A stretch of 47,916 nt of DNA from a virus, in the IMG/VR virus record IMGVR_UViG_3300027969_005288, positions 1 to 47,916 of that record. One strand, 5' to 3'. This document shows positions 1 through 47,916 of this stretch, one piece after another. The position numbers were made by a program, and so were the translations under genes. Within the stretch, counting starts at the first letter, position 1, and each line of letters starts with the position of its first letter. Under the pieces are notes generated by a model that did not search any database, was not told where the DNA came from, and was given only the letters and a program-made list of their open reading frames with translations.

Positions 1-873
1 TTCTTCTGAATAATTAATAGAATATTTTTCAATAGGCATTTCATTAGATTCTACTTTAACAGAATCTTCCGAAATATCAGTTATTAATTGTTGTTCTTTT
101 GCCTCTTCAATTTGAGTCTCTTTTACTTCACTGCGTTCACTATTAATTATTTTTAAAGCGGCTAGAAAACTATCTATATCAACTAAATTTTTTTTAGTTC
201 CATGCAGAAAAGGTTCTACAATTAAATTGTGTTCTGCATCTACTTCTTTATCTACAGACTCTGATGTATTTAAATCAACAGGTTCCAATTCTGACACATT
301 TAAATTAGCTACTGTCTCATCCAGACTTTGTGTAGATTCTAGTGTAGTTGGTGTTTTATCCAGGTTTTGTGTAGGTTCTAGCGTAGTTGGTGTCTTATCC
401 GGGCTTTGTGTAGGCTCTGAAGTGTCTGAATTTTGATTAGGTCTTATGTAATCTACTAAAGCTTTAATAAATCCAAGTGCAACTAACGGTAAGATAGCTC
501 CACTTACTATAGATAAAATTCTTTTTTGATAAATAGGTTCTTCTTCATTAAGACCAAATAAATCGATCCATCCTTGATAATCATGTAAATTGCTAAATGC
601 ATAGTAAGTATTTCCCATAGCTTGCATTGCAGTTAATATAAAAAACAAAGACCATACTATCCATTTATTCATTTTATCTAAAACTATAATAGATGCTAAA
701 GACGCAGATGCCCCTATCTCAAAAGCTATTGCTAAAGTTATAGCAAGCCATCTATCATTAGATAATTCAAAAAATTCTATAACGTGAATAGTTGATATTA
801 ATGAAACTAGAATGTATAGCATTACAAATGTTCCAATAATAAACCAATGTATCAATTTGTTGTGTGTATTCAT
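1..873 (-). CDS. Partial multi-pass membrane protein with acidic, repeat-bearing tail
   Basis: The reading frame is open from ATG at 873 to the window edge (291 codons), so the C-terminus lies outside. The first 145 or so residues hold four hydrophobic stretches, roughly residues 8-30, 43-65, 72-95 and 128-145, that look like membrane helices, with an FFELSNDRW stretch between the first two. After the last helix the protein becomes Pro/Thr/Glu-rich. A 13-residue unit of the form PTQxxDKTPTTLE is repeated two to three times (about positions 307-425 of the window), followed by an acidic tail. This suggests a membrane anchor with a long soluble, probably disordered, cytoplasmic or external arm. 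No family is recognised. It follows the Dps-like gene by 12 bases, so it probably shares its transcript. The frame is convincing; the role is unknown. Confidence 0.75.
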   Translation of the reverse strand, partial: MNTHNKLIHWFIIGTFVMLYILVSLISTIHVIEFFELSNDRWLAITLAIAFEIGASASLASIIVLDKMNKWIVWSLFFILTAMQAMGNTYYAFSNLHDYQGWIDLFGLNEEEPIYQKRILSIVSGAILPLVALGFIKALVDYIRPNQNSDTSEPTQSPDKTPTTLEPTQNLDKTPTTLESTQSLDETVANLNVSELEPVDLNTSESVDKEVDAEHNLIVEPFLHGTKKNLVDIDSFLAALKIINSERSEVKETQIEEAKEQQLITDISEDSVKVESNEMPIEKYSINYSEE

Positions 874-885
874 ATAAATTAAAGA

Positions 886-1341
886 TTAATTTTTATTTTC
901 ATTTAGAGTAAGAAGATATCGCGTTTTACTAATTAATGCAATAATTTCAGCTAAAATGTTTACAATATCTTCATTCTTTTCTTTAGGATTAAATAAATTA
1001 ATAGAATTTGTAAAATATTCATTTAAATTATTAAAATATAAATTTATATTTATTTGCGTATAATCTAAAATTTCAATATTAGAACTTTTAATTAAAGGTC
1101 TTCCATATTTACCCATAATAGATTCAATTAAAGAATCTCCTAATTTATCAAATTCTTTCATAAATGAACAAAACGTAACATGTTGCGAATATGACAAAGT
1201 CCCCCAATGTAACATTTTACACTGTGCGTATGTTTGAAGAATGCTTAATGTAAGATCTGCATATTTGTCAGTATACATAGAATTTTCTTCGTTAATAAAT
1301 TCATTAAATTCATTAAATTCATTAAATTTTTTAAATTTCAT
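886..1341 (-). CDS. Dps/ferritin-like protein with capsid-targeting-like N-terminus
   Basis: This 151-residue, mostly helical protein carries the spacing of the Dps ferroxidase centre: H45-W46 in the first helix, H54, then D69 and E73. The H-x14-D-x3-E spacing equals that of Dps (H43/D58/E62 in E. coli numbering), although H45 and H54 are 9 apart rather than 12. Known Dps proteins oxidise iron and shield DNA, so iron or peroxide handling is inferred. The N-terminus has three NEF repeats and ends in EFINE, which resembles the T4 internal-protein targeting peptide with an IxE cleavage site. The A-rich leader and a promoter 43 bases upstream support the start. It could instead be a structural four-helix protein without ferroxidase activity. 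Confidence 0.6.
   Translation of the reverse strand: MKFKKFNEFNEFNEFINEENSMYTDKYADLTLSILQTYAQCKMLHWGTLSYSQHVTFCSFMKEFDKLGDSLIESIMGKYGRPLIKSSNIEILDYTQININLYFNNLNEYFTNSINLFNPKEKNEDIVNILAEIIALISKTRYLLTLNENKN
1297..1323. repeat. Three tandem copies of a 9-bp unit encoding Asn-Glu-Phe
   Basis: The unit aaattcatt occurs three times in a row and encodes the NEF-NEF-NEF run at the start of the Dps-like protein. It keeps the reading frame and lengthens the putative targeting peptide before the EFINE motif, probably through slipped-strand duplication. Confidence 0.85.
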
Positions 1342-1383
1342 TTTTATTATTTTTATTTTTTATAACTTCTTATAAATTTTTTA

Positions 1384-1413
1384 TTTTTATTAAAAAAGAA
1401 GCAATAGTTTCAT
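1384..1413 (-). promoter_or_regulatory. Promoter of the TGAAAC-N17-TANAAW class upstream of the Dps-like gene
   Basis: Read on the minus strand, ATGAAAC is followed after exactly 17 bases by TAAAAA. The same two boxes with the same spacing stand before four other genes in this window. The start codon of the Dps-like gene lies about 43 bases downstream. This is the weakest -10 box of the five. Confidence 0.45.
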
Positions 1414-1451
1414 AATATAGTTTTCATTAATAGAGTTTAAATTAAAATTTA

Positions 1452-1562
1452 TTAAAATAACAAATATAAATATGCAGCAACATAAATACCAATTAAAAAA
1501 AGAATAAAAAGAATAAAAAAGAATAAAAAAATAAATAAAATTTTAAATTTTTTGTTTATCAT
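1452..1562 (-). CDS. Possible 36-residue single-helix membrane peptide
   Basis: An ATG six bases after the fibre stop codon opens a 36-codon frame. It starts MINKKFKILF, continues as one long hydrophobic helix rich in Phe, Ile and Leu, and ends with GIYVAAYLYLLF. The positive N-terminus and single hydrophobic segment fit a small inner-membrane peptide. The tight spacing to the fibre gene suggests translation from the same message. The frame is made largely of T-rich codons in a low-complexity stretch, so chance is a real alternative. No family is recognised, and a holin-like or regulatory role would be a guess. Confidence 0.3.
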   Translation of the reverse strand: MINKKFKILFIFLFFFILFILFLIGIYVAAYLYLLF

Positions 1563-1567
1563 AAATT

Positions 1568-3634
1568 CTAGTTTGATTGCATTATTATCCAATTTGTATT
1601 ATCACTTACAAGAGTTACCCAACTACCAGCAACTGCTGGCAAAATGCTAGTACTAGGAGATCCACCTATTAATGGTACAATATTTGATGATGCTGAAATT
1701 ACTAGTTGATTTGTTATAGTTTTAATATGATATTCCATACCTGAATATGATGCAGGATTTGGTAAAGTTATAGTTATAGTTCCACTGCCATTACAAATAT
1801 ACCAACTATTTGTTGTTGTAATTGTAGTATTGATTGATATAATCTCTACATTGCCTTTCTGAATAGGCTTTATAAATTTTATAATACCATCAAAAGTTTT
1901 ATCCCCACTAAATGTTTGAGCACTTGTTGATACAATACCTGGTATATTTAATGCAGCATTATCTATACTTATAGAAGGAGTACTACTATTATTACTTACA
2001 TTTATAGGTGAAACGCCTGATACATTAGTTACAGTACCAATTCCACTTGAACCTGAAGTTCCACTTGAACCTGAAGTACCACTTGAACCTGAAGTTCCAC
2101 TTGAACCTGAAGTTCCATCTATACCTGAAGTACCACTTGAACCTGAAGTTCCACTTGAACCATCTATTCCACTAGTACCACTTGAACCTGAAGTTCCACT
2201 TGAACCTGAAGTACCACTTGAACCTGAAGTTCCACTTGAACCTGAAGTACCGCTTGAACCTGAAGTTCCATCACCTGAAGTACCGCTTGAACCTGAAGTT
2301 CCATCTATACCTGAAGTACCACTTGAACCTGAAGTTCCATCTATACCTGAAGTTCCACTTGAACCATCTATTCCACTAGTACCACTTGAACCTGAAGTTC
2401 CACTTGAACCTGAAGTACCACTTGAACCTGAAGTACCACTTGAACCTGAAGTTCCACTTGAACCTGAAGTACCGCTTGAACCTGAAGTTCCATCTATACC
2501 TGAAGTACCACTTGAACCTGAAGTTCCATCTATACCTGAAGTACCACTTGAACCATCTATTCCACTAGTACCGCTTGAACCTGAAGTACCATCACCTGAA
2601 GTACCACTTGAACCTGAAGTTCCATTTGTTCCACTGGTGCCATTAGTACCACTAGTGCCATTAGTACCACTTGAACCTGAAGTACCTGCATTACCAACTA
2701 AAGATATAAGCCATGCACTATATGAACCTGATCCTTCATTGTTAATTGAATTTAATTGTAATTGCCCATTTGCTGGATTGTAATAAGTAATTTCACATTG
2801 GAAACTATTAAATATATCATAAATTATGATAACGTTTTGTCCTACAATATATGCAGCTCCTGCGTTTACTGTCATATTAACAATAGTAGGATGTGTTACT
2901 GGGATGCTAATAGTAGATGTTGATGTAGTATTATAAATACTTCCACTTATACCACTTGATCCGCTTGTTCCTGTTGTCCCTGAAGTTCCTGATGAACCAT
3001 TTATCCCTGATGTTCCTGCTGAACCTGAAGATCCTGATATTCCACTAGTACCGCTTGTTACATTAGGTCCAATTGGACCTTGAGGTCCTATAAAACCTTG
3101 AGGTCCTGAAGTTCCTGATGAACCACTGATTCCACTGGTGCCACTAGTACCAGAAGTGCCTGCAAGACCGCTAGTTCCACTCGTACCAGATGAACCATTT
3201 AACCCACTGCTGCCTGAAGTGCCAGAAGTACCACTTCCACTAGTTCCACTACTTCCTGCACTGCCTGTAACTCCTAATAAACCTTGTGCGCCTTGCGGTC
3301 CATTTATTCCTTGTGGACCTCTTAGTCCTTGTGGACCTGATGTACCAGAAGTTCCATTAGTACCACTAGTTCCAGCAGTGCCACTAGTACCACTTGTAAG
3401 ACCAGGACCAACAGGCCCTTGTGCACCTTGCGGCCCTGCAGATCCGCCTGCAGTTCCAGAAGTCCAACTAGTTGAAGCAGCATCCCATATTGGCACTTTA
3501 CCAGTACTAAGACCTTTATTTAAAAGATCTGCTGTGTTTATGTTTGAATCTATAATATCTGAAAAGTCTTGAGAACTAGGTTTAGACCCTGTTTCAAATC
3601 TAGTTTTAAGATAATCGGTAGTTTTAATAGGCAT
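1568..3634 (-). CDS. Collagen-like, Ser/Thr-Gly-rich virion fibre protein
   Basis: This 688-residue protein begins with a non-repetitive N-terminal region of about 60 residues, likely the attachment domain. Short GPQGPQG collagen blocks follow, then long GTSGSSG runs, where every third residue is glycine. A non-repetitive globular insert sits at about residues 233-310 before a second TSG-rich stalk. The C-terminal 130 residues form a Thr/Ile-rich, beta-looking head domain. Gly-X-Y repeats form triple helices in known phage collagen-like fibres, so a trimeric tail or capsid fibre is likely. The stalk is almost entirely Ser/Thr in X and Y and lies next to glycosyltransferase genes, making it a plausible glycan acceptor. 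The plus-strand open frames here are repeat shadows. Confidence 0.8.
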   Translation of the reverse strand: MPIKTTDYLKTRFETGSKPSSQDFSDIIDSNINTADLLNKGLSTGKVPIWDAASTSWTSGTAGGSAGPQGAQGPVGPGLTSGTSGTAGTSGTNGTSGTSGPQGLRGPQGINGPQGAQGLLGVTGSAGSSGTSGSGTSGTSGSSGLNGSSGTSGTSGLAGTSGTSGTSGISGSSGTSGPQGFIGPQGPIGPNVTSGTSGISGSSGSAGTSGINGSSGTSGTTGTSGSSGISGSIYNTTSTSTISIPVTHPTIVNMTVNAGAAYIVGQNVIIIYDIFNSFQCEITYYNPANGQLQLNSINNEGSGSYSAWLISLVGNAGTSGSSGTNGTSGTNGTSGTNGTSGSSGTSGDGTSGSSGTSGIDGSSGTSGIDGTSGSSGTSGIDGTSGSSGTSGSSGTSGSSGTSGSSGTSGSSGTSGSSGTSGIDGSSGTSGIDGTSGSSGTSGIDGTSGSSGTSGDGTSGSSGTSGSSGTSGSSGTSGSSGTSGSSGTSGIDGSSGTSGSSGTSGIDGTSGSSGTSGSSGTSGSSGTSGSSGIGTVTNVSGVSPINVSNNSSTPSISIDNAALNIPGIVSTSAQTFSGDKTFDGIIKFIKPIQKGNVEIISINTTITTTNSWYICNGSGTITITLPNPASYSGMEYHIKTITNQLVISASSNIVPLIGGSPSTSILPAVAGSWVTLVSDNTNWIIMQSN
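2040..2692. repeat. Collagen-type nucleotide repeats (TSG/SSG codons)
   Basis: An 18-bp unit, ccacttgaacctgaagtt with accx variants, is repeated dozens of times, interrupted by longer units that read GIDGTSG or GIDGSSG. Blocks of several units are themselves duplicated, for example around 2160-2390 and 2360-2570. This points to unequal recombination changing stalk length. Related but more varied repeats occupy 2942-3462. Confidence 0.9.
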
Positions 3635-3639
3635 ATTTT

Positions 3640-3655
3640 TTACTTACTTACTTAC
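3640..3655. repeat. Four TTAC tetranucleotides in the fibre leader
   Basis: Four TTAC units (GTAA on the sense strand) lie just upstream of the fibre start codon at 3634. They are in the untranslated leader, so slippage would change leader length, not frame. No function can be assigned. Confidence 0.6.
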
Positions 3656-3669
3656 TTTATATATTAAAT

Positions 3670-3913
3670 TTATTTCATTAATCTATAAAGACTATATGCT
3701 GTCATATCTGTATGACAAGGAAGACAAATAACTTTATTAAACATTTCATCTACTATAGGTAATGAAATGAGTGGTTTATAATATTTTTTCCATTCAAAAA
3801 TATCTAAATTTTGGCCCACTATTTGTATAATGATTTGTTTGAACACTTTTATCTAAAAGAGACTGTACTCTATTAAAATTAGGAATTTTTCTATTTAACC
3901 AATTTATGTACAT
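3670..3913 (-). pseudogene. Remnant of a DegT/DnrJ/EryC1 sugar aminotransferase
   Basis: An ATG overlapping the stop of the upstream acyltransferase as TAATG opens a 39-codon frame (3794-3913) that reads like the N-terminus of PglE-type aminotransferases: IPNFNRVQSLL, then TNHYTNSGP. It ends in a stop. A second frame just below, ending at 3670, reads VICLPCHTDMTAYSLYRLMK, which resembles the family C-terminus. Together they total about 80 codons where the family needs roughly 370, so the middle is deleted and the two ends are out of frame. NeuD/PglD-type acyltransferases commonly neighbour such aminotransferases. The catalytic lysine region is gone, so no activity is expected. Confidence 0.65.
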
Positions 3914-4533
3914 TATAATTTTTTAGTAGAATTGCCCTGTATTATATAAGTACCATGATCTAATACATTTTTAGTGACAACGGAACCCATCCCAAGCACG
4001 ATATTATCTTTAATTATTATTTTTTCTCTAATAATACTGCCTGCGCCGACAAAAGTTTTTTCACCTATTTTTACATTTCCACATAATACACAGCCTGGAG
4101 AAATATTACAAAAATCTAGAAGTTCACAATCATGAGAAATAATAGCTCCTGTATTAATAATAACAGAATTGCCTATTTTTACATCAGCCATAACTTGAGC
4201 ACCTGACCCAATATAAATTCCAGTTCCATTAAATATTGCATTTGAAATATTACTTTTAGGGTCAATGATATTTGCAAAATTAAAACCTAATTCTTTAAAA
4301 CTTTTAAATATTCTAGAACGAAATTCTATATCACCTACTGCAATATGAATTATATGCTTATCAATATCTAATTTTTTAATACTTTGAATAGGCAAATTGT
4401 ATAAAGTTTTCCCTTCGACTAAATACTCAGACTCTACATAAAATCCTGCAATATTATCTACAGAACCTTGAGCTAATATTGATTGATATACTTCTTTTGC
4501 AAGTCCACCTGCGCCTATAATTGCTAATTTCAT
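3913..4533 (-). CDS. NeuD/PglD-like sugar O/N-acyltransferase
   Basis: The 206-residue length fits the family. Residues 1-80 form the small nucleotide-sugar-binding domain, starting MKLAIIGAGGLAKEV. From about residue 90 the protein is a left-handed beta-helix of hexapeptide repeats with I/V at every sixth position. The conserved catalytic-type histidine is in ISHDCEL, followed by the CNISPG turn seen in PglD. Enzymes of this family acetylate amino or hydroxyl groups of nucleotide sugars or sialic acids with acetyl-CoA. The start overlaps the HicB-like stop by 4 bases, and the stop overlaps the start of the decayed aminotransferase, suggesting a former two-step amino-sugar module. The substrate is not predictable. 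Confidence 0.8.
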   Translation of the reverse strand: MKLAIIGAGGLAKEVYQSILAQGSVDNIAGFYVESEYLVEGKTLYNLPIQSIKKLDIDKHIIHIAVGDIEFRSRIFKSFKELGFNFANIIDPKSNISNAIFNGTGIYIGSGAQVMADVKIGNSVIINTGAIISHDCELLDFCNISPGCVLCGNVKIGEKTFVGAGSIIREKIIIKDNIVLGMGSVVTKNVLDHGTYIIQGNSTKKL

Positions 4534-4736
4534 AAGTTTAAATCCAGTTTCAGTTTAATATTTTCTCTTTTAAATTCAGTCTGAGCATCGAAAGCAAATG
4601 AAATTGCTTCAATAATATTGTCTTGGAGTTCAATTATATTTTTTCCAGTTGTAAAAATAGACATATCTTCTGAAAAAGCCGAAAACCCAGTTTTAGTTTT
4701 TTCAACAGAAAATTTAAATTCCTTTTTTAATTTCAT
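4530..4736 (-). CDS. HicB-like small protein, orphan
   Basis: The 68 residues match the HicB-type fold: a short antiparallel strand region (EKTKTGFSAFSEDMSIFTTG) followed by an amphipathic helix (ELQDNIIEAISFAF). HicB antitoxins usually carry an additional DNA-binding domain and sit next to a HicA toxin. Here the extra domain is absent, and neither neighbour looks like HicA. It overlaps the glycosyltransferase gene by 23 bases and the acyltransferase by 4, so it is translationally embedded in the sugar operon. It may be a domesticated or defence-countering single antitoxin. The fold call is fairly good; the role is open. Confidence 0.55.
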   Translation of the reverse strand: MKLKKEFKFSVEKTKTGFSAFSEDMSIFTTGKNIIELQDNIIEAISFAFDAQTEFKRENIKLKLDLNL

Positions 4737-7101
4737 TTAATGATTGTATTTTTTTAATTGCTTTAATAACTTGATAAGATCCTATCATCTTGGTACATTC
4801 AAATTGCCTTGGTGTACCTTTATGATCTGGACACCAATTCCAATCACCAGCATTTAGTCTATATCTATTAAAACAGCTGTTACAAACATCTTTATTAATA
4901 AGTCTAATTACGTTGTCATCTTCAAATTCAGAATAAGTATCACTAAAACCTGAAATTAATATTACCGGTACATCTGTAGCCCATGCCAACCATGATAAGC
5001 CTGAACCGATACCAATAAAAAAGTCAGAATGTTTAATTTCATTAATTCTGTCATGTATAGAAATTTTACCAGGCTTATGAAAAATATTCTTTGGATGATT
5101 ATTTCCCATGTATCCATTTTCTTCTGAAGAAATAAGAACTATTCTGTACCCTTCATCTCTTAAAAAATCTACTACGTCTTGCCATCCTGATGAATTATTC
5201 CAATATTTAGCTTGAGAACTTGCATGTATTGCAATAGTAACATATTTTTTATTATCAAATGGATGTGAATCTTCAGGTATTGTAATTTTAGGTTTTTTAT
5301 ATGAAAATGGAAGACCTAAAATATCAGTTGCAGTATTTTGCATTGGGATACTTCTAAAATTTGCAGGATGCATATTAGAATTAAAAATATCTGAGTCTTC
5401 TTTATAAAACCAACCTATTCTGAAAGCAGCATATAGATCTGGTGCAATTTCACCTTTATTTATGAATTCAATTTCAGGGTATTGATCTTTAAATATTTCA
5501 TTATAAAATGTAGAAACAATTACATGAGCTTCTTTTTCTATTCTAAAAATTTCACTATGCGGAAACCATGCTAAATTATCTCCTAATGATGAAGATTCTA
5601 ATGAAATAAAAACTCTTTTATTTTTTACATCAAAAATATGTTCCCATATAATTTCAGAGTCGTCCATAATAAGTATATGCCAATCATTCCACCATTTTCT
5701 ATTAGATCTTGCCCATTCACCAGGCGCTAATGTAGTTTCATATACAGTATGGTTAGTTTTTCTATCATTAAAAAGAACTTTAAACCTTTTTTTACCTTTA
5801 CCATGAATTTCTACATAAGGGCCATCAACAAAGTGAGTAGTGACAAAATCAATAACAGTATTATCTTCTATAGAATCTCTATCTGTTTTTATTTGCAATA
5901 ATGCAGTTTTACCAGAAATAGCAGAATTTTCCCATGTAAAAGTATTTCTAATATATTCAGATTCAACAAGTGAATTAGTTTTTACTATTTCATAGTTATC
6001 TTTTGCATATCTCATTACATTTTTCAGATCTTCAAAATCAGGATCTGCATAATTGCCTGGAAAATTAGGCCCTAGTTTTTTTTCATAGCCTAATGCAGCA
6101 GAAGATTCTCCTTTAATTTTAACAGGAAGACCTTTACCTTCTGCAAATTCAAGTTGAGCACCCCAGTTACTATATATAGAAGGCGTACCTGCAGCCATAG
6201 CTTCAATAAGAGGGATATTCCAACCTTCACTTCTAGCACATGATACAAAGCAATGCCCAGATTGTAAATACCTAAGATATTTTAATCTATTGACAAATCC
6301 AATAGAAACTATTCGGTCATCGTCAAATCCGTATTCTTTGATTCTATCTATTGCAGTTTTATTATCTCCAGCAAAATGATTTTCAGCAGATATTATCATG
6401 CGTACTTTTTCATCAGGCTTAAATTCTTCTAAAAACGCATTAATAATTTCAGGTAAACATTTTCTATAGTCCCATCTTCCAAAAAAAATAAAATTAAAAT
6501 ACTCATCTCTAAAATATTCTATTGGATGAAATTCTTTTTCATAAAAGTTCATTGGAACTATTTCAGAATTGACAGCTTCTCTTACAATAAAAATTTTAGA
6601 TTCTGATACACCTTGTTTTATCAAACATTGTTTATGCCATTCAGTAACAACCCAAACTTGATCAAATTTACATTTAAGTATTTCTATAAAATCTTGAGAA
6701 AGTTCAGTACTTTCCCATACAGTATATGCTATTCTATATAAAATTCCAGGATAAGGAGAATCTTCTCTGAAAAAATAATGTTCATTATCAATTAAAATTA
6801 TTTCTATTTCTGGATTAAAATCAAGTCCTGAGTTTTTCCAATTATGTTTTTTAAAAAATTCATGGGTATGAAAATCAAAAAGCTTAGGTCCGTTAGTATC
6901 TCGTAATACTATTTTCCACAAAAGTTCTTTATCTATTTCATTTAAGTATAAATCATAGTTTTCATCCCAAGTGTAATTTATTATTCTTAGATCTATGCCA
7001 TCTTGTCTGGATAAAGCTCTAAAAAAATTACGAGCATGTGCAGCATAACCTGTAGTTCCTAAATAACATGTTTTTGCAATAATTTTTAAGTCATTTATCA
7101 T
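4714..7101 (-). CDS. Two-domain glycosyltransferase: GT4-like plus TibC-like heptosyltransferase domain
   Basis: At 795 residues it joins two GT-B enzymes. The N-terminal half has GT4 hallmarks: FFGRWDYRKCLPEI near residue 205 and SEGWNIPLIEAMAAGTPSI near residue 290, the region that holds the nucleotide-sugar donor. From about residue 490 the sequence resembles the autotransporter O-heptosyltransferase (TibC/BAHT) family, with SLGDNLAWFPHSE, a GIGSGLSWLAWATDVPV donor loop and a late four-cysteine cluster (CNSC, WNWCP, QFEC) like the iron-binding finger of that family. TibC-type enzymes glycosylate serines on repetitive surface proteins. The gene lies upstream of the Ser/Thr-rich fibre in the same direction. 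A lipopolysaccharide or other acceptor remains possible. Confidence 0.75.
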   Translation of the reverse strand: MINDLKIIAKTCYLGTTGYAAHARNFFRALSRQDGIDLRIINYTWDENYDLYLNEIDKELLWKIVLRDTNGPKLFDFHTHEFFKKHNWKNSGLDFNPEIEIILIDNEHYFFREDSPYPGILYRIAYTVWESTELSQDFIEILKCKFDQVWVVTEWHKQCLIKQGVSESKIFIVREAVNSEIVPMNFYEKEFHPIEYFRDEYFNFIFFGRWDYRKCLPEIINAFLEEFKPDEKVRMIISAENHFAGDNKTAIDRIKEYGFDDDRIVSIGFVNRLKYLRYLQSGHCFVSCARSEGWNIPLIEAMAAGTPSIYSNWGAQLEFAEGKGLPVKIKGESSAALGYEKKLGPNFPGNYADPDFEDLKNVMRYAKDNYEIVKTNSLVESEYIRNTFTWENSAISGKTALLQIKTDRDSIEDNTVIDFVTTHFVDGPYVEIHGKGKKRFKVLFNDRKTNHTVYETTLAPGEWARSNRKWWNDWHILIMDDSEIIWEHIFDVKNKRVFISLESSSLGDNLAWFPHSEIFRIEKEAHVIVSTFYNEIFKDQYPEIEFINKGEIAPDLYAAFRIGWFYKEDSDIFNSNMHPANFRSIPMQNTATDILGLPFSYKKPKITIPEDSHPFDNKKYVTIAIHASSQAKYWNNSSGWQDVVDFLRDEGYRIVLISSEENGYMGNNHPKNIFHKPGKISIHDRINEIKHSDFFIGIGSGLSWLAWATDVPVILISGFSDTYSEFEDDNVIRLINKDVCNSCFNRYRLNAGDWNWCPDHKGTPRQFECTKMIGSYQVIKAIKKIQSLNEIKKGI

Positions 7102-7445
7102 TTTTTCTTTTTTGACTTTTTTGGAGTTTCTGTTATTTCTGTCTTTTCAATTAAATCTTTATATTCGTTATACTTAAGTTTAGAAATCCAATTTTGAATT
7201 CTTTGACAAAGTTCAAATTCTTCTAATTCTTCAATATAAGGTAAATTTAAAATTAAAGAATCTTTATAATTAGATTTAGTACAAAAAAGTTCATAATGGT
7301 CTGGTATAACAGTAAGTACATATGCTCGTTCTTCGCCTGCATCTAGAGCATCACACACTGCGCGAGCTACTTTAAGATGTACAATGTCACCATGTCTAGT
7401 TATAACATCATTTAGAGTTTCGTCTTCTCTCCTTTTTAAGATCAT
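7098..7445 (-). CDS. Unrecognised 115-residue phage protein
   Basis: No family is recognised. The protein has a mixed alpha/beta core, a single Cys in each of three segments (no paired metal site), and ends in a strongly basic tail, PKKSKKKK, of the sort that binds nucleic acid or acidic surfaces. Its stop overlaps the start of the large glycosyltransferase as ATGA, and it follows the guanylate kinase by 8 bases, so it is part of this operon. The codon pattern and lack of competing frames support it as a real gene. Confidence 0.6.
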   Translation of the reverse strand: MILKRREDETLNDVITRHGDIVHLKVARAVCDALDAGEERAYVLTVIPDHYELFCTKSNYKDSLILNLPYIEELEEFELCQRIQNWISKLKYNEYKDLIEKTEITETPKKSKKKK

Positions 7446-7453
7446 ATCATTTT

Positions 7454-7918
7454 TTATTTACATTTAATATCAAAAGACGCAAACAATTCAAAATCTTTTT
7501 CATCTGCTGCTATTCTGCGTTCTATCGAATCGCCTGGCATTTTTCTATTTTTTAATCTTTTTTTTCTTATTTTCACAGGAGTGTCTAAATATATTATAAA
7601 ACTCTTATTTAAATCTTCTTCTTTTAATTTTTTAATCGCAGAAGGTGTCATAATAAAAAGGTCATGTAGTATCCAACTATTATAAGTAATACCATAAAAC
7701 CATTCATTAAAAGATTCAAAATAATAAAAAGAATTAGTGTCAATCATAGTTTTAAAAGTATTTTCATCAATAAAATGATAATCTATACCGTTTTTTTCAT
7801 TTTCACGAATAGGCCGAGTTGTATATGGAATACAGTACTTATAACCTTTTTGTACCATTTTATTTCTTAAATAATCTTTACCTGATGCAGATTTACCAGT
7901 GATAATTGTTTTTACCAT
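7454..7918 (-). CDS. Guanylate kinase-like nucleoside monophosphate kinase
   Basis: The P-loop GKSASGKDY is at residues 8-16. The GMP-binding region TTRPIRENEKNGIDYHFI follows, with the Arg and Tyr expected to contact guanine phosphate and base. The lid region contains RRIAADEKDFE. At 154 residues it is shorter than bacterial Gmk (about 200), with losses mainly in the lid. Known members convert GMP/dGMP to GDP/dGDP with ATP. In a phage that also makes GDP-sugars and modified DNA, such a kinase could feed either pool. It is 10 bases downstream of the RNA ligase gene. Another nucleotide kinase of the same superfamily is the main alternative. Confidence 0.75.
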   Translation of the reverse strand: MVKTIITGKSASGKDYLRNKMVQKGYKYCIPYTTRPIRENEKNGIDYHFIDENTFKTMIDTNSFYYFESFNEWFYGITYNSWILHDLFIMTPSAIKKLKEEDLNKSFIIYLDTPVKIRKKRLKNRKMPGDSIERRIAADEKDFELFASFDIKCK

Positions 7919-7928
7919 TTTTTAAGTT

Positions 7929-9059
7929 TTAATGAGAATCGCCTATATTATTTTTCTCACCATAAATTAAATAATCTGGATTAATTACTTTAACAACTTT
8001 ATTTCTTTTACCTGTTACACATTTAACTACAACGCCTTCATGCGGTATTTTTGTGCCTTCAATGAAATTATTTACTACAAAACTATCCTGAGTATCTTTG
8101 TCCCATATACCAACATGTAAAACATCAATATATGGCAATTCCATTTCTTCGCATATTGTTTTTGTTAAAAAAGTAGGACAATATTCACCATCAATCTGTA
8201 TATCAAATATTTTGAATTGAATATCAGTTAAACCATAATCATAATTACGCTGAATTCCAGCACCATATATTTCACCATAAATAACTAGTCCACTTTCTAT
8301 ATCATTTATAAATGAATCTTTTAAATACTTAAGTATTTTTTTCTTAATTTCATATTTTTTTTCAATATCATACCATACATTTTTATCATAAAATCCTTGA
8401 GAATCAGACCCTTTTTCTACGTTATGAGAACCTACTACAAATTCAAAATTATCCCATACTGTACATAATCCAAAAAAATTCTTTACTTTATGCAAAAATG
8501 AAGTTTTATGTCTTTTAACAAAGCCGTATCTGGCGTTAGTACCGTGTATTTTTCTTGATATTTCTACTATGTCATCTTCACTATAGATATTAAACACATT
8601 TTTAAAATTTGGAAATTTATAATAAATAGGAAAATTTGGATTTTCAGAATATTTTTTTATTTTACCATTAGATAATCTTAACATTTTAACAGGAGGCTCG
8701 TATTTAGTAATATTTAAAATATTCATCATATCCTTACCTTCAAATAATTTGTCACTAGTACAATTATATGCTACTGATAGAGGAACGATTAAACATTCAC
8801 TATATACTCCTCTTAATTTTACTGTTCTAACTCTAAACCCCTTTCTTAAGTAATCTGTTACCATAAGTGAAGTTGCAAGTTTTTCTGGAATAACAGCATC
8901 AGTTATCATGCAAATAACTAAATCATCTATTTGATATTGTCCTTTTCTAATAACACAATTCCAACCATTTAATAGAGCTAATTCAATATTATCAGCATCT
9001 TTTATTTGGCTTATTTCTTTTATCTTTGAAATAAAACAAACACTATTTAAATTTTCCAT
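7929..9059 (-). CDS. ATP-dependent RNA ligase with N-terminal OB domain (Rnl5/DraRnl type)
   Basis: Residues 1-100 resemble the OB-fold that precedes the catalytic domain in Deinococcus and Naegleria RNA ligases (NGWNCVIRKGQYQIDDLV). The nucleotidyltransferase domain has motif I KIHGTN with the adenylated lysine at about 170, a GEIYG motif, a FKIFDIQIDGEY motif III-type strand, EGVVVK as motif IV and KVIN as motif V. All the lysines and acidic residues needed for adenylation are visible. Such enzymes seal 3'-OH/5'-phosphate RNA nicks. In phages RNA ligases commonly repair tRNAs cut by host anticodon nucleases. It sits between a small membrane protein and the guanylate kinase, with a 1-base gap to the former and A-rich bases before the start. 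Confidence 0.85.
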   Translation of the reverse strand: MENLNSVCFISKIKEISQIKDADNIELALLNGWNCVIRKGQYQIDDLVICMITDAVIPEKLATSLMVTDYLRKGFRVRTVKLRGVYSECLIVPLSVAYNCTSDKLFEGKDMMNILNITKYEPPVKMLRLSNGKIKKYSENPNFPIYYKFPNFKNVFNIYSEDDIVEISRKIHGTNARYGFVKRHKTSFLHKVKNFFGLCTVWDNFEFVVGSHNVEKGSDSQGFYDKNVWYDIEKKYEIKKKILKYLKDSFINDIESGLVIYGEIYGAGIQRNYDYGLTDIQFKIFDIQIDGEYCPTFLTKTICEEMELPYIDVLHVGIWDKDTQDSFVVNNFIEGTKIPHEGVVVKCVTGKRNKVVKVINPDYLIYGEKNNIGDSH

Positions 9060-9060
9060 T

Positions 9061-9345
9061 TTAGTTATTTTCTAGTTCTTCAATCTCTTCTTCAATCTGA
9101 GTTTGACGCTGAACATCTAACATTTTACGATCAGTGGCTTGTATCATTCTTTTTTCTGATTTAAGTCCTTCTATTCGTAACTGTTTTTCAGTAGTGAGAG
9201 TTTTTAAAATATCAGAAGATTTCTGTATTTCTTTTTTTACTTTAGTTAATTCACTATCAGTTCCGCATGATTTAAAATACACTAGTACTAATAGTAGTAG
9301 AATAATTTTAGTTCCGTGTTTCTGAAAGAAAAGTTCAAGTTTCAT
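9061..9345 (-). CDS. Small membrane-anchored coiled-coil protein
   Basis: The 94 residues comprise a short N-terminus, a hydrophobic helix at about residues 13-25 and a Lys/Glu-rich coiled coil to the end. A cysteine (FKSCGTD) directly follows the helix, but the residues before it do not make a good lipobox. This plan (N-terminal anchor plus periplasmic coiled coil) is that of inner-membrane spanins such as Rz, yet no partner o-spanin or lysis gene is visible nearby. I therefore describe it only as an anchored coiled coil. It is followed by the RNA ligase gene after 1 base. Confidence 0.6.
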   Translation of the reverse strand: MKLELFFQKHGTKIILLLLVLVYFKSCGTDSELTKVKKEIQKSSDILKTLTTEKQLRIEGLKSEKRMIQATDRKMLDVQRQTQIEEEIEELENN

Positions 9346-9363
9346 ATTATTTGTTTTTGTTTG

Positions 9364-9663
9364 TTACTTATTTATTTTTAAAAATTCTTTTAGTGTAGTA
9401 ATTATATAATTTTTATTATCTTTGTTTTCTTTTAGTTTAATTAAATTACCTTTAGGTATTCTATAAGAATTTATAGTGCTATAGAAATCTTTTTCTTTAC
9501 AATTACAACTAGCACTTGTGTGTCCACATCTAGGACAGACTTTATTTTTTTTATCTAAATATTCTGCTATTTCATCCTCTTTGTCTTTGTCTACTATTTC
9601 TTTTTTTTCTTTAGTTCTAAGTTTTAAAAAAGTACTCATTTCTTCTTTTCCAAAAATATCCAT
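9364..9663 (-). CDS. Small zinc-ribbon protein, unrecognised
   Basis: This is a 99-residue charged protein with one compact cysteine cluster, CPRCGHTSASCNCK, that would bind one zinc ion. A Lys/Glu-rich helix precedes it and a Lys/Asn-rich tail follows. Zinc ribbons of this size in phages often bind nucleic acid or RNA polymerase, but nothing here proves either. The gene starts 1 base before the preceding nuclease gene ends and precedes the anchored coiled-coil gene by 18 bases. Confidence 0.6.
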   Translation of the reverse strand: MDIFGKEEMSTFLKLRTKEKKEIVDKDKEDEIAEYLDKKNKVCPRCGHTSASCNCKEKDFYSTINSYRIPKGNLIKLKENKDNKNYIITTLKEFLKINK

Positions 9664-10425
9664 CTACTTATTTTTATTTATATATTCCTGAATTTCATCT
9701 GTATATTGTAAATGATATTTTTTAACCATATCTATAAAAATACTATACCATTTTTTTATTTCTATGCCAGAAATTGTAAAAATCTGAGGCACTGAATCTT
9801 CTTCATTAGATATCCAAATTTCACATCTATCAGGTTTAATTCCGTATAGTTTCCAATATGCTACATAATATGCAGAAATTTGAAGTTTATATGATTCTAT
9901 ATATTCTTCTTTTTTTGGCTTTTTACTTGTTTTATAATCAGATATAACATATAAATTATTTTGATCTTCATATATACAATCTGTTCGGCCTGCATACCCG
10001 CCATTATGTAAACACCATAGCATTGCTTCTTGTAAAACTATTTTTTTAATTTTATTAAATGTATTGTCAAGATAAAAATTATAGAATAGTTTTCGACCTA
10101 TATTTATTTCACCAGTTGAAAATCCATTTGCAATAGAATCTTCTGATGTTTTTTTTAAAGATTCTAACAGCTGTGTTTTTTTATCAGTTTTATTAGAAGA
10201 CAAATAATTTTCTATGTATGAGTGCATTACAGTTCCTCGATTAACACTGAATTTACTTATAGAATTTGCTTTTTCTTCACCTACTTTTTTTCTCCATTCG
10301 TCAAGTCCTGAATTATCAGACATAGTCCCAATGATAGTAGTAACTGAAGGTAGATATATGATAGATTGATTATTTTCTACACAATAGTATCTTTTATTTG
10401 CAATATCTACAGTTGAGTAATTCAT
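9664..10425 (-). CDS. PD-(D/E)XK exonuclease, RecB/MGME1-like
   Basis: The catalytic core is clear. RGTVMHSYIE near residue 64 supplies the early helix, GRTDCIYE near 150 gives the first metal-binding Asp, VISDYKTSKKPK near 164 is the D-x-K motif, and YKLQISAYYVA supplies the following Gln/Tyr helix. This order and spacing are typical of RecB-type and MGME1 single-strand DNA exonucleases, about 250 residues long. A role in recombination, DNA-end processing or degradation of host DNA is inferred. It overlaps the preceding membrane-protein gene by 4 bases, suggesting translational coupling. Confidence 0.8.
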   Translation of the reverse strand: MNYSTVDIANKRYYCVENNQSIIYLPSVTTIIGTMSDNSGLDEWRKKVGEEKANSISKFSVNRGTVMHSYIENYLSSNKTDKKTQLLESLKKTSEDSIANGFSTGEINIGRKLFYNFYLDNTFNKIKKIVLQEAMLWCLHNGGYAGRTDCIYEDQNNLYVISDYKTSKKPKKEEYIESYKLQISAYYVAYWKLYGIKPDRCEIWISNEEDSVPQIFTISGIEIKKWYSIFIDMVKKYHLQYTDEIQEYINKNK

Positions 10426-10868
10426 AAAAAATTATAAAAATATTTTAAAAAATTATGCACTTCTTTAAAACTATTTAACCATCTAAAAAAAACAATGCTT
10501 ACATAAACAAGTATACATGTACCTATTAAATTAAAAATAAATCTACTTAAATTTAAGTATTCAGATTCTGCAGAAAGAACTAGTAAATAACTGTCAGAGC
10601 CTGCAATTTGATTAAATTCAGGATATACTATATCACTTAAATTTAGTTGTAATAACACATCATCAATAAGTTTTAATTGAGAAGATAGCCAAAGTTCTCT
10701 GGTAGAAGGAGTTTCTATAACTTCAATAGGTAAATTAAAAACCGTATAAATACGACCTATCCAATCAACTCTTAGATTATTCTCTCTAAGAACATCATAG
10801 TTTTTAATAGCTACTTGCTTTACTTCGCGCCAGATCATTAATTCTTTCCATAGATTTATCCAATACAT
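10422..10868 (-). CDS. Unrecognised protein with one C-terminal membrane helix
   Basis: The protein has 148 residues. Residues 1-105 are soluble-looking and Trp-rich near the start; about 108-130 form a strongly hydrophobic helix (FIFNLIGTCILVYVSIVFF), and a short basic/aromatic tail follows. It could be a tail-anchored inner-membrane protein expressed early in infection. No known family is recognised. It overlaps the exonuclease gene by 4 bases and is 29 bases downstream of gmd, so it is cotranscribed with both. Confidence 0.6.
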   Translation of the reverse strand: MYWINLWKELMIWREVKQVAIKNYDVLRENNLRVDWIGRIYTVFNLPIEVIETPSTRELWLSSQLKLIDDVLLQLNLSDIVYPEFNQIAGSDSYLLVLSAESEYLNLSRFIFNLIGTCILVYVSIVFFRWLNSFKEVHNFLKYFYNFL

Positions 10869-10897
10869 ATTTTATAATTTTAAAATAAAAAAATAGT

Positions 10898-11866
10898 TTA
10901 CTTATAACTTAATAACCAATAATTAATCATTTCATCCATCATATTATAAAAATTATATTTTGGATTCCACCCTGTTTTATTTTTTAATTTAGTAGGATCT
11001 CCTTTAAGAATATTAAGCTCTTCAGGTCTAAAGAACTTTTCATCTTGCATTATAAATTTATTTCTATCTATTTCTAGTTTAGAAAAAGTATAATCTATTA
11101 AATCATTAACTGTATGAGATATACCAGTTGCACATACAAAATCATCAGGTTTATCTTGTTGTAAAATCAGCCACATAGCTTCAACATAGTCTTTAGCATG
11201 TCCCCAATCTCTAGCTGAATTTAAATTACCTACTTTTAGATGAGAATCTAAACCTAATTTACATCTTACTGCGCCTTTAGCTATTTTGTTAGTTATAAAA
11301 TTAGTGCCTCTAAGTGGTGATTCATGATTAAAAAGAATTCCATTCGAAATATACATGTCATAAGAATTCCTATAATTAGATGAGATATTATATCCATACA
11401 ATTTTGCACAGCCATACGGTGAAACAGGCTTCATTGGTGTAGTTTCTCTTTGATAACCATCACTATCTATAGAATTTCCAAACATTTCTGAAGACGATGC
11501 TTGATATATTCTAGCTTTAGATTTTAATGACTTAACAGCTTCTAATAAATTTAATACGCCTATTGCTACTACATTAGTTGTATAAATAGGTTGATCAAAA
11601 CTTATTCTTACATGGCTTTGTGCTGCTAGATTATAAATTTCATCAGGTTGAACATCTGCGATAACCCTGACTAATGATGCCATATCAGTCATATCACCAT
11701 AATGAAGATGTAATTTATCAAATACATGAGAAATACGGTATGTTTGATTTTCAGCTACAGAATTTCTTTTTACAATACCATGAACTTCATATTGTTTATC
11801 AAGTAAAAATGATGAAAGGTAAGCACCATCTTGTCCATTTATTCCTGTTATAATTGCTTTTTTCAT
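10898..11866 (-). CDS. gmd: GDP-mannose 4,6-dehydratase
   Basis: The N-terminal Rossmann motif ITGINGQDGAYLSSFLL is the family signature, with KRNSVAENQTYRI as the NADP-binding loop. The catalytic triad is visible as SSSEMFG followed by YGCAKLYGY (Y-x3-K). The 322 residues are slightly short of the usual 345-370 but cover the full fold, including NHESPLRGTNFI and the RDWGHAKDYVEAMW substrate region. It converts GDP-D-mannose to GDP-4-keto-6-deoxymannose. The start overlaps the ColD-like stop by 1 base, and it is the third gene of a fcl/colC-colD-gmd operon. Identification is secure. Confidence 0.93.
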   Translation of the reverse strand: MKKAIITGINGQDGAYLSSFLLDKQYEVHGIVKRNSVAENQTYRISHVFDKLHLHYGDMTDMASLVRVIADVQPDEIYNLAAQSHVRISFDQPIYTTNVVAIGVLNLLEAVKSLKSKARIYQASSSEMFGNSIDSDGYQRETTPMKPVSPYGCAKLYGYNISSNYRNSYDMYISNGILFNHESPLRGTNFITNKIAKGAVRCKLGLDSHLKVGNLNSARDWGHAKDYVEAMWLILQQDKPDDFVCATGISHTVNDLIDYTFSKLEIDRNKFIMQDEKFFRPEELNILKGDPTKLKNKTGWNPKYNFYNMMDEMINYWLLSYK

Positions 11867-13023
11867 TAGATAAATTTATTTACTAAATTACATATTGTAA
11901 GAATATCTTGTTCTGTTAAACTTTGATGATTAGGTAAATAAAAACCATATTCATTTATCATTTTACAATTAGGCATTTTTGGTTTATCTCCTTTCCAAAA
12001 AGGTTTTTCTGCTAATGAACCTGCTATTAAAGGTCTAATTTCGATTTCAGCTTCTTTTAAAGCTTCTACTATTTCATTTCTTCTATATGCAACAACTGGA
12101 TATGCAAAATTAGAAATAAAATCTTCTTTATTTGTTTGTAGATTTAATTTATTATTAATTAAATTCTTTTGATAAATTCTAAAATTTTCTTCTCTCTTTT
12201 TGGAAAAAATATCTATTTTTTCAATTTGTCTTAATCCTAAAAATGCCTGTATATCAGTAGATCTAAAATTAAAACCTGGATAGTAAAATGTGTAAAGAGA
12301 ATCAAATTCAGTTAAATTGTATTTAGACCTCCATTGAGTTTGTACTTCAGTAGGGAGATCTCTATCCCAACCATGGCTTCTAAGAGCTAATAACAAATAA
12401 TATAATTCAGGGTCATTACAAGTAATAAAACCGCCTTCTACTGTTGAAATATGGTGACCATAATATGTAGAATATACAGACCCTACAGTCGAATTAGATG
12501 TTCCAAGATTCTGTCCTTTATATTTAGATCCTAAAGATTCACAAACATCTTCTAAAATTAGAACTTTATATTTGTTACATAATTTTATAATTTCATCCAT
12601 CTTAGGAACAAACCCTAAAACATGAACTAATAATAAAGCTGCAGGTTTTTCCTTTTTAAATATTTTTTCTAATTGTTCTAAATCTACTGAAAGATCTCTT
12701 AAATTACAGTCTACAAAAATAGGTTTTAGCCCTAATTGCATAGGCGAAGAAACATCAGTCAACCATGATAAAGAAGATACTACAATTTTTTTATTCTTCT
12801 TAAAGTCTCCTCTTTCTTTTAAAGCAGCTAATAGCAAAAGAATAGCAGACGAACCAGAATTAACAAAAACTGAAAAATTAGTTCCTATCTTGGCTGCCCA
12901 TTTTTGTTCTAATTCTTTGGTCAAATCGCCTTTGGTTAATTTAGGAATAGGATTTTGTTGTAACCATTCTGTAAGAGCTTTTATATCTTCTTTATCAATG
13001 GTATCGCTAACAAGTTTAATCAT
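11866..13023 (-). CDS. colD: ColD-like GDP-4-keto-6-deoxymannose 3-dehydratase (PLP)
   Basis: The 385-residue fold type I PLP enzyme resembles DegT aminotransferases (NSGSSAILLLLAAL, LILEDVCESLGSKYKG). At the place of the Schiff-base lysine it has histidine: GHHISTVEGG, with His190 six residues before Glu196. In ColD this same His replaces Lys and makes the enzyme a 3-dehydratase instead of a simple aminotransferase; ordinary perosamine synthases read NKxITxGEGG here. With Gmd beside it, the predicted reaction is removal of the 3-OH from GDP-4-keto-6-deoxymannose. It overlaps the upstream reductase by 8 bases and gmd by 1. A different 3-deoxysugar route is the main alternative. Confidence 0.8.
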   Translation of the reverse strand: MIKLVSDTIDKEDIKALTEWLQQNPIPKLTKGDLTKELEQKWAAKIGTNFSVFVNSGSSAILLLLAALKERGDFKKNKKIVVSSLSWLTDVSSPMQLGLKPIFVDCNLRDLSVDLEQLEKIFKKEKPAALLLVHVLGFVPKMDEIIKLCNKYKVLILEDVCESLGSKYKGQNLGTSNSTVGSVYSTYYGHHISTVEGGFITCNDPELYYLLLALRSHGWDRDLPTEVQTQWRSKYNLTEFDSLYTFYYPGFNFRSTDIQAFLGLRQIEKIDIFSKKREENFRIYQKNLINNKLNLQTNKEDFISNFAYPVVAYRRNEIVEALKEAEIEIRPLIAGSLAEKPFWKGDKPKMPNCKMINEYGFYLPNHQSLTEQDILTICNLVNKFI

Positions 13024-13930
13024 TTGATTTTTTTAAATTATTATAAATAATAGAAAGCCCTTCTTCTAGAGAAGTAAATTTAAAATCTGAAATTAGATCC
13101 ATCATTTTATGATTAGATATATCTTTTCGATATTGACCGTCAGGTTTTGTAGAATCCCAAATAATTTCAACATCCTCAGCTTCACATACTCTGAGAGCAA
13201 TTTCAGCAGTTTCTTTTATTGATAAATTTTGGAATACTGAAACATTAAAACTATCTGTAATGTCATTTTGTATGCAAAATAAAATTACTTTAGCTAAATC
13301 CGCTGCATACATATTTTGTCTTAGAGGTTGTCCTGATCCAAATAAATAGATCTTCTTATTACCTTTTTTTGCATCTACTATTTTTCTAATTAAATCATTT
13401 ATAAAATGTGATTTACCTATAGTAGATTTATCATATTCACTATATAAATTACAAGGTGTAAGATAATTATATTTTAAATCGTATTCTGTATTATATGCAT
13501 CTATCTGAACAGCTAAACATCTTTTAGCATAGCCATAAGAAAAATTAGTTGGAGTAGGTGGTCCTAAAAATAACATATCTTCAGTCAATGGATAATTTTC
13601 ATCAGGCAATATATCAGGATATATACAGGATGATAAAATTCCTATAAATCTTTTTACTCCGTTGGCGTATGATTCATTCATTAATATAGTATTCATCATT
13701 ACATTCTGATAAAAATATTCAGCAGGATGCTCTATATTATCTAATATGCCACCTACTTTTGCAGCTAGATGAATTACAGTATGCGGTTTTGTACTTTCTA
13801 ATAAAGATCTAACATCATTGTGATTGGTAAGATCACAATTAGAACTATTTATATAGATAGCATCTGGTAAAATATGTTTTAAGTGTTGGCCTACGGTACT
13901 AGATCCACCTGTAACTAAAATTTTATTCAT
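13016..13930 (-). CDS. GDP-fucose/GDP-colitose synthase-like epimerase-reductase
   Basis: This 304-residue short-chain dehydrogenase begins MNKILVTGGSSTVGQHL. It carries the GMER/Fcl features LAAKVGGI, SSCIYP (Ser and Cys of the epimerase site), YGYAKR (Y-x3-K) and a histidine in GKSHFINDLIRK. Fcl makes GDP-L-fucose from GDP-4-keto-6-deoxymannose, whereas ColC, its close relative, makes GDP-L-colitose from the ColD product. The ColD-like gene overlapping its 3' end favours ColC. It is the first gene after a TGAAAC-class promoter and has an AAATT repeat in its leader. Fold assignment is firm; substrate choice is inferred from context. Confidence 0.8.
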   Translation of the reverse strand: MNKILVTGGSSTVGQHLKHILPDAIYINSSNCDLTNHNDVRSLLESTKPHTVIHLAAKVGGILDNIEHPAEYFYQNVMMNTILMNESYANGVKRFIGILSSCIYPDILPDENYPLTEDMLFLGPPTPTNFSYGYAKRCLAVQIDAYNTEYDLKYNYLTPCNLYSEYDKSTIGKSHFINDLIRKIVDAKKGNKKIYLFGSGQPLRQNMYAADLAKVILFCIQNDITDSFNVSVFQNLSIKETAEIALRVCEAEDVEIIWDSTKPDGQYRKDISNHKMMDLISDFKFTSLEEGLSIIYNNLKKSND

Positions 13931-13964
13931 AAATTAAATTAAATTAAATTGTATATTCTATTTA

Positions 13965-13994
13965 ATTGTATATAAAAAAATAAAAAAGTTTCAT
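13965..13994 (-). promoter_or_regulatory. Promoter of the TGAAAC-N17-TANAAW class driving the GDP-sugar operon
   Basis: On the minus strand ATGAAAC is followed by 17 bases and TACAAT. It lies between the terminator hairpin at 14010-14032 and the reductase start at 13930, which is where a new transcription unit must begin. The expected transcript leader is about 30 bases and contains four AAATT-type repeats. Confidence 0.65.
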
Positions 13995-14009
13995 TTATAA
14001 AATAAAAAA

Positions 14010-14032
14010 GGCCTGAATAGCGAATTCAGGCC
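14010..14032 (-). terminator. Strong rho-independent terminator after the sigma/ATPase operon
   Basis: A perfect 9-bp stem (ggcctgaat / attcaggcc, positions 14010-14018 and 14024-14032) encloses a 5-base loop. On the minus strand it is followed at once by TTTTTTATTTT. It stands 42 bases after the stop of the 95-residue coiled-coil gene. Confidence 0.9.
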
Positions 14033-14073
14033 CAGCTGGAAAACGAAGCGTATTCCGATCCTAAGTAAAATCT

Positions 14074-14361
14074 TTATTGTTGACTATTATTATTAAATAT
14101 ATCACCATCACCAGTTTCAGCCAATAGTGATTGAAAAATGTCCTGCTTGATACACATATCTCTAAAAGCACTAATAACTTGTTGTTTAATTTCTTCTCTT
14201 TTACTTATTTTTTCAGCAGGCATTTTAATAAATTTATTTTGTAATTCTTGAAGTTTATCCATAGCTTCATGATATTTTTTTAATGCATTATGTAATTCAT
14301 TATTAATTTCATCTACATAGTTTAGTCCTTCATAAAAAGATTTAAATTTTTTCAATTGCAT
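14074..14361 (-). CDS. Small helical coiled-coil protein, unrecognised
   Basis: The 95 residues are predicted to be almost wholly helical, with heptad-like Leu/Ile spacing between about residues 15 and 75 and an Asn/Gln-rich end. The N-terminus, KKFKSFYEG, loosely recalls the capsid-targeting-like leaders elsewhere in the window but lacks the IxE ending. It follows the sigma-factor gene by 14 bases and precedes the operon terminator, so it is the last gene of that unit. A role as a sigma-binding or scaffolding partner would be conjecture. Confidence 0.55.
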   Translation of the reverse strand: MQLKKFKSFYEGLNYVDEINNELHNALKKYHEAMDKLQELQNKFIKMPAEKISKREEIKQQVISAFRDMCIKQDIFQSLLAETGDGDIFNNNSQQ

Positions 14362-14375
14362 TTTATTGAATTTAA

Positions 14376-15128
14376 TTATTTATTAGAATTTTTAAAAAGC
14401 GTATGACGTAAAAGAGTGTCTTGTACTTTTTTCCTGCCTCTATTAATACGGTTTTTTATTGTTTGTAAAGTTATTAGCTCTTTTTTAACTTTATTAATAG
14501 TAAAATATATTTGTTGTTTTTCTTCTAAAGATTCAGTGCATAAAATTTCATCTAGTAAACTATTTATTTTAATATGAATAGGATCGTTGTTTTTATCAAC
14601 TATAGCTTGATAACTAAGTCTATTGATAAATCTGTCCTCCATAATTTCTTTATACTTTACTTTTAATCCGCTCATAACTTCAAGAATAAGTTTATTTCTC
14701 TTTAATAAGAGATTAAATTCTTCAGTACAATCTTCTTCAGTTTTAACAAAGAAATCTTCAACGTCAGATTCTGTATAGTGCTTTACTACTGAAGACCCTA
14801 CTGAATTTTCAGTAATATCAAATCCCCATTCTTTAAATTCATCAAGACTAACTTTTGTTTTTTGCTGATGAATAAATTGAATAGCACTATTTCTTGCAAT
14901 TCTATATATCCATGTAGTAATTTCAAAAGTAGGATCATATAAATCTATATGGGTATATAGTTTTGCAAGAGTATCAGATACTACGTCTTCAGTAGCTTGA
15001 GAATTTTTTAAAATGTTAAATACATAATTAGTAAGACCCGGTTTAATTTTTACATATAGTTTGTTAAAAACTATTTCAGACTTACTATTTTTAAAAGTAG
15101 TTGCTAATTCTCTATAAGTTTCTTTCAT
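14376..15128 (-). CDS. ECF-like RNA polymerase sigma factor
   Basis: Region 2 is well preserved: QATEDVVSDTLAKLYTHIDL, then ITTWIYRIARNSAIQF, matching the core-binding and -10-recognition helices of ECF sigma factors. Region 4 starts with KYKEIMEDRFINRLSYQAI and resumes after an insertion of roughly 45 residues with LQTIKNRINRGRKKVQ, the -35 recognition helix. Total length is 250 against about 180 for typical ECF factors; the excess is an acidic linker plus the region 4 insert. Phages use such factors to redirect host polymerase to late genes, as T4 gp55 does. The virion genes here lack the TGAAAC promoter class, which fits a switch of promoter specificity. Confidence 0.75.
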   Translation of the reverse strand: MKETYRELATTFKNSKSEIVFNKLYVKIKPGLTNYVFNILKNSQATEDVVSDTLAKLYTHIDLYDPTFEITTWIYRIARNSAIQFIHQQKTKVSLDEFKEWGFDITENSVGSSVVKHYTESDVEDFFVKTEEDCTEEFNLLLKRNKLILEVMSGLKVKYKEIMEDRFINRLSYQAIVDKNNDPIHIKINSLLDEILCTESLEEKQQIYFTINKVKKELITLQTIKNRINRGRKKVQDTLLRHTLFKNSNK

Positions 15129-15172
15129 GCTTCTGTTTTAGGACAAATATATAAATAAAAAATGAAACTAAA

Positions 15173-15358
15173 TTACTTTTTAGACTGATTTTTTATTTTA
15201 TATGGAAATATTTCATTAAGAAGTTTTTTTCTCTCTTCGCAACCACAATCTTCTTGGCCTACTGCGTTTGCTATTCTTTTTGCTAATTTATCTATACGTG
15301 TTAATTGAGTAAAGCTAGCAACTGTATCTCCTAGTCCTTTATGATTTTTAAGTTCCAT
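15173..15358 (-). CDS. Small conserved-looking protein with CGCEERK motif
   Basis: Of the 61 residues, the first half is a GLGDTVASFTQLTRIDKLAKR amphipathic stretch. The second contains DCGCEERKKLLNEIFPYK, a short cysteine pair and helix pattern that I recall from small uncharacterised proteins of Bacteroidota phages. Two cysteines alone would not complete a zinc site, unless it dimerises. It is 13 bases downstream of the ATPase gene. Function unknown. Confidence 0.6.
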   Translation of the reverse strand: MELKNHKGLGDTVASFTQLTRIDKLAKRIANAVGQEDCGCEERKKLLNEIFPYKIKNQSKK

Positions 15359-15371
15359 AATTTATATTTTA

Positions 15372-16706
15372 TTATACATATCTTTGAGCCATTCTTTGCC
15401 AATTACCTAGACCTGCTTTTTTAAAACCAGCAGCTTTTACGAATGTTCGCATTGATATATTCTTAGCATTTTGCATAAATTCAAAAATTTCTTCTTTGTC
15501 TTCTATTGACATATCAATAGGTTCAAGATATGGCAATAATCTTCTCATTCTTTCCATAAGAGTAGCATCATCAGGATTTATATCAATAAGTATTGATCTT
15601 GACTGAATAGCACCATCAGGATCAGCTATCGATTTAGATAAGTTTGAAATAAAAATTACTCTTCCTGTAAAATCAAATTGATTAGGAACTTCTCCACTTT
15701 CAACCGCATCACCATATCCTTCAGGATTATCATCATACATAGTAGGATCAAATAACCCTTTTACTTTTTTGATATATGCAATTCTTCTTACCTTTTTAGT
15801 ATCAAGCGCAGCTTTTAAAATATTTCTACCATTTTCATCTCTAAAAACAGCATCAGCATCATCAAAAATAATAGTTTTTTCCCTATATTGAAAAAGTTTA
15901 ATAAACATCATAACAGTTGAAACGCTACCAGTTATAAGCACATAGTCTTCATCTCTTACTAATCCTTCATCTTGCATAGCTTTTTCAACAGTGTATGTTT
16001 TTCCAGTTCCTGCCCTGCCTGTAATAAATAGTGAATTAAAAGCACCTGCTGCAATTTTTCTTGAAACTTGATAAAGATCATCCATAGTTTCTTCTATATA
16101 TGCTACTTTATCATTTAAAGTTAATTCGTTTTTGTTAACTACAGGAGAACCAGTTTCTTTAATTACTGGATTTTTTCTAACACTTAGAATTTGTCTATAT
16201 GGAAATCCAAAATCTTGTGCTATTTGAGCTGCAGTATGACCTTTATCAAGTTCTGCTAAAATAGTATCAATGTCATTTTTAGATAATGGTGCCATTCTCT
16301 TGCCTTCAAGTAACAAAGACTCAGATATAACAGTAGATAAATATTTTGGATTCATTAATCTAACAAATTCTCCTATTAGTTTTACTATTGGAAAATTTTC
16401 TGATGTAATTTCAAAATCTGCAGTATTGGAAATAAAATCTGAAAAATAAGAAAGAGAGCCTACTATGCCAGGTGCAGAAACGCTATAACTTACACATATA
16501 GCAGAATTATCTGTATCAGTATACATCATAACCGAAGGAATATCATTTCTCATTTCAACAAAAGGAAAAATCTTATAAGAACTCCCAGTACTTCTATTAA
16601 TAATAGAATTAATTAATTTTGATGCTTTCATAAAATTTACATCTGAGAACTGTTTGTTTATTACAGATTCATTTATAAATTCTTCAAATAATTTGACGTG
16701 TTTCAT
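15372..16706 (-). CDS. AAA-type ATPase with HTH segment and capsid-targeting-like leader
   Basis: The 444-residue protein starts MKHVKLFEEFINES, which resembles T4 prohead-targeting leaders with an IxE cleavage site. Residues 15-140 are unrecognised. A helix-turn-helix-like stretch, KGHTAAQIAQDFGFPYRQI, lies near 155-174. The P-loop domain has Walker A GRAGTGKT at 230-237, Walker B IIFDDAD at about 279-285 and an asparagine-type sensor in VIFISNLSK. An Arg-rich C-terminal segment follows. It may remodel DNA or protein complexes, and if the leader is cleaved it would be an ejected head protein. It overlaps the downstream end of the second ATP-grasp gene by 4 bases. Confidence 0.65.
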   Translation of the reverse strand: MKHVKLFEEFINESVINKQFSDVNFMKASKLINSIINRSTGSSYKIFPFVEMRNDIPSVMMYTDTDNSAICVSYSVSAPGIVGSLSYFSDFISNTADFEITSENFPIVKLIGEFVRLMNPKYLSTVISESLLLEGKRMAPLSKNDIDTILAELDKGHTAAQIAQDFGFPYRQILSVRKNPVIKETGSPVVNKNELTLNDKVAYIEETMDDLYQVSRKIAAGAFNSLFITGRAGTGKTYTVEKAMQDEGLVRDEDYVLITGSVSTVMMFIKLFQYREKTIIFDDADAVFRDENGRNILKAALDTKKVRRIAYIKKVKGLFDPTMYDDNPEGYGDAVESGEVPNQFDFTGRVIFISNLSKSIADPDGAIQSRSILIDINPDDATLMERMRRLLPYLEPIDMSIEDKEEIFEFMQNAKNISMRTFVKAAGFKKAGLGNWQRMAQRYV

Positions 16707-17671
16707 AGTTGTGAATGTATTTTATTTATTAAAATTTGAGGAACATTAATGCCACTTAATTCTTGAGAAAGTTGATATTGCGGTGCGGAATTAACTTCCA
16801 TTATATACCATTTTTTATTTCTAGTGTCTTGTATGAGATCTACACCTGCTATATCTTTTTTTAACACCTTAACAGCATCTAATGCTATTTGAGAAGCTGC
16901 AATAGGAATTTTTTCTACAAATCCACTGCCGCCTTGTGATATGTTATTTCTAAAATCTTTTTTAGAATCTTTAGCAACTCTCTTAACTGATGAAATAATT
17001 TTATTATCAAATACTAAAATTCGATAATCTCCATCATTAGGAATAAATTTCTGAACCATTCTAAAATCTTCGTATGTTGGCTTTTGAGTATCAGAAAATA
17101 ATTTAATTAACTCATTAGAATTATCACATTTATTAATACCATTACCTTGAGATGAATTCATTATCTTACAAACTACTGGATATAAATTATCCCATTTTGA
17201 TTTAATATAATTAACTGTGTCTTTTGAATTAGAAGATATTAAAGTAGGAATGTAAGGCAGATTTGCTCTAGTTAGTGAATACATATCTTGCGCCTTATTT
17301 CCTTTATCTGAAGGAGTTCCATAATTAAAATAAGGAATATCATAATAATCTAAATTTTGTAATATTAAGTTAACTATTTCAGATTTTTCTATCATCATAC
17401 CCATGATAACATAATCAAAATCTTTTAAATTAAAAGAATCTATATAAATTTCATTATTATCAATTAAAACATTATCATATTTATATGAAAATGCATTTAT
17501 ATTTTTTTCTTTTGCTAATTCTATAAGTAATTTATCTGCCGTTTTATGACCTCTTGCATATTTATCTTCAGTACCTGGTTTTGAAACTGTAGATTGTTTA
17601 AAATTTAAAATAAGAAGCTTTTTTTGATTTTTATAATCTTTAAATGTTTTTATAGTAGTATATTTATTCAT
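16703..17671 (-). CDS. RimK-like ATP-grasp ligase
   Basis: The 322-residue protein has the ATP-grasp layout: a pre-ATP-grasp domain up to about residue 140, VVCKIMNSSQGNGINK as the phosphate-binding loop, VQKFIPNDGDYRILVF as the hinge and acid region, and IMEVNSAPQYQ as the Mg-binding Glu/Asn motif. RimK-type enzymes form peptide bonds between a carboxylate and an amino acid, commonly glutamate. Its start overlaps the end of the RimK/RimB fusion by 8 bases, so the two ligases are coexpressed and may act in sequence or as a heteromer. The target protein is not evident. Confidence 0.8.
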   Translation of the reverse strand: MNKYTTIKTFKDYKNQKKLLILNFKQSTVSKPGTEDKYARGHKTADKLLIELAKEKNINAFSYKYDNVLIDNNEIYIDSFNLKDFDYVIMGMMIEKSEIVNLILQNLDYYDIPYFNYGTPSDKGNKAQDMYSLTRANLPYIPTLISSNSKDTVNYIKSKWDNLYPVVCKIMNSSQGNGINKCDNSNELIKLFSDTQKPTYEDFRMVQKFIPNDGDYRILVFDNKIISSVKRVAKDSKKDFRNNISQGGSGFVEKIPIAASQIALDAVKVLKKDIAGVDLIQDTRNKKWYIMEVNSAPQYQLSQELSGINVPQILINKIHSQL

Positions 17672-19106
17672 TGCTTAGATTTATTCCTGCGTGTTTTTGT
17701 CCTTTAGCTTTAATTGGATTAAAATTTTTATCAACGCTTTTAACTGAAACTAGAGTAAATTCCTTATCAGGATTTATAACAATTCCTGCTTTTTCCATAA
17801 ATTTTCTATTTACTAAGAATGGAGTGCTTTTAATTTGTCTATCTACAGGACTAATAGGCACATCTTCAAAAGTTTTTCCTGCAAAAAAGATATTCATATA
17901 TATAATAGGACGTTTTTCTATAATATCACCTACTTCTGTTTCAGAATAGCCAACTATTTTATTTTTATATGTTTTATTCTTTAATGTCCATTTGCATAAA
18001 TTGCCATCTATTTCTACATGATCAACATGCATTGAACAACTTTTAGAACCGTTGCCTGTATCAAATTTTGCTACAAATTCACCTACTCCTTCAACTTCAA
18101 TAATTTCTCTAAACCCTGTTTCAACTCTTTCTATTTTCCAATTTTTCTTATCTTCTAGAAAAGATACGAGTTGATCAGACATTGAAATTCCAGTTGTTTT
18201 TTCAATACCTTCAATACCAGGTGAACTATTTACTTCTAACACATAAGGCTTTCCTGTTTTTTTATCAATAATAATATCAACACCACACCAGATACAACCT
18301 ACAACGGAAGCAGCTTTTTTTGCAACTTCAATAATTTCTTCACTTAATTTTACTTTTTGAGTAGTAGCACCTAATGAGAAATTAGTTCTAAAATCTTTCT
18401 TTACTTTATTTCTTCTCATAGCTCCAATGATTGAAGCTTCTTTAGAATTAACTAAAACATGAATTCTTAAATCATAGTCAGAAGAAATCATTTCCTGTAT
18501 TAAAATTTCTGCCTTATTATCTAATTTTCTAATTGTCTGGTATACTGATTTTAGAGAAGAATATGAATCTACGACCGATACACCTATTCCTTGAGTACCA
18601 CTTAAAAGTTTTATAACTAATGGAAATTTACCACCAATTTGTTTTAAGGCCTTATCAATAGCTTCTTCATCAGGTAATAAAGTAGTTCTTGGAACAGGTA
18701 TACCATTATTACTTAATTGCATTGTAGTAAGATACTTATTTTCACAAATTTCCATTGATTCTAGACTGTTTATACAGAAAAAATTATTTTTTTCTAATTG
18801 AAAAATAATATTCTTCGTATGAGTACCTTCTAACACTCCTCTTCTTGATAAAATTACGGTATTGTCTCTGCTTAAAGAAGGTCCTTTTTTATTTTCATTT
18901 AAAAATTGAAAAAGTCCATTGTCTAGAGATTTAATTGTTAATTTTAAAGGTTCGAAACAATATACATTAAATCCTTTTTTTGTAGCCGAAGATTTAATTT
19001 TTTTAACAGTATTATTTTCAATATCATTGCTTAATATAACTAAATTATTACTATTGTTATCACTGTTATTTTCATTTACAAAATCCCAAAATTCATATAT
19101 TTTCAT
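17664..19106 (-). CDS. RimK ATP-grasp ligase fused to a RimB-like retropepsin-fold protease
   Basis: Residues 90-310 are a RimK ATP-grasp domain: FPLVIKLLSGTQGIGVSVVD, DLRIHVLV, and EVNSSPGIEGIE at 291. From about 330 a second domain matches the RimB/ATP-dependent zinc protease family, with the aspartic-protease-like FVAKFDTGNGSKS (DTG at 349-351) and VNRKFMEKAGIVINP near the end. RimK polymerises glutamate onto ribosomal protein S6 and RimB modulates it, so a writer/trimmer of amino-acid tails is inferred. The N-terminus MKIYEFWDFVNEN resembles a capsid-targeting leader ending VNE. It starts 21 bases after the 121-residue gene. The fold calls are firm; the target is unknown. Confidence 0.85.
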   Translation of the reverse strand: MKIYEFWDFVNENNSDNNSNNLVILSNDIENNTVKKIKSSATKKGFNVYCFEPLKLTIKSLDNGLFQFLNENKKGPSLSRDNTVILSRRGVLEGTHTKNIIFQLEKNNFFCINSLESMEICENKYLTTMQLSNNGIPVPRTTLLPDEEAIDKALKQIGGKFPLVIKLLSGTQGIGVSVVDSYSSLKSVYQTIRKLDNKAEILIQEMISSDYDLRIHVLVNSKEASIIGAMRRNKVKKDFRTNFSLGATTQKVKLSEEIIEVAKKAASVVGCIWCGVDIIIDKKTGKPYVLEVNSSPGIEGIEKTTGISMSDQLVSFLEDKKNWKIERVETGFREIIEVEGVGEFVAKFDTGNGSKSCSMHVDHVEIDGNLCKWTLKNKTYKNKIVGYSETEVGDIIEKRPIIYMNIFFAGKTFEDVPISPVDRQIKSTPFLVNRKFMEKAGIVINPDKEFTLVSVKSVDKNFNPIKAKGQKHAGINLSNE

Positions 19107-19127
19107 ATTTACTATTAAATTATTATA

Positions 19128-19493
19128 TTATATATTTTGAGTTAAAGATTTTTTTATTTCATTTATGGCATACTCGTCAATCCATTTTTCAAATTCTATG
19201 CTGTTTTCTATATCATTAATTCTAACAATTGATTCAGGATCACCATATTGAAAATACTCAGTTTTATATTCTACACTATTTTTTATATTTTCTATTTGTG
19301 CATTACCTTGTTTAAATCCACTTGATATTGAATATTTAATATCATCTATACTACCACTACCTAATATAGCTGACTTAATACTTGCATTAACTTGAGCAGA
19401 AATACTGTAATTCCTAATCTGTTCAGCTTTAGTAGAAGAAATTTCATTCTTTTTTTTAATTAAAAAGCCTTGAAGTGTTATTTCGCCATGCAT
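19128..19493 (-). CDS. Unrecognised 121-residue protein
   Basis: No family is recognised. The sequence is polar, with Ser/Ile-rich repeats of the form IKSAILGSGSIDDIKYSISSG that may form a short beta-solenoid or amphipathic helices, and an acidic C-terminal half. Its ATG shares a base with the stop of the methyltransferase gene (TAATG-type coupling), so the two are probably translated together. It might be an accessory to either the methyltransferase or the downstream ATP-grasp pair, but nothing in the sequence decides this. Confidence 0.55.
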   Translation of the reverse strand: MHGEITLQGFLIKKKNEISSTKAEQIRNYSISAQVNASIKSAILGSGSIDDIKYSISSGFKQGNAQIENIKNSVEYKTEYFQYGDPESIVRINDIENSIEFEKWIDEYAINEIKKSLTQNI

Positions 19494-20689
19494 TATAGTA
19501 TATTATAAACTTTAATTTTTTCTGATAGATCAACTTTTTGAGATTCATTATTTTGTTTTACGAATTTTCCGCCCCACTCCTTAACTTCACCATTTACAAA
19601 TTTAATAACTTCTCTAGTCCAATCAGCAGCAGTAGTAGTAGGAACATTCTGACATAGATGATTCATATTATCTCCAGCAAGATTAAAATCATTAGGCAGT
19701 CCCATTAAATGCATAGCTTCTCTTACTGTAAGCCCTCTTGGATGAATTGGATGGACGATATTTCTGTATCTACCAATTAAAGAATTTATATGTGTAGTAA
19801 AAAGTATAGGTGGATCTACCCAAAGACCTCTACCTTCTTCTTTATTTCTTCTTGCTCTAATAAAAACATTAAGCAAATTCTTTACACTATTTTCTTCAGC
19901 CCATTTTATAGCCAAGTCAAATCTACCATCTTCAACCCATGCAAAAACAGAACTATACCCATGTGCATAGAGATCTTTTATAGTATATCCATGATCAGTT
20001 ATCATTTTAAACCAAGGATTTTCATCTATATATTCTATACCAAAAAATCTGTCCATTTCAGTAGCATTTTCAGGTATTTGTGCTAAATAGTCAGGAAGCA
20101 TGGGAGTTTCTTTTTTATACCATGACATGATAGGAGCTTTATCTCCTTCCCAGAAAAAATAAAAAGTTCTATGTCTATGCTGTGGAATACCATGTAAAAA
20201 AGTATCAGTTTTTACCATAGAAAAAGCATAGCCATTTTCTTCTCCAATTCTTCTTAATCTTTCAACTACACCTGTTCCAACTTTGCCGTAAAGACCTGGA
20301 GCATTTTCTCCCCAAAATACCTTAGGCTTCATTTGCTCAAGAACAAATGAAGCACTCTTATACATCCATTCATTCTGAATCGCATCGCTACCTCTCCCTT
20401 TAGCTGTATTTGTAGATGAGTTTAATTGCGAAAGTCCAGCACATGGACATACAGTACTTACAAAATCCATTCTACCATATTGTGATATATCATATTCTGC
20501 AACATTAGTTGCAGAATCTATATTTACAAAAGGAGTATCTTTAAAATAATTTTTACAATGTTGATCATTATCTGCAAATGCTGAATATGAAACTATAAGA
20601 TCAGGATCACTGCCTACTGCATTTTTATTGCCTACTGTCATTCCACCTACTAAAGGAATAATAGTTCCCCATTTAATTTTATTTTCCAT
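19493..20689 (-). CDS. C5-cytosine DNA methyltransferase family protein
   Basis: The motif order is that of C5 methyltransferases. A glycine-rich motif I variant (IIPLVGGMTVG) is near residue 10, motif IV contains the catalytic cysteine in VCPCAGLSQL (CPC at 81-83), motif VI is GENAPGLYG at 127, motif VIII QHRHRTF at 170, and motifs IX-X are LTVREAMHLMGLP and QNVPTTTAADW. The usual PCQGFS is altered to PCAGLS, and motif I lacks the typical DLFAG. Such enzymes transfer methyl from AdoMet to cytosine C5. The 398-residue length leaves about 100 residues for target recognition. It is the last enzyme of the DNA-modification run, 13 bases after a glycosyltransferase. Confidence 0.75.
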   Translation of the reverse strand: MENKIKWGTIIPLVGGMTVGNKNAVGSDPDLIVSYSAFADNDQHCKNYFKDTPFVNIDSATNVAEYDISQYGRMDFVSTVCPCAGLSQLNSSTNTAKGRGSDAIQNEWMYKSASFVLEQMKPKVFWGENAPGLYGKVGTGVVERLRRIGEENGYAFSMVKTDTFLHGIPQHRHRTFYFFWEGDKAPIMSWYKKETPMLPDYLAQIPENATEMDRFFGIEYIDENPWFKMITDHGYTIKDLYAHGYSSVFAWVEDGRFDLAIKWAEENSVKNLLNVFIRARRNKEEGRGLWVDPPILFTTHINSLIGRYRNIVHPIHPRGLTVREAMHLMGLPNDFNLAGDNMNHLCQNVPTTTAADWTREVIKFVNGEVKEWGGKFVKQNNESQKVDLSEKIKVYNIL

Positions 20690-20702
20690 TTTTATTTAAT
20701 TT

Positions 20703-21809
20703 TTAAAAAATACTATTTTTTATTTTTTGTGGTATATTAGTTTGATGTAAGCATTCTTTAAAACTTAAAGATTTATTAATAAACCATTCTTTAGTTTTTA
20801 ATTTTTCCCAGTCTTTACTACTATGTATTTTATTTAAAAGTTCTAAATAATTAGTATTTTCAATTTTATTTTTAATATTTTCTATATTTACTAAAAGATC
20901 TTCTTCTATTATTTTTGTAAGACAAGGATGTTCAGTAAAAGCTTGTTTCCATTCACATTTGTCTAGAATGAAAGGAATACATCCTTTTGTAATAGCATCC
21001 CAAAATCTGATAGAAGAAAAATCAGTATCTTCATATGAAGGTATTACAAGAGTAAATTTACTATCTTTTAACATTTGAGCATACTCTGCTCTTTTCACAG
21101 TATTATCAATTTCTAATTTTGGAAATCTGACTAGAAAATTTATGTTTTCTTTAAGTGCAGCCAACTGATAATATAGAGGTTCTCTGTCTGCAGTTAAAAC
21201 AGTAAAACCAAAAGAAAATATTTTTTTCTTATCGTATGTAATCATCATATCTTTAGAAAAACTCCATTCGACAAAAGGGAAATATTTTGCATTAATTCTA
21301 GAATTTTCATAAAAGAAAAAATTATTTTCATTAGCTCCATTAATTTTATTCCATGAACCTTCTTGAGGATCTACATAAATATGAATTACAGGTATAGTTT
21401 TACTTATGTGATATGCAATAAAAGACATATCATAAAAATTTCTATTTGATACAAACGTAGGTACTTTATCATTTTCAAAGAAAGAAATTCCTTTTCTTTC
21501 TGTCCCATTTTTAAAATGAAATTTAATATCATTATGTATAGTAATAAGTTGTGTAATATTTTTGCTAGCTATAATTTCATCTATAATATTTTTTTTATCT
21601 TGTACAGTGTTAGCTTCAAAATATTCTCGTGTATCTAAAATTTTAATTTCAGGAAAGTTGTTTTTTCCAAATCTTTTATTAATCTTGTCAGGTGTTTTAG
21701 TTAACCATATAAATTCTTTATCAGGGAAAAGCTCAGTCCACCTAATAAAGTGATAAGGCTCATATTCTACCCTTGCAAAAGGAGGCCTGGTTCTTATTAT
21801 TGCTATCAT
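20703..21809 (-). CDS. GT-B-type glycosyltransferase (exostosin-like C-terminal region)
   Basis: The 368-residue protein has a variable acceptor half and a more recognisable C-terminal donor half. The stretch YAQMLKDSKFTLVIPSYEDT followed by SSIRFWDAITKGCIPFIL resembles exostosin/GT47-like and phage DNA glucosyltransferase donor regions, where the Arg and following acidic residue contact the sugar nucleotide. No membrane segment or signal peptide is visible, so it acts in the cytoplasm. It lies between a beta-glucosyltransferase-like gene (12-base gap) and the C5 methyltransferase (13-base gap), which favours a DNA acceptor over a surface glycan. Family placement is moderate; donor and acceptor are not known. 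Confidence 0.6.
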   Translation of the reverse strand: MIAIIRTRPPFARVEYEPYHFIRWTELFPDKEFIWLTKTPDKINKRFGKNNFPEIKILDTREYFEANTVQDKKNIIDEIIASKNITQLITIHNDIKFHFKNGTERKGISFFENDKVPTFVSNRNFYDMSFIAYHISKTIPVIHIYVDPQEGSWNKINGANENNFFFYENSRINAKYFPFVEWSFSKDMMITYDKKKIFSFGFTVLTADREPLYYQLAALKENINFLVRFPKLEIDNTVKRAEYAQMLKDSKFTLVIPSYEDTDFSSIRFWDAITKGCIPFILDKCEWKQAFTEHPCLTKIIEEDLLVNIENIKNKIENTNYLELLNKIHSSKDWEKLKTKEWFINKSLSFKECLHQTNIPQKIKNSIF

Positions 21810-21821
21810 TTATAATTTAAA

Positions 21822-22997
21822 TTAAAATAACTGTTTAACTTTAGATTTTGGCTTATCTCCTAATTCTTTTTCTATTTCAATTTCTTTTATTATTTCAATA
21901 GAATCAATTTCAAAATTAAAAATTAACCTAACCTGTTCCTTAAAAAGTTCTTTCATATCCCATTTTTCAACAAGTTTTATAAGATCTTCTTCAGTTGTAA
22001 AGTAGCAATCTAAACCGCCAAATACTTTTTTATGTTTATCAGTTTCAGTCCAAACAAAAACAGGAATACCTTTCAATAAAGGTTCATAAAAAGTAGCGCC
22101 TAGATAAGAAGATTGTCTGCCTTTTCCAATATAAATAGTCCAATCAAATTTTCTTAAAAAGTTAGGCAATTCTATATTATTAATATATTTACCATCACCT
22201 TTAATATCTTCTCTTAATTCATCTGATCTAGAACCTGCAAATATAATATCTATTTTACCTTTAAAAATTTTATTGCATACTGAAATTCTGTCAGCTGTAA
22301 ATAGTGGTACATAAACTCCTTTCTTTTCATATATAGATTTTGCTTTAATGCCAATAGTAGGCAAATCATAAAGAATAATATCAGAAAGATATGACACTGT
22401 GATTTGATCTTTTATACTATCTTTAACATGATCATTAGCCCAATCTGTAATTTTATTTTCATTCATTAATAGAGTAACATTTGACCAATCTTCTTTTCTT
22501 TGTACTCTATCTAAAATACCTGGATTCTTAATTAAAAAGTTTTCATTTTTAGCCCTATTTTCAATATAATCTATAATATCATAGTATCCGGAAAAAAGTT
22601 CATCATTATAAAAAACTGTAGCAGGACCGGTCCATTCTCTAAGAACTTCTGCAAAATCTACACAACAGTCTCTAACTACTCCACCAAAACAGTTATAATT
22701 TTCATGATGAATAAAAAGCATATCAGCAGGTTTAACTTCGTCAACTAGTTCAAACTGATATCCATTAAAAAGACTTTTAAAATATTCAAGATTATTTTTT
22801 CCTATATTTCCTGCTGTATTACATCTAATAATATATTTTGCATTAGGCCATAAACGAATAGGCAGAGTCACATCTTTTGCAGGCTTAGTTTTCTTTGGAT
22901 ATTTTCCAAAATAAAAAAGCATTACAGACTTTACACCAGTATCTGGTGTATTAAAATGTTTTATTTTCATTTTATTGTGTTTTAAGAATTTTATCAA
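21822..22997 (-). CDS. GT-B glycosyltransferase resembling T4 DNA beta-glucosyltransferase
   Basis: The 391 residues recall T4 beta-glucosyltransferase (351 residues). The segment YNCFGGVVRDCCVDFAEVL with VFYNDELFSG parallels the T4 NFFGGKPN and YLFTDIRLPF region. Later, DIIFAGSRSDELRED parallels the T4 VIYGGSFRSGQRES, and ATFYEPLLKGIPVFVW with CYFTTEEDLIKLVEK parallels the T4 donor-site region. These are by-eye matches from memory, not an alignment. T4 BGT adds glucose to 5-hydroxymethylcytosine in DNA. Overlap with the mutase gene by 26 bases, and the hydroxymethylase gene just beyond it, support the same kind of role here, possibly with a different sugar. Confidence 0.6.
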   Translation of the reverse strand: MIKFLKHNKMKIKHFNTPDTGVKSVMLFYFGKYPKKTKPAKDVTLPIRLWPNAKYIIRCNTAGNIGKNNLEYFKSLFNGYQFELVDEVKPADMLFIHHENYNCFGGVVRDCCVDFAEVLREWTGPATVFYNDELFSGYYDIIDYIENRAKNENFLIKNPGILDRVQRKEDWSNVTLLMNENKITDWANDHVKDSIKDQITVSYLSDIILYDLPTIGIKAKSIYEKKGVYVPLFTADRISVCNKIFKGKIDIIFAGSRSDELREDIKGDGKYINNIELPNFLRKFDWTIYIGKGRQSSYLGATFYEPLLKGIPVFVWTETDKHKKVFGGLDCYFTTEEDLIKLVEKWDMKELFKEQVRLIFNFEIDSIEIIKEIEIEKELGDKPKSKVKQLF

Positions 22998-24108
22998 CTA
23001 ATGACAATGTAGAACCTATAACCATATCCATGTCATAATATTTATAATCAGCTAATCGGCCTGCTGAATATTTTCCAGTTTTACCAAATCTTTCACTATA
23101 TTTTTTGTGCAACTTATTATTTTTATCATCAGCTATAGGATAGTAAGCTTCTTTGCCTCTATTCCAATCTGCTGGATATTCTTTAGTAATCCAAGTTACT
23201 TGCGATTTGTGTCCACCAAAATGTTTATGTTCAATTATTCTTGTATATGGTACTTTACTTTCATTGTAATTAATGACAGACATACCTTGAAAATCTTCAG
23301 TTTCTATTTTTTCATGAACAAATTCTAAACTTCTCCATTCAAGTTCTCCTTCATCCCAATTAAAATATTCATCTAAAGGCCCAGTATAAAGGATATTATC
23401 AGCCTGAGAATCCCAGTATTCTTTATTTTCAAGATAATCTGTACCTAATTTTATTTCTATTCCATTTAAACAATTTTTAAATATTTCAGTATATCCTTCA
23501 ACCGGTAATCCGCAATAATCAGCATTTAAAAAATAAGTATCATCAAAATTAGTACGAACAGGAATTCTTTTAATAATTCTAGATGGTAAATTACGAGGAG
23601 CAGTACCCCATTGTTTTTGTGTATATTCTTTAACAAAAATCTCATATAATTCAGGTCCTATTTGTTTAATACAGTGACTTTCTAGATTATCTTCTGTAAG
23701 ATCACCATATACTGGGTCATGTGTAAGATTTTTAAATTTTTCATAATATGCTTTTGCATCATCAGGAGTTTTAATTTCAGAATTTAATTCATTTAAAGTT
23801 TTTAGATTAATAGGAAATGTATAAAATTTTTCATCATAAAAACATTTCACCTGGTGGTGATAAGATTTAAACTCTGCAAACTGTGTAATCCAATCCCATA
23901 CTCTTTTTGAATTTGTATGAAAAATATGAGCACCCCATACATGAATAGGAATACCGTCTCTTTTTTCAGTATAGCAATTTCCACCTATATTTTCTCTTCT
24001 ATCTATAATTAAACATCTTTTACCCACTTTTTTCATTTCGTGAGCAAATACAGACCCTGCTAAGCCTGAACCAACTATTAACCAGTCGTAAGGTTTGTTT
24101 CTATCCAT
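22972..24108 (-). CDS. glf: UDP-galactopyranose mutase
   Basis: The FAD-binding N-terminus WLIVGSGLAGSVFAHEM and the family signatures GGNCYTEKRDGIPIHVWG and HIFHTNSKRVWDW are all present. So are the substrate-site segments WGTAPRNLPSRIIKRIPVR, GPLDEYF and YYPIADDKNNKL, and the closing FAD motif GRLADYKYYDMD. The 378 residues are full length. The enzyme interconverts UDP-galactopyranose and UDP-galactofuranose and needs reduced FAD. It overlaps the hydroxymethylase-like gene by 31 bases and the BGT-like gene by 26, so it belongs to the modification operon. This raises the possibility that galactofuranose is the donor used by one of the adjacent transferases. Confidence 0.93.
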   Translation of the reverse strand: MDRNKPYDWLIVGSGLAGSVFAHEMKKVGKRCLIIDRRENIGGNCYTEKRDGIPIHVWGAHIFHTNSKRVWDWITQFAEFKSYHHQVKCFYDEKFYTFPINLKTLNELNSEIKTPDDAKAYYEKFKNLTHDPVYGDLTEDNLESHCIKQIGPELYEIFVKEYTQKQWGTAPRNLPSRIIKRIPVRTNFDDTYFLNADYCGLPVEGYTEIFKNCLNGIEIKLGTDYLENKEYWDSQADNILYTGPLDEYFNWDEGELEWRSLEFVHEKIETEDFQGMSVINYNESKVPYTRIIEHKHFGGHKSQVTWITKEYPADWNRGKEAYYPIADDKNNKLHKKYSERFGKTGKYSAGRLADYKYYDMDMVIGSTLSLVDKILKTQ

Positions 24109-24974
24109 GATTCTAATGAATTATTATAAGTTGATAAGTCTTTTATACTAATAGGTAGTTTATCACCACCACTCATTTCTAAAGTATATGCAATAATACC
24201 TGATGGATTCCCTGTCGAATCAACTAAATCATCTTCCATTAAAGGTATTTTAACTGGAATAAACTCTTCATTTAACATTTCTTTTACTAATTCAAAGTTT
24301 TTTTCATATATATGCATAGAATGTACATAGTGAGTATATGAGCCAAGTTCTAAGTCTGGATATTTTTCTTGTAAAAGATACCACATTTGAATTTGTAAAA
24401 TGCAAAAGAATGCTACATCAGTAGCAGTTCCTAATATTGCATCATTACTTCTCATATTAATAGTTAAATTTAATTTATTTTCTCTAATATGAAAATTGCC
24501 AGATAATGTACATACGAAATCTTTATTACCATCTCTTTGATGATCAGGCGTATTAAAATGCATTATAGCTTGACGAGTATCTCTATCAGCGACTAAAGAA
24601 TCATAAGCCCATTGCCATTGTGTTTTTCCATGCTCATTTTTTCTATTGAAAAGAAGATAGCCATAAGCACTATTTAAAGTACCATCAGGATTTGCAACCT
24701 GTTTCCAAAAAGATGCATATTTTTCAATAAATTTTAAATCTCTTCGTCCTGAAAAATACCAAATAAATTCAGCTGCGATATATTTTAGTTGACTACCTCT
24801 TCTCTTATTAGAGTATAAACATGAAATAGGATCTAATATTTTAAAACTTATATCTGTTATTTCATTAATTTGTAAACCTCTAGGTGAACATATATATTCA
24901 GGATTTTCCAATAACTGTTGAAGTAATAGTTTATAACAATCTGCAAAAGTATTAGCTTTAATTAGTTTATTCAT
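24078..24974 (-). CDS. dCMP hydroxymethylase-like member of the thymidylate synthase family
   Basis: The fold is that of thymidylate synthase, but key positions match T4 dCMP hydroxymethylase (gp42). The catalytic Cys155 sits in DFVCT, not PCH. The phosphate/base loop reads NMRSND (173-178) as in gp42, where thymidylate synthases have QRSxD. The uracil-reading Asn of LGxPFNxA is replaced by Asp186 in LGTATDVA, the change that gives cytosine specificity in gp42. HSMHIY ends the conserved core. It should convert dCMP to 5-hydroxymethyl-dCMP with methylene-tetrahydrofolate; a dCMP methylase is the alternative. It overlaps the kinase gene by 8 bases. Length 298 versus 246 in T4. Confidence 0.7.
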   Translation of the reverse strand: MNKLIKANTFADCYKLLLQQLLENPEYICSPRGLQINEITDISFKILDPISCLYSNKRRGSQLKYIAAEFIWYFSGRRDLKFIEKYASFWKQVANPDGTLNSAYGYLLFNRKNEHGKTQWQWAYDSLVADRDTRQAIMHFNTPDHQRDGNKDFVCTLSGNFHIRENKLNLTINMRSNDAILGTATDVAFFCILQIQMWYLLQEKYPDLELGSYTHYVHSMHIYEKNFELVKEMLNEEFIPVKIPLMEDDLVDSTGNPSGIIAYTLEMSGGDKLPISIKDLSTYNNSLESWIETNLTTG

Positions 24975-25551
24975 TTTTTATTTCTAGAGATTTATTAATA
25001 AATTCAATTATTTCATTATGTATTTGTTCTATATTTTTATGTCCACATTCAATTAATTTCTTATTACAAATTCCACTTTTTTCATAACCTCTAATAAAAG
25101 CTTTTCTTTCATATATAGTATCTTCTATTTTATTAGCTAATGAATTTCCATCTTCTCTTTCTAAAAGAATTTCTGGATTATTAACTAAAACTATAAGTAT
25201 CATTTTATTTTTTATAAGATCATCATACTTTTTTTCTATATCAAAAACATAATCACCATTATAACCACGATATCTTGGAGAATATACAGATTCTCCAAGA
25301 TGAGATCTATTAAAAATAAAGTTTCTTTTAGTATTTAGATTTTCAAACATTATCATAAACATATCATCATATAGACGAGTATTATACGAAATATGGTCAT
25401 CTTGTAAAGCAAAAGGAATTTTAGCATAATGAAAAACATGGAAGATTTCATCTTTAAATCTTTTTTGAATAAGTCCTATCTGTGTATCTTTTCCACATCT
25501 ATCTTGGCCTTCTATAAGAATGTATTTCTGCATTTTAATTAAATTTTCCAT
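24967..25551 (-). CDS. Thymidylate kinase-like deoxynucleotide kinase
   Basis: The P-loop is at residues 13-23 (IEGQDRCGKDT), followed by a central FNRSHLGESVYS segment equivalent to the DRY/DR-type nucleotide-binding motif of thymidylate kinases. A lid-like NPEILLEREDGNS region and a C-terminal helix that closes the fold follow. The 194 residues are near the usual 205-215. It overlaps the hydroxymethylase-like gene by 8 bases and the KTSC gene by 13. In T4 a dedicated kinase (gp1) phosphorylates hydroxymethyl-dCMP. This P-loop enzyme could do the equivalent step, although gp1 is not closely similar. dTMP is the conservative substrate. Confidence 0.7.
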   Translation of the reverse strand: MENLIKMQKYILIEGQDRCGKDTQIGLIQKRFKDEIFHVFHYAKIPFALQDDHISYNTRLYDDMFMIMFENLNTKRNFIFNRSHLGESVYSPRYRGYNGDYVFDIEKKYDDLIKNKMILIVLVNNPEILLEREDGNSLANKIEDTIYERKAFIRGYEKSGICNKKLIECGHKNIEQIHNEIIEFINKSLEIKNE

Positions 25552-25790
25552 ACAATATCCTGTGTGTATTTAAAGTTATTTTTAATGTATTTGTTGAAGG
25601 CTTCTTTCTTAGATGGAAATTCTTTATAGAGAAGAAAAGTTTCAGAATCTACATCTGCATATTTGTGAATTTGATTATCATTAAAAATGATAACTAAAGT
25701 CTTATCCCAAAAATTATAAATACTTTTTTTAACAGCAGAAGATTCAGTAAATAAATGTTCTTCTACAATCTGTAAAGGTTTTTCTTTCAT
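25539..25790 (-). CDS. KTSC-domain small protein
   Basis: The 83 residues contain a KTSC-type domain: SSAVKKSIYNFWDKTLVIIF, then IHKYADVDSETF and an end of the form FNKYIKNNFKY. This small fold is widespread in bacteria and phages, sometimes fused to nucleases or lysyl-tRNA synthetase, and has no settled function. It is the first gene after a TGAAAC-class promoter whose -10 box lies only 4 bases before the ATG. The message may be nearly leaderless, unless the main transcript starts further upstream. Confidence 0.7.
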   Translation of the reverse strand: MKEKPLQIVEEHLFTESSAVKKSIYNFWDKTLVIIFNDNQIHKYADVDSETFLLYKEFPSKKEAFNKYIKNNFKYTQDIVWKI

Positions 25791-25794
25791 TTTA

Positions 25795-25824
25795 ATTCTA
25801 GTTTATAAATAAAAAAAGTTTCAC
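25795..25824 (-). promoter_or_regulatory. Promoter of the TGAAAC-N17-TANAAW class before the DNA-modification operon
   Basis: On the minus strand GTGAAAC, overlapping the stop codon of the preceding glycosyltransferase gene, is followed by 17 bases and TAGAAT. The downstream genes run without a visible terminator to the hairpin at 14010-14032, about 11.8 kb away. Confidence 0.6.
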
Positions 25825-27185
25825 AATTTAACATTAGATTCTTTATGTTTTTGATCTATTATTGAAAATCCGGCAGGTTCATACACTAAAGGAGTTTTGG
25901 TTCTAAAAATAGGTACTCTTTTATCATAATTCCAATAAAGCCAAATATCCCAAGCATGCCACTTTTCAGTATTGAGTTTATATTGAATCTGTTCTCTTTC
26001 TTTTTTTGTAATCATATAACAGTGAGCTGATATAAAATGATCTATTTTTATATAATCTCCTACTTCAACAGAAGTATTTTCTATAGATGCGGTAGAGCCT
26101 ACACCAAATCCAACATTTCCAAATGTAATCATAGAAGCATCATTTAATTCTGCAAATTCGCATGCACGATTAAATTTAAATGCCATTTCAGCTGGAGTTT
26201 TATTAAATATTACATCCCCTTCTACTATTATTAATGCATCTAAATCAGTACTAAATTCTTCAAGAATTGCTCTTTTGTGTGCAAGATATGCTCCATAATG
26301 CCCATAAGATAAATGTACACCTTCTATAGATTTTTCTGTTAAATATGAAGGATCTGCACATGTATCAACGGGTAGTAGAGTTTTATTTGGTATACTAAAC
26401 TGTTGTGTATATGATTGAATATATTGTTTAATTCCATCAAAACACTGCATTGATTGATTTTGTTTATCTGCATATAAACCATCAAGTGGAGTTAAAAGTA
26501 AATGTACTATTTTTATTTTTTTAATAGAAATATCAAATAGTCTATTTTTTCTAATTTCAAAAAATCTATTATCATCATTATTATCTATATAATTTTTTTG
26601 ATATATAGGATCTTCTAAATTAAGTTCAAGATGTTCATGCTTAATAATAACATCACTAAAATATTTTTGTTTTCCTAATAAATTAGCAAGAATCATAAAA
26701 TCATTATCACACCATTGAGATTTATAACCAGGATGATATACGTATTTAAATCTGTCATAGTATTTTTTACCTAAAATGCATTGGGTATTAAGTTGATCTC
26801 CCCAAAATCCATCATTGTAAAATAAAACACCATCAGTGTCTGGGTAATTTTCTTTCATATCTGCAATAATTCTTTCATCCCAACCCAAAACACAAGGTAC
26901 TGTATCATCTGCTGCAATAATAATTATATCCCAATTATCCGTATATTCATTAATATCTCTATTTATAGCATCTATTTTACTAATACTTTCACCGATAACT
27001 ACAGTAGTATTTGGATAATATTTAATTTTTGATATAGTATTAGAATTACATAAAATACTATCAGATTCATCAATACTAATTAAATATGAAACACTATTAC
27101 TTGTTGATAAATCATGAAATTTATTAAAAGTAGAAAAAAATAAATCATATCTGCCTCTTGTTGGAAATTTAACTAAAAGTTTCAT
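25821..27185 (-). CDS. Two-domain glycosyltransferase (GT-A-like plus GT25-like)
   Basis: Residues 1-200 look like a GT-A nucleotide-diphospho-sugar domain, with KFPTRGRYDLF at the start, SIDESDS as a donor-binding acidic segment and IIIIAADDTVPCVLGWDE in the place of the DxD region. From about residue 225 a second domain resembles the GT25 family of LPS transferases: LSYGHYGAYLAHKRAILEE, LIIVEGDVIF with a D-x-acidic-type metal site, and DHFISAHCYMITKKE. Two active sites in one chain suggest sequential sugar additions. The gene overlaps the topoisomerase medium-subunit stop by 1 base. Whether it acts on DNA, virion or host glycan is not clear. Confidence 0.7.
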   Translation of the reverse strand: MKLLVKFPTRGRYDLFFSTFNKFHDLSTSNSVSYLISIDESDSILCNSNTISKIKYYPNTTVVIGESISKIDAINRDINEYTDNWDIIIIAADDTVPCVLGWDERIIADMKENYPDTDGVLFYNDGFWGDQLNTQCILGKKYYDRFKYVYHPGYKSQWCDNDFMILANLLGKQKYFSDVIIKHEHLELNLEDPIYQKNYIDNNDDNRFFEIRKNRLFDISIKKIKIVHLLLTPLDGLYADKQNQSMQCFDGIKQYIQSYTQQFSIPNKTLLPVDTCADPSYLTEKSIEGVHLSYGHYGAYLAHKRAILEEFSTDLDALIIVEGDVIFNKTPAEMAFKFNRACEFAELNDASMITFGNVGFGVGSTASIENTSVEVGDYIKIDHFISAHCYMITKKEREQIQYKLNTEKWHAWDIWLYWNYDKRVPIFRTKTPLVYEPAGFSIIDQKHKESNVKL

Positions 27186-28540
27186 TAATTTAGTTTTGAT
27201 TTTAATTCATTTAAATCTTTACGATACATTTCTTTAATGTTTGCATTTTCTATATCAGTAAGTTCTATATTTTTTATATCTACTTTTTCCAACAAATCAT
27301 TATATTTTTCAAGAGTAAGCGAATATATTGCCATATTTAAAAGATAATTATAAGAATTATCAACTTGATCAAATTTCTGAGAAGTTAATGTTTCTATAAT
27401 TTTATCCCTAGAAACTTTATTTATTTCAATCTTTTTTTCAATAATACCTCTAATAAATCTAGCTCTGTTAGAAAGAATCATCAATTCTTTCTGTAGCTTA
27501 TTTATCATGTAATCTTTCCTTTTTTGGTAGTATTCTAATCTAAAATTTACAAAATACCTAACTATCTCATCCGCTGTATTAAATATCTTTAGTTTTCCAA
27601 ATTCATCTAACACTGTAAGGTTTTCGCTTTCTCTTTCATACATTTTTAATGTATCTTCAAGTCTGCCTTTTTCTATAAGATCAGCTAATATTTGTCTTGA
27701 AAATTTTAAAGTATAATTAACACGGCCTGCTGAATTATCTTCATAGCTTGATAGAATTCCTTTTTCAATCAAAGTATTTAAATGTATTTCATATTTTTCA
27801 TAAGTTTGGCTTGGTGGTATTTCAGTAATTTCTACAGTTGAAGTATTTTTAACTTCAAATAAACCTTTATATAACCAACTTTTTTCACTATCTGCAATTC
27901 TTTCATAAGTACCTGCAAAATGCTTAAGCCACGGCTTTAGTTCTTTTAATTTCTTTTTTTCATTTAATACATCTAAACATGCATTAATAAGATCTAAAGG
28001 ATTTCTATTAAGAACATTAGTAGCAAATCCGACAGCAATACCTGAACTACCATTTAAAAGAATAGTAGGTATAATTGGTAAGAAGAATTTAGGTTCTATT
28101 TCCTCACCTTCTTCAAATTGAGAATTAACGAGTTCAAAATCTTTATATAAAAGTTTAAAATTATTATTTAATTTTACACCAATATAACGAGAAGCTCCAG
28201 CTTCGGGGCTTCTAAGTGAACCAAACTGCCCAATACCTTGAAAAAGTGGCATACTATTTTTAAAATCTTGAGCCATACCTACAATAGCGCCATCTAATGA
28301 CGAGCTACCATGATGATAAAAGGTAGTAGATGCTACAACACCAGCTAATTGAAAAATTTTCATAGGTTTTTCATTACCTGTTTTCCATACGTTATTTGCC
28401 GCATAGATAACCTTTCTCTGGGTTGGTTTAAAGCCATCAATAACTGATGGAATTGCTCTATTTTCAACAACATATTTAGCGTAATCAAGATATTCAGTAT
28501 CAAAAAAATCTTGTACGTCTCTTTTATTTTCAATTGTCAT
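27185..28540 (-). CDS. DNA topoisomerase II medium subunit (T4 gp52/GyrA-ParC-like)
   Basis: The 451 residues (T4 gp52 has 442) match the breakage-reunion domain of GyrA/ParC. DYAKYVVENRAIPSVIDGFK begins the domain and TQRKVIYA follows. FYHHGSSSLDGAIVGMAQDF precedes the catalytic Arg118-Tyr119 in GASRYIGV. GSSGIAVGFATNVLNRNP and a C-terminal coiled region complete the core; the beta-propeller of bacterial GyrA is absent, as in T4. With the large subunit encoded just upstream it should form the phage type II topoisomerase. Its ATG shares a base with the stop of the large-subunit C-part. Confidence 0.93.
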   Translation of the reverse strand: MTIENKRDVQDFFDTEYLDYAKYVVENRAIPSVIDGFKPTQRKVIYAANNVWKTGNEKPMKIFQLAGVVASTTFYHHGSSSLDGAIVGMAQDFKNSMPLFQGIGQFGSLRSPEAGASRYIGVKLNNNFKLLYKDFELVNSQFEEGEEIEPKFFLPIIPTILLNGSSGIAVGFATNVLNRNPLDLINACLDVLNEKKKLKELKPWLKHFAGTYERIADSEKSWLYKGLFEVKNTSTVEITEIPPSQTYEKYEIHLNTLIEKGILSSYEDNSAGRVNYTLKFSRQILADLIEKGRLEDTLKMYERESENLTVLDEFGKLKIFNTADEIVRYFVNFRLEYYQKRKDYMINKLQKELMILSNRARFIRGIIEKKIEINKVSRDKIIETLTSQKFDQVDNSYNYLLNMAIYSLTLEKYNDLLEKVDIKNIELTDIENANIKEMYRKDLNELKSKLN

Positions 28541-29355
28541 TAGAATACTGATTTTATGCTATTGCCTTTTATTGATTTTTTTTCTACTTTTAAAACTTCT
28601 TCAGTTTCAACTTCTTTAGTTTCAACATCTTCAGTTTCAGTTTCTTTAAGACCTAATATTTTTATCTTTCTAGGTGTAGAATCACCTGCAAACCAAGTTT
28701 CTAAAGTACCTTTAAAATTCTTACCTTTTGATAAAATAAAATAATTAGGATTCTGAATAATTTCTTTATATTCATCATTTTCAAGTGCTGCTAGACCTTT
28801 TTTATATTCTATAGACCATTCATCAGGTGACTTCTGGATCTCTCTCCACGTATTATATTCTTTATTTGTATAGAACCATTTCTTATCTTTTCCTTTTTTA
28901 CATACGACCAACGGTGTTACTACTCTGCACATTATATTTTTTTCAAATAGTTCTGGCCAATATTTACCAAAAAAATTAATTAAAAGGCCTGCAATAGAAT
29001 CACCATCAGGATCCGCGTCTGAATAAATAAAAATTTTGCCATATCTAATATCAGTAGGTGGCTCTCCCATTTTTAATCCAATAGATGCAAGAAGACTTTT
29101 AACTTCTTGATTTTGAATAACTTTAGTATTAGGCAGTTCCATAACATTAATAAATTTACCTCTAAGCGGAAATGCACCTTGTATCATAGGATCTCGATGT
29201 TGGCGAAAAGCCGAAGATGCTGAATTATGAGAAACTATACCATTAGATAATGTAAAACTCTTATCGCCTTCTATAGTTAGATCTACTGAATTTTGGTATT
29301 GCGATTCAATTGATATTTCATCAATATCTACCAATTCTATAAAATTTTCTATCAT
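28540..29355 (-). CDS. DNA topoisomerase II large subunit, C-terminal part, preceded by C-intein
   Basis: Residues 1-44 are the C-terminal half of a split intein: NSVDLTIEGDKSF is block F-like, and NGIVSHN is block G ending in His-Asn. Serine 45 is the first extein residue. After it comes SASSAFRQHRDPMIQG and the TOPRIM metal site IYSDADPDGDSIAGLLINFF, as in GyrB and T4 gp39/gp60. Splicing to the upstream half would rebuild EGDSASS. The C-extein is 227 residues; with the 419-residue N-extein the mature subunit would be 646 residues. An acidic tail (TETEDVETKEVETEEV) ends the protein. It overlaps the endonuclease gene stop by 4 bases. Confidence 0.9.
   Translation of the reverse strand: MIENFIELVDIDEISIESQYQNSVDLTIEGDKSFTLSNGIVSHNSASSAFRQHRDPMIQGAFPLRGKFINVMELPNTKVIQNQEVKSLLASIGLKMGEPPTDIRYGKIFIYSDADPDGDSIAGLLINFFGKYWPELFEKNIMCRVVTPLVVCKKGKDKKWFYTNKEYNTWREIQKSPDEWSIEYKKGLAALENDEYKEIIQNPNYFILSKGKNFKGTLETWFAGDSTPRKIKILGLKETETEDVETKEVETEEVLKVEKKSIKGNSIKSVF
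29224..29355 (-). other. Split intein, C-terminal half (topoisomerase)
   Basis: This encodes 44 residues with intein blocks F and G and the terminal His-Asn dipeptide directly before the extein serine. The length is close to the 36-44 residues of classical C-inteins such as DnaE-type split inteins. Confidence 0.88.
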
Positions 29356-30749
29356 ACATTGTGGTTTATAAAATTTATAATTTTGTTAATTATTTCTGAA
29401 TCTACATCAGTATCCCAAACTTCAAAATATAAAAAATCATCAGCAATTGCTCTTTTTCTTTTTAAAATATTTTTTTCTAAAACTGTTTCATAAGATTCTT
29501 TAGAAAAAGCATGTCTCCATTTTAATTTATCTTCATTTAACATATGCGGATGTGGATGAAAAGCAGATCCATTGAATTCTATTATTAATTTTTTTTTATT
29601 TTTATAAAAAATAACAAAATCATAAAAATAATACCTACTATTTTCATTATCATATAAGCCGTACTCTCTATTTAGATCTCCAAAATAAATTTTATCAATA
29701 GCATCAATGTTAATAATTTTTAAAAATTGATATATTATATTAGTAGACCATTTTGAATAGCCTGCTCTTCTATTGCTGCATATTTTTATCCATCTTTGCG
29801 TACCTTCATATTCACCATATTTTTCTATTTGATTTTTTAAAGTTATTTTACATTTATCTTTACGTTTATTTATAATGTCATTAGCTTCGCTAATTGTAAT
29901 ATTATATAATTTTATTAGCTTATAAGGATCAAATATTGTAAATTTTTGCGATTTTTCTTCTAATGAAAGTTTTTCAATATTTTTTTTAAATGTATTACTT
30001 CTTTTTTCTATATAGTTTTGATATAATTTTAATCCTTCTTCATTTCCATATCTTTTTATAAAACTAACTAATCCTTGTTTAGTTTTTTCTATTCTAATTA
30101 AAAAATCATCATTACTATCAAATAGATGTCTTGACATACTATTTTTAGATTTACAATAATTTTCAAATTTAATTCTACCTTCTATTTGACCATGTTTCTT
30201 AATGTAGCCGTCTAGTGATCTAGAATAGTTTTGTTTGTTTAATGTATTTTTATATTTTAAAGCACCTTGTGTTTCGCCATATCTTTTAATAAAGTATGAT
30301 AAATTTCTTGATTGAGACTCTTTATATTCAGTATCATTTTTAAAATTCTCTCTATAAAATGAACTTTTATTGTTATTTTTTATATAAATAAGAGCTTCAT
30401 CGTAAGTAATATCATGCATTATAGAAATGAATTCAGCACTATTTGAATTCATTTTTTTACCAGGGCAATTACTATTAAAACCATAACAATATTGGTAGCC
30501 TTTGTATTTTTTTATTTCTTCTACTGATATTATCTGTAATGATTCATTAAATTTAATTTTAAATCTTATTGGATTTTTACATATTTTACATCTATTTACT
30601 TTAAAATTATTATTTTCTAGAACATTAACCACTTTATCTAATCCATATTTTTTAATTATTTTAGTAGTTATCAACTGTTCAATATTAATTATTGATTTTA
30701 TTGAATTTATTCGATAAGTTAAACCATACACATTAATATTATACTGCAT
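29352..30749 (-). CDS. Freestanding homing-type endonuclease inside the split topoisomerase gene
   Basis: Of 465 residues, the N-terminal 100 include a four-cysteine zinc site (CKIC near 54 and two Cys near 88 and 95). The middle contains four copies of a short DNA-binding-like module: FIKRYGETQGALKYKN, YIKKHGQIEGRIKFEN, FIKRYGNEEGLKLYQN and QIEKYGEYEGTQRW. The C-terminus has a VSR/EDxHD-like nuclease core, YDFVIFYKNKKKLIIEFNGS with nearby FHPHPH, and ends VWDTDVDSEIINKIINF. The same family sits in the split terminase locus. It is not fused to either intein half: it starts 19 bases after the N-part stop and overlaps the C-part start by 4. Homing into intein-free topoisomerase genes is inferred. 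Confidence 0.8.
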   Translation of the reverse strand: MQYNINVYGLTYRINSIKSIINIEQLITTKIIKKYGLDKVVNVLENNNFKVNRCKICKNPIRFKIKFNESLQIISVEEIKKYKGYQYCYGFNSNCPGKKMNSNSAEFISIMHDITYDEALIYIKNNNKSSFYRENFKNDTEYKESQSRNLSYFIKRYGETQGALKYKNTLNKQNYSRSLDGYIKKHGQIEGRIKFENYCKSKNSMSRHLFDSNDDFLIRIEKTKQGLVSFIKRYGNEEGLKLYQNYIEKRSNTFKKNIEKLSLEEKSQKFTIFDPYKLIKLYNITISEANDIINKRKDKCKITLKNQIEKYGEYEGTQRWIKICSNRRAGYSKWSTNIIYQFLKIINIDAIDKIYFGDLNREYGLYDNENSRYYFYDFVIFYKNKKKLIIEFNGSAFHPHPHMLNEDKLKWRHAFSKESYETVLEKNILKRKRAIADDFLYFEVWDTDVDSEIINKIINFINHNV

Positions 30750-30768
30750 TTTTGATTTTTTGAAGGTA

Positions 30769-32511
30769 CTAATTATATATTATCAAATCAGTGATTTTTA
30801 TATCATTAGCTTCTTTTAAATCAAAAATTTCTTCATCTGTTGAATATATTGCCATTTTGTGATTTAATGTAGATACTATTCTTGAATCATCAGTAATAAA
30901 TATAATCTCATTTTTTTCTCTTTTTATTTTTTTAATGATTGACGCCTTAGTAATAGTTTGCATTTTATTTCTAACTAACTTATGAATAGTTAAATTTAAA
31001 TCTTTGCATTTTACCCATATAAAAGAATCTTTTTCTGTATCATATACATAGAATCTATGTTCTGCGCTTGCTTTAATACTGCCATATTTAGTTTTTATTT
31101 CTAAAAGTTTAGAAATTTTAGAAGTTTTAGCTATAATTTTTCTAATTCTATTTTCATGAGTTAATACATGTTGTCCTATTTCGGCATTTTTAATTTCAAT
31201 ATCATTTTTACCATTTTCATCAAATACTGTTATTAATGTAGATTCATGTAAACAATCACCTTCAAAGATAGCTAGTGAGCATTTTTCCCTATTGTCTTTA
31301 GATTTTGCATCAATTAATTTAATAATTTTTGTTTTATCTAAGAATTTATTTAATGCTCTTAACTGCTTTCTTTCATCTGCTAATTTTTTTTCTTGAATCC
31401 AATCTAGAAGTTGTTTAATAATTTCAGAGTTAAAAACTAATTTTAAGATATTTTCTGAAACTTCATGATAAGATCCAAAATCTTTAGGTTCTGTAATTAA
31501 TTTTTCTTTTGTTTGAGAAGAAAATCCTGAATTGACAATAGAAGCTTCTACAAATAAAAACATGTGATTTTTAAGCTCAGATGGTTTTACTTCTACTTTA
31601 TATTTTTTCTTTATTTTTTCTCTTAGCCATTGAGTAATTTGATGTAATACATATTCAACATGAGTTCCACCATCTTTAGTTTCTACTGAATTAACAAATG
31701 ATACTTGCTGAAATCCATCCTCTGATAATCCAATACCAATTTTCCATCTATCACTTTCTTCATAAAAAACATCATTAATATAATATTTAGTATAATCCTT
31801 AAAAGATTTAAAAATAAAAGATTCTCCATTACAGCCTACTTGCAATTTAGGATTGCATGCAGCTGCATCTATTACTCTTTTTTTCATTAGAGCAAAATGA
31901 ATTTGATCTATTGAAGTCATACTAAATCTTTCTAAATCAGGGATATATGATATTTCAGTATAACCTTTAGATCCTTCACCTATTTTAGCATTTTCTCTTT
32001 CATGCATATTATTGGTAAAAACTTGTTCAAAAGTCTTTTTACCGTCACATGTTTTAATTTTAAATTCTTTAGAAAAAATATTAGTTAATGTTGCACCTAC
32101 TCCATTAGTACCTGCTACTAATCGTTCTTCCGAATCATCAAAATTAGATCCTGTTTTTAAACTAGAAAAAAGTAATTCGGGTATCCATTCATCATATTCT
32201 TTATGTTTTTGAACAGGAATACCTCCATTATCCCATATAGTAATTATTCCTTTTTCTATATCAATAGTAACTTCAATTTTATTGAGTTTTGGATTTCTTT
32301 TATGTTCATCTACAGAATTAGAAATAATTTCATCAAAGATTTTTAAAAAAGCTGGATTATAAGTAACTTGAACTTTTTCAAATTGATTTTTACTATCCAA
32401 CAAGAAAACTTCAGAATTATGCATTTTAATAGAACCTACATACATGCCTGGGCGTGTAAGACAATGTTCTACGTCTGATAATCTTTTATACTTCTGTTCT
32501 ACAGATTTCAT
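30769..32511 (-). CDS. DNA topoisomerase II large subunit, N-terminal part, followed by N-intein
   Basis: Residues 1-419 are the GHKL ATPase and transducer domains of GyrB/T4 gp39: LTRPGMYVGS, the Asn-containing IISNSVDEHKRN, TIWDNGGIPV, and the ATP-lid VAGTNGVGATLTNIF. The extein ends LAIFEGD, the first half of the TOPRIM EGDS motif. Cysteine 420 begins a 161-residue N-intein (CLHESTLITVF). The chain then stops, so it cannot work alone unless trans-splicing joins it to the part encoded at 28540-29355. A TGAAAC-class promoter stands 17 bases upstream of the start. An SSR-like ATTAAAATG start context lacks a Shine-Dalgarno. Confidence 0.92.
   Translation of the reverse strand: MKSVEQKYKRLSDVEHCLTRPGMYVGSIKMHNSEVFLLDSKNQFEKVQVTYNPAFLKIFDEIISNSVDEHKRNPKLNKIEVTIDIEKGIITIWDNGGIPVQKHKEYDEWIPELLFSSLKTGSNFDDSEERLVAGTNGVGATLTNIFSKEFKIKTCDGKKTFEQVFTNNMHERENAKIGEGSKGYTEISYIPDLERFSMTSIDQIHFALMKKRVIDAAACNPKLQVGCNGESFIFKSFKDYTKYYINDVFYEESDRWKIGIGLSEDGFQQVSFVNSVETKDGGTHVEYVLHQITQWLREKIKKKYKVEVKPSELKNHMFLFVEASIVNSGFSSQTKEKLITEPKDFGSYHEVSENILKLVFNSEIIKQLLDWIQEKKLADERKQLRALNKFLDKTKIIKLIDAKSKDNREKCSLAIFEGDCLHESTLITVFDENGKNDIEIKNAEIGQHVLTHENRIRKIIAKTSKISKLLEIKTKYGSIKASAEHRFYVYDTEKDSFIWVKCKDLNLTIHKLVRNKMQTITKASIIKKIKREKNEIIFITDDSRIVSTLNHKMAIYSTDEEIFDLKEANDIKITDLIIYN
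30772..31254 (-). other. Split intein, N-terminal half (topoisomerase)
   Basis: This encodes 161 residues. Block A is CLHESTLITVF. Block B is KASAEHRFYVY (S-x-x-H). A second, similar hairpin follows about 60 residues later (VSTLNHKMAIYSTDEE, T-x-x-H), so the block B region appears duplicated. Classical N-inteins are about 100-125 residues; the excess equals the extra hairpin. Confidence 0.85.
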
Positions 32512-32527
32512 TTTAATATTTTTAGAA

Positions 32528-32558
32528 TTTATATTTTAGACGAAAGATAAGTTTCAAA
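32528..32558 (-). promoter_or_regulatory. Promoter of the TGAAAC-N17-TANAAW class before the topoisomerase locus
   Basis: On the minus strand TTTGAAAC is followed by 17 bases and TATAAA, ending 17 bases before the ATG at 32511. The -35 part lies just after the exonuclease stop codon. Read as a sigma70-type promoter it is TTGAAA-N18-TATAAA. Confidence 0.65.
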
Positions 32559-32561
32559 TAT

Positions 32562-33338
32562 TTATAATAAAGAACCATTATTATATTTTTTTAATAGCAA
32601 GTTTGTAACAACTTTGGTATCTCTAGTAAAAGTTTCAGAATTTTTTAACCATTCAAAATATTTGCTATCTGATTCAACAGCTTCTTTAAAAGTTTTACCT
32701 AAATGTTTACCAAAACATATTATAACTTTACCATCTTCTAGCTTATATTTTCCTGCCAGATCTATTAGATTAGATCTATCAATAACTATTTTTTCCAATT
32801 CTTCAATAGATTCAGGTAGTTTATATACCTCATTCTGTTTGTTAAAAATTTCTATCGTTGCTAAAATATCGTCTTCAGCTGAGTGTGCATTTTCTAAAAC
32901 TTTTCCGGTGTATTTAGTATAAACATCTTCTAGTTTTCTAGGCTCCATTTTCGTAAGGATTAGATAAGTGTCTATAATTTTTTTAGATCTGTATGAAAAA
33001 GGTACACCTGCTCTCATAAATTCTTCGCATAAAATAGGAAGGTCAAACCGATAAATATTATAACCACCTAAATCAGAATCTTCTAAAAAAGAATGTATGT
33101 CAGAGGCTAAATATGAAAAAGTATTTTCTTGTAAAAGCTCGTCATCAGTTATTTTATGTTTTTCAAAAGCTTCTATTCTACTTTTTCGGCCTTCTGGATT
33201 AATTTTAGAATACCATTTTTTTGTTTGACCGTCAGGATATAACTTTATCATACAAATTTCAATAATCCTGTCATTGATAATTTCTATTCCAGTCGTTTCT
33301 AAATCAAAAAATACAACAGGCTTTTGTAATGAAACCAT
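32562..33338 (-). CDS. DEDDh 3'-5' exonuclease with ExoX-like C-terminal domain
   Basis: The DnaQ-type exonuclease motifs are complete: ExoI VFFDLETTGIE near residue 10, ExoII GGYNIYRFDLPIL near 90, and ExoIII HSAEDDI near 150, where the His identifies the DEDDh class. From about 200 a small domain, VIICFGKHLGKTFKEAVESD followed by YFEWLKNSETF, matches the C-terminal domain found in exodeoxyribonuclease X and related phage proteins. Length is 258. It could proofread, trim DNA ends or act in repair. It is transcribed on its own from a TGAAAC-class promoter about 70 bases upstream and is followed closely by the topoisomerase promoter. Confidence 0.85.
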   Translation of the reverse strand: MVSLQKPVVFFDLETTGIEIINDRIIEICMIKLYPDGQTKKWYSKINPEGRKSRIEAFEKHKITDDELLQENTFSYLASDIHSFLEDSDLGGYNIYRFDLPILCEEFMRAGVPFSYRSKKIIDTYLILTKMEPRKLEDVYTKYTGKVLENAHSAEDDILATIEIFNKQNEVYKLPESIEELEKIVIDRSNLIDLAGKYKLEDGKVIICFGKHLGKTFKEAVESDSKYFEWLKNSETFTRDTKVVTNLLLKKYNNGSLL

Positions 33339-33407
33339 TTAAAGTTTTTTAAAATTAACAAATTATTTTAAATCTGTATAGTTTATTATATAAACACTCC
33401 AGTGCAT

Positions 33408-33438
33408 ATTATATCATATAACACTAATATGTTTCAAA
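33408..33438 (-). promoter_or_regulatory. Promoter of the TGAAAC-N17-TANAAW class before the exonuclease gene
   Basis: On the minus strand TTTTGAAAC is followed by 17 bases and TATAAT, the best match of the five. It lies in the 199-base intergenic region 33339-33537, between the tape-measure terminator and the exonuclease start. I see no gene in that region. The expected leader is about 60 bases. Confidence 0.75.
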
Positions 33439-33484
33439 AGGTATTCCATATTTTTTATATTAAAAGGTAGGGCTATACATAAAA

Positions 33485-33514
33485 AATAACCTGATAAAAA
33501 ATTATCAGGTTATT
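33485..33514 (-). terminator. Rho-independent terminator after the tape-measure gene
   Basis: A perfect 12-bp stem (aataacctgata at 33485-33496, its complement at 33503-33514) has a 6-base loop. A T-rich run follows on the minus strand. It closes the virion module, about 24 bases after the tape-measure stop. A/T runs on both sides could let it work in both directions. Confidence 0.88.
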
Positions 33515-33537
33515 TTATAAAAATCACGTATTCTTTT

Positions 33538-36198
33538 TTATCCACGCATTAGCATGTCAGCTATAATTTGGTTACCATCTTTAAATTGGAAAGTAGCAGA
33601 TCCACTTTGATTTATAACTATAGAGCCTTGAGATCTAAGAACTTTTACTAATTCTTCAGCAATTTTAGTAGCTAAATCTTTATCTTTATCATTATTACCT
33701 ACTAACTTATCAGTAATTTTAGTAATTGCGCCAGCTACTGCAGTGCCTACTCCTCCTGAACTTTCAGAAATTTTATTCATCTGTTCACCTGTTTGCTTTA
33801 GTCTCTGTATTAAGCCTTCAGTAAGATTTGTATTTAAATTTTGTATACTTGACTGAAGTGTATTTAAATTTTCAATTTGAATAGAATTAATAGCTCTTGC
33901 AAATTCTCCAGTACCTTCTGCAAATTTTTTCATTGAATCTGCCATTTGTTCTAATGGCTTTTTATAAGTAACTAATTTATCAAGTTGGATTGACATTGAG
34001 TTAAACCCTAGTACTATTTCATCCATTATAGTATATGCAGTCTGCTTAACACCTGGAAAAGTCCCTGACCCTTTTTTTCTACCTATTAAAACATTCATAA
34101 AATTTTGTAATACTGTATTAGCTGCAGGTATTGATTCTACCATTTCCTTTATGCCATTACCTATTAATTTAATACTATTACTTGCAATACTTATTTTACT
34201 CTCATTGTCAATTAAAAATTCTAAAAATCCTTGAGGTGTAGAATTATTGTTTCTCTTATTTAATAATCCAGCTCCAAAATCTAAAACACTATTAACAAGG
34301 TTAGCACCTGCTGATACAACACTGCTAACACTACTACCAACTAAAGCACCAGTTAAAAGAACCATAGATCCGGCAATCGCAGCAAGTCCTCCAGCAATTT
34401 TAAATAAATCTAAAGTATTAAGAGTGCTGAAAAAATTACCTAATCCATTTATAAATTTTAACCCTATATCAACTACTGCATTTCCAAATTTTTCAAAAAG
34501 ATTAATCATTCCGTTGCCAAAATAAAATAAAGCATCTGTTGCTTTATAAATTATTCCACCGGGTGTAAATAAAGATTCAGGTAAAATAGAAAAGATCCAA
34601 GCTACTCCTACTATAGTTAATGCAGATATTAAAACGCCTAAAGCACCCATAGCAAATCCAGCAGGTGTAACAATTTTAACTAAAAGGCCTACACCTGCAA
34701 CAGCAGCACCAAATACAGCTATTGCAATACCAGCACCTATTGAAAATTCTTCAGATGGAAATCTTAAATCAGATGGAAGAGATTGAAATATATGAGCAAC
34801 ACCAACTATTAAAGCTGCTGTTATTATCATAGCAAGTGCGCCTTTGAGCATTTCTGGACTTTTAATAAATTTAGACATTAAAATATAAGCAGCACCAAAT
34901 GCCACTATTGCAATGCCTGCACCTTTAACAAAATCTGAACTAGGTGTTCTAAGTGAGCTTGGTAGATAATTAAATATCCATGCTGTAGTAAAAATAATAC
35001 CAGCTACAATAATCATTGATAAACCTCCAACTAATGCAGATTTAGTATCTTTAACATATCTCGAAAGAAGTACCATACCTAAACTAAAAATAGCTAAAGA
35101 TAACCCTGTGGTTAAAGCCCATACAATATCAGGTGCATCTTGAGGGCCGACTTGTGGAAAGCCTTTCATTACATACGCAGCTCCAACCATGCCTACTGCA
35201 GTTGCAATAATAGCACCTGCTATAATAATAGGAATTCTTAACATATCTGAATATCCACCTGACTGTTTAATATTTTTAATAAACATGGAAGTAGTTAATC
35301 CAAATATAGCAATACCTAAACCTGCAGTCAAAGCCCATACAATATCAGGTGCATCTTGAGGGCCAACTGGAACTAACATTTTTGAAAATACTGTGGCAAC
35401 ACCGGCAATCGCAATAGCAGTAGTTATCATTAAAAGTCCTACAGTTAAAGCAATTTTAGGGCTTAGTACAGTAGGCGCTACTTTTCTATCTCCAAGCATA
35501 CTTCCTGATGACATTGCTTTTACTAATAAAAGCACAGGAAGTGTAAAAATAAATATTGCAAGACCTGCACCTAAAACCCATAAAGGATCAGGAAATGTAA
35601 GTTTGCCCATTGATTTAAAAACTGAAAAAATACCAGCAATACCTACAATTGAAGTAGCAATGCTCAGCATTAATAAACCAGTAGAAAACGCTTCTTTTGC
35701 AGTTAAACCTTTTGATGCTTCTACTATTGTTGAAAAAGCAGCAAACGCCAGACTCATCACCAACATAAAAGGAACAATAACTATTAAATCTTGAGGCTTA
35801 ATAATGGCGCTTACAAATTTAAGAGCTCCTGCAAAAATAATAATAGATCCAGCTAATAATGCAATATTTTTAACAGTATCGCCTACATTACGTGCAACTT
35901 CTATTATTTTATCTTTTGCACTTCTAGTTTCATTCTGACCTGCATCTCTATCTCTATTAGATATTGCACTCTTTATTGATGATTTAATATCTTTTAATAT
36001 AGATGTTTGGGTTTGAAGCTCTGAAACTACAAGTTCATTTGTTCTATTTAATATTTCAGTAGGTGCTGACGTAAGAGAAGAAACTGCTCTAGAATCACCT
36101 GATGATACTTCTAAAGCAATTTGTATTTTCTGTAAAACACCTAGAATTGCAGCTTGCTGTTCTAAAGCCCGTTTTTCAAATCCTTTTTCGTATGCCAA
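33538..36198 (-). CDS. Tail tape-measure protein
   Basis: The 886-residue protein has a helical soluble N-terminus (about 1-110). A long alternating hydrophobic region to about 640 is built from five diverged repeats around the motif GAGIAIxxFG or ALTAGLGIAIFGL, and a polar coiled-coil C-terminus ends in MLMRG. This size, hydrophobic repeat build and location after the tube and hub genes are those of tape-measure proteins, which set tail length and help DNA entry. It is longer than T4 gp29 (590). The likely start is TTG at 36196-36198: an in-frame stop lies three codons upstream and no ATG follows for over 100 codons. That makes it the only clear non-ATG start here. Confidence 0.82.
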   Translation of the reverse strand: MAYEKGFEKRALEQQAAILGVLQKIQIALEVSSGDSRAVSSLTSAPTEILNRTNELVVSELQTQTSILKDIKSSIKSAISNRDRDAGQNETRSAKDKIIEVARNVGDTVKNIALLAGSIIIFAGALKFVSAIIKPQDLIVIVPFMLVMSLAFAAFSTIVEASKGLTAKEAFSTGLLMLSIATSIVGIAGIFSVFKSMGKLTFPDPLWVLGAGLAIFIFTLPVLLLVKAMSSGSMLGDRKVAPTVLSPKIALTVGLLMITTAIAIAGVATVFSKMLVPVGPQDAPDIVWALTAGLGIAIFGLTTSMFIKNIKQSGGYSDMLRIPIIIAGAIIATAVGMVGAAYVMKGFPQVGPQDAPDIVWALTTGLSLAIFSLGMVLLSRYVKDTKSALVGGLSMIIVAGIIFTTAWIFNYLPSSLRTPSSDFVKGAGIAIVAFGAAYILMSKFIKSPEMLKGALAMIITAALIVGVAHIFQSLPSDLRFPSEEFSIGAGIAIAVFGAAVAGVGLLVKIVTPAGFAMGALGVLISALTIVGVAWIFSILPESLFTPGGIIYKATDALFYFGNGMINLFEKFGNAVVDIGLKFINGLGNFFSTLNTLDLFKIAGGLAAIAGSMVLLTGALVGSSVSSVVSAGANLVNSVLDFGAGLLNKRNNNSTPQGFLEFLIDNESKISIASNSIKLIGNGIKEMVESIPAANTVLQNFMNVLIGRKKGSGTFPGVKQTAYTIMDEIVLGFNSMSIQLDKLVTYKKPLEQMADSMKKFAEGTGEFARAINSIQIENLNTLQSSIQNLNTNLTEGLIQRLKQTGEQMNKISESSGGVGTAVAGAITKITDKLVGNNDKDKDLATKIAEELVKVLRSQGSIVINQSGSATFQFKDGNQIIADMLMRG
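35114..35364. repeat. Exact 35-bp direct repeat within the tape-measure gene, period 216 bp
   Basis: The 35 bases at 35114-35148 recur identically at 35330-35364. The period of 216 bases is 72 codons, so the copies encode the same GPQDAPDIVWALT segment in frame. This marks a fairly recent duplication of one hydrophobic module. Confidence 0.85.
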
Positions 36199-36233
36199 TT
36201 TAAATTATTCTTTTTATATTTAAGTCTTTTTAT

Positions 36234-36458
36234 TTATTTAAGTTTAGGCATTGAAAATGAAGGCATTTTAACACCACTACTAAGACCTTTAGCTATACTA
36301 GTATATTTATTAAAATCAGGAATGTTTGGATTATTATTAGAGTTATCATAATTTTTTTCCGCTTCATTTTTTTGTTTTAAAATATCTATTAACTCTTCCA
36401 ATGTTATTTCAAATTCATAATATGGCAAATTTTCTATTTCACTAGGCTGAAGCCTCAT
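36234..36458 (-). CDS. Small protein before the tape measure, possible tail chaperone or frameshift extension
   Basis: From its ATG the product is 74 residues: MRLQPSEIENLPYYEFEITL, a charged helix, then an Asn-rich and Met/Ser/Pro-rich tail. LPYYEFE with a following LEELIDILKQK helix recalls small tail-assembly chaperone-type proteins encoded before tape-measure genes. The open frame continues upstream of the ATG for 9 more codons (KAKAILYYH) into the stop region of the gp26-like gene, in the +1 frame, so it may be made partly as a fusion. T4 has gp51 near gp26 with a hub-assembly role; homology is not demonstrable by eye. Confidence 0.55.
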   Translation of the reverse strand: MRLQPSEIENLPYYEFEITLEELIDILKQKNEAEKNYDNSNNNPNIPDFNKYTSIAKGLSSGVKMPSFSMPKLK

Positions 36459-36483
36459 GTGATAATATAAAATAGCTTTTGCT

Positions 36484-36489
36484 TTAAAG
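36484..36489 (-). promoter_or_regulatory. Candidate +1 programmed frameshift site CTT TAA
   Basis: The gp26-like gene ends GAA CTT CTT TAA AGC. If the leucine tRNA on the last CTT slips one base to TTT, translation continues as AAA GCA AAA in the frame of the 74-residue downstream gene with no stop between. The CUU-stop arrangement is the one used in bacterial prfB (CUU UGA). No upstream Shine-Dalgarno-like stimulator is seen. Confidence 0.35.
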
Positions 36490-37437
36490 AAGTTCTTCAG
36501 AGATATCTGAAATAACGAATAAACTTTTGACGCCTCCAGGAAAGGTAACTGGCACTACGACCTCCCCATCGCAATTGGTGCATAACATATTTAATTCCTG
36601 TTTAACGCCTATTCTCATTTTTTCAGCTAATCGATAAACTATTGAAAACTTTTTTTGTGACCAGCCGTTAAATTCAACATTTGCATTAAATATTTCTTTA
36701 TCACCAAAGCCTCTCCATTCTCTATGTAAATATGGAAGAACTTGTAAAAATGATTTATCCCATTTTTCCTTTTTTTCTTCTTTATGTTTAATAAAATCTG
36801 TAATAATTCTCATTACACCTATTGTAGGAGGACACATAACTACAGTACCTTCTGTCTTAGTAGAAAAAATGTAAGCTTTTATTTCATGATCATAATGTTT
36901 TTCAAGCTCTGAAGAATCATAATATTGTAATGTTGTAGTTTTTAATTCATATTCATTGTCATGGGTACAATATTTACATGAAGATTTCATAATTAAACGG
37001 TTTTCACCATTTTTAAAAGTAAGTTCTCTTATTGAAAGTATAACAAATAGACGATCTTCTTCTAAAAGATCTTTATAGCTGCCTCTTCTACCTGAAAAAT
37101 CAATTCTAGCGCATGAAGCTAGAATATTATTTAATTTTTCATCAACGTCAAATAGATTATTTTCATCCATTGTAGAAAAATCTCTAATCTCGGCAACTTT
37201 AGCAGCTCTAATAGAAATAGAAATATCACTCCTATAAAATCTGCCTTGCGAAGGTAGATTTGAAACTAATAAAGGAATATAGCCTATTTTTTCATTTATC
37301 TGTCTTAACTCTTCAAAATCTTCTCCATTTCTACCTATTTGCACTCTGCCTAAACCTGTTGAAGTTTGAGAATTTTCAGATTCCATTTGATCAATAGCAT
37401 CTTGGTAATGTTGTTCTTTTTCTTTTTCTATGGACAT
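36484..37437 (-). CDS. T4 gp26-like baseplate hub protein
   Basis: At 317 residues, the core matches the T4 baseplate protein family that includes gp26: LPSQGRFYRSDISISIRAAK, VAEIRDFSTMDENN, a central LLEEDRLFVILSIRELTF, and two CxxC pairs, CKYC and CTNC, suggesting a zinc ribbon. T4 gp26 has 208 residues; the extra length is an acidic N-terminus of about 50 residues and internal growth. It acts in the cytoplasm during assembly of the baseplate hub. It lies 45 bases after the disordered-protein gene and 25 bases before the small gene that precedes the tape measure. Assignment rests on motif recall and gene order. Confidence 0.7.
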   Translation of the reverse strand: MSIEKEKEQHYQDAIDQMESENSQTSTGLGRVQIGRNGEDFEELRQINEKIGYIPLLVSNLPSQGRFYRSDISISIRAAKVAEIRDFSTMDENNLFDVDEKLNNILASCARIDFSGRRGSYKDLLEEDRLFVILSIRELTFKNGENRLIMKSSCKYCTHDNEYELKTTTLQYYDSSELEKHYDHEIKAYIFSTKTEGTVVMCPPTIGVMRIITDFIKHKEEKKEKWDKSFLQVLPYLHREWRGFGDKEIFNANVEFNGWSQKKFSIVYRLAEKMRIGVKQELNMLCTNCDGEVVVPVTFPGGVKSLFVISDISEELL

Positions 37438-37482
37438 TTTATAAATTTTTAAATACTTTTAATTAATATTATTATATATTCA

Positions 37483-38574
37483 TTAGATATTAGAGGCATT
37501 ATCTATAGTAGATGATGAAGACGAAATATTACTGGAAATTGTAGGCGTTGTTGAATTAAAATTAGAAACAAAAAAATCTTTAGAGGCTAAACTATTAGAG
37601 CGTATAGAATTACTGTTTGATGAATAATTAGATAAACCTACTTGATTAATAATTTTATTTTTAATTGATGTGTCAATATTAGGTTTTGTAGTTTTTATTT
37701 CTGAACCTTTAAAAGAATTCTTGCTTTCAGGTTTAGACATAGCTTCTATTCCTCTTTGTGGAGAAGCTGCATATTTAGCATCTATTGAATTTTTATTCAT
37801 GATTGAAGAAGCTTGAGAATTTTGTGGAAATTGCCCAGTGCCATATTCTTTAGTTGTTGAATTATAGTTTGAAAAAACATTAGTCGCTGAAAGATCACTG
37901 GATGTTAAAAAATTAGAAGATATTGTTTCTTTAGCATTATTTTCTAATTTATTGTTTAATATCTGTTTTACTTCATTTTTATCTTTTAGAGTTGATATTG
38001 TTTCAAATTGTAGTTCTGATGTTTTTTGATGTACTTCAGATTTTATATATTGAGTTTGGTCAAAACTTTTAATAGTAAAGTTATTTTGTATTGGCTGTAT
38101 TTCAGATTGAAAATCAGCAGGATACGAAGCGTTTGAATGTGCTATATTATTACCTTCAGGATATTTTTCTAACACATTTTTTGACATTTGTGTAGATGAT
38201 AAGTTACTAATAATTTTATAAGAGCCTACAGTGTCTAAAGGTTCGTATGCTTTTTTATCTAGTTTAGTAATTGGACTATCTATTTCTCTTTTGGAATTTT
38301 GAATTAAAACATTATTATGCAAATTAAAATTTGCATTATTATAAGAAATATTAGTCGGTGTATATTTTTTTGAAGAAGGAAGAGGTAAATCAGGAACAAC
38401 AGCAGGATTAGAATATTCAGTTTCTTCTTGTGGGCTATTAAAAGATTTTGAATTTTCTACAGGATTTGAATCTGAAAAAATATCAAAAACGTCTTGTTTC
38501 TCAGGATGTGAAGATTTAATTTGAGATCGACCTACTGAACTTGTCTGTGTTTTTGTTTTTTTAAGCATTAACAA
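37483..38574 (-). CDS. Low-complexity Ser/Asn/Thr-rich protein in the tail module
   Basis: The 363 residues are nearly all polar. Ser, Asn, Lys and Thr dominate, no hydrophobic core is visible, and runs such as SSNISSSSSTIDNASN occur near the end. It is very likely disordered along its length. No family is recognised. The location between the tube and the gp26-like gene suggests a structural, scaffolding or tail-assembly role. It starts with MLMLKKTKTQ; a start at the second Met two codons on is equally possible. A terminator hairpin precedes it. Confidence 0.6.
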   Translation of the reverse strand: MLMLKKTKTQTSSVGRSQIKSSHPEKQDVFDIFSDSNPVENSKSFNSPQEETEYSNPAVVPDLPLPSSKKYTPTNISYNNANFNLHNNVLIQNSKREIDSPITKLDKKAYEPLDTVGSYKIISNLSSTQMSKNVLEKYPEGNNIAHSNASYPADFQSEIQPIQNNFTIKSFDQTQYIKSEVHQKTSELQFETISTLKDKNEVKQILNNKLENNAKETISSNFLTSSDLSATNVFSNYNSTTKEYGTGQFPQNSQASSIMNKNSIDAKYAASPQRGIEAMSKPESKNSFKGSEIKTTKPNIDTSIKNKIINQVGLSNYSSNSNSIRSNSLASKDFFVSNFNSTTPTISSNISSSSSTIDNASNI

Positions 38575-38599
38575 TATCAGGTTTATATAAGTAAAAAAA

Positions 38600-38621
38600 G
38601 GAGAAATCTTGCGATTTCTCC
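38600..38621 (-). terminator. Rho-independent terminator after the small membrane-protein gene
   Basis: A 9-bp stem (ggagaaatc / gatttctcc) has a 4-base loop and is followed on the minus strand by TTTTTTTACTT. It stands 19 bases after the stop codon at 38640. It also lies 26 bases upstream of the disordered-protein gene. Confidence 0.9.
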
Positions 38622-38639
38622 TCTAAGATTAAATTTAAT

Positions 38640-38807
38640 TTACCAACCTTTTCCAGTTACGTTGCTGTCTTTAGCAACTGCTAAACCAAGAGCTGACAAT
38701 ATAGTCGTAACTAAAGTCGCCTGGCCTGAATCAAGCCAACCCATGTAAGTTGCAAAAGATACAGCAGCAAGTGCAGCAGCTGCTACTGTTGTTTTCCAGT
38801 TTTTCAT
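38640..38807 (-). CDS. Small membrane protein of 55 residues
   Basis: The frame reads MKNWKTTVAAAALAAVSFAT, a short polar turn, then TLVTTILSALGLAVAKD and a TGKGW end. Two Ala/Leu-rich hydrophobic helices flank a short loop, and the end is basic. Proteins beginning MKxWKTTxA with this build are common as small uncharacterised phage membrane proteins and are sometimes suggested as holins. The gene is framed by its own terminator downstream and a hairpin upstream, so it forms a single-gene unit, probably highly expressed. Its codons and Ala/Gly content support a real gene. Confidence 0.75.
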   Translation of the reverse strand: MKNWKTTVAAAALAAVSFATYMGWLDSGQATLVTTILSALGLAVAKDSNVTGKGW

Positions 38808-38818
38808 CTATTATTTTT

Positions 38819-38826
38819 TATTTATA
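38819..38826 (-). promoter_or_regulatory. T4-late-like TATAAATA box before the 55-residue gene
   Basis: TATAAATA on the minus strand ends 11 bases before the ATG at 38807. This is the T4 late-promoter sequence, but in such AT-rich DNA an 8-base match is expected by chance now and then. The other late genes here lack it. Confidence 0.25.
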
Positions 38827-38842
38827 GGACTATACAGTATTA

Positions 38843-38872
38843 ATTATCTGATCAGTCCTTAAATCAGATAAT
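38843..38872 (-). terminator. Hairpin after the tail-tube gene
   Basis: A perfect 10-bp stem (attatctgat / atcagataat) has a 10-base loop and begins 3 bases after the tube stop. The tract following it on the minus strand is TAATAC rather than a T run, so termination may be partial or it may stabilise the message end. On the plus strand it is followed by six T. Confidence 0.55.
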
Positions 38873-38875
38873 TTT

Positions 38876-39424
38876 TTATAAGTTTTCTTCTATCCAATAA
38901 TCTGATCGTATTGTCATAGATACTTCAGCAGGCTCTGTTGTTTCATACGACAAATCATCTATAAACGAAGGTTGGCCTGTAGGAAAACAGTCTTTAAATG
39001 TTATTTTTCTAAATACATCACCTCTTCTATTGTATTGAACAACAATCATAGTTCCTGTGTAATTAGCTTTAATACCCATCTCACCAGTTAATGGATCGTA
39101 TGTAAGTTTATACCAATCTCTCATATATTTATAAATATATGCTTGGTTTGCATCATTTAAGTTAACAGTAAATGCTACAGTCAAATCAACAAAAGTTTGG
39201 TCAGGCATGCCTGCGTAACTTCTATTTGCAAATTTATATTTCTGAGCAACAGATTCTACTGAAGGATTTAAATTATTTAAACCAGCTATATTTTTTACAT
39301 GTTGAAGAATTAACGAAGAATCTTGATTCAATGGTGTTAATACAGTTACTTCAAATAAATTTGGATAAATTGGTTCAAATTTTTGAATTGATGCTTTTGC
39401 TTGTGTGTAATGAGGAAGCGGCAT
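38876..39424 (-). CDS. Tail tube protein (T4 gp19-like)
   Basis: The 182 residues (T4 gp19 has 163) match the tube family. FEVTVLTP is in the N-terminal strand, VDLTVAFTVNLNDANQAYIY precedes YMRDWYKLTYDPLTGEMGIK, then GTMIVVQYNRRGDVFRKITF and the C-terminal strand EVSMTIRSDYWIEENL. This protein polymerises into the inner tube below the sheath. It is preceded by a 203-base region (39425-39627) that holds the sheath terminator and only a 24-codon unsupported frame. It is followed by a hairpin, so it appears to be its own transcription unit. The assignment is secure by motif and order. Confidence 0.9.
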   Translation of the reverse strand: MPLPHYTQAKASIQKFEPIYPNLFEVTVLTPLNQDSSLILQHVKNIAGLNNLNPSVESVAQKYKFANRSYAGMPDQTFVDLTVAFTVNLNDANQAYIYKYMRDWYKLTYDPLTGEMGIKANYTGTMIVVQYNRRGDVFRKITFKDCFPTGQPSFIDDLSYETTEPAEVSMTIRSDYWIEENL

Positions 39425-39581
39425 TTTATATTATTTTTTATTATTGTCTAAATATCTTAAACGTCTTAAACATTTAATATTATTATATATATCTATATAG
39501 ATTAAAAATTAGTAAAGAATCTTAAAATATCATTATTTTTATCTATATATCTTTTACGCCATCTAATTTTATGCATAAAAA

Positions 39582-39604
39582 AACCGGCTATGAATTAGCC
39601 GGTT
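39582..39604 (-). terminator. Rho-independent terminator after the sheath gene
   Basis: A 9-bp stem (aaccggcta / tagccggtt) with a 5-base loop is followed on the minus strand by TTTTTTATGC. It lies about 24 bases after the sheath stop codon. The rest of 39425-39627 holds only AT-rich leader sequence for the tube gene. Confidence 0.9.
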
Positions 39605-39627
39605 TTATTCTAAAGTACTTATAGTTA

Positions 39628-42600
39628 TTAAACTTGACCACTTGATATTTGGCCAGGTCTAAGTATAGTTGTTCGTGTTACAAGAATTTCCATTCCTTTT
39701 ACCGGTTCGACAAAGGTATCTAAAATACCTATATTTCTTTCAATAATATCAGGAGTGTTATTAGTTTCATCCATAACATTCCTAAAATTATAAACACCAT
39801 TTTCTGCTTGTACAGTAGCCATAAAATTATCTGCTAGAGTTTTAATTTCTAATCGTGTTTGAGCTGTATTAAATTCAAAAAGATAATTTTTCAAAATTGC
39901 AGATAAACCGTCCTGTATATAAATCATAACTTCTCTTACGTGAGCAGATGATAATGCGCTTTGTACATTTTGTTGAGCTGTTTTATTGGCAAATATTACC
40001 AAACCTGTGCCGTTTTGAAAAATAATTGGATTAAGACCGAATGGTTCAATATTATCTCTATCAGATTTATCATAATTATATTCAACACCAATAACTCCTC
40101 GACCTCCAACGATACCGCGTCTATTACCTGCAATAATTGACCAAGGCAGTGCATTAGTATATTTATCAATATAATTGTTAGAAACATACCCAGCAGGTGG
40201 TACCTGGATATTAGATCCATTTTCTCTTACAGTAAGAAAAGGCGTATAAAATGCTCCATAACTAGAACCTTGAGTAATTCCAGGTAAGGTATACCTAACA
40301 GTAGGGTTTTTAGAAAGATTTCCACCATTTGCAACGTATGCAGTATCAAACTGGCCTAACAGATTTAAAAAACTTGGGTCTGTGCTCTTTTTAAAATTAT
40401 CAACCGAAGGTGCATTTACTAATGCAAATGCATTTTGTCTCTCCTTAGCAAGGGTAAAAAATATTGATTTTGAATTTGCTTCTATCCCATTAGCCCAAGT
40501 ATCAACAATATATCTATAAGAAATATTATCTTTATCAATAAGAGCTTGAAACAGTTTAGTACCTCCTAAAGTATCATATAAAATATTATTCTGCTGTTCA
40601 TTAGTACCATTTGGTAAATTATATGAGCCAAGTGGAAATCCATCGAGTGTAAAAATATTATAATAATCAACCCATTCAGTAATAGGTGTATATGACTCTA
40701 CAGTCTCGACCGAATCTATGGTTCTAATAAGAATAGGCCCTTCGCATATAATCTTAAGAGCATTTACACCTGGTGTAAAATTACTAATTCCTATAACTTC
40801 TTTAATATAGGTAAGTCTAGATGAAACTGTAGAAGATCCTACATTTTGTAATAAATATTTACCTACTGCAACATATACTGAGCTGCTAGATGATACAATT
40901 ACTTCATTTTGTTTTAAAAGAGAACCAGGAGTTCCACTATATTCAAGTACATTTATACTATTATTAAGAGAACCTTTATACGATTGAATACCTAATGTAC
41001 CTTGAGAATATGCAGTATCACTAGTATCAAAGAAATACTTTCCAGTCTGATTAATTCCAAAATCTACATCATCTACAATTAAGTCATTAAAATCAGCATC
41101 AGCAAATGCATTAATAATAAAAGTTGGAATATTATATGTGCTATCAGAAATTTCTATTTTAGTTGGAGTTCCTGAAAGATTATAGATTAAATATGAATAT
41201 GATAATGGATTAAAATCTAAATATAATATCTGAGAAGCTCCAATGGTTGATCCAAATACTGCTTTATCGCCATCTGTCAATGTACCGTTTGAAATATCTG
41301 AATATAGTTGAGAAGATAATCCGCATATAATAGTTCCAGTGTCACCGTTATCATCTCTCTGAGTGACCCAATCCATATCTAATACTTTAATATATTTAAG
41401 CGTAGAAAGTCCATCAAATGGAGTATCTCCAGCACCTAAAGTAATATCAGCACCTGATACTGTAACTAAAGTATAGCTTGAAGTAACAGTTACGTCAATT
41501 ACTGGAATTGCTAAATCATCACCTGCATTAATAAGAAAATCACCTACTGTACCGGTTGAATTAGCTTTTAAATTCTTAAAAACATTATAAGCAGCAGATG
41601 CGCTTGATGCAGATGCTAATAAATCAAAACTACCATCAGTATTAACTGTTAAAGTTACGCCTGTAAGACTCACCGACCTTAAATTGGTTGAATTTTCTGT
41701 ATAATCTAGATCTGATGCAATAGTAGCTTTATAAGATAAAAAATCAATCGTTTTAGGATTGACCCTTTCTAGTTCATGTCCAATAAGATCAAGACCTTTA
41801 TCAGTACCATCTAATAGGTCTCCTAAATCAAACATTGCTTCATTAATAGAACAGAAAAGTCCTGTTGATGGAGTATCTGCATTAATTAAATCTTTAATAT
41901 AAAGATTATTGCCATTAAGATCTGAAAAACCTGGAATAAGAGAGCCTGTATAAATTGATATTAGACTTACTTGAGGTAAATTATTAAATTGTTCTAGATA
42001 TGTATCTGAAGTATCTGTAATTGATACTTTTCTTTTAAGACCACTCTGCTTATCAAAATACTTAGCATAAGTTGGATCTGATGTAAATCTTTCATACGGA
42101 TAAATTGCAGTAGTGTCTGCTCCAAGATTTCCATTATATAGAAATACATCAACCATAAAATCTGATACAAAGCTTTCACCGTTTAAAAAAGCTGGTATAT
42201 TAGCATTACCATACCAATCTTGAACTTTAATTTGAAATCCTTTTGTATTTTCAGGCGCTGCTTTTCTTACTAAGATAGAAACTTGTCTACTTCCAAGATT
42301 AACAATATTAAAAAGATTATTAAATGGGGTAGTGTCTGTTGCGCCAATGTTAGTAAGGAATGCATCAGTACTAGGAAACCAAAACTTATCTTGATTAAAA
42401 TACCCAGAATATAGTGCTTCATTAGTAAAACCTGAATTTGCTTCAGTTGAACTTGCACTAAAAAGGCAAGCTTCATCATAATCTCCACTTCCATCTATAG
42501 CATTATTTAATCTCCAAAGATTTAATGCTAAAATAGGACCTCTTTCTAAAGCTGAAAGACAGCTTCTATGAAAAAAACTCCCTTTTCTTTCATCTATTCT

Positions 42601-42795
42601 ATTAATGTCACCAAATACTGCTCTAAAAAAAGAGGTATCAGGACAAAAAACAGGCGTGTTAAAAGGACCTTTTCTAGAAAAGCCTATAACTAATCTTAAT
42701 TGTTCAGCTGGGATTGAGACAGTTTGACTTTTATCAAATTCTAATCTATAAACTCCGGCTGACCTAAATGCTGCTATTTGCGGACTTAATGCCAT
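39628..42795 (-). CDS. Tail sheath protein (T4 gp18-like), enlarged
   Basis: The N-terminal region matches gp18: VIGFSRKGPFNTPVFCPDTS, then FGDINRIDERKGSFFHRS. The C-terminal third contains the conserved core (VPPAGYVSNNYIDKYTNALP, GLNPIIFQNGTGLVIFANKT) and the polymerising end, with FVEPVKGMEILVTRTTILRP. At 1055 residues it exceeds T4 gp18 (659) by about 400. The extra material lies roughly between residues 300 and 750 and looks like beta-rich Ser/Thr/Asp inserts, probably surface domains on the contracted tail. It contracts to drive the tube into the cell. A terminator follows. The identification is secure. Confidence 0.92.
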   Translation of the reverse strand: MALSPQIAAFRSAGVYRLEFDKSQTVSIPAEQLRLVIGFSRKGPFNTPVFCPDTSFFRAVFGDINRIDERKGSFFHRSCLSALERGPILALNLWRLNNAIDGSGDYDEACLFSASSTEANSGFTNEALYSGYFNQDKFWFPSTDAFLTNIGATDTTPFNNLFNIVNLGSRQVSILVRKAAPENTKGFQIKVQDWYGNANIPAFLNGESFVSDFMVDVFLYNGNLGADTTAIYPYERFTSDPTYAKYFDKQSGLKRKVSITDTSDTYLEQFNNLPQVSLISIYTGSLIPGFSDLNGNNLYIKDLINADTPSTGLFCSINEAMFDLGDLLDGTDKGLDLIGHELERVNPKTIDFLSYKATIASDLDYTENSTNLRSVSLTGVTLTVNTDGSFDLLASASSASAAYNVFKNLKANSTGTVGDFLINAGDDLAIPVIDVTVTSSYTLVTVSGADITLGAGDTPFDGLSTLKYIKVLDMDWVTQRDDNGDTGTIICGLSSQLYSDISNGTLTDGDKAVFGSTIGASQILYLDFNPLSYSYLIYNLSGTPTKIEISDSTYNIPTFIINAFADADFNDLIVDDVDFGINQTGKYFFDTSDTAYSQGTLGIQSYKGSLNNSINVLEYSGTPGSLLKQNEVIVSSSSSVYVAVGKYLLQNVGSSTVSSRLTYIKEVIGISNFTPGVNALKIICEGPILIRTIDSVETVESYTPITEWVDYYNIFTLDGFPLGSYNLPNGTNEQQNNILYDTLGGTKLFQALIDKDNISYRYIVDTWANGIEANSKSIFFTLAKERQNAFALVNAPSVDNFKKSTDPSFLNLLGQFDTAYVANGGNLSKNPTVRYTLPGITQGSSYGAFYTPFLTVRENGSNIQVPPAGYVSNNYIDKYTNALPWSIIAGNRRGIVGGRGVIGVEYNYDKSDRDNIEPFGLNPIIFQNGTGLVIFANKTAQQNVQSALSSAHVREVMIYIQDGLSAILKNYLFEFNTAQTRLEIKTLADNFMATVQAENGVYNFRNVMDETNNTPDIIERNIGILDTFVEPVKGMEILVTRTTILRPGQISSGQV

Positions 42796-42839
42796 TTTTT
42801 ATTTTTTTTTATATTATATATATAGATTTTATTTATTTT

Positions 42840-44717
42840 TTAAATAAGATCATATATGTCAAAATACATAGCACCTTCATCTTTTGATTTTAATAAAATT
42901 TCATCCATCACTTTCTGTACATTAGGATCTACTAAATCAAATTTTTCTTCTACAAAATCAGAAAAATCAAGCGTATGAAAAAATTCAGTTGCATTTATAC
43001 TTGACATTACTAAATCATCACATCCTAATTGCCCTTGATATTTACCGCTAGATGATTTACCAAAACTAATACACTCTTCAATAGTATTTTTATTATAAAG
43101 CCGTATTTTGCCCATACTTATATATTTTTTAAAATTTTGACAAAATATTGTTTTATTATCTGATTTTAATTTTAGCCCAAAACTTGAAGTTTTAGCATCA
43201 TTTCGATGTTTAAATTTTACAACCATTTCTTCATCAAAATCATTTCTAGATGGAAATATAGTTTGTAATCTTCTAATTAATTCTGAACCAAACATATTCC
43301 ATTCTATTATAAGTTTTACATTTTCATTATTGAAAATATCAATAGATATTGTATATAAAATTTTACTAAAATCTTCTATACTATGAGTATTGCTCTGAAA
43401 AATAGCAATTTGTTTTAAACCGAAAAAGTCTATAAAACTACCTGGTGATTTTACTTTTTTAATATCACTTATATTCATTGGCTCGATAGAAAAAATATTA
43501 ATTACTGAATAGTCACCACCACCACCTTCTGCTATATCTACAGAAAATGCCCAATAATTATTTAAATTTTCTATTTGAGAAATATCAAAATCAGGATCCC
43601 ATACAAGGGCACTATAATTAATTTCTAAATCATCAAGCTCGATAAATTCATGATGTATAAAATCTTTTTGTTTTTTTTGTAATTTTTTTATAGATTCAGG
43701 GCCTAATAAAAGATTAGAACTTGCAATAAATTGATTTCCATATTGTCTATTAAATGCTTCCTCTGATCCTAAATTAGAAATTTCTCTATACATCCATGCC
43801 TCATCTCGGCCTACTACTTGCCACCAATCTACCCTATATGGGCGGTATTCATTTTTATTGTGAACTGCATTTTTATAAATATCATAGAATTTATTAAAGC
43901 CATTAGGAGTACTAGTAATAATAACTCTAGATATTTTAGATGAAGATATAGTAGGATATACGTTTTCATAAAAACTATCTAAAAAACTTGAATGTATATG
44001 AGCAAATTCGTCCATAAATAGTAAATGAATAGTAAAACCGATTGCAGCTTTTTTACTAGTATTTAAACCAATAATACGACAACCATTATCAAATTTCATA
44101 TTAAATACATCATTTTTAAGAACACCTGGCTTCATAAAAAAAGGTAAATTATCTAAAATAACTTTTGCTTTATCTATGATTTCTCTAGTAGTTGAACCTT
44201 TATTAGAAAGAACAAGAGCATTTCTATCAAAATTAAAAAGAATATACCATGCTATATAAATAGATGAGCATATCGTATTATGAGAAAGTATGTCATTTGA
44301 ATAGAAACGATGACCAGGATGATTCACAGTCACATCATACATTTCGATATGCAAAGAAGTTTTTTCTAATTTAACAATTTTTTCTGGACCATCTTTAGTC
44401 ATAATAAAAGTCCCTTCTTTACAATTTTTTAAATAAACTTCATCTATTTTCTCATTAAATAGAATATGTGTATCAGCACCTTCTAATTTTTTACCAGACA
44501 GAGTTTCTATTTTCCAAACATCAAAAGGTTTAGTTTTATGAATATGTGTAATAGGTTGATAACCTGAATCAGTTTTTATTGAAAGTCCTTTAATATCTAA
44601 AGTTTCCTGTATTTTATCTAAAAGATTTGATTGATCTAGAAAAGACTTGTCTTTATTTTCAATCTTTTCTATTAGTTGAATCAAAAAAAGAATAATATAT
44701 CTTAAACCTATACGCAT
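42840..44717 (-). CDS. Terminase large subunit, C-terminal part, preceded by long C-intein
   Basis: Residues 1-147 are the C-intein: a hydrophobic opening helix (GLRYIILFLIQLIEKI), a block B-like GADTHILF, block F MYDVTVNHPGHRFY and block G NDILSHN. Thr148 is the first extein residue, and TICSSIYIAWYILFNF continues the ATPase domain. Walker B is HLLFMDEFAHIH and motif III is ITSTPNGF. The C-terminal nuclease domain has SVDIAEGGGDYSVINIF and later acidic residues. The 478-residue C-extein plus the 129-residue N-extein gives 607, nearly the 610 of T4 gp17. It packages DNA at the portal. It overlaps the endonuclease gene by 10 bases. Confidence 0.92.
   Translation of the reverse strand: MRIGLRYIILFLIQLIEKIENKDKSFLDQSNLLDKIQETLDIKGLSIKTDSGYQPITHIHKTKPFDVWKIETLSGKKLEGADTHILFNEKIDEVYLKNCKEGTFIMTKDGPEKIVKLEKTSLHIEMYDVTVNHPGHRFYSNDILSHNTICSSIYIAWYILFNFDRNALVLSNKGSTTREIIDKAKVILDNLPFFMKPGVLKNDVFNMKFDNGCRIIGLNTSKKAAIGFTIHLLFMDEFAHIHSSFLDSFYENVYPTISSSKISRVIITSTPNGFNKFYDIYKNAVHNKNEYRPYRVDWWQVVGRDEAWMYREISNLGSEEAFNRQYGNQFIASSNLLLGPESIKKLQKKQKDFIHHEFIELDDLEINYSALVWDPDFDISQIENLNNYWAFSVDIAEGGGGDYSVINIFSIEPMNISDIKKVKSPGSFIDFFGLKQIAIFQSNTHSIEDFSKILYTISIDIFNNENVKLIIEWNMFGSELIRRLQTIFPSRNDFDEEMVVKFKHRNDAKTSSFGLKLKSDNKTIFCQNFKKYISMGKIRLYNKNTIEECISFGKSSSGKYQGQLGCDDLVMSSINATEFFHTLDFSDFVEEKFDLVDPNVQKVMDEILLKSKDEGAMYFDIYDLI
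44277..44717 (-). other. Split intein, C-terminal half (terminase), unusually long
   Basis: This encodes 147 residues, including the block B histidine that normally belongs to the N-half, so the split point is early. It starts with a hydrophobic, basic-ended helix not seen in classical C-inteins and ends in the canonical Ser-His-Asn before threonine. Confidence 0.87.
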
Positions 44718-45829
44718 AAAAATTCTTTACATTTGTTTATTATTTCCTCTGGGTTTTTATACCAGTCCGATTCCCATATTACTAAGACTTGGTAATCATG
44801 TTCTTCTGCTTTTTCTCTTTTAATCCTGTCATAATCCCATATTTCTTGCGCTGTCATCTTTTTTACTTTATGAAAATAATCAGATTTAAATTTTTGAGGA
44901 TTGCAATGCCAAAAATCTCCATTGAATTCAATGATCTTTTTAGATTTAATAAAAACCAAATCATATTTATATGCTCTTTTTAGTTCTTTATCCCGGATGA
45001 ATTTTTCGTTGGATCCTCTTTTTACGTCATCGGTAAAAATAGAACATATTACATCAAAGAATTTTTCTGAAACATTACTTCTACCTCTTCCGATCCATTG
45101 ATCTTCATTAAAGACTTTAGCTTTCCAATTCTTTCGTCTCTCTTCCCATTTTTCTTTTCCTAATTCTTCACCGTATTTATTTTGAAAAAAAGAAAGATCT
45201 CGAGTTTGTAGTTTTGCAATTTCAGCAATAGCTTCTTTGCGAGTCATGCCTTTATCAATCCAGTGCTCAACCTGATTCCAAGTTTTTCTATCTTTTAAAA
45301 AAATATTAACTCTTTCAGAAACCATTTTTGCATATTCATCTTCATGTCTATTCGGAAACCTTTTTCGATAAAACTCTATCGAGAAAGGGCTTGCTTCCTT
45401 TCTCTTCTGTTCAGAAGTTTTAGTATGAGACATTGGATTTTTTTGCCCTTTAATTTTATCCGAAAACATTTTTTTATACTTTTCTTCCTTCATGTGCTTT
45501 CCACCATTAATAGTAGTGGCTTCTCTATCAGAAGAACAATAGAGAGGTGTGTTTGGAAATTCAGCTTTGTACTCGTCAAGAGTTCTATGTGGATGCATAG
45601 ATTTAAACCATTTGCCATAGATTCTCGGGGTAACGTAACTATTCCAAAGATCTATCACATAGTCTACACCTTCAACGCCTTTTAGAAGAGATTCCTGTCT
45701 TTTCTTAAAGTTAAAATCAGATGAACATTTAATAGAACAGAATTTTGAAGTTGCAACTCCAGCCTCGTATCCAGATTTGCAACAAAGACAATTTTTTTGA
45801 AAAGGCGTCCTCTTTATATAATTTTTCAT
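44708..45829 (-). CDS. Freestanding homing-type endonuclease inside the split terminase gene
   Basis: The 373 residues include an N-terminal four-cysteine zinc finger (CLCC near 14-17 and CSIKC near 31-35) and a NUMOD3-like GQKNPMSHTKTSEQKRKEA stretch. One module, FFQNKYGEELGKEKWEE, resembles the repeats of the topoisomerase-locus endonuclease. The C-terminal nuclease core reads YKYDLVFIKSKKIIEFNGDF with a following WHCNP. The end, LVIWESDWYKNPEEIINKCK, parallels VWDTDVDSEIINKI in the other enzyme. It overlaps the N-part stop by 4 bases and the C-part start by 10, so all three genes are translationally linked. It probably spreads the intein by cutting intein-free terminase genes. Confidence 0.8.
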   Translation of the reverse strand: MKNYIKRTPFQKNCLCCKSGYEAGVATSKFCSIKCSSDFNFKKRQESLLKGVEGVDYVIDLWNSYVTPRIYGKWFKSMHPHRTLDEYKAEFPNTPLYCSSDREATTINGGKHMKEEKYKKMFSDKIKGQKNPMSHTKTSEQKRKEASPFSIEFYRKRFPNRHEDEYAKMVSERVNIFLKDRKTWNQVEHWIDKGMTRKEAIAEIAKLQTRDLSFFQNKYGEELGKEKWEERRKNWKAKVFNEDQWIGRGRSNVSEKFFDVICSIFTDDVKRGSNEKFIRDKELKRAYKYDLVFIKSKKIIEFNGDFWHCNPQKFKSDYFHKVKKMTAQEIWDYDRIKREKAEEHDYQVLVIWESDWYKNPEEIINKCKEFLCV

Positions 45830-46374
45830 GCTAATTTAGATAATATTCTATAGAGAATATATTTTATTGTTTCTAAAAAAGTTAATTTTCTTTTCTGTTT
45901 TAGGTATCTAATATAAAGTTCACCGATTGTGACTTTTTCAATAACAGAATCTTTTTCAATTTTTAAGAAAGTTTGTGGAGAAAGACATTTTCCTATTTGC
46001 CTGCTGGCTAAACAGATAGAAAATCTATTAGCTCTAAAATGATCAAGCATATCAAGTTGATAATCTCTAAGCTTAATAGTACTAAGACCTTCATCTGTCA
46101 TTACAGTGCAATAATTATTAGCAAAATAACAGACATCATTTGCACATTTTTTTAATTCTTCAAATTCATGTTTAGTGTAATCAAATAAAATATTACCTTT
46201 TCTTAAGGTAGGATTGCCTTCATAAAAAGGTAGTCCTCCTTTTGGTTTATATCCATCATCTATAGAACTTAATAATTTTTCAATTTTTTCTGTACTCCAT
46301 GATACTCTATCTTCAGAATTTTCAGTACGAGGTACAACAATTTCTACTTCACTATTTTTATATTGTACTGCCAT
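45826..46374 (-). CDS. Terminase large subunit, N-terminal part, followed by short N-intein
   Basis: Residues 1-129 are the N-terminus of a gp17-like terminase: FEELKKCANDVCYFANNYC, then IKLRDYQLDMLDHFRANRFS (adenine-motif region), and SICLASRQIGK, the Walker A motif up to its lysine. Cys130 starts a 53-residue N-intein, CLSPQTFLKIEKDSVIEKV, which ends in a hydrophobic helix (TFLETIKYILYRILSKLA). The chain stops before the Walker A Thr, so ATP binding needs trans-splicing with the part at 42840-44717, which would restore GKT. The start shares a base with the stop of the small subunit gene. Confidence 0.92.
   Translation of the reverse strand: MAVQYKNSEVEIVVPRTENSEDRVSWSTEKIEKLLSSIDDGYKPKGGLPFYEGNPTLRKGNILFDYTKHEFEELKKCANDVCYFANNYCTVMTDEGLSTIKLRDYQLDMLDHFRANRFSICLASRQIGKCLSPQTFLKIEKDSVIEKVTIGELYIRYLKQKRKLTFLETIKYILYRILSKLA
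45829..45987 (-). other. Split intein, N-terminal half (terminase), unusually short
   Basis: This encodes 53 residues with block A only (CLSPQTFLKI, then VTIGELYIRY). The remaining 25 residues are a Lys/Arg-rich turn and an amphipathic helix. Block B is on the other chain. This recalls the early-split terminase intein AceL-TerL described from environmental DNA, whose N-half is about 25 residues. Confidence 0.87.
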
Positions 46375-47111
46375 TATAGTCCAAATTCATTATCATTTTC
46401 ATCAAATTCATTATCATCTACTATATCTTCATCATCGCCATAGTCATCATCATTTCTTTTTATTTTAGCACTTTCAAATGGTGGTTCATATTCTAGTAAA
46501 TTCTTAATTGTGTTTACTTCAGTTTCAGCATCTTCTTCGGTATACTCAGCTCTAATACTTTTCATTAGTTCCTTAGTACCTCTAGAACTAATCATATTAG
46601 AAGATGTATTATTTTTTTCTGAAGATATTACTTTATATTGAGGTTTATAAATATCAATATCTCTACTTAATTTTTTCATATTTTCTTCAGATGCTATAAG
46701 ATACATAGTTTGACTTTTTACTATATCTAAGAGAGTTTTCTGTAGTCCTCCTAGTACTTCAAACATGCGTGGATGCATTTCTCCACTATCAATATTATCA
46801 AGCATTGTAATAATTGCTCTCTCAGCAGCCTCCATTTGAAAAATAAGAGCGCCTAATGACATTTTATCTAACTCTACTCGAGCTTTGATATATTCTTGTT
46901 CTTCAATAATTTCTTCTGATAAATAAAGCTTTAATAATCCATTAATTACTTTTTTTGCTTTAATATATGCATTATTTCTAAGTGTATCGTATGACGTTAC
47001 TGTACGAGATTTTACTAAATCATCTAAACCTTCTTCTTTGATATTTATTTTATCTGGTAAGTCATCATTTAGTAATTCACTAATACTATTTCTTAAATTG
47101 TTTTTTGACAT
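46374..47111 (-). CDS. Terminase small subunit candidate (T4 gp16-like)
   Basis: The 245-residue protein is mostly helical, with a central region MFEVLGGLQKTLLDIVKSQT preceded by MEAAERAIITMLDNIDSG. That pattern is found in gp16-type small terminases of T4-like phages, which form rings that regulate the large subunit. The N-terminal 60 residues are polar, and the C-terminal 45 are very acidic (DDDYGDDEDIVDDNEFDEND). T4 gp16 has 164 residues. It lies directly before the large subunit with a 1-base stop/start overlap, the T4 order. Identification rests on position and helical pattern more than on a defining motif. Confidence 0.75.
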   Translation of the reverse strand: MSKNNLRNSISELLNDDLPDKINIKEEGLDDLVKSRTVTSYDTLRNNAYIKAKKVINGLLKLYLSEEIIEEQEYIKARVELDKMSLGALIFQMEAAERAIITMLDNIDSGEMHPRMFEVLGGLQKTLLDIVKSQTMYLIASEENMKKLSRDIDIYKPQYKVISSEKNNTSSNMISSRGTKELMKSIRAEYTEEDAETEVNTIKNLLEYEPPFESAKIKRNDDDYGDDEDIVDDNEFDENDNEFGL

Positions 47112-47195
47112 TTTATTATAAATTATCTGTAAAAAAAATAAACACTCTGTTACAAAAAATATTTCAAATTATCCATTATGCATTAATTAGTATAC

Positions 47196-47603
47196 CTATT
47201 TCCAATCAATTTCTAAATCAGTGTAAATACATAAAAGTTCTTCATCTTCATCAATATCACATATAGTATAAAATTCATCTGTATCTAAGTTATGATATAC
47301 ATTTGGATTATTTGAATGATTTACATAGTATGCTAGATTTAGATTATTAGGTGTTCTTGATAAGTATATTCCAACATCATCACAGTTTACTATATTTCTT
47401 AAATAAGATTTAGTAGATTGTGGTATATCTTTAATTTCATCCCAAGATATATATGTTGTATCAGAATTTACATCTGAAAATAATTTCTCGTTTTTTTTAA
47501 TTTTGCAAATACTAAATACTCCAACTCCATCACATACCCTAGATGGTTTTAATTTCAATTTTGTATTATTTAGTATATTATAAATAATATCAGTTTTCTC
47601 CAT
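47196..47603 (-). CDS. SET-domain protein (lysine methyltransferase-like)
   Basis: The 135 residues carry the SET-domain pattern. SRVCDGVGVFSICKIKKNEK is the N-terminal AdoMet-binding strand region, YYVNHSNNPNVYHN is the NHSxxPN knot motif, and TICDIDEDEELLCIYTD is the final segment with its catalytic-type Tyr. Typical stand-alone SET proteins are 120-160 residues. SET enzymes methylate protein lysines with AdoMet. It sits between the end of an unrecognised gene (14-base overlap) and the small terminase gene, so it is probably expressed late; a virion or host protein could be the substrate. The family call is good and the activity is inferred. Confidence 0.75.
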   Translation of the reverse strand: MEKTDIIYNILNNTKLKLKPSRVCDGVGVFSICKIKKNEKLFSDVNSDTTYISWDEIKDIPQSTKSYLRNIVNCDDVGIYLSRTPNNLNLAYYVNHSNNPNVYHNLDTDEFYTICDIDEDEELLCIYTDLEIDWK

Positions 47604-47916
47604 CTTTTGTAAAATTAGTCATGTAGTTATAGTCTGTTTCATATCCACTCGTATTTTCTACAGTATAGATATTCATATCTATCTTATAGCCAGGATTTTT
47701 ATCTATCCTATTATAAGTCCAAGCAGTATCCATCCATATAATTCTATTATTAGGGTATATAAAATAGTTACCGTTATCCATTTTAAAAAAATGACCACAT
47801 TTATGCTCAGGAGTTTCGGAAAAGTTAGTATCAATAACATTTCTGTTTTCATGAGACCAATCAAGAGTAAACATATATGTACCTGAACGTTTAACACCAC
47901 TTATCGATATTAAATC
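47590..47916 (-). CDS. C-terminal part of an unrecognised virion-region protein (cut by window edge)
   Basis: The frame is open from the stop at 47590 to the window edge, 108 codons, with no stop upstream of the internal Met at 47874. The codons before that Met read DLISISGVKRSGTY and continue smoothly into MFTLDWSHENRNV. The true start is therefore most likely outside the window. The segment is rich in Trp, Tyr and Asn (IIWMDTAWTYNRIDKNPGY), beta-looking, and lacks membrane helices. Its place before the terminase genes is where T4-like phages encode neck and tail-completion proteins, but I do not recognise the family. Confidence 0.6.
   Translation of the reverse strand, partial: DLISISGVKRSGTYMFTLDWSHENRNVIDTNFSETPEHKCGHFFKMDNGNYFIYPNNRIIWMDTAWTYNRIDKNPGYKIDMNIYTVENTSGYETDYNYMTNFTKDGEN

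What the first reader, a model, noticed from the sequence alone, without database searches (positions are those of the whole stretch)
28540..32511. Topoisomerase II large subunit split at the TOPRIM EGDS motif by a second split intein
The N-part ends LAIFEGD then Cys of block A; the C-part has SHN followed by SASSAFRQHRDP. Splicing restores EGDSASS and a 646-residue subunit. The break falls inside the metal-binding catalytic motif, so neither half can be active. This is the second gene in the same genome with this design.
Basis: partly seen in the sequence, partly recalled or inferred. Interest (0 to 1): 0.85.

Follow-up and report, generated by a model that had tools for sequence, protein, structure and literature searches.

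The report
Phage topoisomerase rejoined by split intein
In this phage the large subunit of a DNA-untangling enzyme is encoded in two separate pieces, broken exactly inside its active site, each carrying half of a self-splicing intein that should stitch the protein back together, and a gene for a DNA-cutting enzyme that probably spreads the whole element lies between them; at least 16 other phage lineages carry the same arrangement at the same site.

Summary
Confirmed. On the minus strand the T4-type topoisomerase II large-subunit gene is interrupted, to the base, between EGD and S of the TOPRIM motif: N part (419 aa extein + 161 aa IntN), a 465-aa homing-endonuclease-like ORF, then C part (44 aa IntC + 227 aa extein). 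Joining gives 646 aa. The closest relatives (about 85% identical protein) have the same gene uninterrupted. A profile scan found the same insertion in 17 distinct phage lineages, including a 462-kb huge phage; Cys1, the block-B His and SHN|Ser are invariant. In one relative the two halves lie about 79 kb apart with no nuclease gene, so there only protein trans-splicing (or non-covalent assembly) can make the subunit. Intein and extein histories disagree, consistent with homing. This is the known 'fractured gene' type of split intein, at a site for which I found no published report. Ssp-GyrB-type inteins sit four residues further on, the T4 39/60 break about 55. Unexpected extras: IntN carries a duplicated block-B module, and the endonuclease keeps its N-terminal part while its nuclease end varies (Vsr-like or HNH-like). 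Splicing itself has not been tested.

The parts
31255..32511 (-). N-extein: topoisomerase II large subunit residues 1-419 (ATPase/transducer domains and start of TOPRIM), ending ...LAIFEGD
   Evidence: phrog_543 E 6e-126; DNA_gyraseB and HATPase_c; junction coordinates; base-exact against empty alleles L004/L005
30772..31254 (-). IntN, 161 aa, starts Cys1 (CLHEST), block B SAEH with His66; stop codon at 30769-30771
   Evidence: Pfam Intein_splicing 4e-5; Cys1 and His66 invariant in 14 lineages; AlphaFold pLDDT 88
30970..31119 (-). first block-B module of IntN (residues 46-95), with the catalytic-type His
30772..30921 (-). second, duplicated block-B-like module of IntN (residues 112-161), His not conserved
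   Evidence: hhalign module 1 versus module 2: probability 97.6, P 3e-12 over 50 columns; block A region versus module 2 not significant
29352..30749 (-). homing-endonuclease-like ORF, 465 aa: N-terminal Cys-rich part (C54,C57,C88,C95) and a Vsr/DUF559-type C-terminal nuclease region (YFYDFVI..LIIEFNGSAFHP)
   Evidence: phrog_22677 1e-14; relatives annotated VSR endonuclease in Aes508 and PTm1; DUF559 in 2 of 12 homologues; N-terminal part conserved at the same site in other lineages
29224..29355 (-). IntC, 44 aa, with its own ATG; ends NGIVSHN; start overlaps the end of the nuclease ORF
   Evidence: NCBIfam intein_Cterm 21.6 bits, cut-off 15.6; SHN invariant in 17 lineages
28540..29223 (-). 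C-extein: topoisomerase II large subunit residues 420-646, starting Ser+1 (SASSAFRQHRDP), carries the DADPDGD metal motif
   Evidence: phrog_543 E 1e-59, TOPRIM_C and Toprim
27185..28540 (-). context: topoisomerase II medium subunit (gp52 type), uninterrupted here; split by another intein in relatives L025, L103 and L206
   Evidence: DNA_topoisoIV 1.5e-87; relatives
42840..46374 (-). second split-intein gene: TerL N part 45826-46374 (...SRQIGK|53 aa IntN), nuclease ORF 44708-45829, C part 42840-44717 (147 aa IntC|TICSS)

Best explanation
A class-1 split intein inserted in the TOPRIM EGD|S motif of a T4-type phage topoisomerase II large subunit, in 'fractured gene' form. The two halves are translated separately (the C part probably coupled to the end of the nuclease ORF), IntN and IntC associate into one Hint fold, Cys1 and Ser+1 carry out the acyl shifts, Asn44 of IntC cyclises, and the exteins are joined as ...FEGD-SASS..., giving a 646-residue subunit in which catalytic Glu417 and the DADPDGD residues are on one chain. 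The ORF between the halves is a homing endonuclease that cuts uninterrupted alleles and so spreads the whole insert between phages. Shown here: anatomy, exact site, invariant catalytic residues, homology to inteins, empty alleles, patchy distribution and intein/extein discordance. Inferred: that splicing occurs, that it is needed for activity, and that the nuclease is active on this site.
For: Base-exact insertion against empty alleles of 84-86% identical protein and against L051 at 86-91% identical DNA for L065. Seventeen occupied lineages, Cys1 and block-B His 14/14, SHN 17/17, Ser+1 wherever read. Intein_splicing 5e-7 over residues 9-141 of the joined IntN+IntC; joined profile finds gp41-1 split intein 6qaz at 9e-6, then DnaX, Npu DnaE and RadA inteins; intein_Cterm above cut-off. 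In L212's 158-kb contig the N part lies at 104-106 kb and the C part at about 25 kb with no nuclease ORF beside them, so RNA splicing or read-through of one short transcript cannot be the route there. The tree needs at least 7 gains/losses. L198 and L200: inteins 77% and 89% identical, exteins 45% and 59%. No Rfam intron.
Against: No splicing, proteomic or nuclease data exist. IntN is unusually long (161 aa against about 94-123 for the canonical split inteins listed in PMC11766414) because of an extra module of unknown role. Pfam Intein_splicing is below its gathering score. Block F lacks its usual His (as, from memory, does the active AceL-TerL intein). Asp at -1 is, from general intein knowledge, apt to favour side cleavage. 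T4 shows a broken TOPRIM can function without ligation.
Confidence: 0.92

Rival explanations
1. The two parts assemble non-covalently like T4 gp39/gp60, and the intein halves are inactive remnants.
For: T4 topoisomerase works with its large subunit in two pieces broken inside TOPRIM (PMC2988022).
Against: The splicing residues are invariant across 17 lineages, including those where the nuclease has decayed or gone (L103, L200, L204, L212). IntN and IntC are under clear constraint, pN/pS about 0.07-0.37 (pS saturated). 205 residues would hang at the catalytic Glu.
Confidence: 0.05
2. A group I or II intron with an intron-borne nuclease restores the gene at RNA level.
For: Introns of this kind are common in phages and split terL and other genes in other huge phages (PMC12363816).
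Against: No Rfam match at E up to 1. The insert is in frame with the N-extein for 161 codons of intein, and IntC has its own start. In L212 the halves are 79 kb apart.
Confidence: 0.01
3. Misassembly or a pseudogene joined two unrelated fragments.
For: The window is a metagenomic fragment.
Against: The same arrangement in a second contig from another record and in 16 other lineages; frames open and catalytic motifs kept.
Confidence: 0.01

Closest known systems
'Fractured gene' split inteins of phages (Dassa et al. 2009, doi 10.1093/nar/gkp095, not readable here; AceL NrdHF with a GIY-YIG nuclease, PMC7891396; gp41-1, PDB 6qaz)
   Same: Gene broken at a conserved site, N-extein-IntN, stand-alone nuclease ORF, IntC-C-extein; gp41-1 is the best profile match
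   Different: Other host protein and site; IntN longer by a duplicated block-B module; both Vsr-like and HNH-like nuclease ends at one site; some members without nuclease and one with the halves 79 kb apart
Cellular GyrB inteins of the Ssp GyrB type
   Same: TOPRIM motif of a type II topoisomerase ATPase subunit, Cys1 and Ser+1
   Different: Inserted at EGDSAGG|SAKQGR, four residues downstream
T4 gene 39 / mobA / gene 60
   Same: Same protein, TOPRIM split into two genes with a nuclease gene between
   Different: Break about 55 residues downstream, no intein, parts stay separate (PMC2988022)
Mycobacteriophage TOPRIM inteins (PMC5050341)
   Same: Intein at the active site of a TOPRIM protein of phages
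   Different: In a putative primase/topoisomerase protein; the paper's text has no mention of split inteins
AceL-TerL atypical split intein (PMC11766414)
   Same: TerL of the same window is split near the N end of the intein, as AceL-TerL is
   Different: TerL IntN here is 53 aa, AceL-TerL 25 aa; the topoisomerase intein is not of this atypical kind

Membership tests
Class 1 split intein | Cys/Ser at position 1 and block-B TxxH-type motif | tested here: met
   C1 and H66 invariant in 14 lineages, S/T at -3 from the His in most
Class 1 split intein | C-terminal (H)N followed by Cys/Ser/Thr | tested here: met
   SHN in 17/17, Ser+1; intein_Cterm above cut-off
Class 1 split intein | sequence homology to Hint/intein domains | tested here: met
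   profile hit to gp41-1 9e-6 and other inteins; Intein_splicing 5e-7 but below gathering score; fold matches of IntN alone led by Hint proteins but weak, E 0.02
Class 1 split intein | trans-splicing activity | not testable with these tools
   needs co-expression
Fractured-gene arrangement | IntN and IntC on separate ORFs with a stand-alone nuclease ORF between | tested here: met
   13 of 17 lineages have a full nuclease-like ORF, 2 a remnant, 2 none
Fractured-gene arrangement | uninterrupted homologues in relatives | tested here: met
   69 distinct empty alleles
Vsr/EDxHD homing endonuclease family | profile match to the nuclease domain | tested here: inconclusive
   no Pfam hit for the window ORF; DUF559 in 2 of 12 homologues, MTES_1575 in 1; relatives annotated VSR; whole-chain fold search uninformative
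T4-type topoisomerase II large subunit | full-length profile coverage by the two parts | tested here: met
   phrog_543 23-446 and 445-657
GyrB intein site (Ssp GyrB type) | same insertion point | tested here: not met
   cellular site is EGDSAGG|SAK
T4 39/60 split | same break and no intein | tested here: not met
Group I/II intron | intron RNA structure in the insert | tested here: not met
   no Rfam match

The most novel reading that the evidence does not exclude
A distinct lineage of split inteins dedicated to phage type II topoisomerase, whose IntN carries a duplicated block-B module that serves as a docking or control element for assembly, paired with a modular endonuclease whose targeting part stays fixed on the EGD|S site while different nuclease domains are exchanged; in some phages it has lost the nuclease and become a fixed, dispersed two-gene enzyme.
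Probability: 0.35. Interest if true: 0.7.

Novelty: new variant of a known kind. Interest (0 to 1): 0.56.

Why it matters
It adds a new host protein and a new insertion point to the fractured-gene split inteins, with enough independent lineages (17) to ask how such elements move, lose their nuclease and become fixed. The dispersed case shows one end state of that path. It also puts protein ligation and plain non-covalent assembly side by side for the same TOPRIM domain (this family versus T4 39/60), so the need for ligation can be tested directly. Practically it gives a set of new natural split inteins with Ser+1 and an unusual extra module.

Tried and rejected
Idea that D to M/L at -1 in occupied genes (L025, L103) is adaptation to splicing: rejected, 14 of 69 empty alleles have M or L too. 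Intron: rejected. Single-sequence PDB searches of IntN and of the nuclease: nothing relevant. Fold search of the nuclease model (pLDDT 74): uninformative. Fold search of IntN: Hint proteins lead but E only 0.02. HNH assignment of the nuclease end in L025/L205/L207 rests on motif reading only; Pfam found nothing. Dassa 2009, the defining paper, is not held, so I cannot exclude that a topoisomerase case is listed there; searches for intein with topoisomerase, TOPRIM or huge phage found no report of this site.

Full report
Observation. The finding is accurate to the residue. On the minus strand the N part (30769-32511, 580 aa) reads ...KCSLAIFEGD and then the intein start CLHESTLITV; the C part (28540-29355, 271 aa) reads MIENFIEL...LSNGIVSHN and then SASSAFRQHRDP. 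The exteins are 419 and 227 aa, together 646. The phage topoisomerase II large-subunit profile is tiled by the two parts, positions 23-446 and 445-657. The finding omits a 465-aa ORF (29352-30749) between the halves. It starts 19 bases after the N part's stop codon, and its own end overlaps the IntC start. The insert is AT-richer (21-26% G+C) than the exteins (27-30%).

Not an artefact. A second contig (IMGVR 3300009184_000203) holds the same arrangement at 100% protein identity. The closest relatives, L004 and L005 (84-86% identical), have the gene uninterrupted and their frame joins exactly where the two exteins meet. In another lineage, occupied L065 and empty L051 are 86-91% identical in DNA and differ by an insert at the same base.

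A family at one site. Scanning topoisomerase loci gave 69 distinct empty alleles and occupied ones; a scan with the IntC profile raised the occupied set to 17 distinct lineages: window, L025 (462-kb huge phage LR756500), L065, L103, L195, L196, L197, L198, L200, L201, L202, L204, L205, L207, L211, L212 and L213. Exteins range down to 27% identity. Cys1 and the block-B His are invariant in the 14 IntN aligned, and SHN in all 17 IntC. The joined IntN+IntC profile finds the gp41-1 split intein (PDB 6qaz) at E 9e-6, then DnaX, Npu DnaE and RadA inteins. Pfam Intein_splicing gives 5e-7 on the joined window sequence, below its gathering score; NCBIfam intein_Cterm passes its cut-off.

Why trans-splicing. 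In L212's 158-kb contig the N part is at 104-106 kb and the C part near 25 kb, with no nuclease ORF beside either. RNA splicing or read-through of one gene cannot serve there. In L204 the halves are adjacent with no nuclease ORF; in L103 and L200 it is a remnant. Yet the splicing residues are kept, and IntN and IntC change mostly at silent sites (pN/pS about 0.07-0.37; pS is saturated, so this is a rough measure). Large records with the split gene (462, 244, 201, 165, 158 kb) hold one C part each, and the 462-, 244- and 158-kb records, searched also with the N part, hold one N part each; no uninterrupted copy was seen. No known intron RNA is present in the window's insert.

Mobility. On a tree of exteins the occupied state needs at least 7 changes, and the window's nearest rows are empty. 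L198 and L200 have inteins 77% (IntN) and 89% (IntC) identical, but exteins only 45% and 59% identical, as expected for horizontal transfer. The nuclease ORFs share an N-terminal part (four Cys and a NNKSPFY/QSRS region) but end either in a Vsr/DUF559-like region (window, L065, L195-L198, L201, L202, L213) or an HNH-like one (L025, L205, L207; motif reading only). I infer that the N-terminal part recognises the site and that nuclease ends have been exchanged. Cleavage is untested.

A feature of its own. IntN is some 40-60 residues longer than other canonical split inteins because it contains a second copy of the block-B module. Profile comparison of the two modules gives probability 97.6 and P 3e-12 over 50 columns, while the block A region does not match. 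The His is conserved only in the first copy. The predicted structure (pLDDT 88) shows the same strand order twice. Its role is unknown.

What it is not. Cellular GyrB inteins of the Ssp GyrB type are inserted at EGDSAGG|SAKQGR, four residues downstream. The T4 39/60 break lies about 55 residues downstream with no intein (PMC2988022). T4 also warns that a broken TOPRIM can work without ligation, so the finding's 'neither half can be active' is likely true of each half alone but does not prove that ligation is required.

The second gene. TerL in the same window is also broken, at Walker A GK|T, with a related nuclease ORF (30% identical to the topoisomerase one in the shared region), but its intein is split after 53 residues, more like the atypical AceL-TerL than the usual place.

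Literature. The arrangement is the 'fractured gene' kind (named in PMC7891396 for AceL NrdHF; Dassa 2009 not held). Text searches for intein with topoisomerase, TOPRIM or huge phages found no report of this site. Mycobacteriophage TOPRIM proteins carry inteins at the active site (PMC5050341). So: a new variant of a known kind, well supported, with splicing still to be shown.

Noticed in passing
L025 8628-11386; L103 8849-11662; L206 6622-8368: The medium subunit (gp52 type) is also split by an intein, at YHHGD|S, with a Vsr-like nuclease ORF between; both topoisomerase subunits of LR756500 are fractured.
   Followed up: partly
L213 3497-4873: The topoisomerase large subunit is in three pieces: a second split intein sits in the DAD|CDG metal motif, without a nuclease ORF.
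   Followed up: partly
L212 (24-25 kb and 104-106 kb of the 158-kb contig): Halves of the split gene lie about 79 kb apart; the C part has in addition a T4 39/60-like break downstream with a similar tail (NENDEIKIDNKW).
   Followed up: partly
L195 1462-3591; L202 4998-7148: The C part of the large subunit runs on in one frame into the medium subunit, a fused large-C/medium protein of about 710 aa.
   Followed up: no
L030 3653-7087: Topoisomerase large subunit broken downstream of EGDS near the T4 39/60 point, with a Vsr-like nuclease ORF between the parts and no clear intein.
   Followed up: no
L031 4663-7132: A RecA/UvsX-like gene split by an intein with a Vsr-like nuclease ORF between.
   Followed up: no
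window 42840-46374: TerL is split by an atypical intein (53 + 147 aa) with its own nuclease ORF at 44708-45829.
   Followed up: partly
window 1568-3634: 688-aa protein made largely of GTSGTSG-type repeats, probably a collagen-like tail or fibre protein.
   Followed up: no
L065 versus L051: Flanks within 100-200 bases of the insert are less alike (82-83%) than further out (about 91%), which could be a co-conversion tract.
   Followed up: no

What the first reader, a model, noticed from the sequence alone, without database searches (positions are those of the whole stretch)
42840..46374. Terminase large subunit split by a trans-splicing intein exactly after the Walker A lysine
Seen in the sequence: one gene ends its extein at SRQIGK and continues with an intein block A beginning with Cys. 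A second gene carries intein blocks ending SHN, followed by TICSS and the rest of a terminase. Joining the exteins (129 + 478 residues) gives 607 residues with an intact GKT motif. Packaging would depend wholly on trans-splicing, so an essential ATPase is kept inactive until two proteins meet.
Basis: partly seen in the sequence, partly recalled or inferred. Interest (0 to 1): 0.9.

Follow-up and report, generated by a model that had tools for sequence, protein, structure and literature searches.

The report
Packaging motor gene broken by split intein
In this phage the gene for the DNA-packaging motor is broken in two by a self-splicing protein element, with a DNA-cutting-enzyme gene lodged in the break, so the motor almost certainly has to be rejoined as protein; it is a new example of a known arrangement, found here to be widespread in relatives.

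Summary
All on the minus strand: 45826-46374 encodes 129 TerL residues ending SRQIGK plus a 53-aa IntN starting with Cys; 42840-44717 encodes a 147-aa IntC ending SHN, then TICSS and 478 TerL residues. Joined: 607 aa with Walker A SRQIGKT. This is a 'fractured gene', a known phage arrangement (split intein plus free-standing homing endonuclease). Close relatives (80-82% identical) have the uninterrupted gene at exactly this codon. The same intein sits there in 49 distinct TerLs: 29 split with a Vsr-like endonuclease between, 15 split without an intact one (several keep its 3' stub; in a 735-kb phage the halves lie 12.4 kb apart), 5 contiguous. Both halves stay under purifying selection after endonuclease loss. 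The window holds a second fractured gene, topoisomerase II large subunit (28540-32511), broken at EGD|SA. Splicing and homing were not tested. New member of a known kind, with another TerL insertion site and longer IntN than the described AceL/GOS-TerL inteins.

The parts
45988..46374 (-). TerL N-extein, 129 aa, ends SRQIGK (Walker A up to the Lys)
   Evidence: phrog_5989 TerL E=9e-25 on the N-half ORF; aligns to intact TerL of L006-L010 at 76-79%
45829..45987 (-). IntN, 53 aa, Cys1; ORF stop at 45826-45828
   Evidence: leave-window-out IntN profile E=6e-15; same position and Cys1 in all 44 split relatives
44708..45829 (-). Vsr-like putative homing endonuclease, 373 aa, free-standing ORF in the break; overlaps N-half by ATGA (45826-45829) and C-half by 10 nt (44708-44717)
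   Evidence: NCBIfam vsr E=0.0027, below cut-off; phrog_22677 7e-17; Foldseek Vsr 1cw0 prob 1.00 and I-Bth0305I 3r3p prob 0.99, E 0.017 and 0.12
44277..44717 (-). IntC, 147 aa, ends SHN; first residue after it is Thr(+1)
   Evidence: leave-window-out IntC profile E=1.8e-50; profile matches gp41-1, CatC, VidaL and NrdJ-1 inteins in the PDB
42843..44276 (-). TerL C-extein, 478 aa (rest of ATPase, then nuclease domain); stop at 42840-42842
   Evidence: Pfam Terminase_6N 1e-13; T4 gp17 3ezk E=5e-30; 80-82% to intact TerL of L006-L010
30772..32511 (-). second fractured gene, topo II large subunit N-half: 419-aa extein ending EGD (31255-32511) and 161-aa IntN starting CLHES (30772-31254)
   Evidence: phrog_543; Pfam DNA_gyraseB and Intein_splicing; exact empty site in L157-L177
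29352..30749 (-). second endonuclease of the same family, 465 aa, in the topo II break
   Evidence: profile of the first endonuclease family (window copy included) 1.5e-61; 31% to the first over its C-terminal part
28543..29355 (-). topo II large subunit C-half: 44-aa IntC ending SHN (29224-29355) and 227-aa extein starting SASSA (28543-29223)
   Evidence: phrog_543 and Toprim; exact empty site in L157-L177

Best explanation
A T4-type terminase large-subunit gene has been invaded at its Walker A codon (GK|T) by a class 1-type intein that is now naturally split, with a Vsr-like homing-endonuclease gene lodged in the break: a 'fractured gene'. Inferred working: the two precursors (129 aa + IntN; IntC + 478 aa) associate, fold into one HINT domain and splice through Cys1, the C-terminal Asn and Thr+1 to give a 607-aa TerL with an intact P-loop. 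The break falls in the turn of a predicted two-helix insertion, so each half would keep one helix as a docking arm. The endonuclease would spread the cassette into uninterrupted TerL alleles during co-infection; when it is lost, the gene stays split and depends on trans-splicing. Shown: sequence anatomy, exact empty site, homologous contiguous and split states, selection on both halves, endonuclease decay; predicted HINT fold of a contiguous relative. Inferred: splicing, homing, docking helices.
For: Exact junctions and intact ORFs. Empty site at the same codon in close relatives, one from the same metagenome as an occupied copy. Same intein at the same site in 49 TerLs, 29 with the endonuclease between, 15 split without an intact one, 5 contiguous; Cys1 and Thr+1 invariant in the 44 split loci. 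Contiguous forms in cultured phages Kuja and 3M. LR756501 halves 12.4 kb apart with opposite-strand genes between, so no single transcript or frameshift can join them. Endonuclease stubs or frameshifts with IntN/IntC dN/dS 0.10/0.17. HINT fold of the contiguous relative L018. No known intron family in the locus.
Against: No direct evidence of splicing or of DNA cutting. Family scores of the endonuclease lie below curated cut-offs and its Foldseek E-values are weak. The search for a co-conversion tract was inconclusive. Three relatives (L002, L003, L053) lack the usual penultimate His and L002 the terminal Asn.
Confidence: 0.92

Rival explanations
1. The split is a control device: TerL activity is deliberately delayed until both halves accumulate late in infection, and this benefit maintains it.
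For: Split forms persist, with selection on both intein halves, after the endonuclease is lost or moved away. That is compatible with a benefit, but equally with the split being hard to undo.
Against: Close relatives do without it; at least 5 empty/intein changes on the tree; similar elements in topo II and other ATPases; a nuclease gene in the break. In the window the halves are adjacent and overlapping, so probably made together.
Confidence: 0.05
2. The halves work unspliced as a two-chain terminase, or the locus is a dead copy backed up by an intact terminase elsewhere in the genome.
For: A phage ribonucleotide reductase split by a homing endonuclease is reported to work as two peptides (described in PMC10448857). 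The window is only part of its genome. Huge-phage relatives have a second, shorter terminase-like ORF.
Against: The break lies inside the P-loop between Lys and Thr with intein segments still attached. C-exteins of split relatives show dN/dS about 0.01. The second ORFs in LR756500 and LR756501 lack the Walker A Lys (SRQMGIS, SRQMGIT) and are only 270 and 390 aa.
Confidence: 0.03
3. The halves are joined at the RNA or decoding level (intron, frameshift or ribosome bypass), not by protein splicing.
For: The ORFs overlap by a few bases and the endonuclease could in principle sit in an intron.
Against: No Rfam match in 42500-47000. Both halves carry conserved intein blocks, useless if RNA were spliced. 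In L003 12.4 kb with opposite-strand genes separates the halves; in L210 the endonuclease between them runs the other way.
Confidence: 0.01

Closest known systems
Fractured genes (Dassa et al. 2009, Nucleic Acids Res. 37:2560; paper not held, content from my own knowledge; later examples AceL NrdHF in PMC7891396, PolB of phage MIJ3 in PMC6892783)
   Same: Conserved phage gene broken in two by a split intein with a free-standing endonuclease gene in between; Vsr-like endonuclease in many cases.
   Different: Host gene is terminase at Walker A; the break is near the intein's N-terminal side (IntN 53, IntC 147), not the canonical position.
AceL-TerL and GOS-TerL split inteins (described in PMC11766414, PMC13014065), engineered consensus Cat (PDB 6DSL)
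   Same: Split inteins of phage TerL with a short IntN, broken after the first helix (S2 position, PMC13014065); the IntC profile matches CatC at 4.7e-8.
   Different: GOS-TerL has Ser1/Cys+1 (PMC11766414), here Cys1/Thr+1, so the insertion site in TerL differs. IntN is 25 (AceL) and 37 (GOS) aa there, 53 here because of an added helix.
Contiguous TerL inteins of Ackermannviridae (Vibrio phage Kuja, Serratia phage 3M)
   Same: Same TerL codon (GK|T), homologous intein.
   Different: One uninterrupted ORF; no endonuclease recognised.
Vsr repair endonuclease and I-Bth0305I (EDxHD nucleases)
   Same: C-terminal nuclease domain: Foldseek prob 1.00 and 0.99; weak NCBIfam vsr match.
   Different: Long N-terminal part with a Cys-rich start, presumably DNA-binding; sequence scores below curated cut-offs.

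Membership tests
Fractured gene (Dassa type) | conserved gene broken in two ORFs at one point, intact homologs without the break | tested here: met
Fractured gene (Dassa type) | N and C parts of one intein at the break | tested here: met
   leave-window-out profiles; contiguous homologs L018, L230, L238, Kuja, 3M
Fractured gene (Dassa type) | free-standing endonuclease gene between the halves | tested here: met
   ORF 44708-45829, Vsr-like by fold and weak sequence matches
Fractured gene (Dassa type) | splices in trans | not testable with these tools
   needs co-expression
Class 1 intein | Cys or Ser at position 1; terminal Asn with penultimate His; Cys/Ser/Thr at +1 | tested here: met
   Cys1, His146-Asn147, Thr+1 in the window; Cys1 and Thr+1 in all 44 split relatives
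Class 1 intein | block B Thr-x-x-His | tested here: inconclusive
   His invariant in the IntC alignment, but the Thr position is Ala (GADTHILF; Ala invariant in A2)
Class 1 intein | HINT fold | tested here: met
   predicted model of contiguous relative L018, pLDDT 88.7, best matches VidaL, Mvu TFIIB, RadA, gp41-1 inteins; window's own two-chain complex not modelled
AceL/GOS-TerL group | same insertion site in TerL | tested here: not met
   +1 is Thr of GKT here; GOS-TerL has Cys at +1 (PMC11766414)
Vsr-like homing endonuclease | Vsr/EDxHD nuclease fold with conserved acidic and His residues | tested here: inconclusive
   S251, D290, E301, G304, H308, P311 invariant in 31 relatives; Foldseek prob 0.99-1.00 but E 0.017-0.12
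Vsr-like homing endonuclease | cuts the intein-less TerL allele and drives homing | not testable with these tools
   only indirect: patchy distribution, empty and occupied alleles in one sample

The most novel reading that the evidence does not exclude
In this phage group fracture of the packaging ATPase acts as a ratchet: once an endonuclease breaks the intein, the endonuclease decays but the split stays, the halves can drift apart (12.4 kb in a 735-kb phage), and obligate trans-splicing becomes a fixed step of virion assembly, perhaps later gaining a timing role.
Probability: 0.3. Interest if true: 0.7.

Novelty: new member of a known kind. Interest (0 to 1): 0.5.

Why it matters
It suggests that trans-splicing of the packaging motor at its Walker A motif is common in T4-type and huge phages, not a curiosity. 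It gives a series of states (empty, contiguous, split with endonuclease, split with endonuclease stub, halves far apart) on which the origin and persistence of split inteins can be tested. It also offers many candidate natural split inteins with an unusual split point, and warns that annotation will halve or miss TerL, a standard phage marker gene.

Tried and rejected
Co-conversion tract around the insertion: relatives too diverged, no trend, inconclusive. Known RNA family (group I intron) in the locus: none. Promoters/terminators: promoter-like sites not above shuffles; two terminator-like sites, both on the + strand, opposite to the genes. Second TerL in the window: none. First endonuclease alignment failed on wrong frames and was redone. 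Aligning IntN fragments together with IntC rows misplaced them, so IntN was handled by its own profile. A first leave-window-out IntC profile run on whole six-frame strings gave no hit; rerun on stop-to-stop stretches it gave E=1.8e-50. The N-half scan of viral contigs found only 3 loci. Dassa 2009, Bachmann & Mootz 2015, Stevens 2018 and Aranko 2014 are not held, so statements about Dassa 2009 rest on my own knowledge and citing papers.

Full report
What is there. On the minus strand, between a gene with a weak terminase-small-subunit match (46374-47111) and a tail-sheath gene (39628-42795), lie three tightly packed ORFs. The first (45826-46374) matches T4-type TerL over its N-terminal part and ends SRQIGK followed by a 53-aa stretch beginning with Cys. 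The third (42840-44717) starts with 147 aa ending SHN and continues TICSS... as T4 gp17-type TerL. ORFs 1 and 2 overlap by ATGA; ORFs 2 and 3 by 10 nt. Joined exteins: 129 + 478 = 607 aa, Walker A restored.

It is not chance or an artefact. Profiles built only from relatives pick out IntC (E=1.8e-50) and IntN (E=6e-15) as the sole hits among 526 open stretches of the window. Two other contigs carry the same locus almost unchanged. Relatives 80-82% identical over the C-extein (L006-L010) encode an uninterrupted SRQIGKTICSS at the same codon; one of them (L009) comes from the same metagenome, 3300010885, as an occupied copy (L005).

Family picture. A scan with the IntC alignment found 508 related stretches in IMG/VR, of which the best 80 were fetched. 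Among loci in hand, 49 distinct TerLs have both halves identified: 29 split with a Vsr-like endonuclease between, 15 split without an intact Vsr-like one in the same orientation, 5 contiguous. Contiguous forms include the cultured Vibrio phage Kuja and Serratia phage 3M, annotated simply as terminase. In the 44 split loci Cys1 and Thr+1 are invariant (junctions were located by profile end plus motif, which favours regular ends); the terminal Asn is missing once (L002, Gln) and the penultimate His three times (L002, L003, L053). IntN is 42-72 aa in all. The same intein family is also found in other genes that, judged by eye from the downstream sequence, look like P-loop ATPases broken at the same motif: gp46/SbcC-like proteins, DnaB-like helicases and a clamp loader; I did not confirm those upstream halves.

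Decay of the endonuclease. In L012/L028, L023/L053, L195, L196, L199, L201, L206 and L237 the gap between the halves holds only what looks like the 3' end of the endonuclease; the clearest is L023, whose N-half runs into ELDWNKDPKQTLKKCIKFLND, the tail of L025's endonuclease. L011's endonuclease is frameshifted, L185's truncated, L210's lies on the opposite strand, and in L187, L220 and L231 a different phage homing endonuclease (phrog_3339, E=1e-88 to 1e-100) takes the place. IntN and IntC nevertheless show dN/dS of 0.10 and 0.17 between L011 and L012, both without a working endonuclease in the gap. In the 735-kb phage LR756501 the halves lie 12.4 kb apart with opposite-strand genes and no recognised endonuclease between. 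These cases leave protein trans-splicing as the only plausible way to a whole TerL. No second full-length TerL was found in LR756500 or LR756501; the extra terminase-like ORFs there lack the Walker A Lys.

Evolution. On a 115-row TerL tree (quick method, several long branches) the window lineage (row L004) is nested in a supported group of empty-site relatives; the fewest changes are 5 for empty/intein, 4 for contiguous/split and 12 for endonuclease presence. This fits gain and loss of a mobile element. Whether contiguous forms are ancestral or re-fused is not settled.

Structure and mechanism. The contiguous L018 intein models as a HINT domain (pLDDT 88.7; matches VidaL, RadA, gp41-1, GyrA inteins). 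Residues 37-51 and 54-68 are two helices, and the break in relatives falls between them, after the first helix of the core, the position that PMC13014065 calls S2 for AceL-TerL and GOS-TerL. I infer that these helices, hydrophobic in the window (TFLETIKYILYRILSKLA and IILFLIQLIEKIEN), dock the halves. The endonuclease model resembles Vsr and I-Bth0305I with high probability but weak E-values.

Second fractured gene. The topo II large subunit in the same window is broken at EGD|SA into 30769-32511 and 28540-29355 with a 465-aa endonuclease of the same family between. Here IntN is 161 aa and IntC 44 aa, the canonical type. Relatives L157-L177 are uninterrupted at that residue; LR756500 is fractured there too, with a different middle ORF. 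Two split inteins with different split points must then work side by side.

Comparison. The arrangement is that of fractured genes (Dassa 2009, own knowledge; examples in PMC7891396 and PMC6892783). TerL split inteins are known (AceL, GOS; PMC11766414), but GOS-TerL has Cys at +1, so it sits elsewhere in TerL. Fragmented TerL genes are also mentioned for Jug phages (PMC12363816), where group I introns are the main cause named. I found no held paper describing the Walker A TerL family; most subscription papers are not held.

Verdict. Observation confirmed; trans-splicing strongly supported by comparative evidence; the proposed control role unsupported; new member of a known kind.

Noticed in passing
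window 28540-32511: Second fractured gene: topo II large subunit broken at EGD|SA with a canonical split intein (161 + 44 aa) and a 465-aa endonuclease of the same family in the break.
   Followed up: partly
L003 (LR756501.1) 3227-5494 and 17866-18411: TerL halves 12.4 kb apart in a 735-kb phage, with genes on both strands and no recognised endonuclease between.
   Followed up: yes
L002 3333-4145 and L253 855-2027: Both huge phages carry a second, shorter terminase-like ORF whose Walker A lacks the Lys (SRQMGIS, SRQMGIT) and which has no nuclease part.
   Followed up: partly
L252 (LR756500.1 165000-170500): Fractured topo II large subunit with a different (HNH-looking) middle ORF; its topo II medium subunit also seems to carry an IntN at FYHHGD|CGDYDT.
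   Followed up: partly
L209: TerL with two inteins, one at Walker A (SHN|SITSV) and one before Walker B (SHN|CIFLDEF).
   Followed up: no
L203, L213, L214, L225, L245, L246, L114, L117, L129, L023 start: IntC of the same family in other genes that look like gp46/SbcC, DnaB-like helicase and clamp loader, each starting right after the intein with T or S.
   Followed up: partly
L210, gap between TerL halves: Vsr-like endonuclease gene on the strand opposite to the TerL halves.
   Followed up: partly
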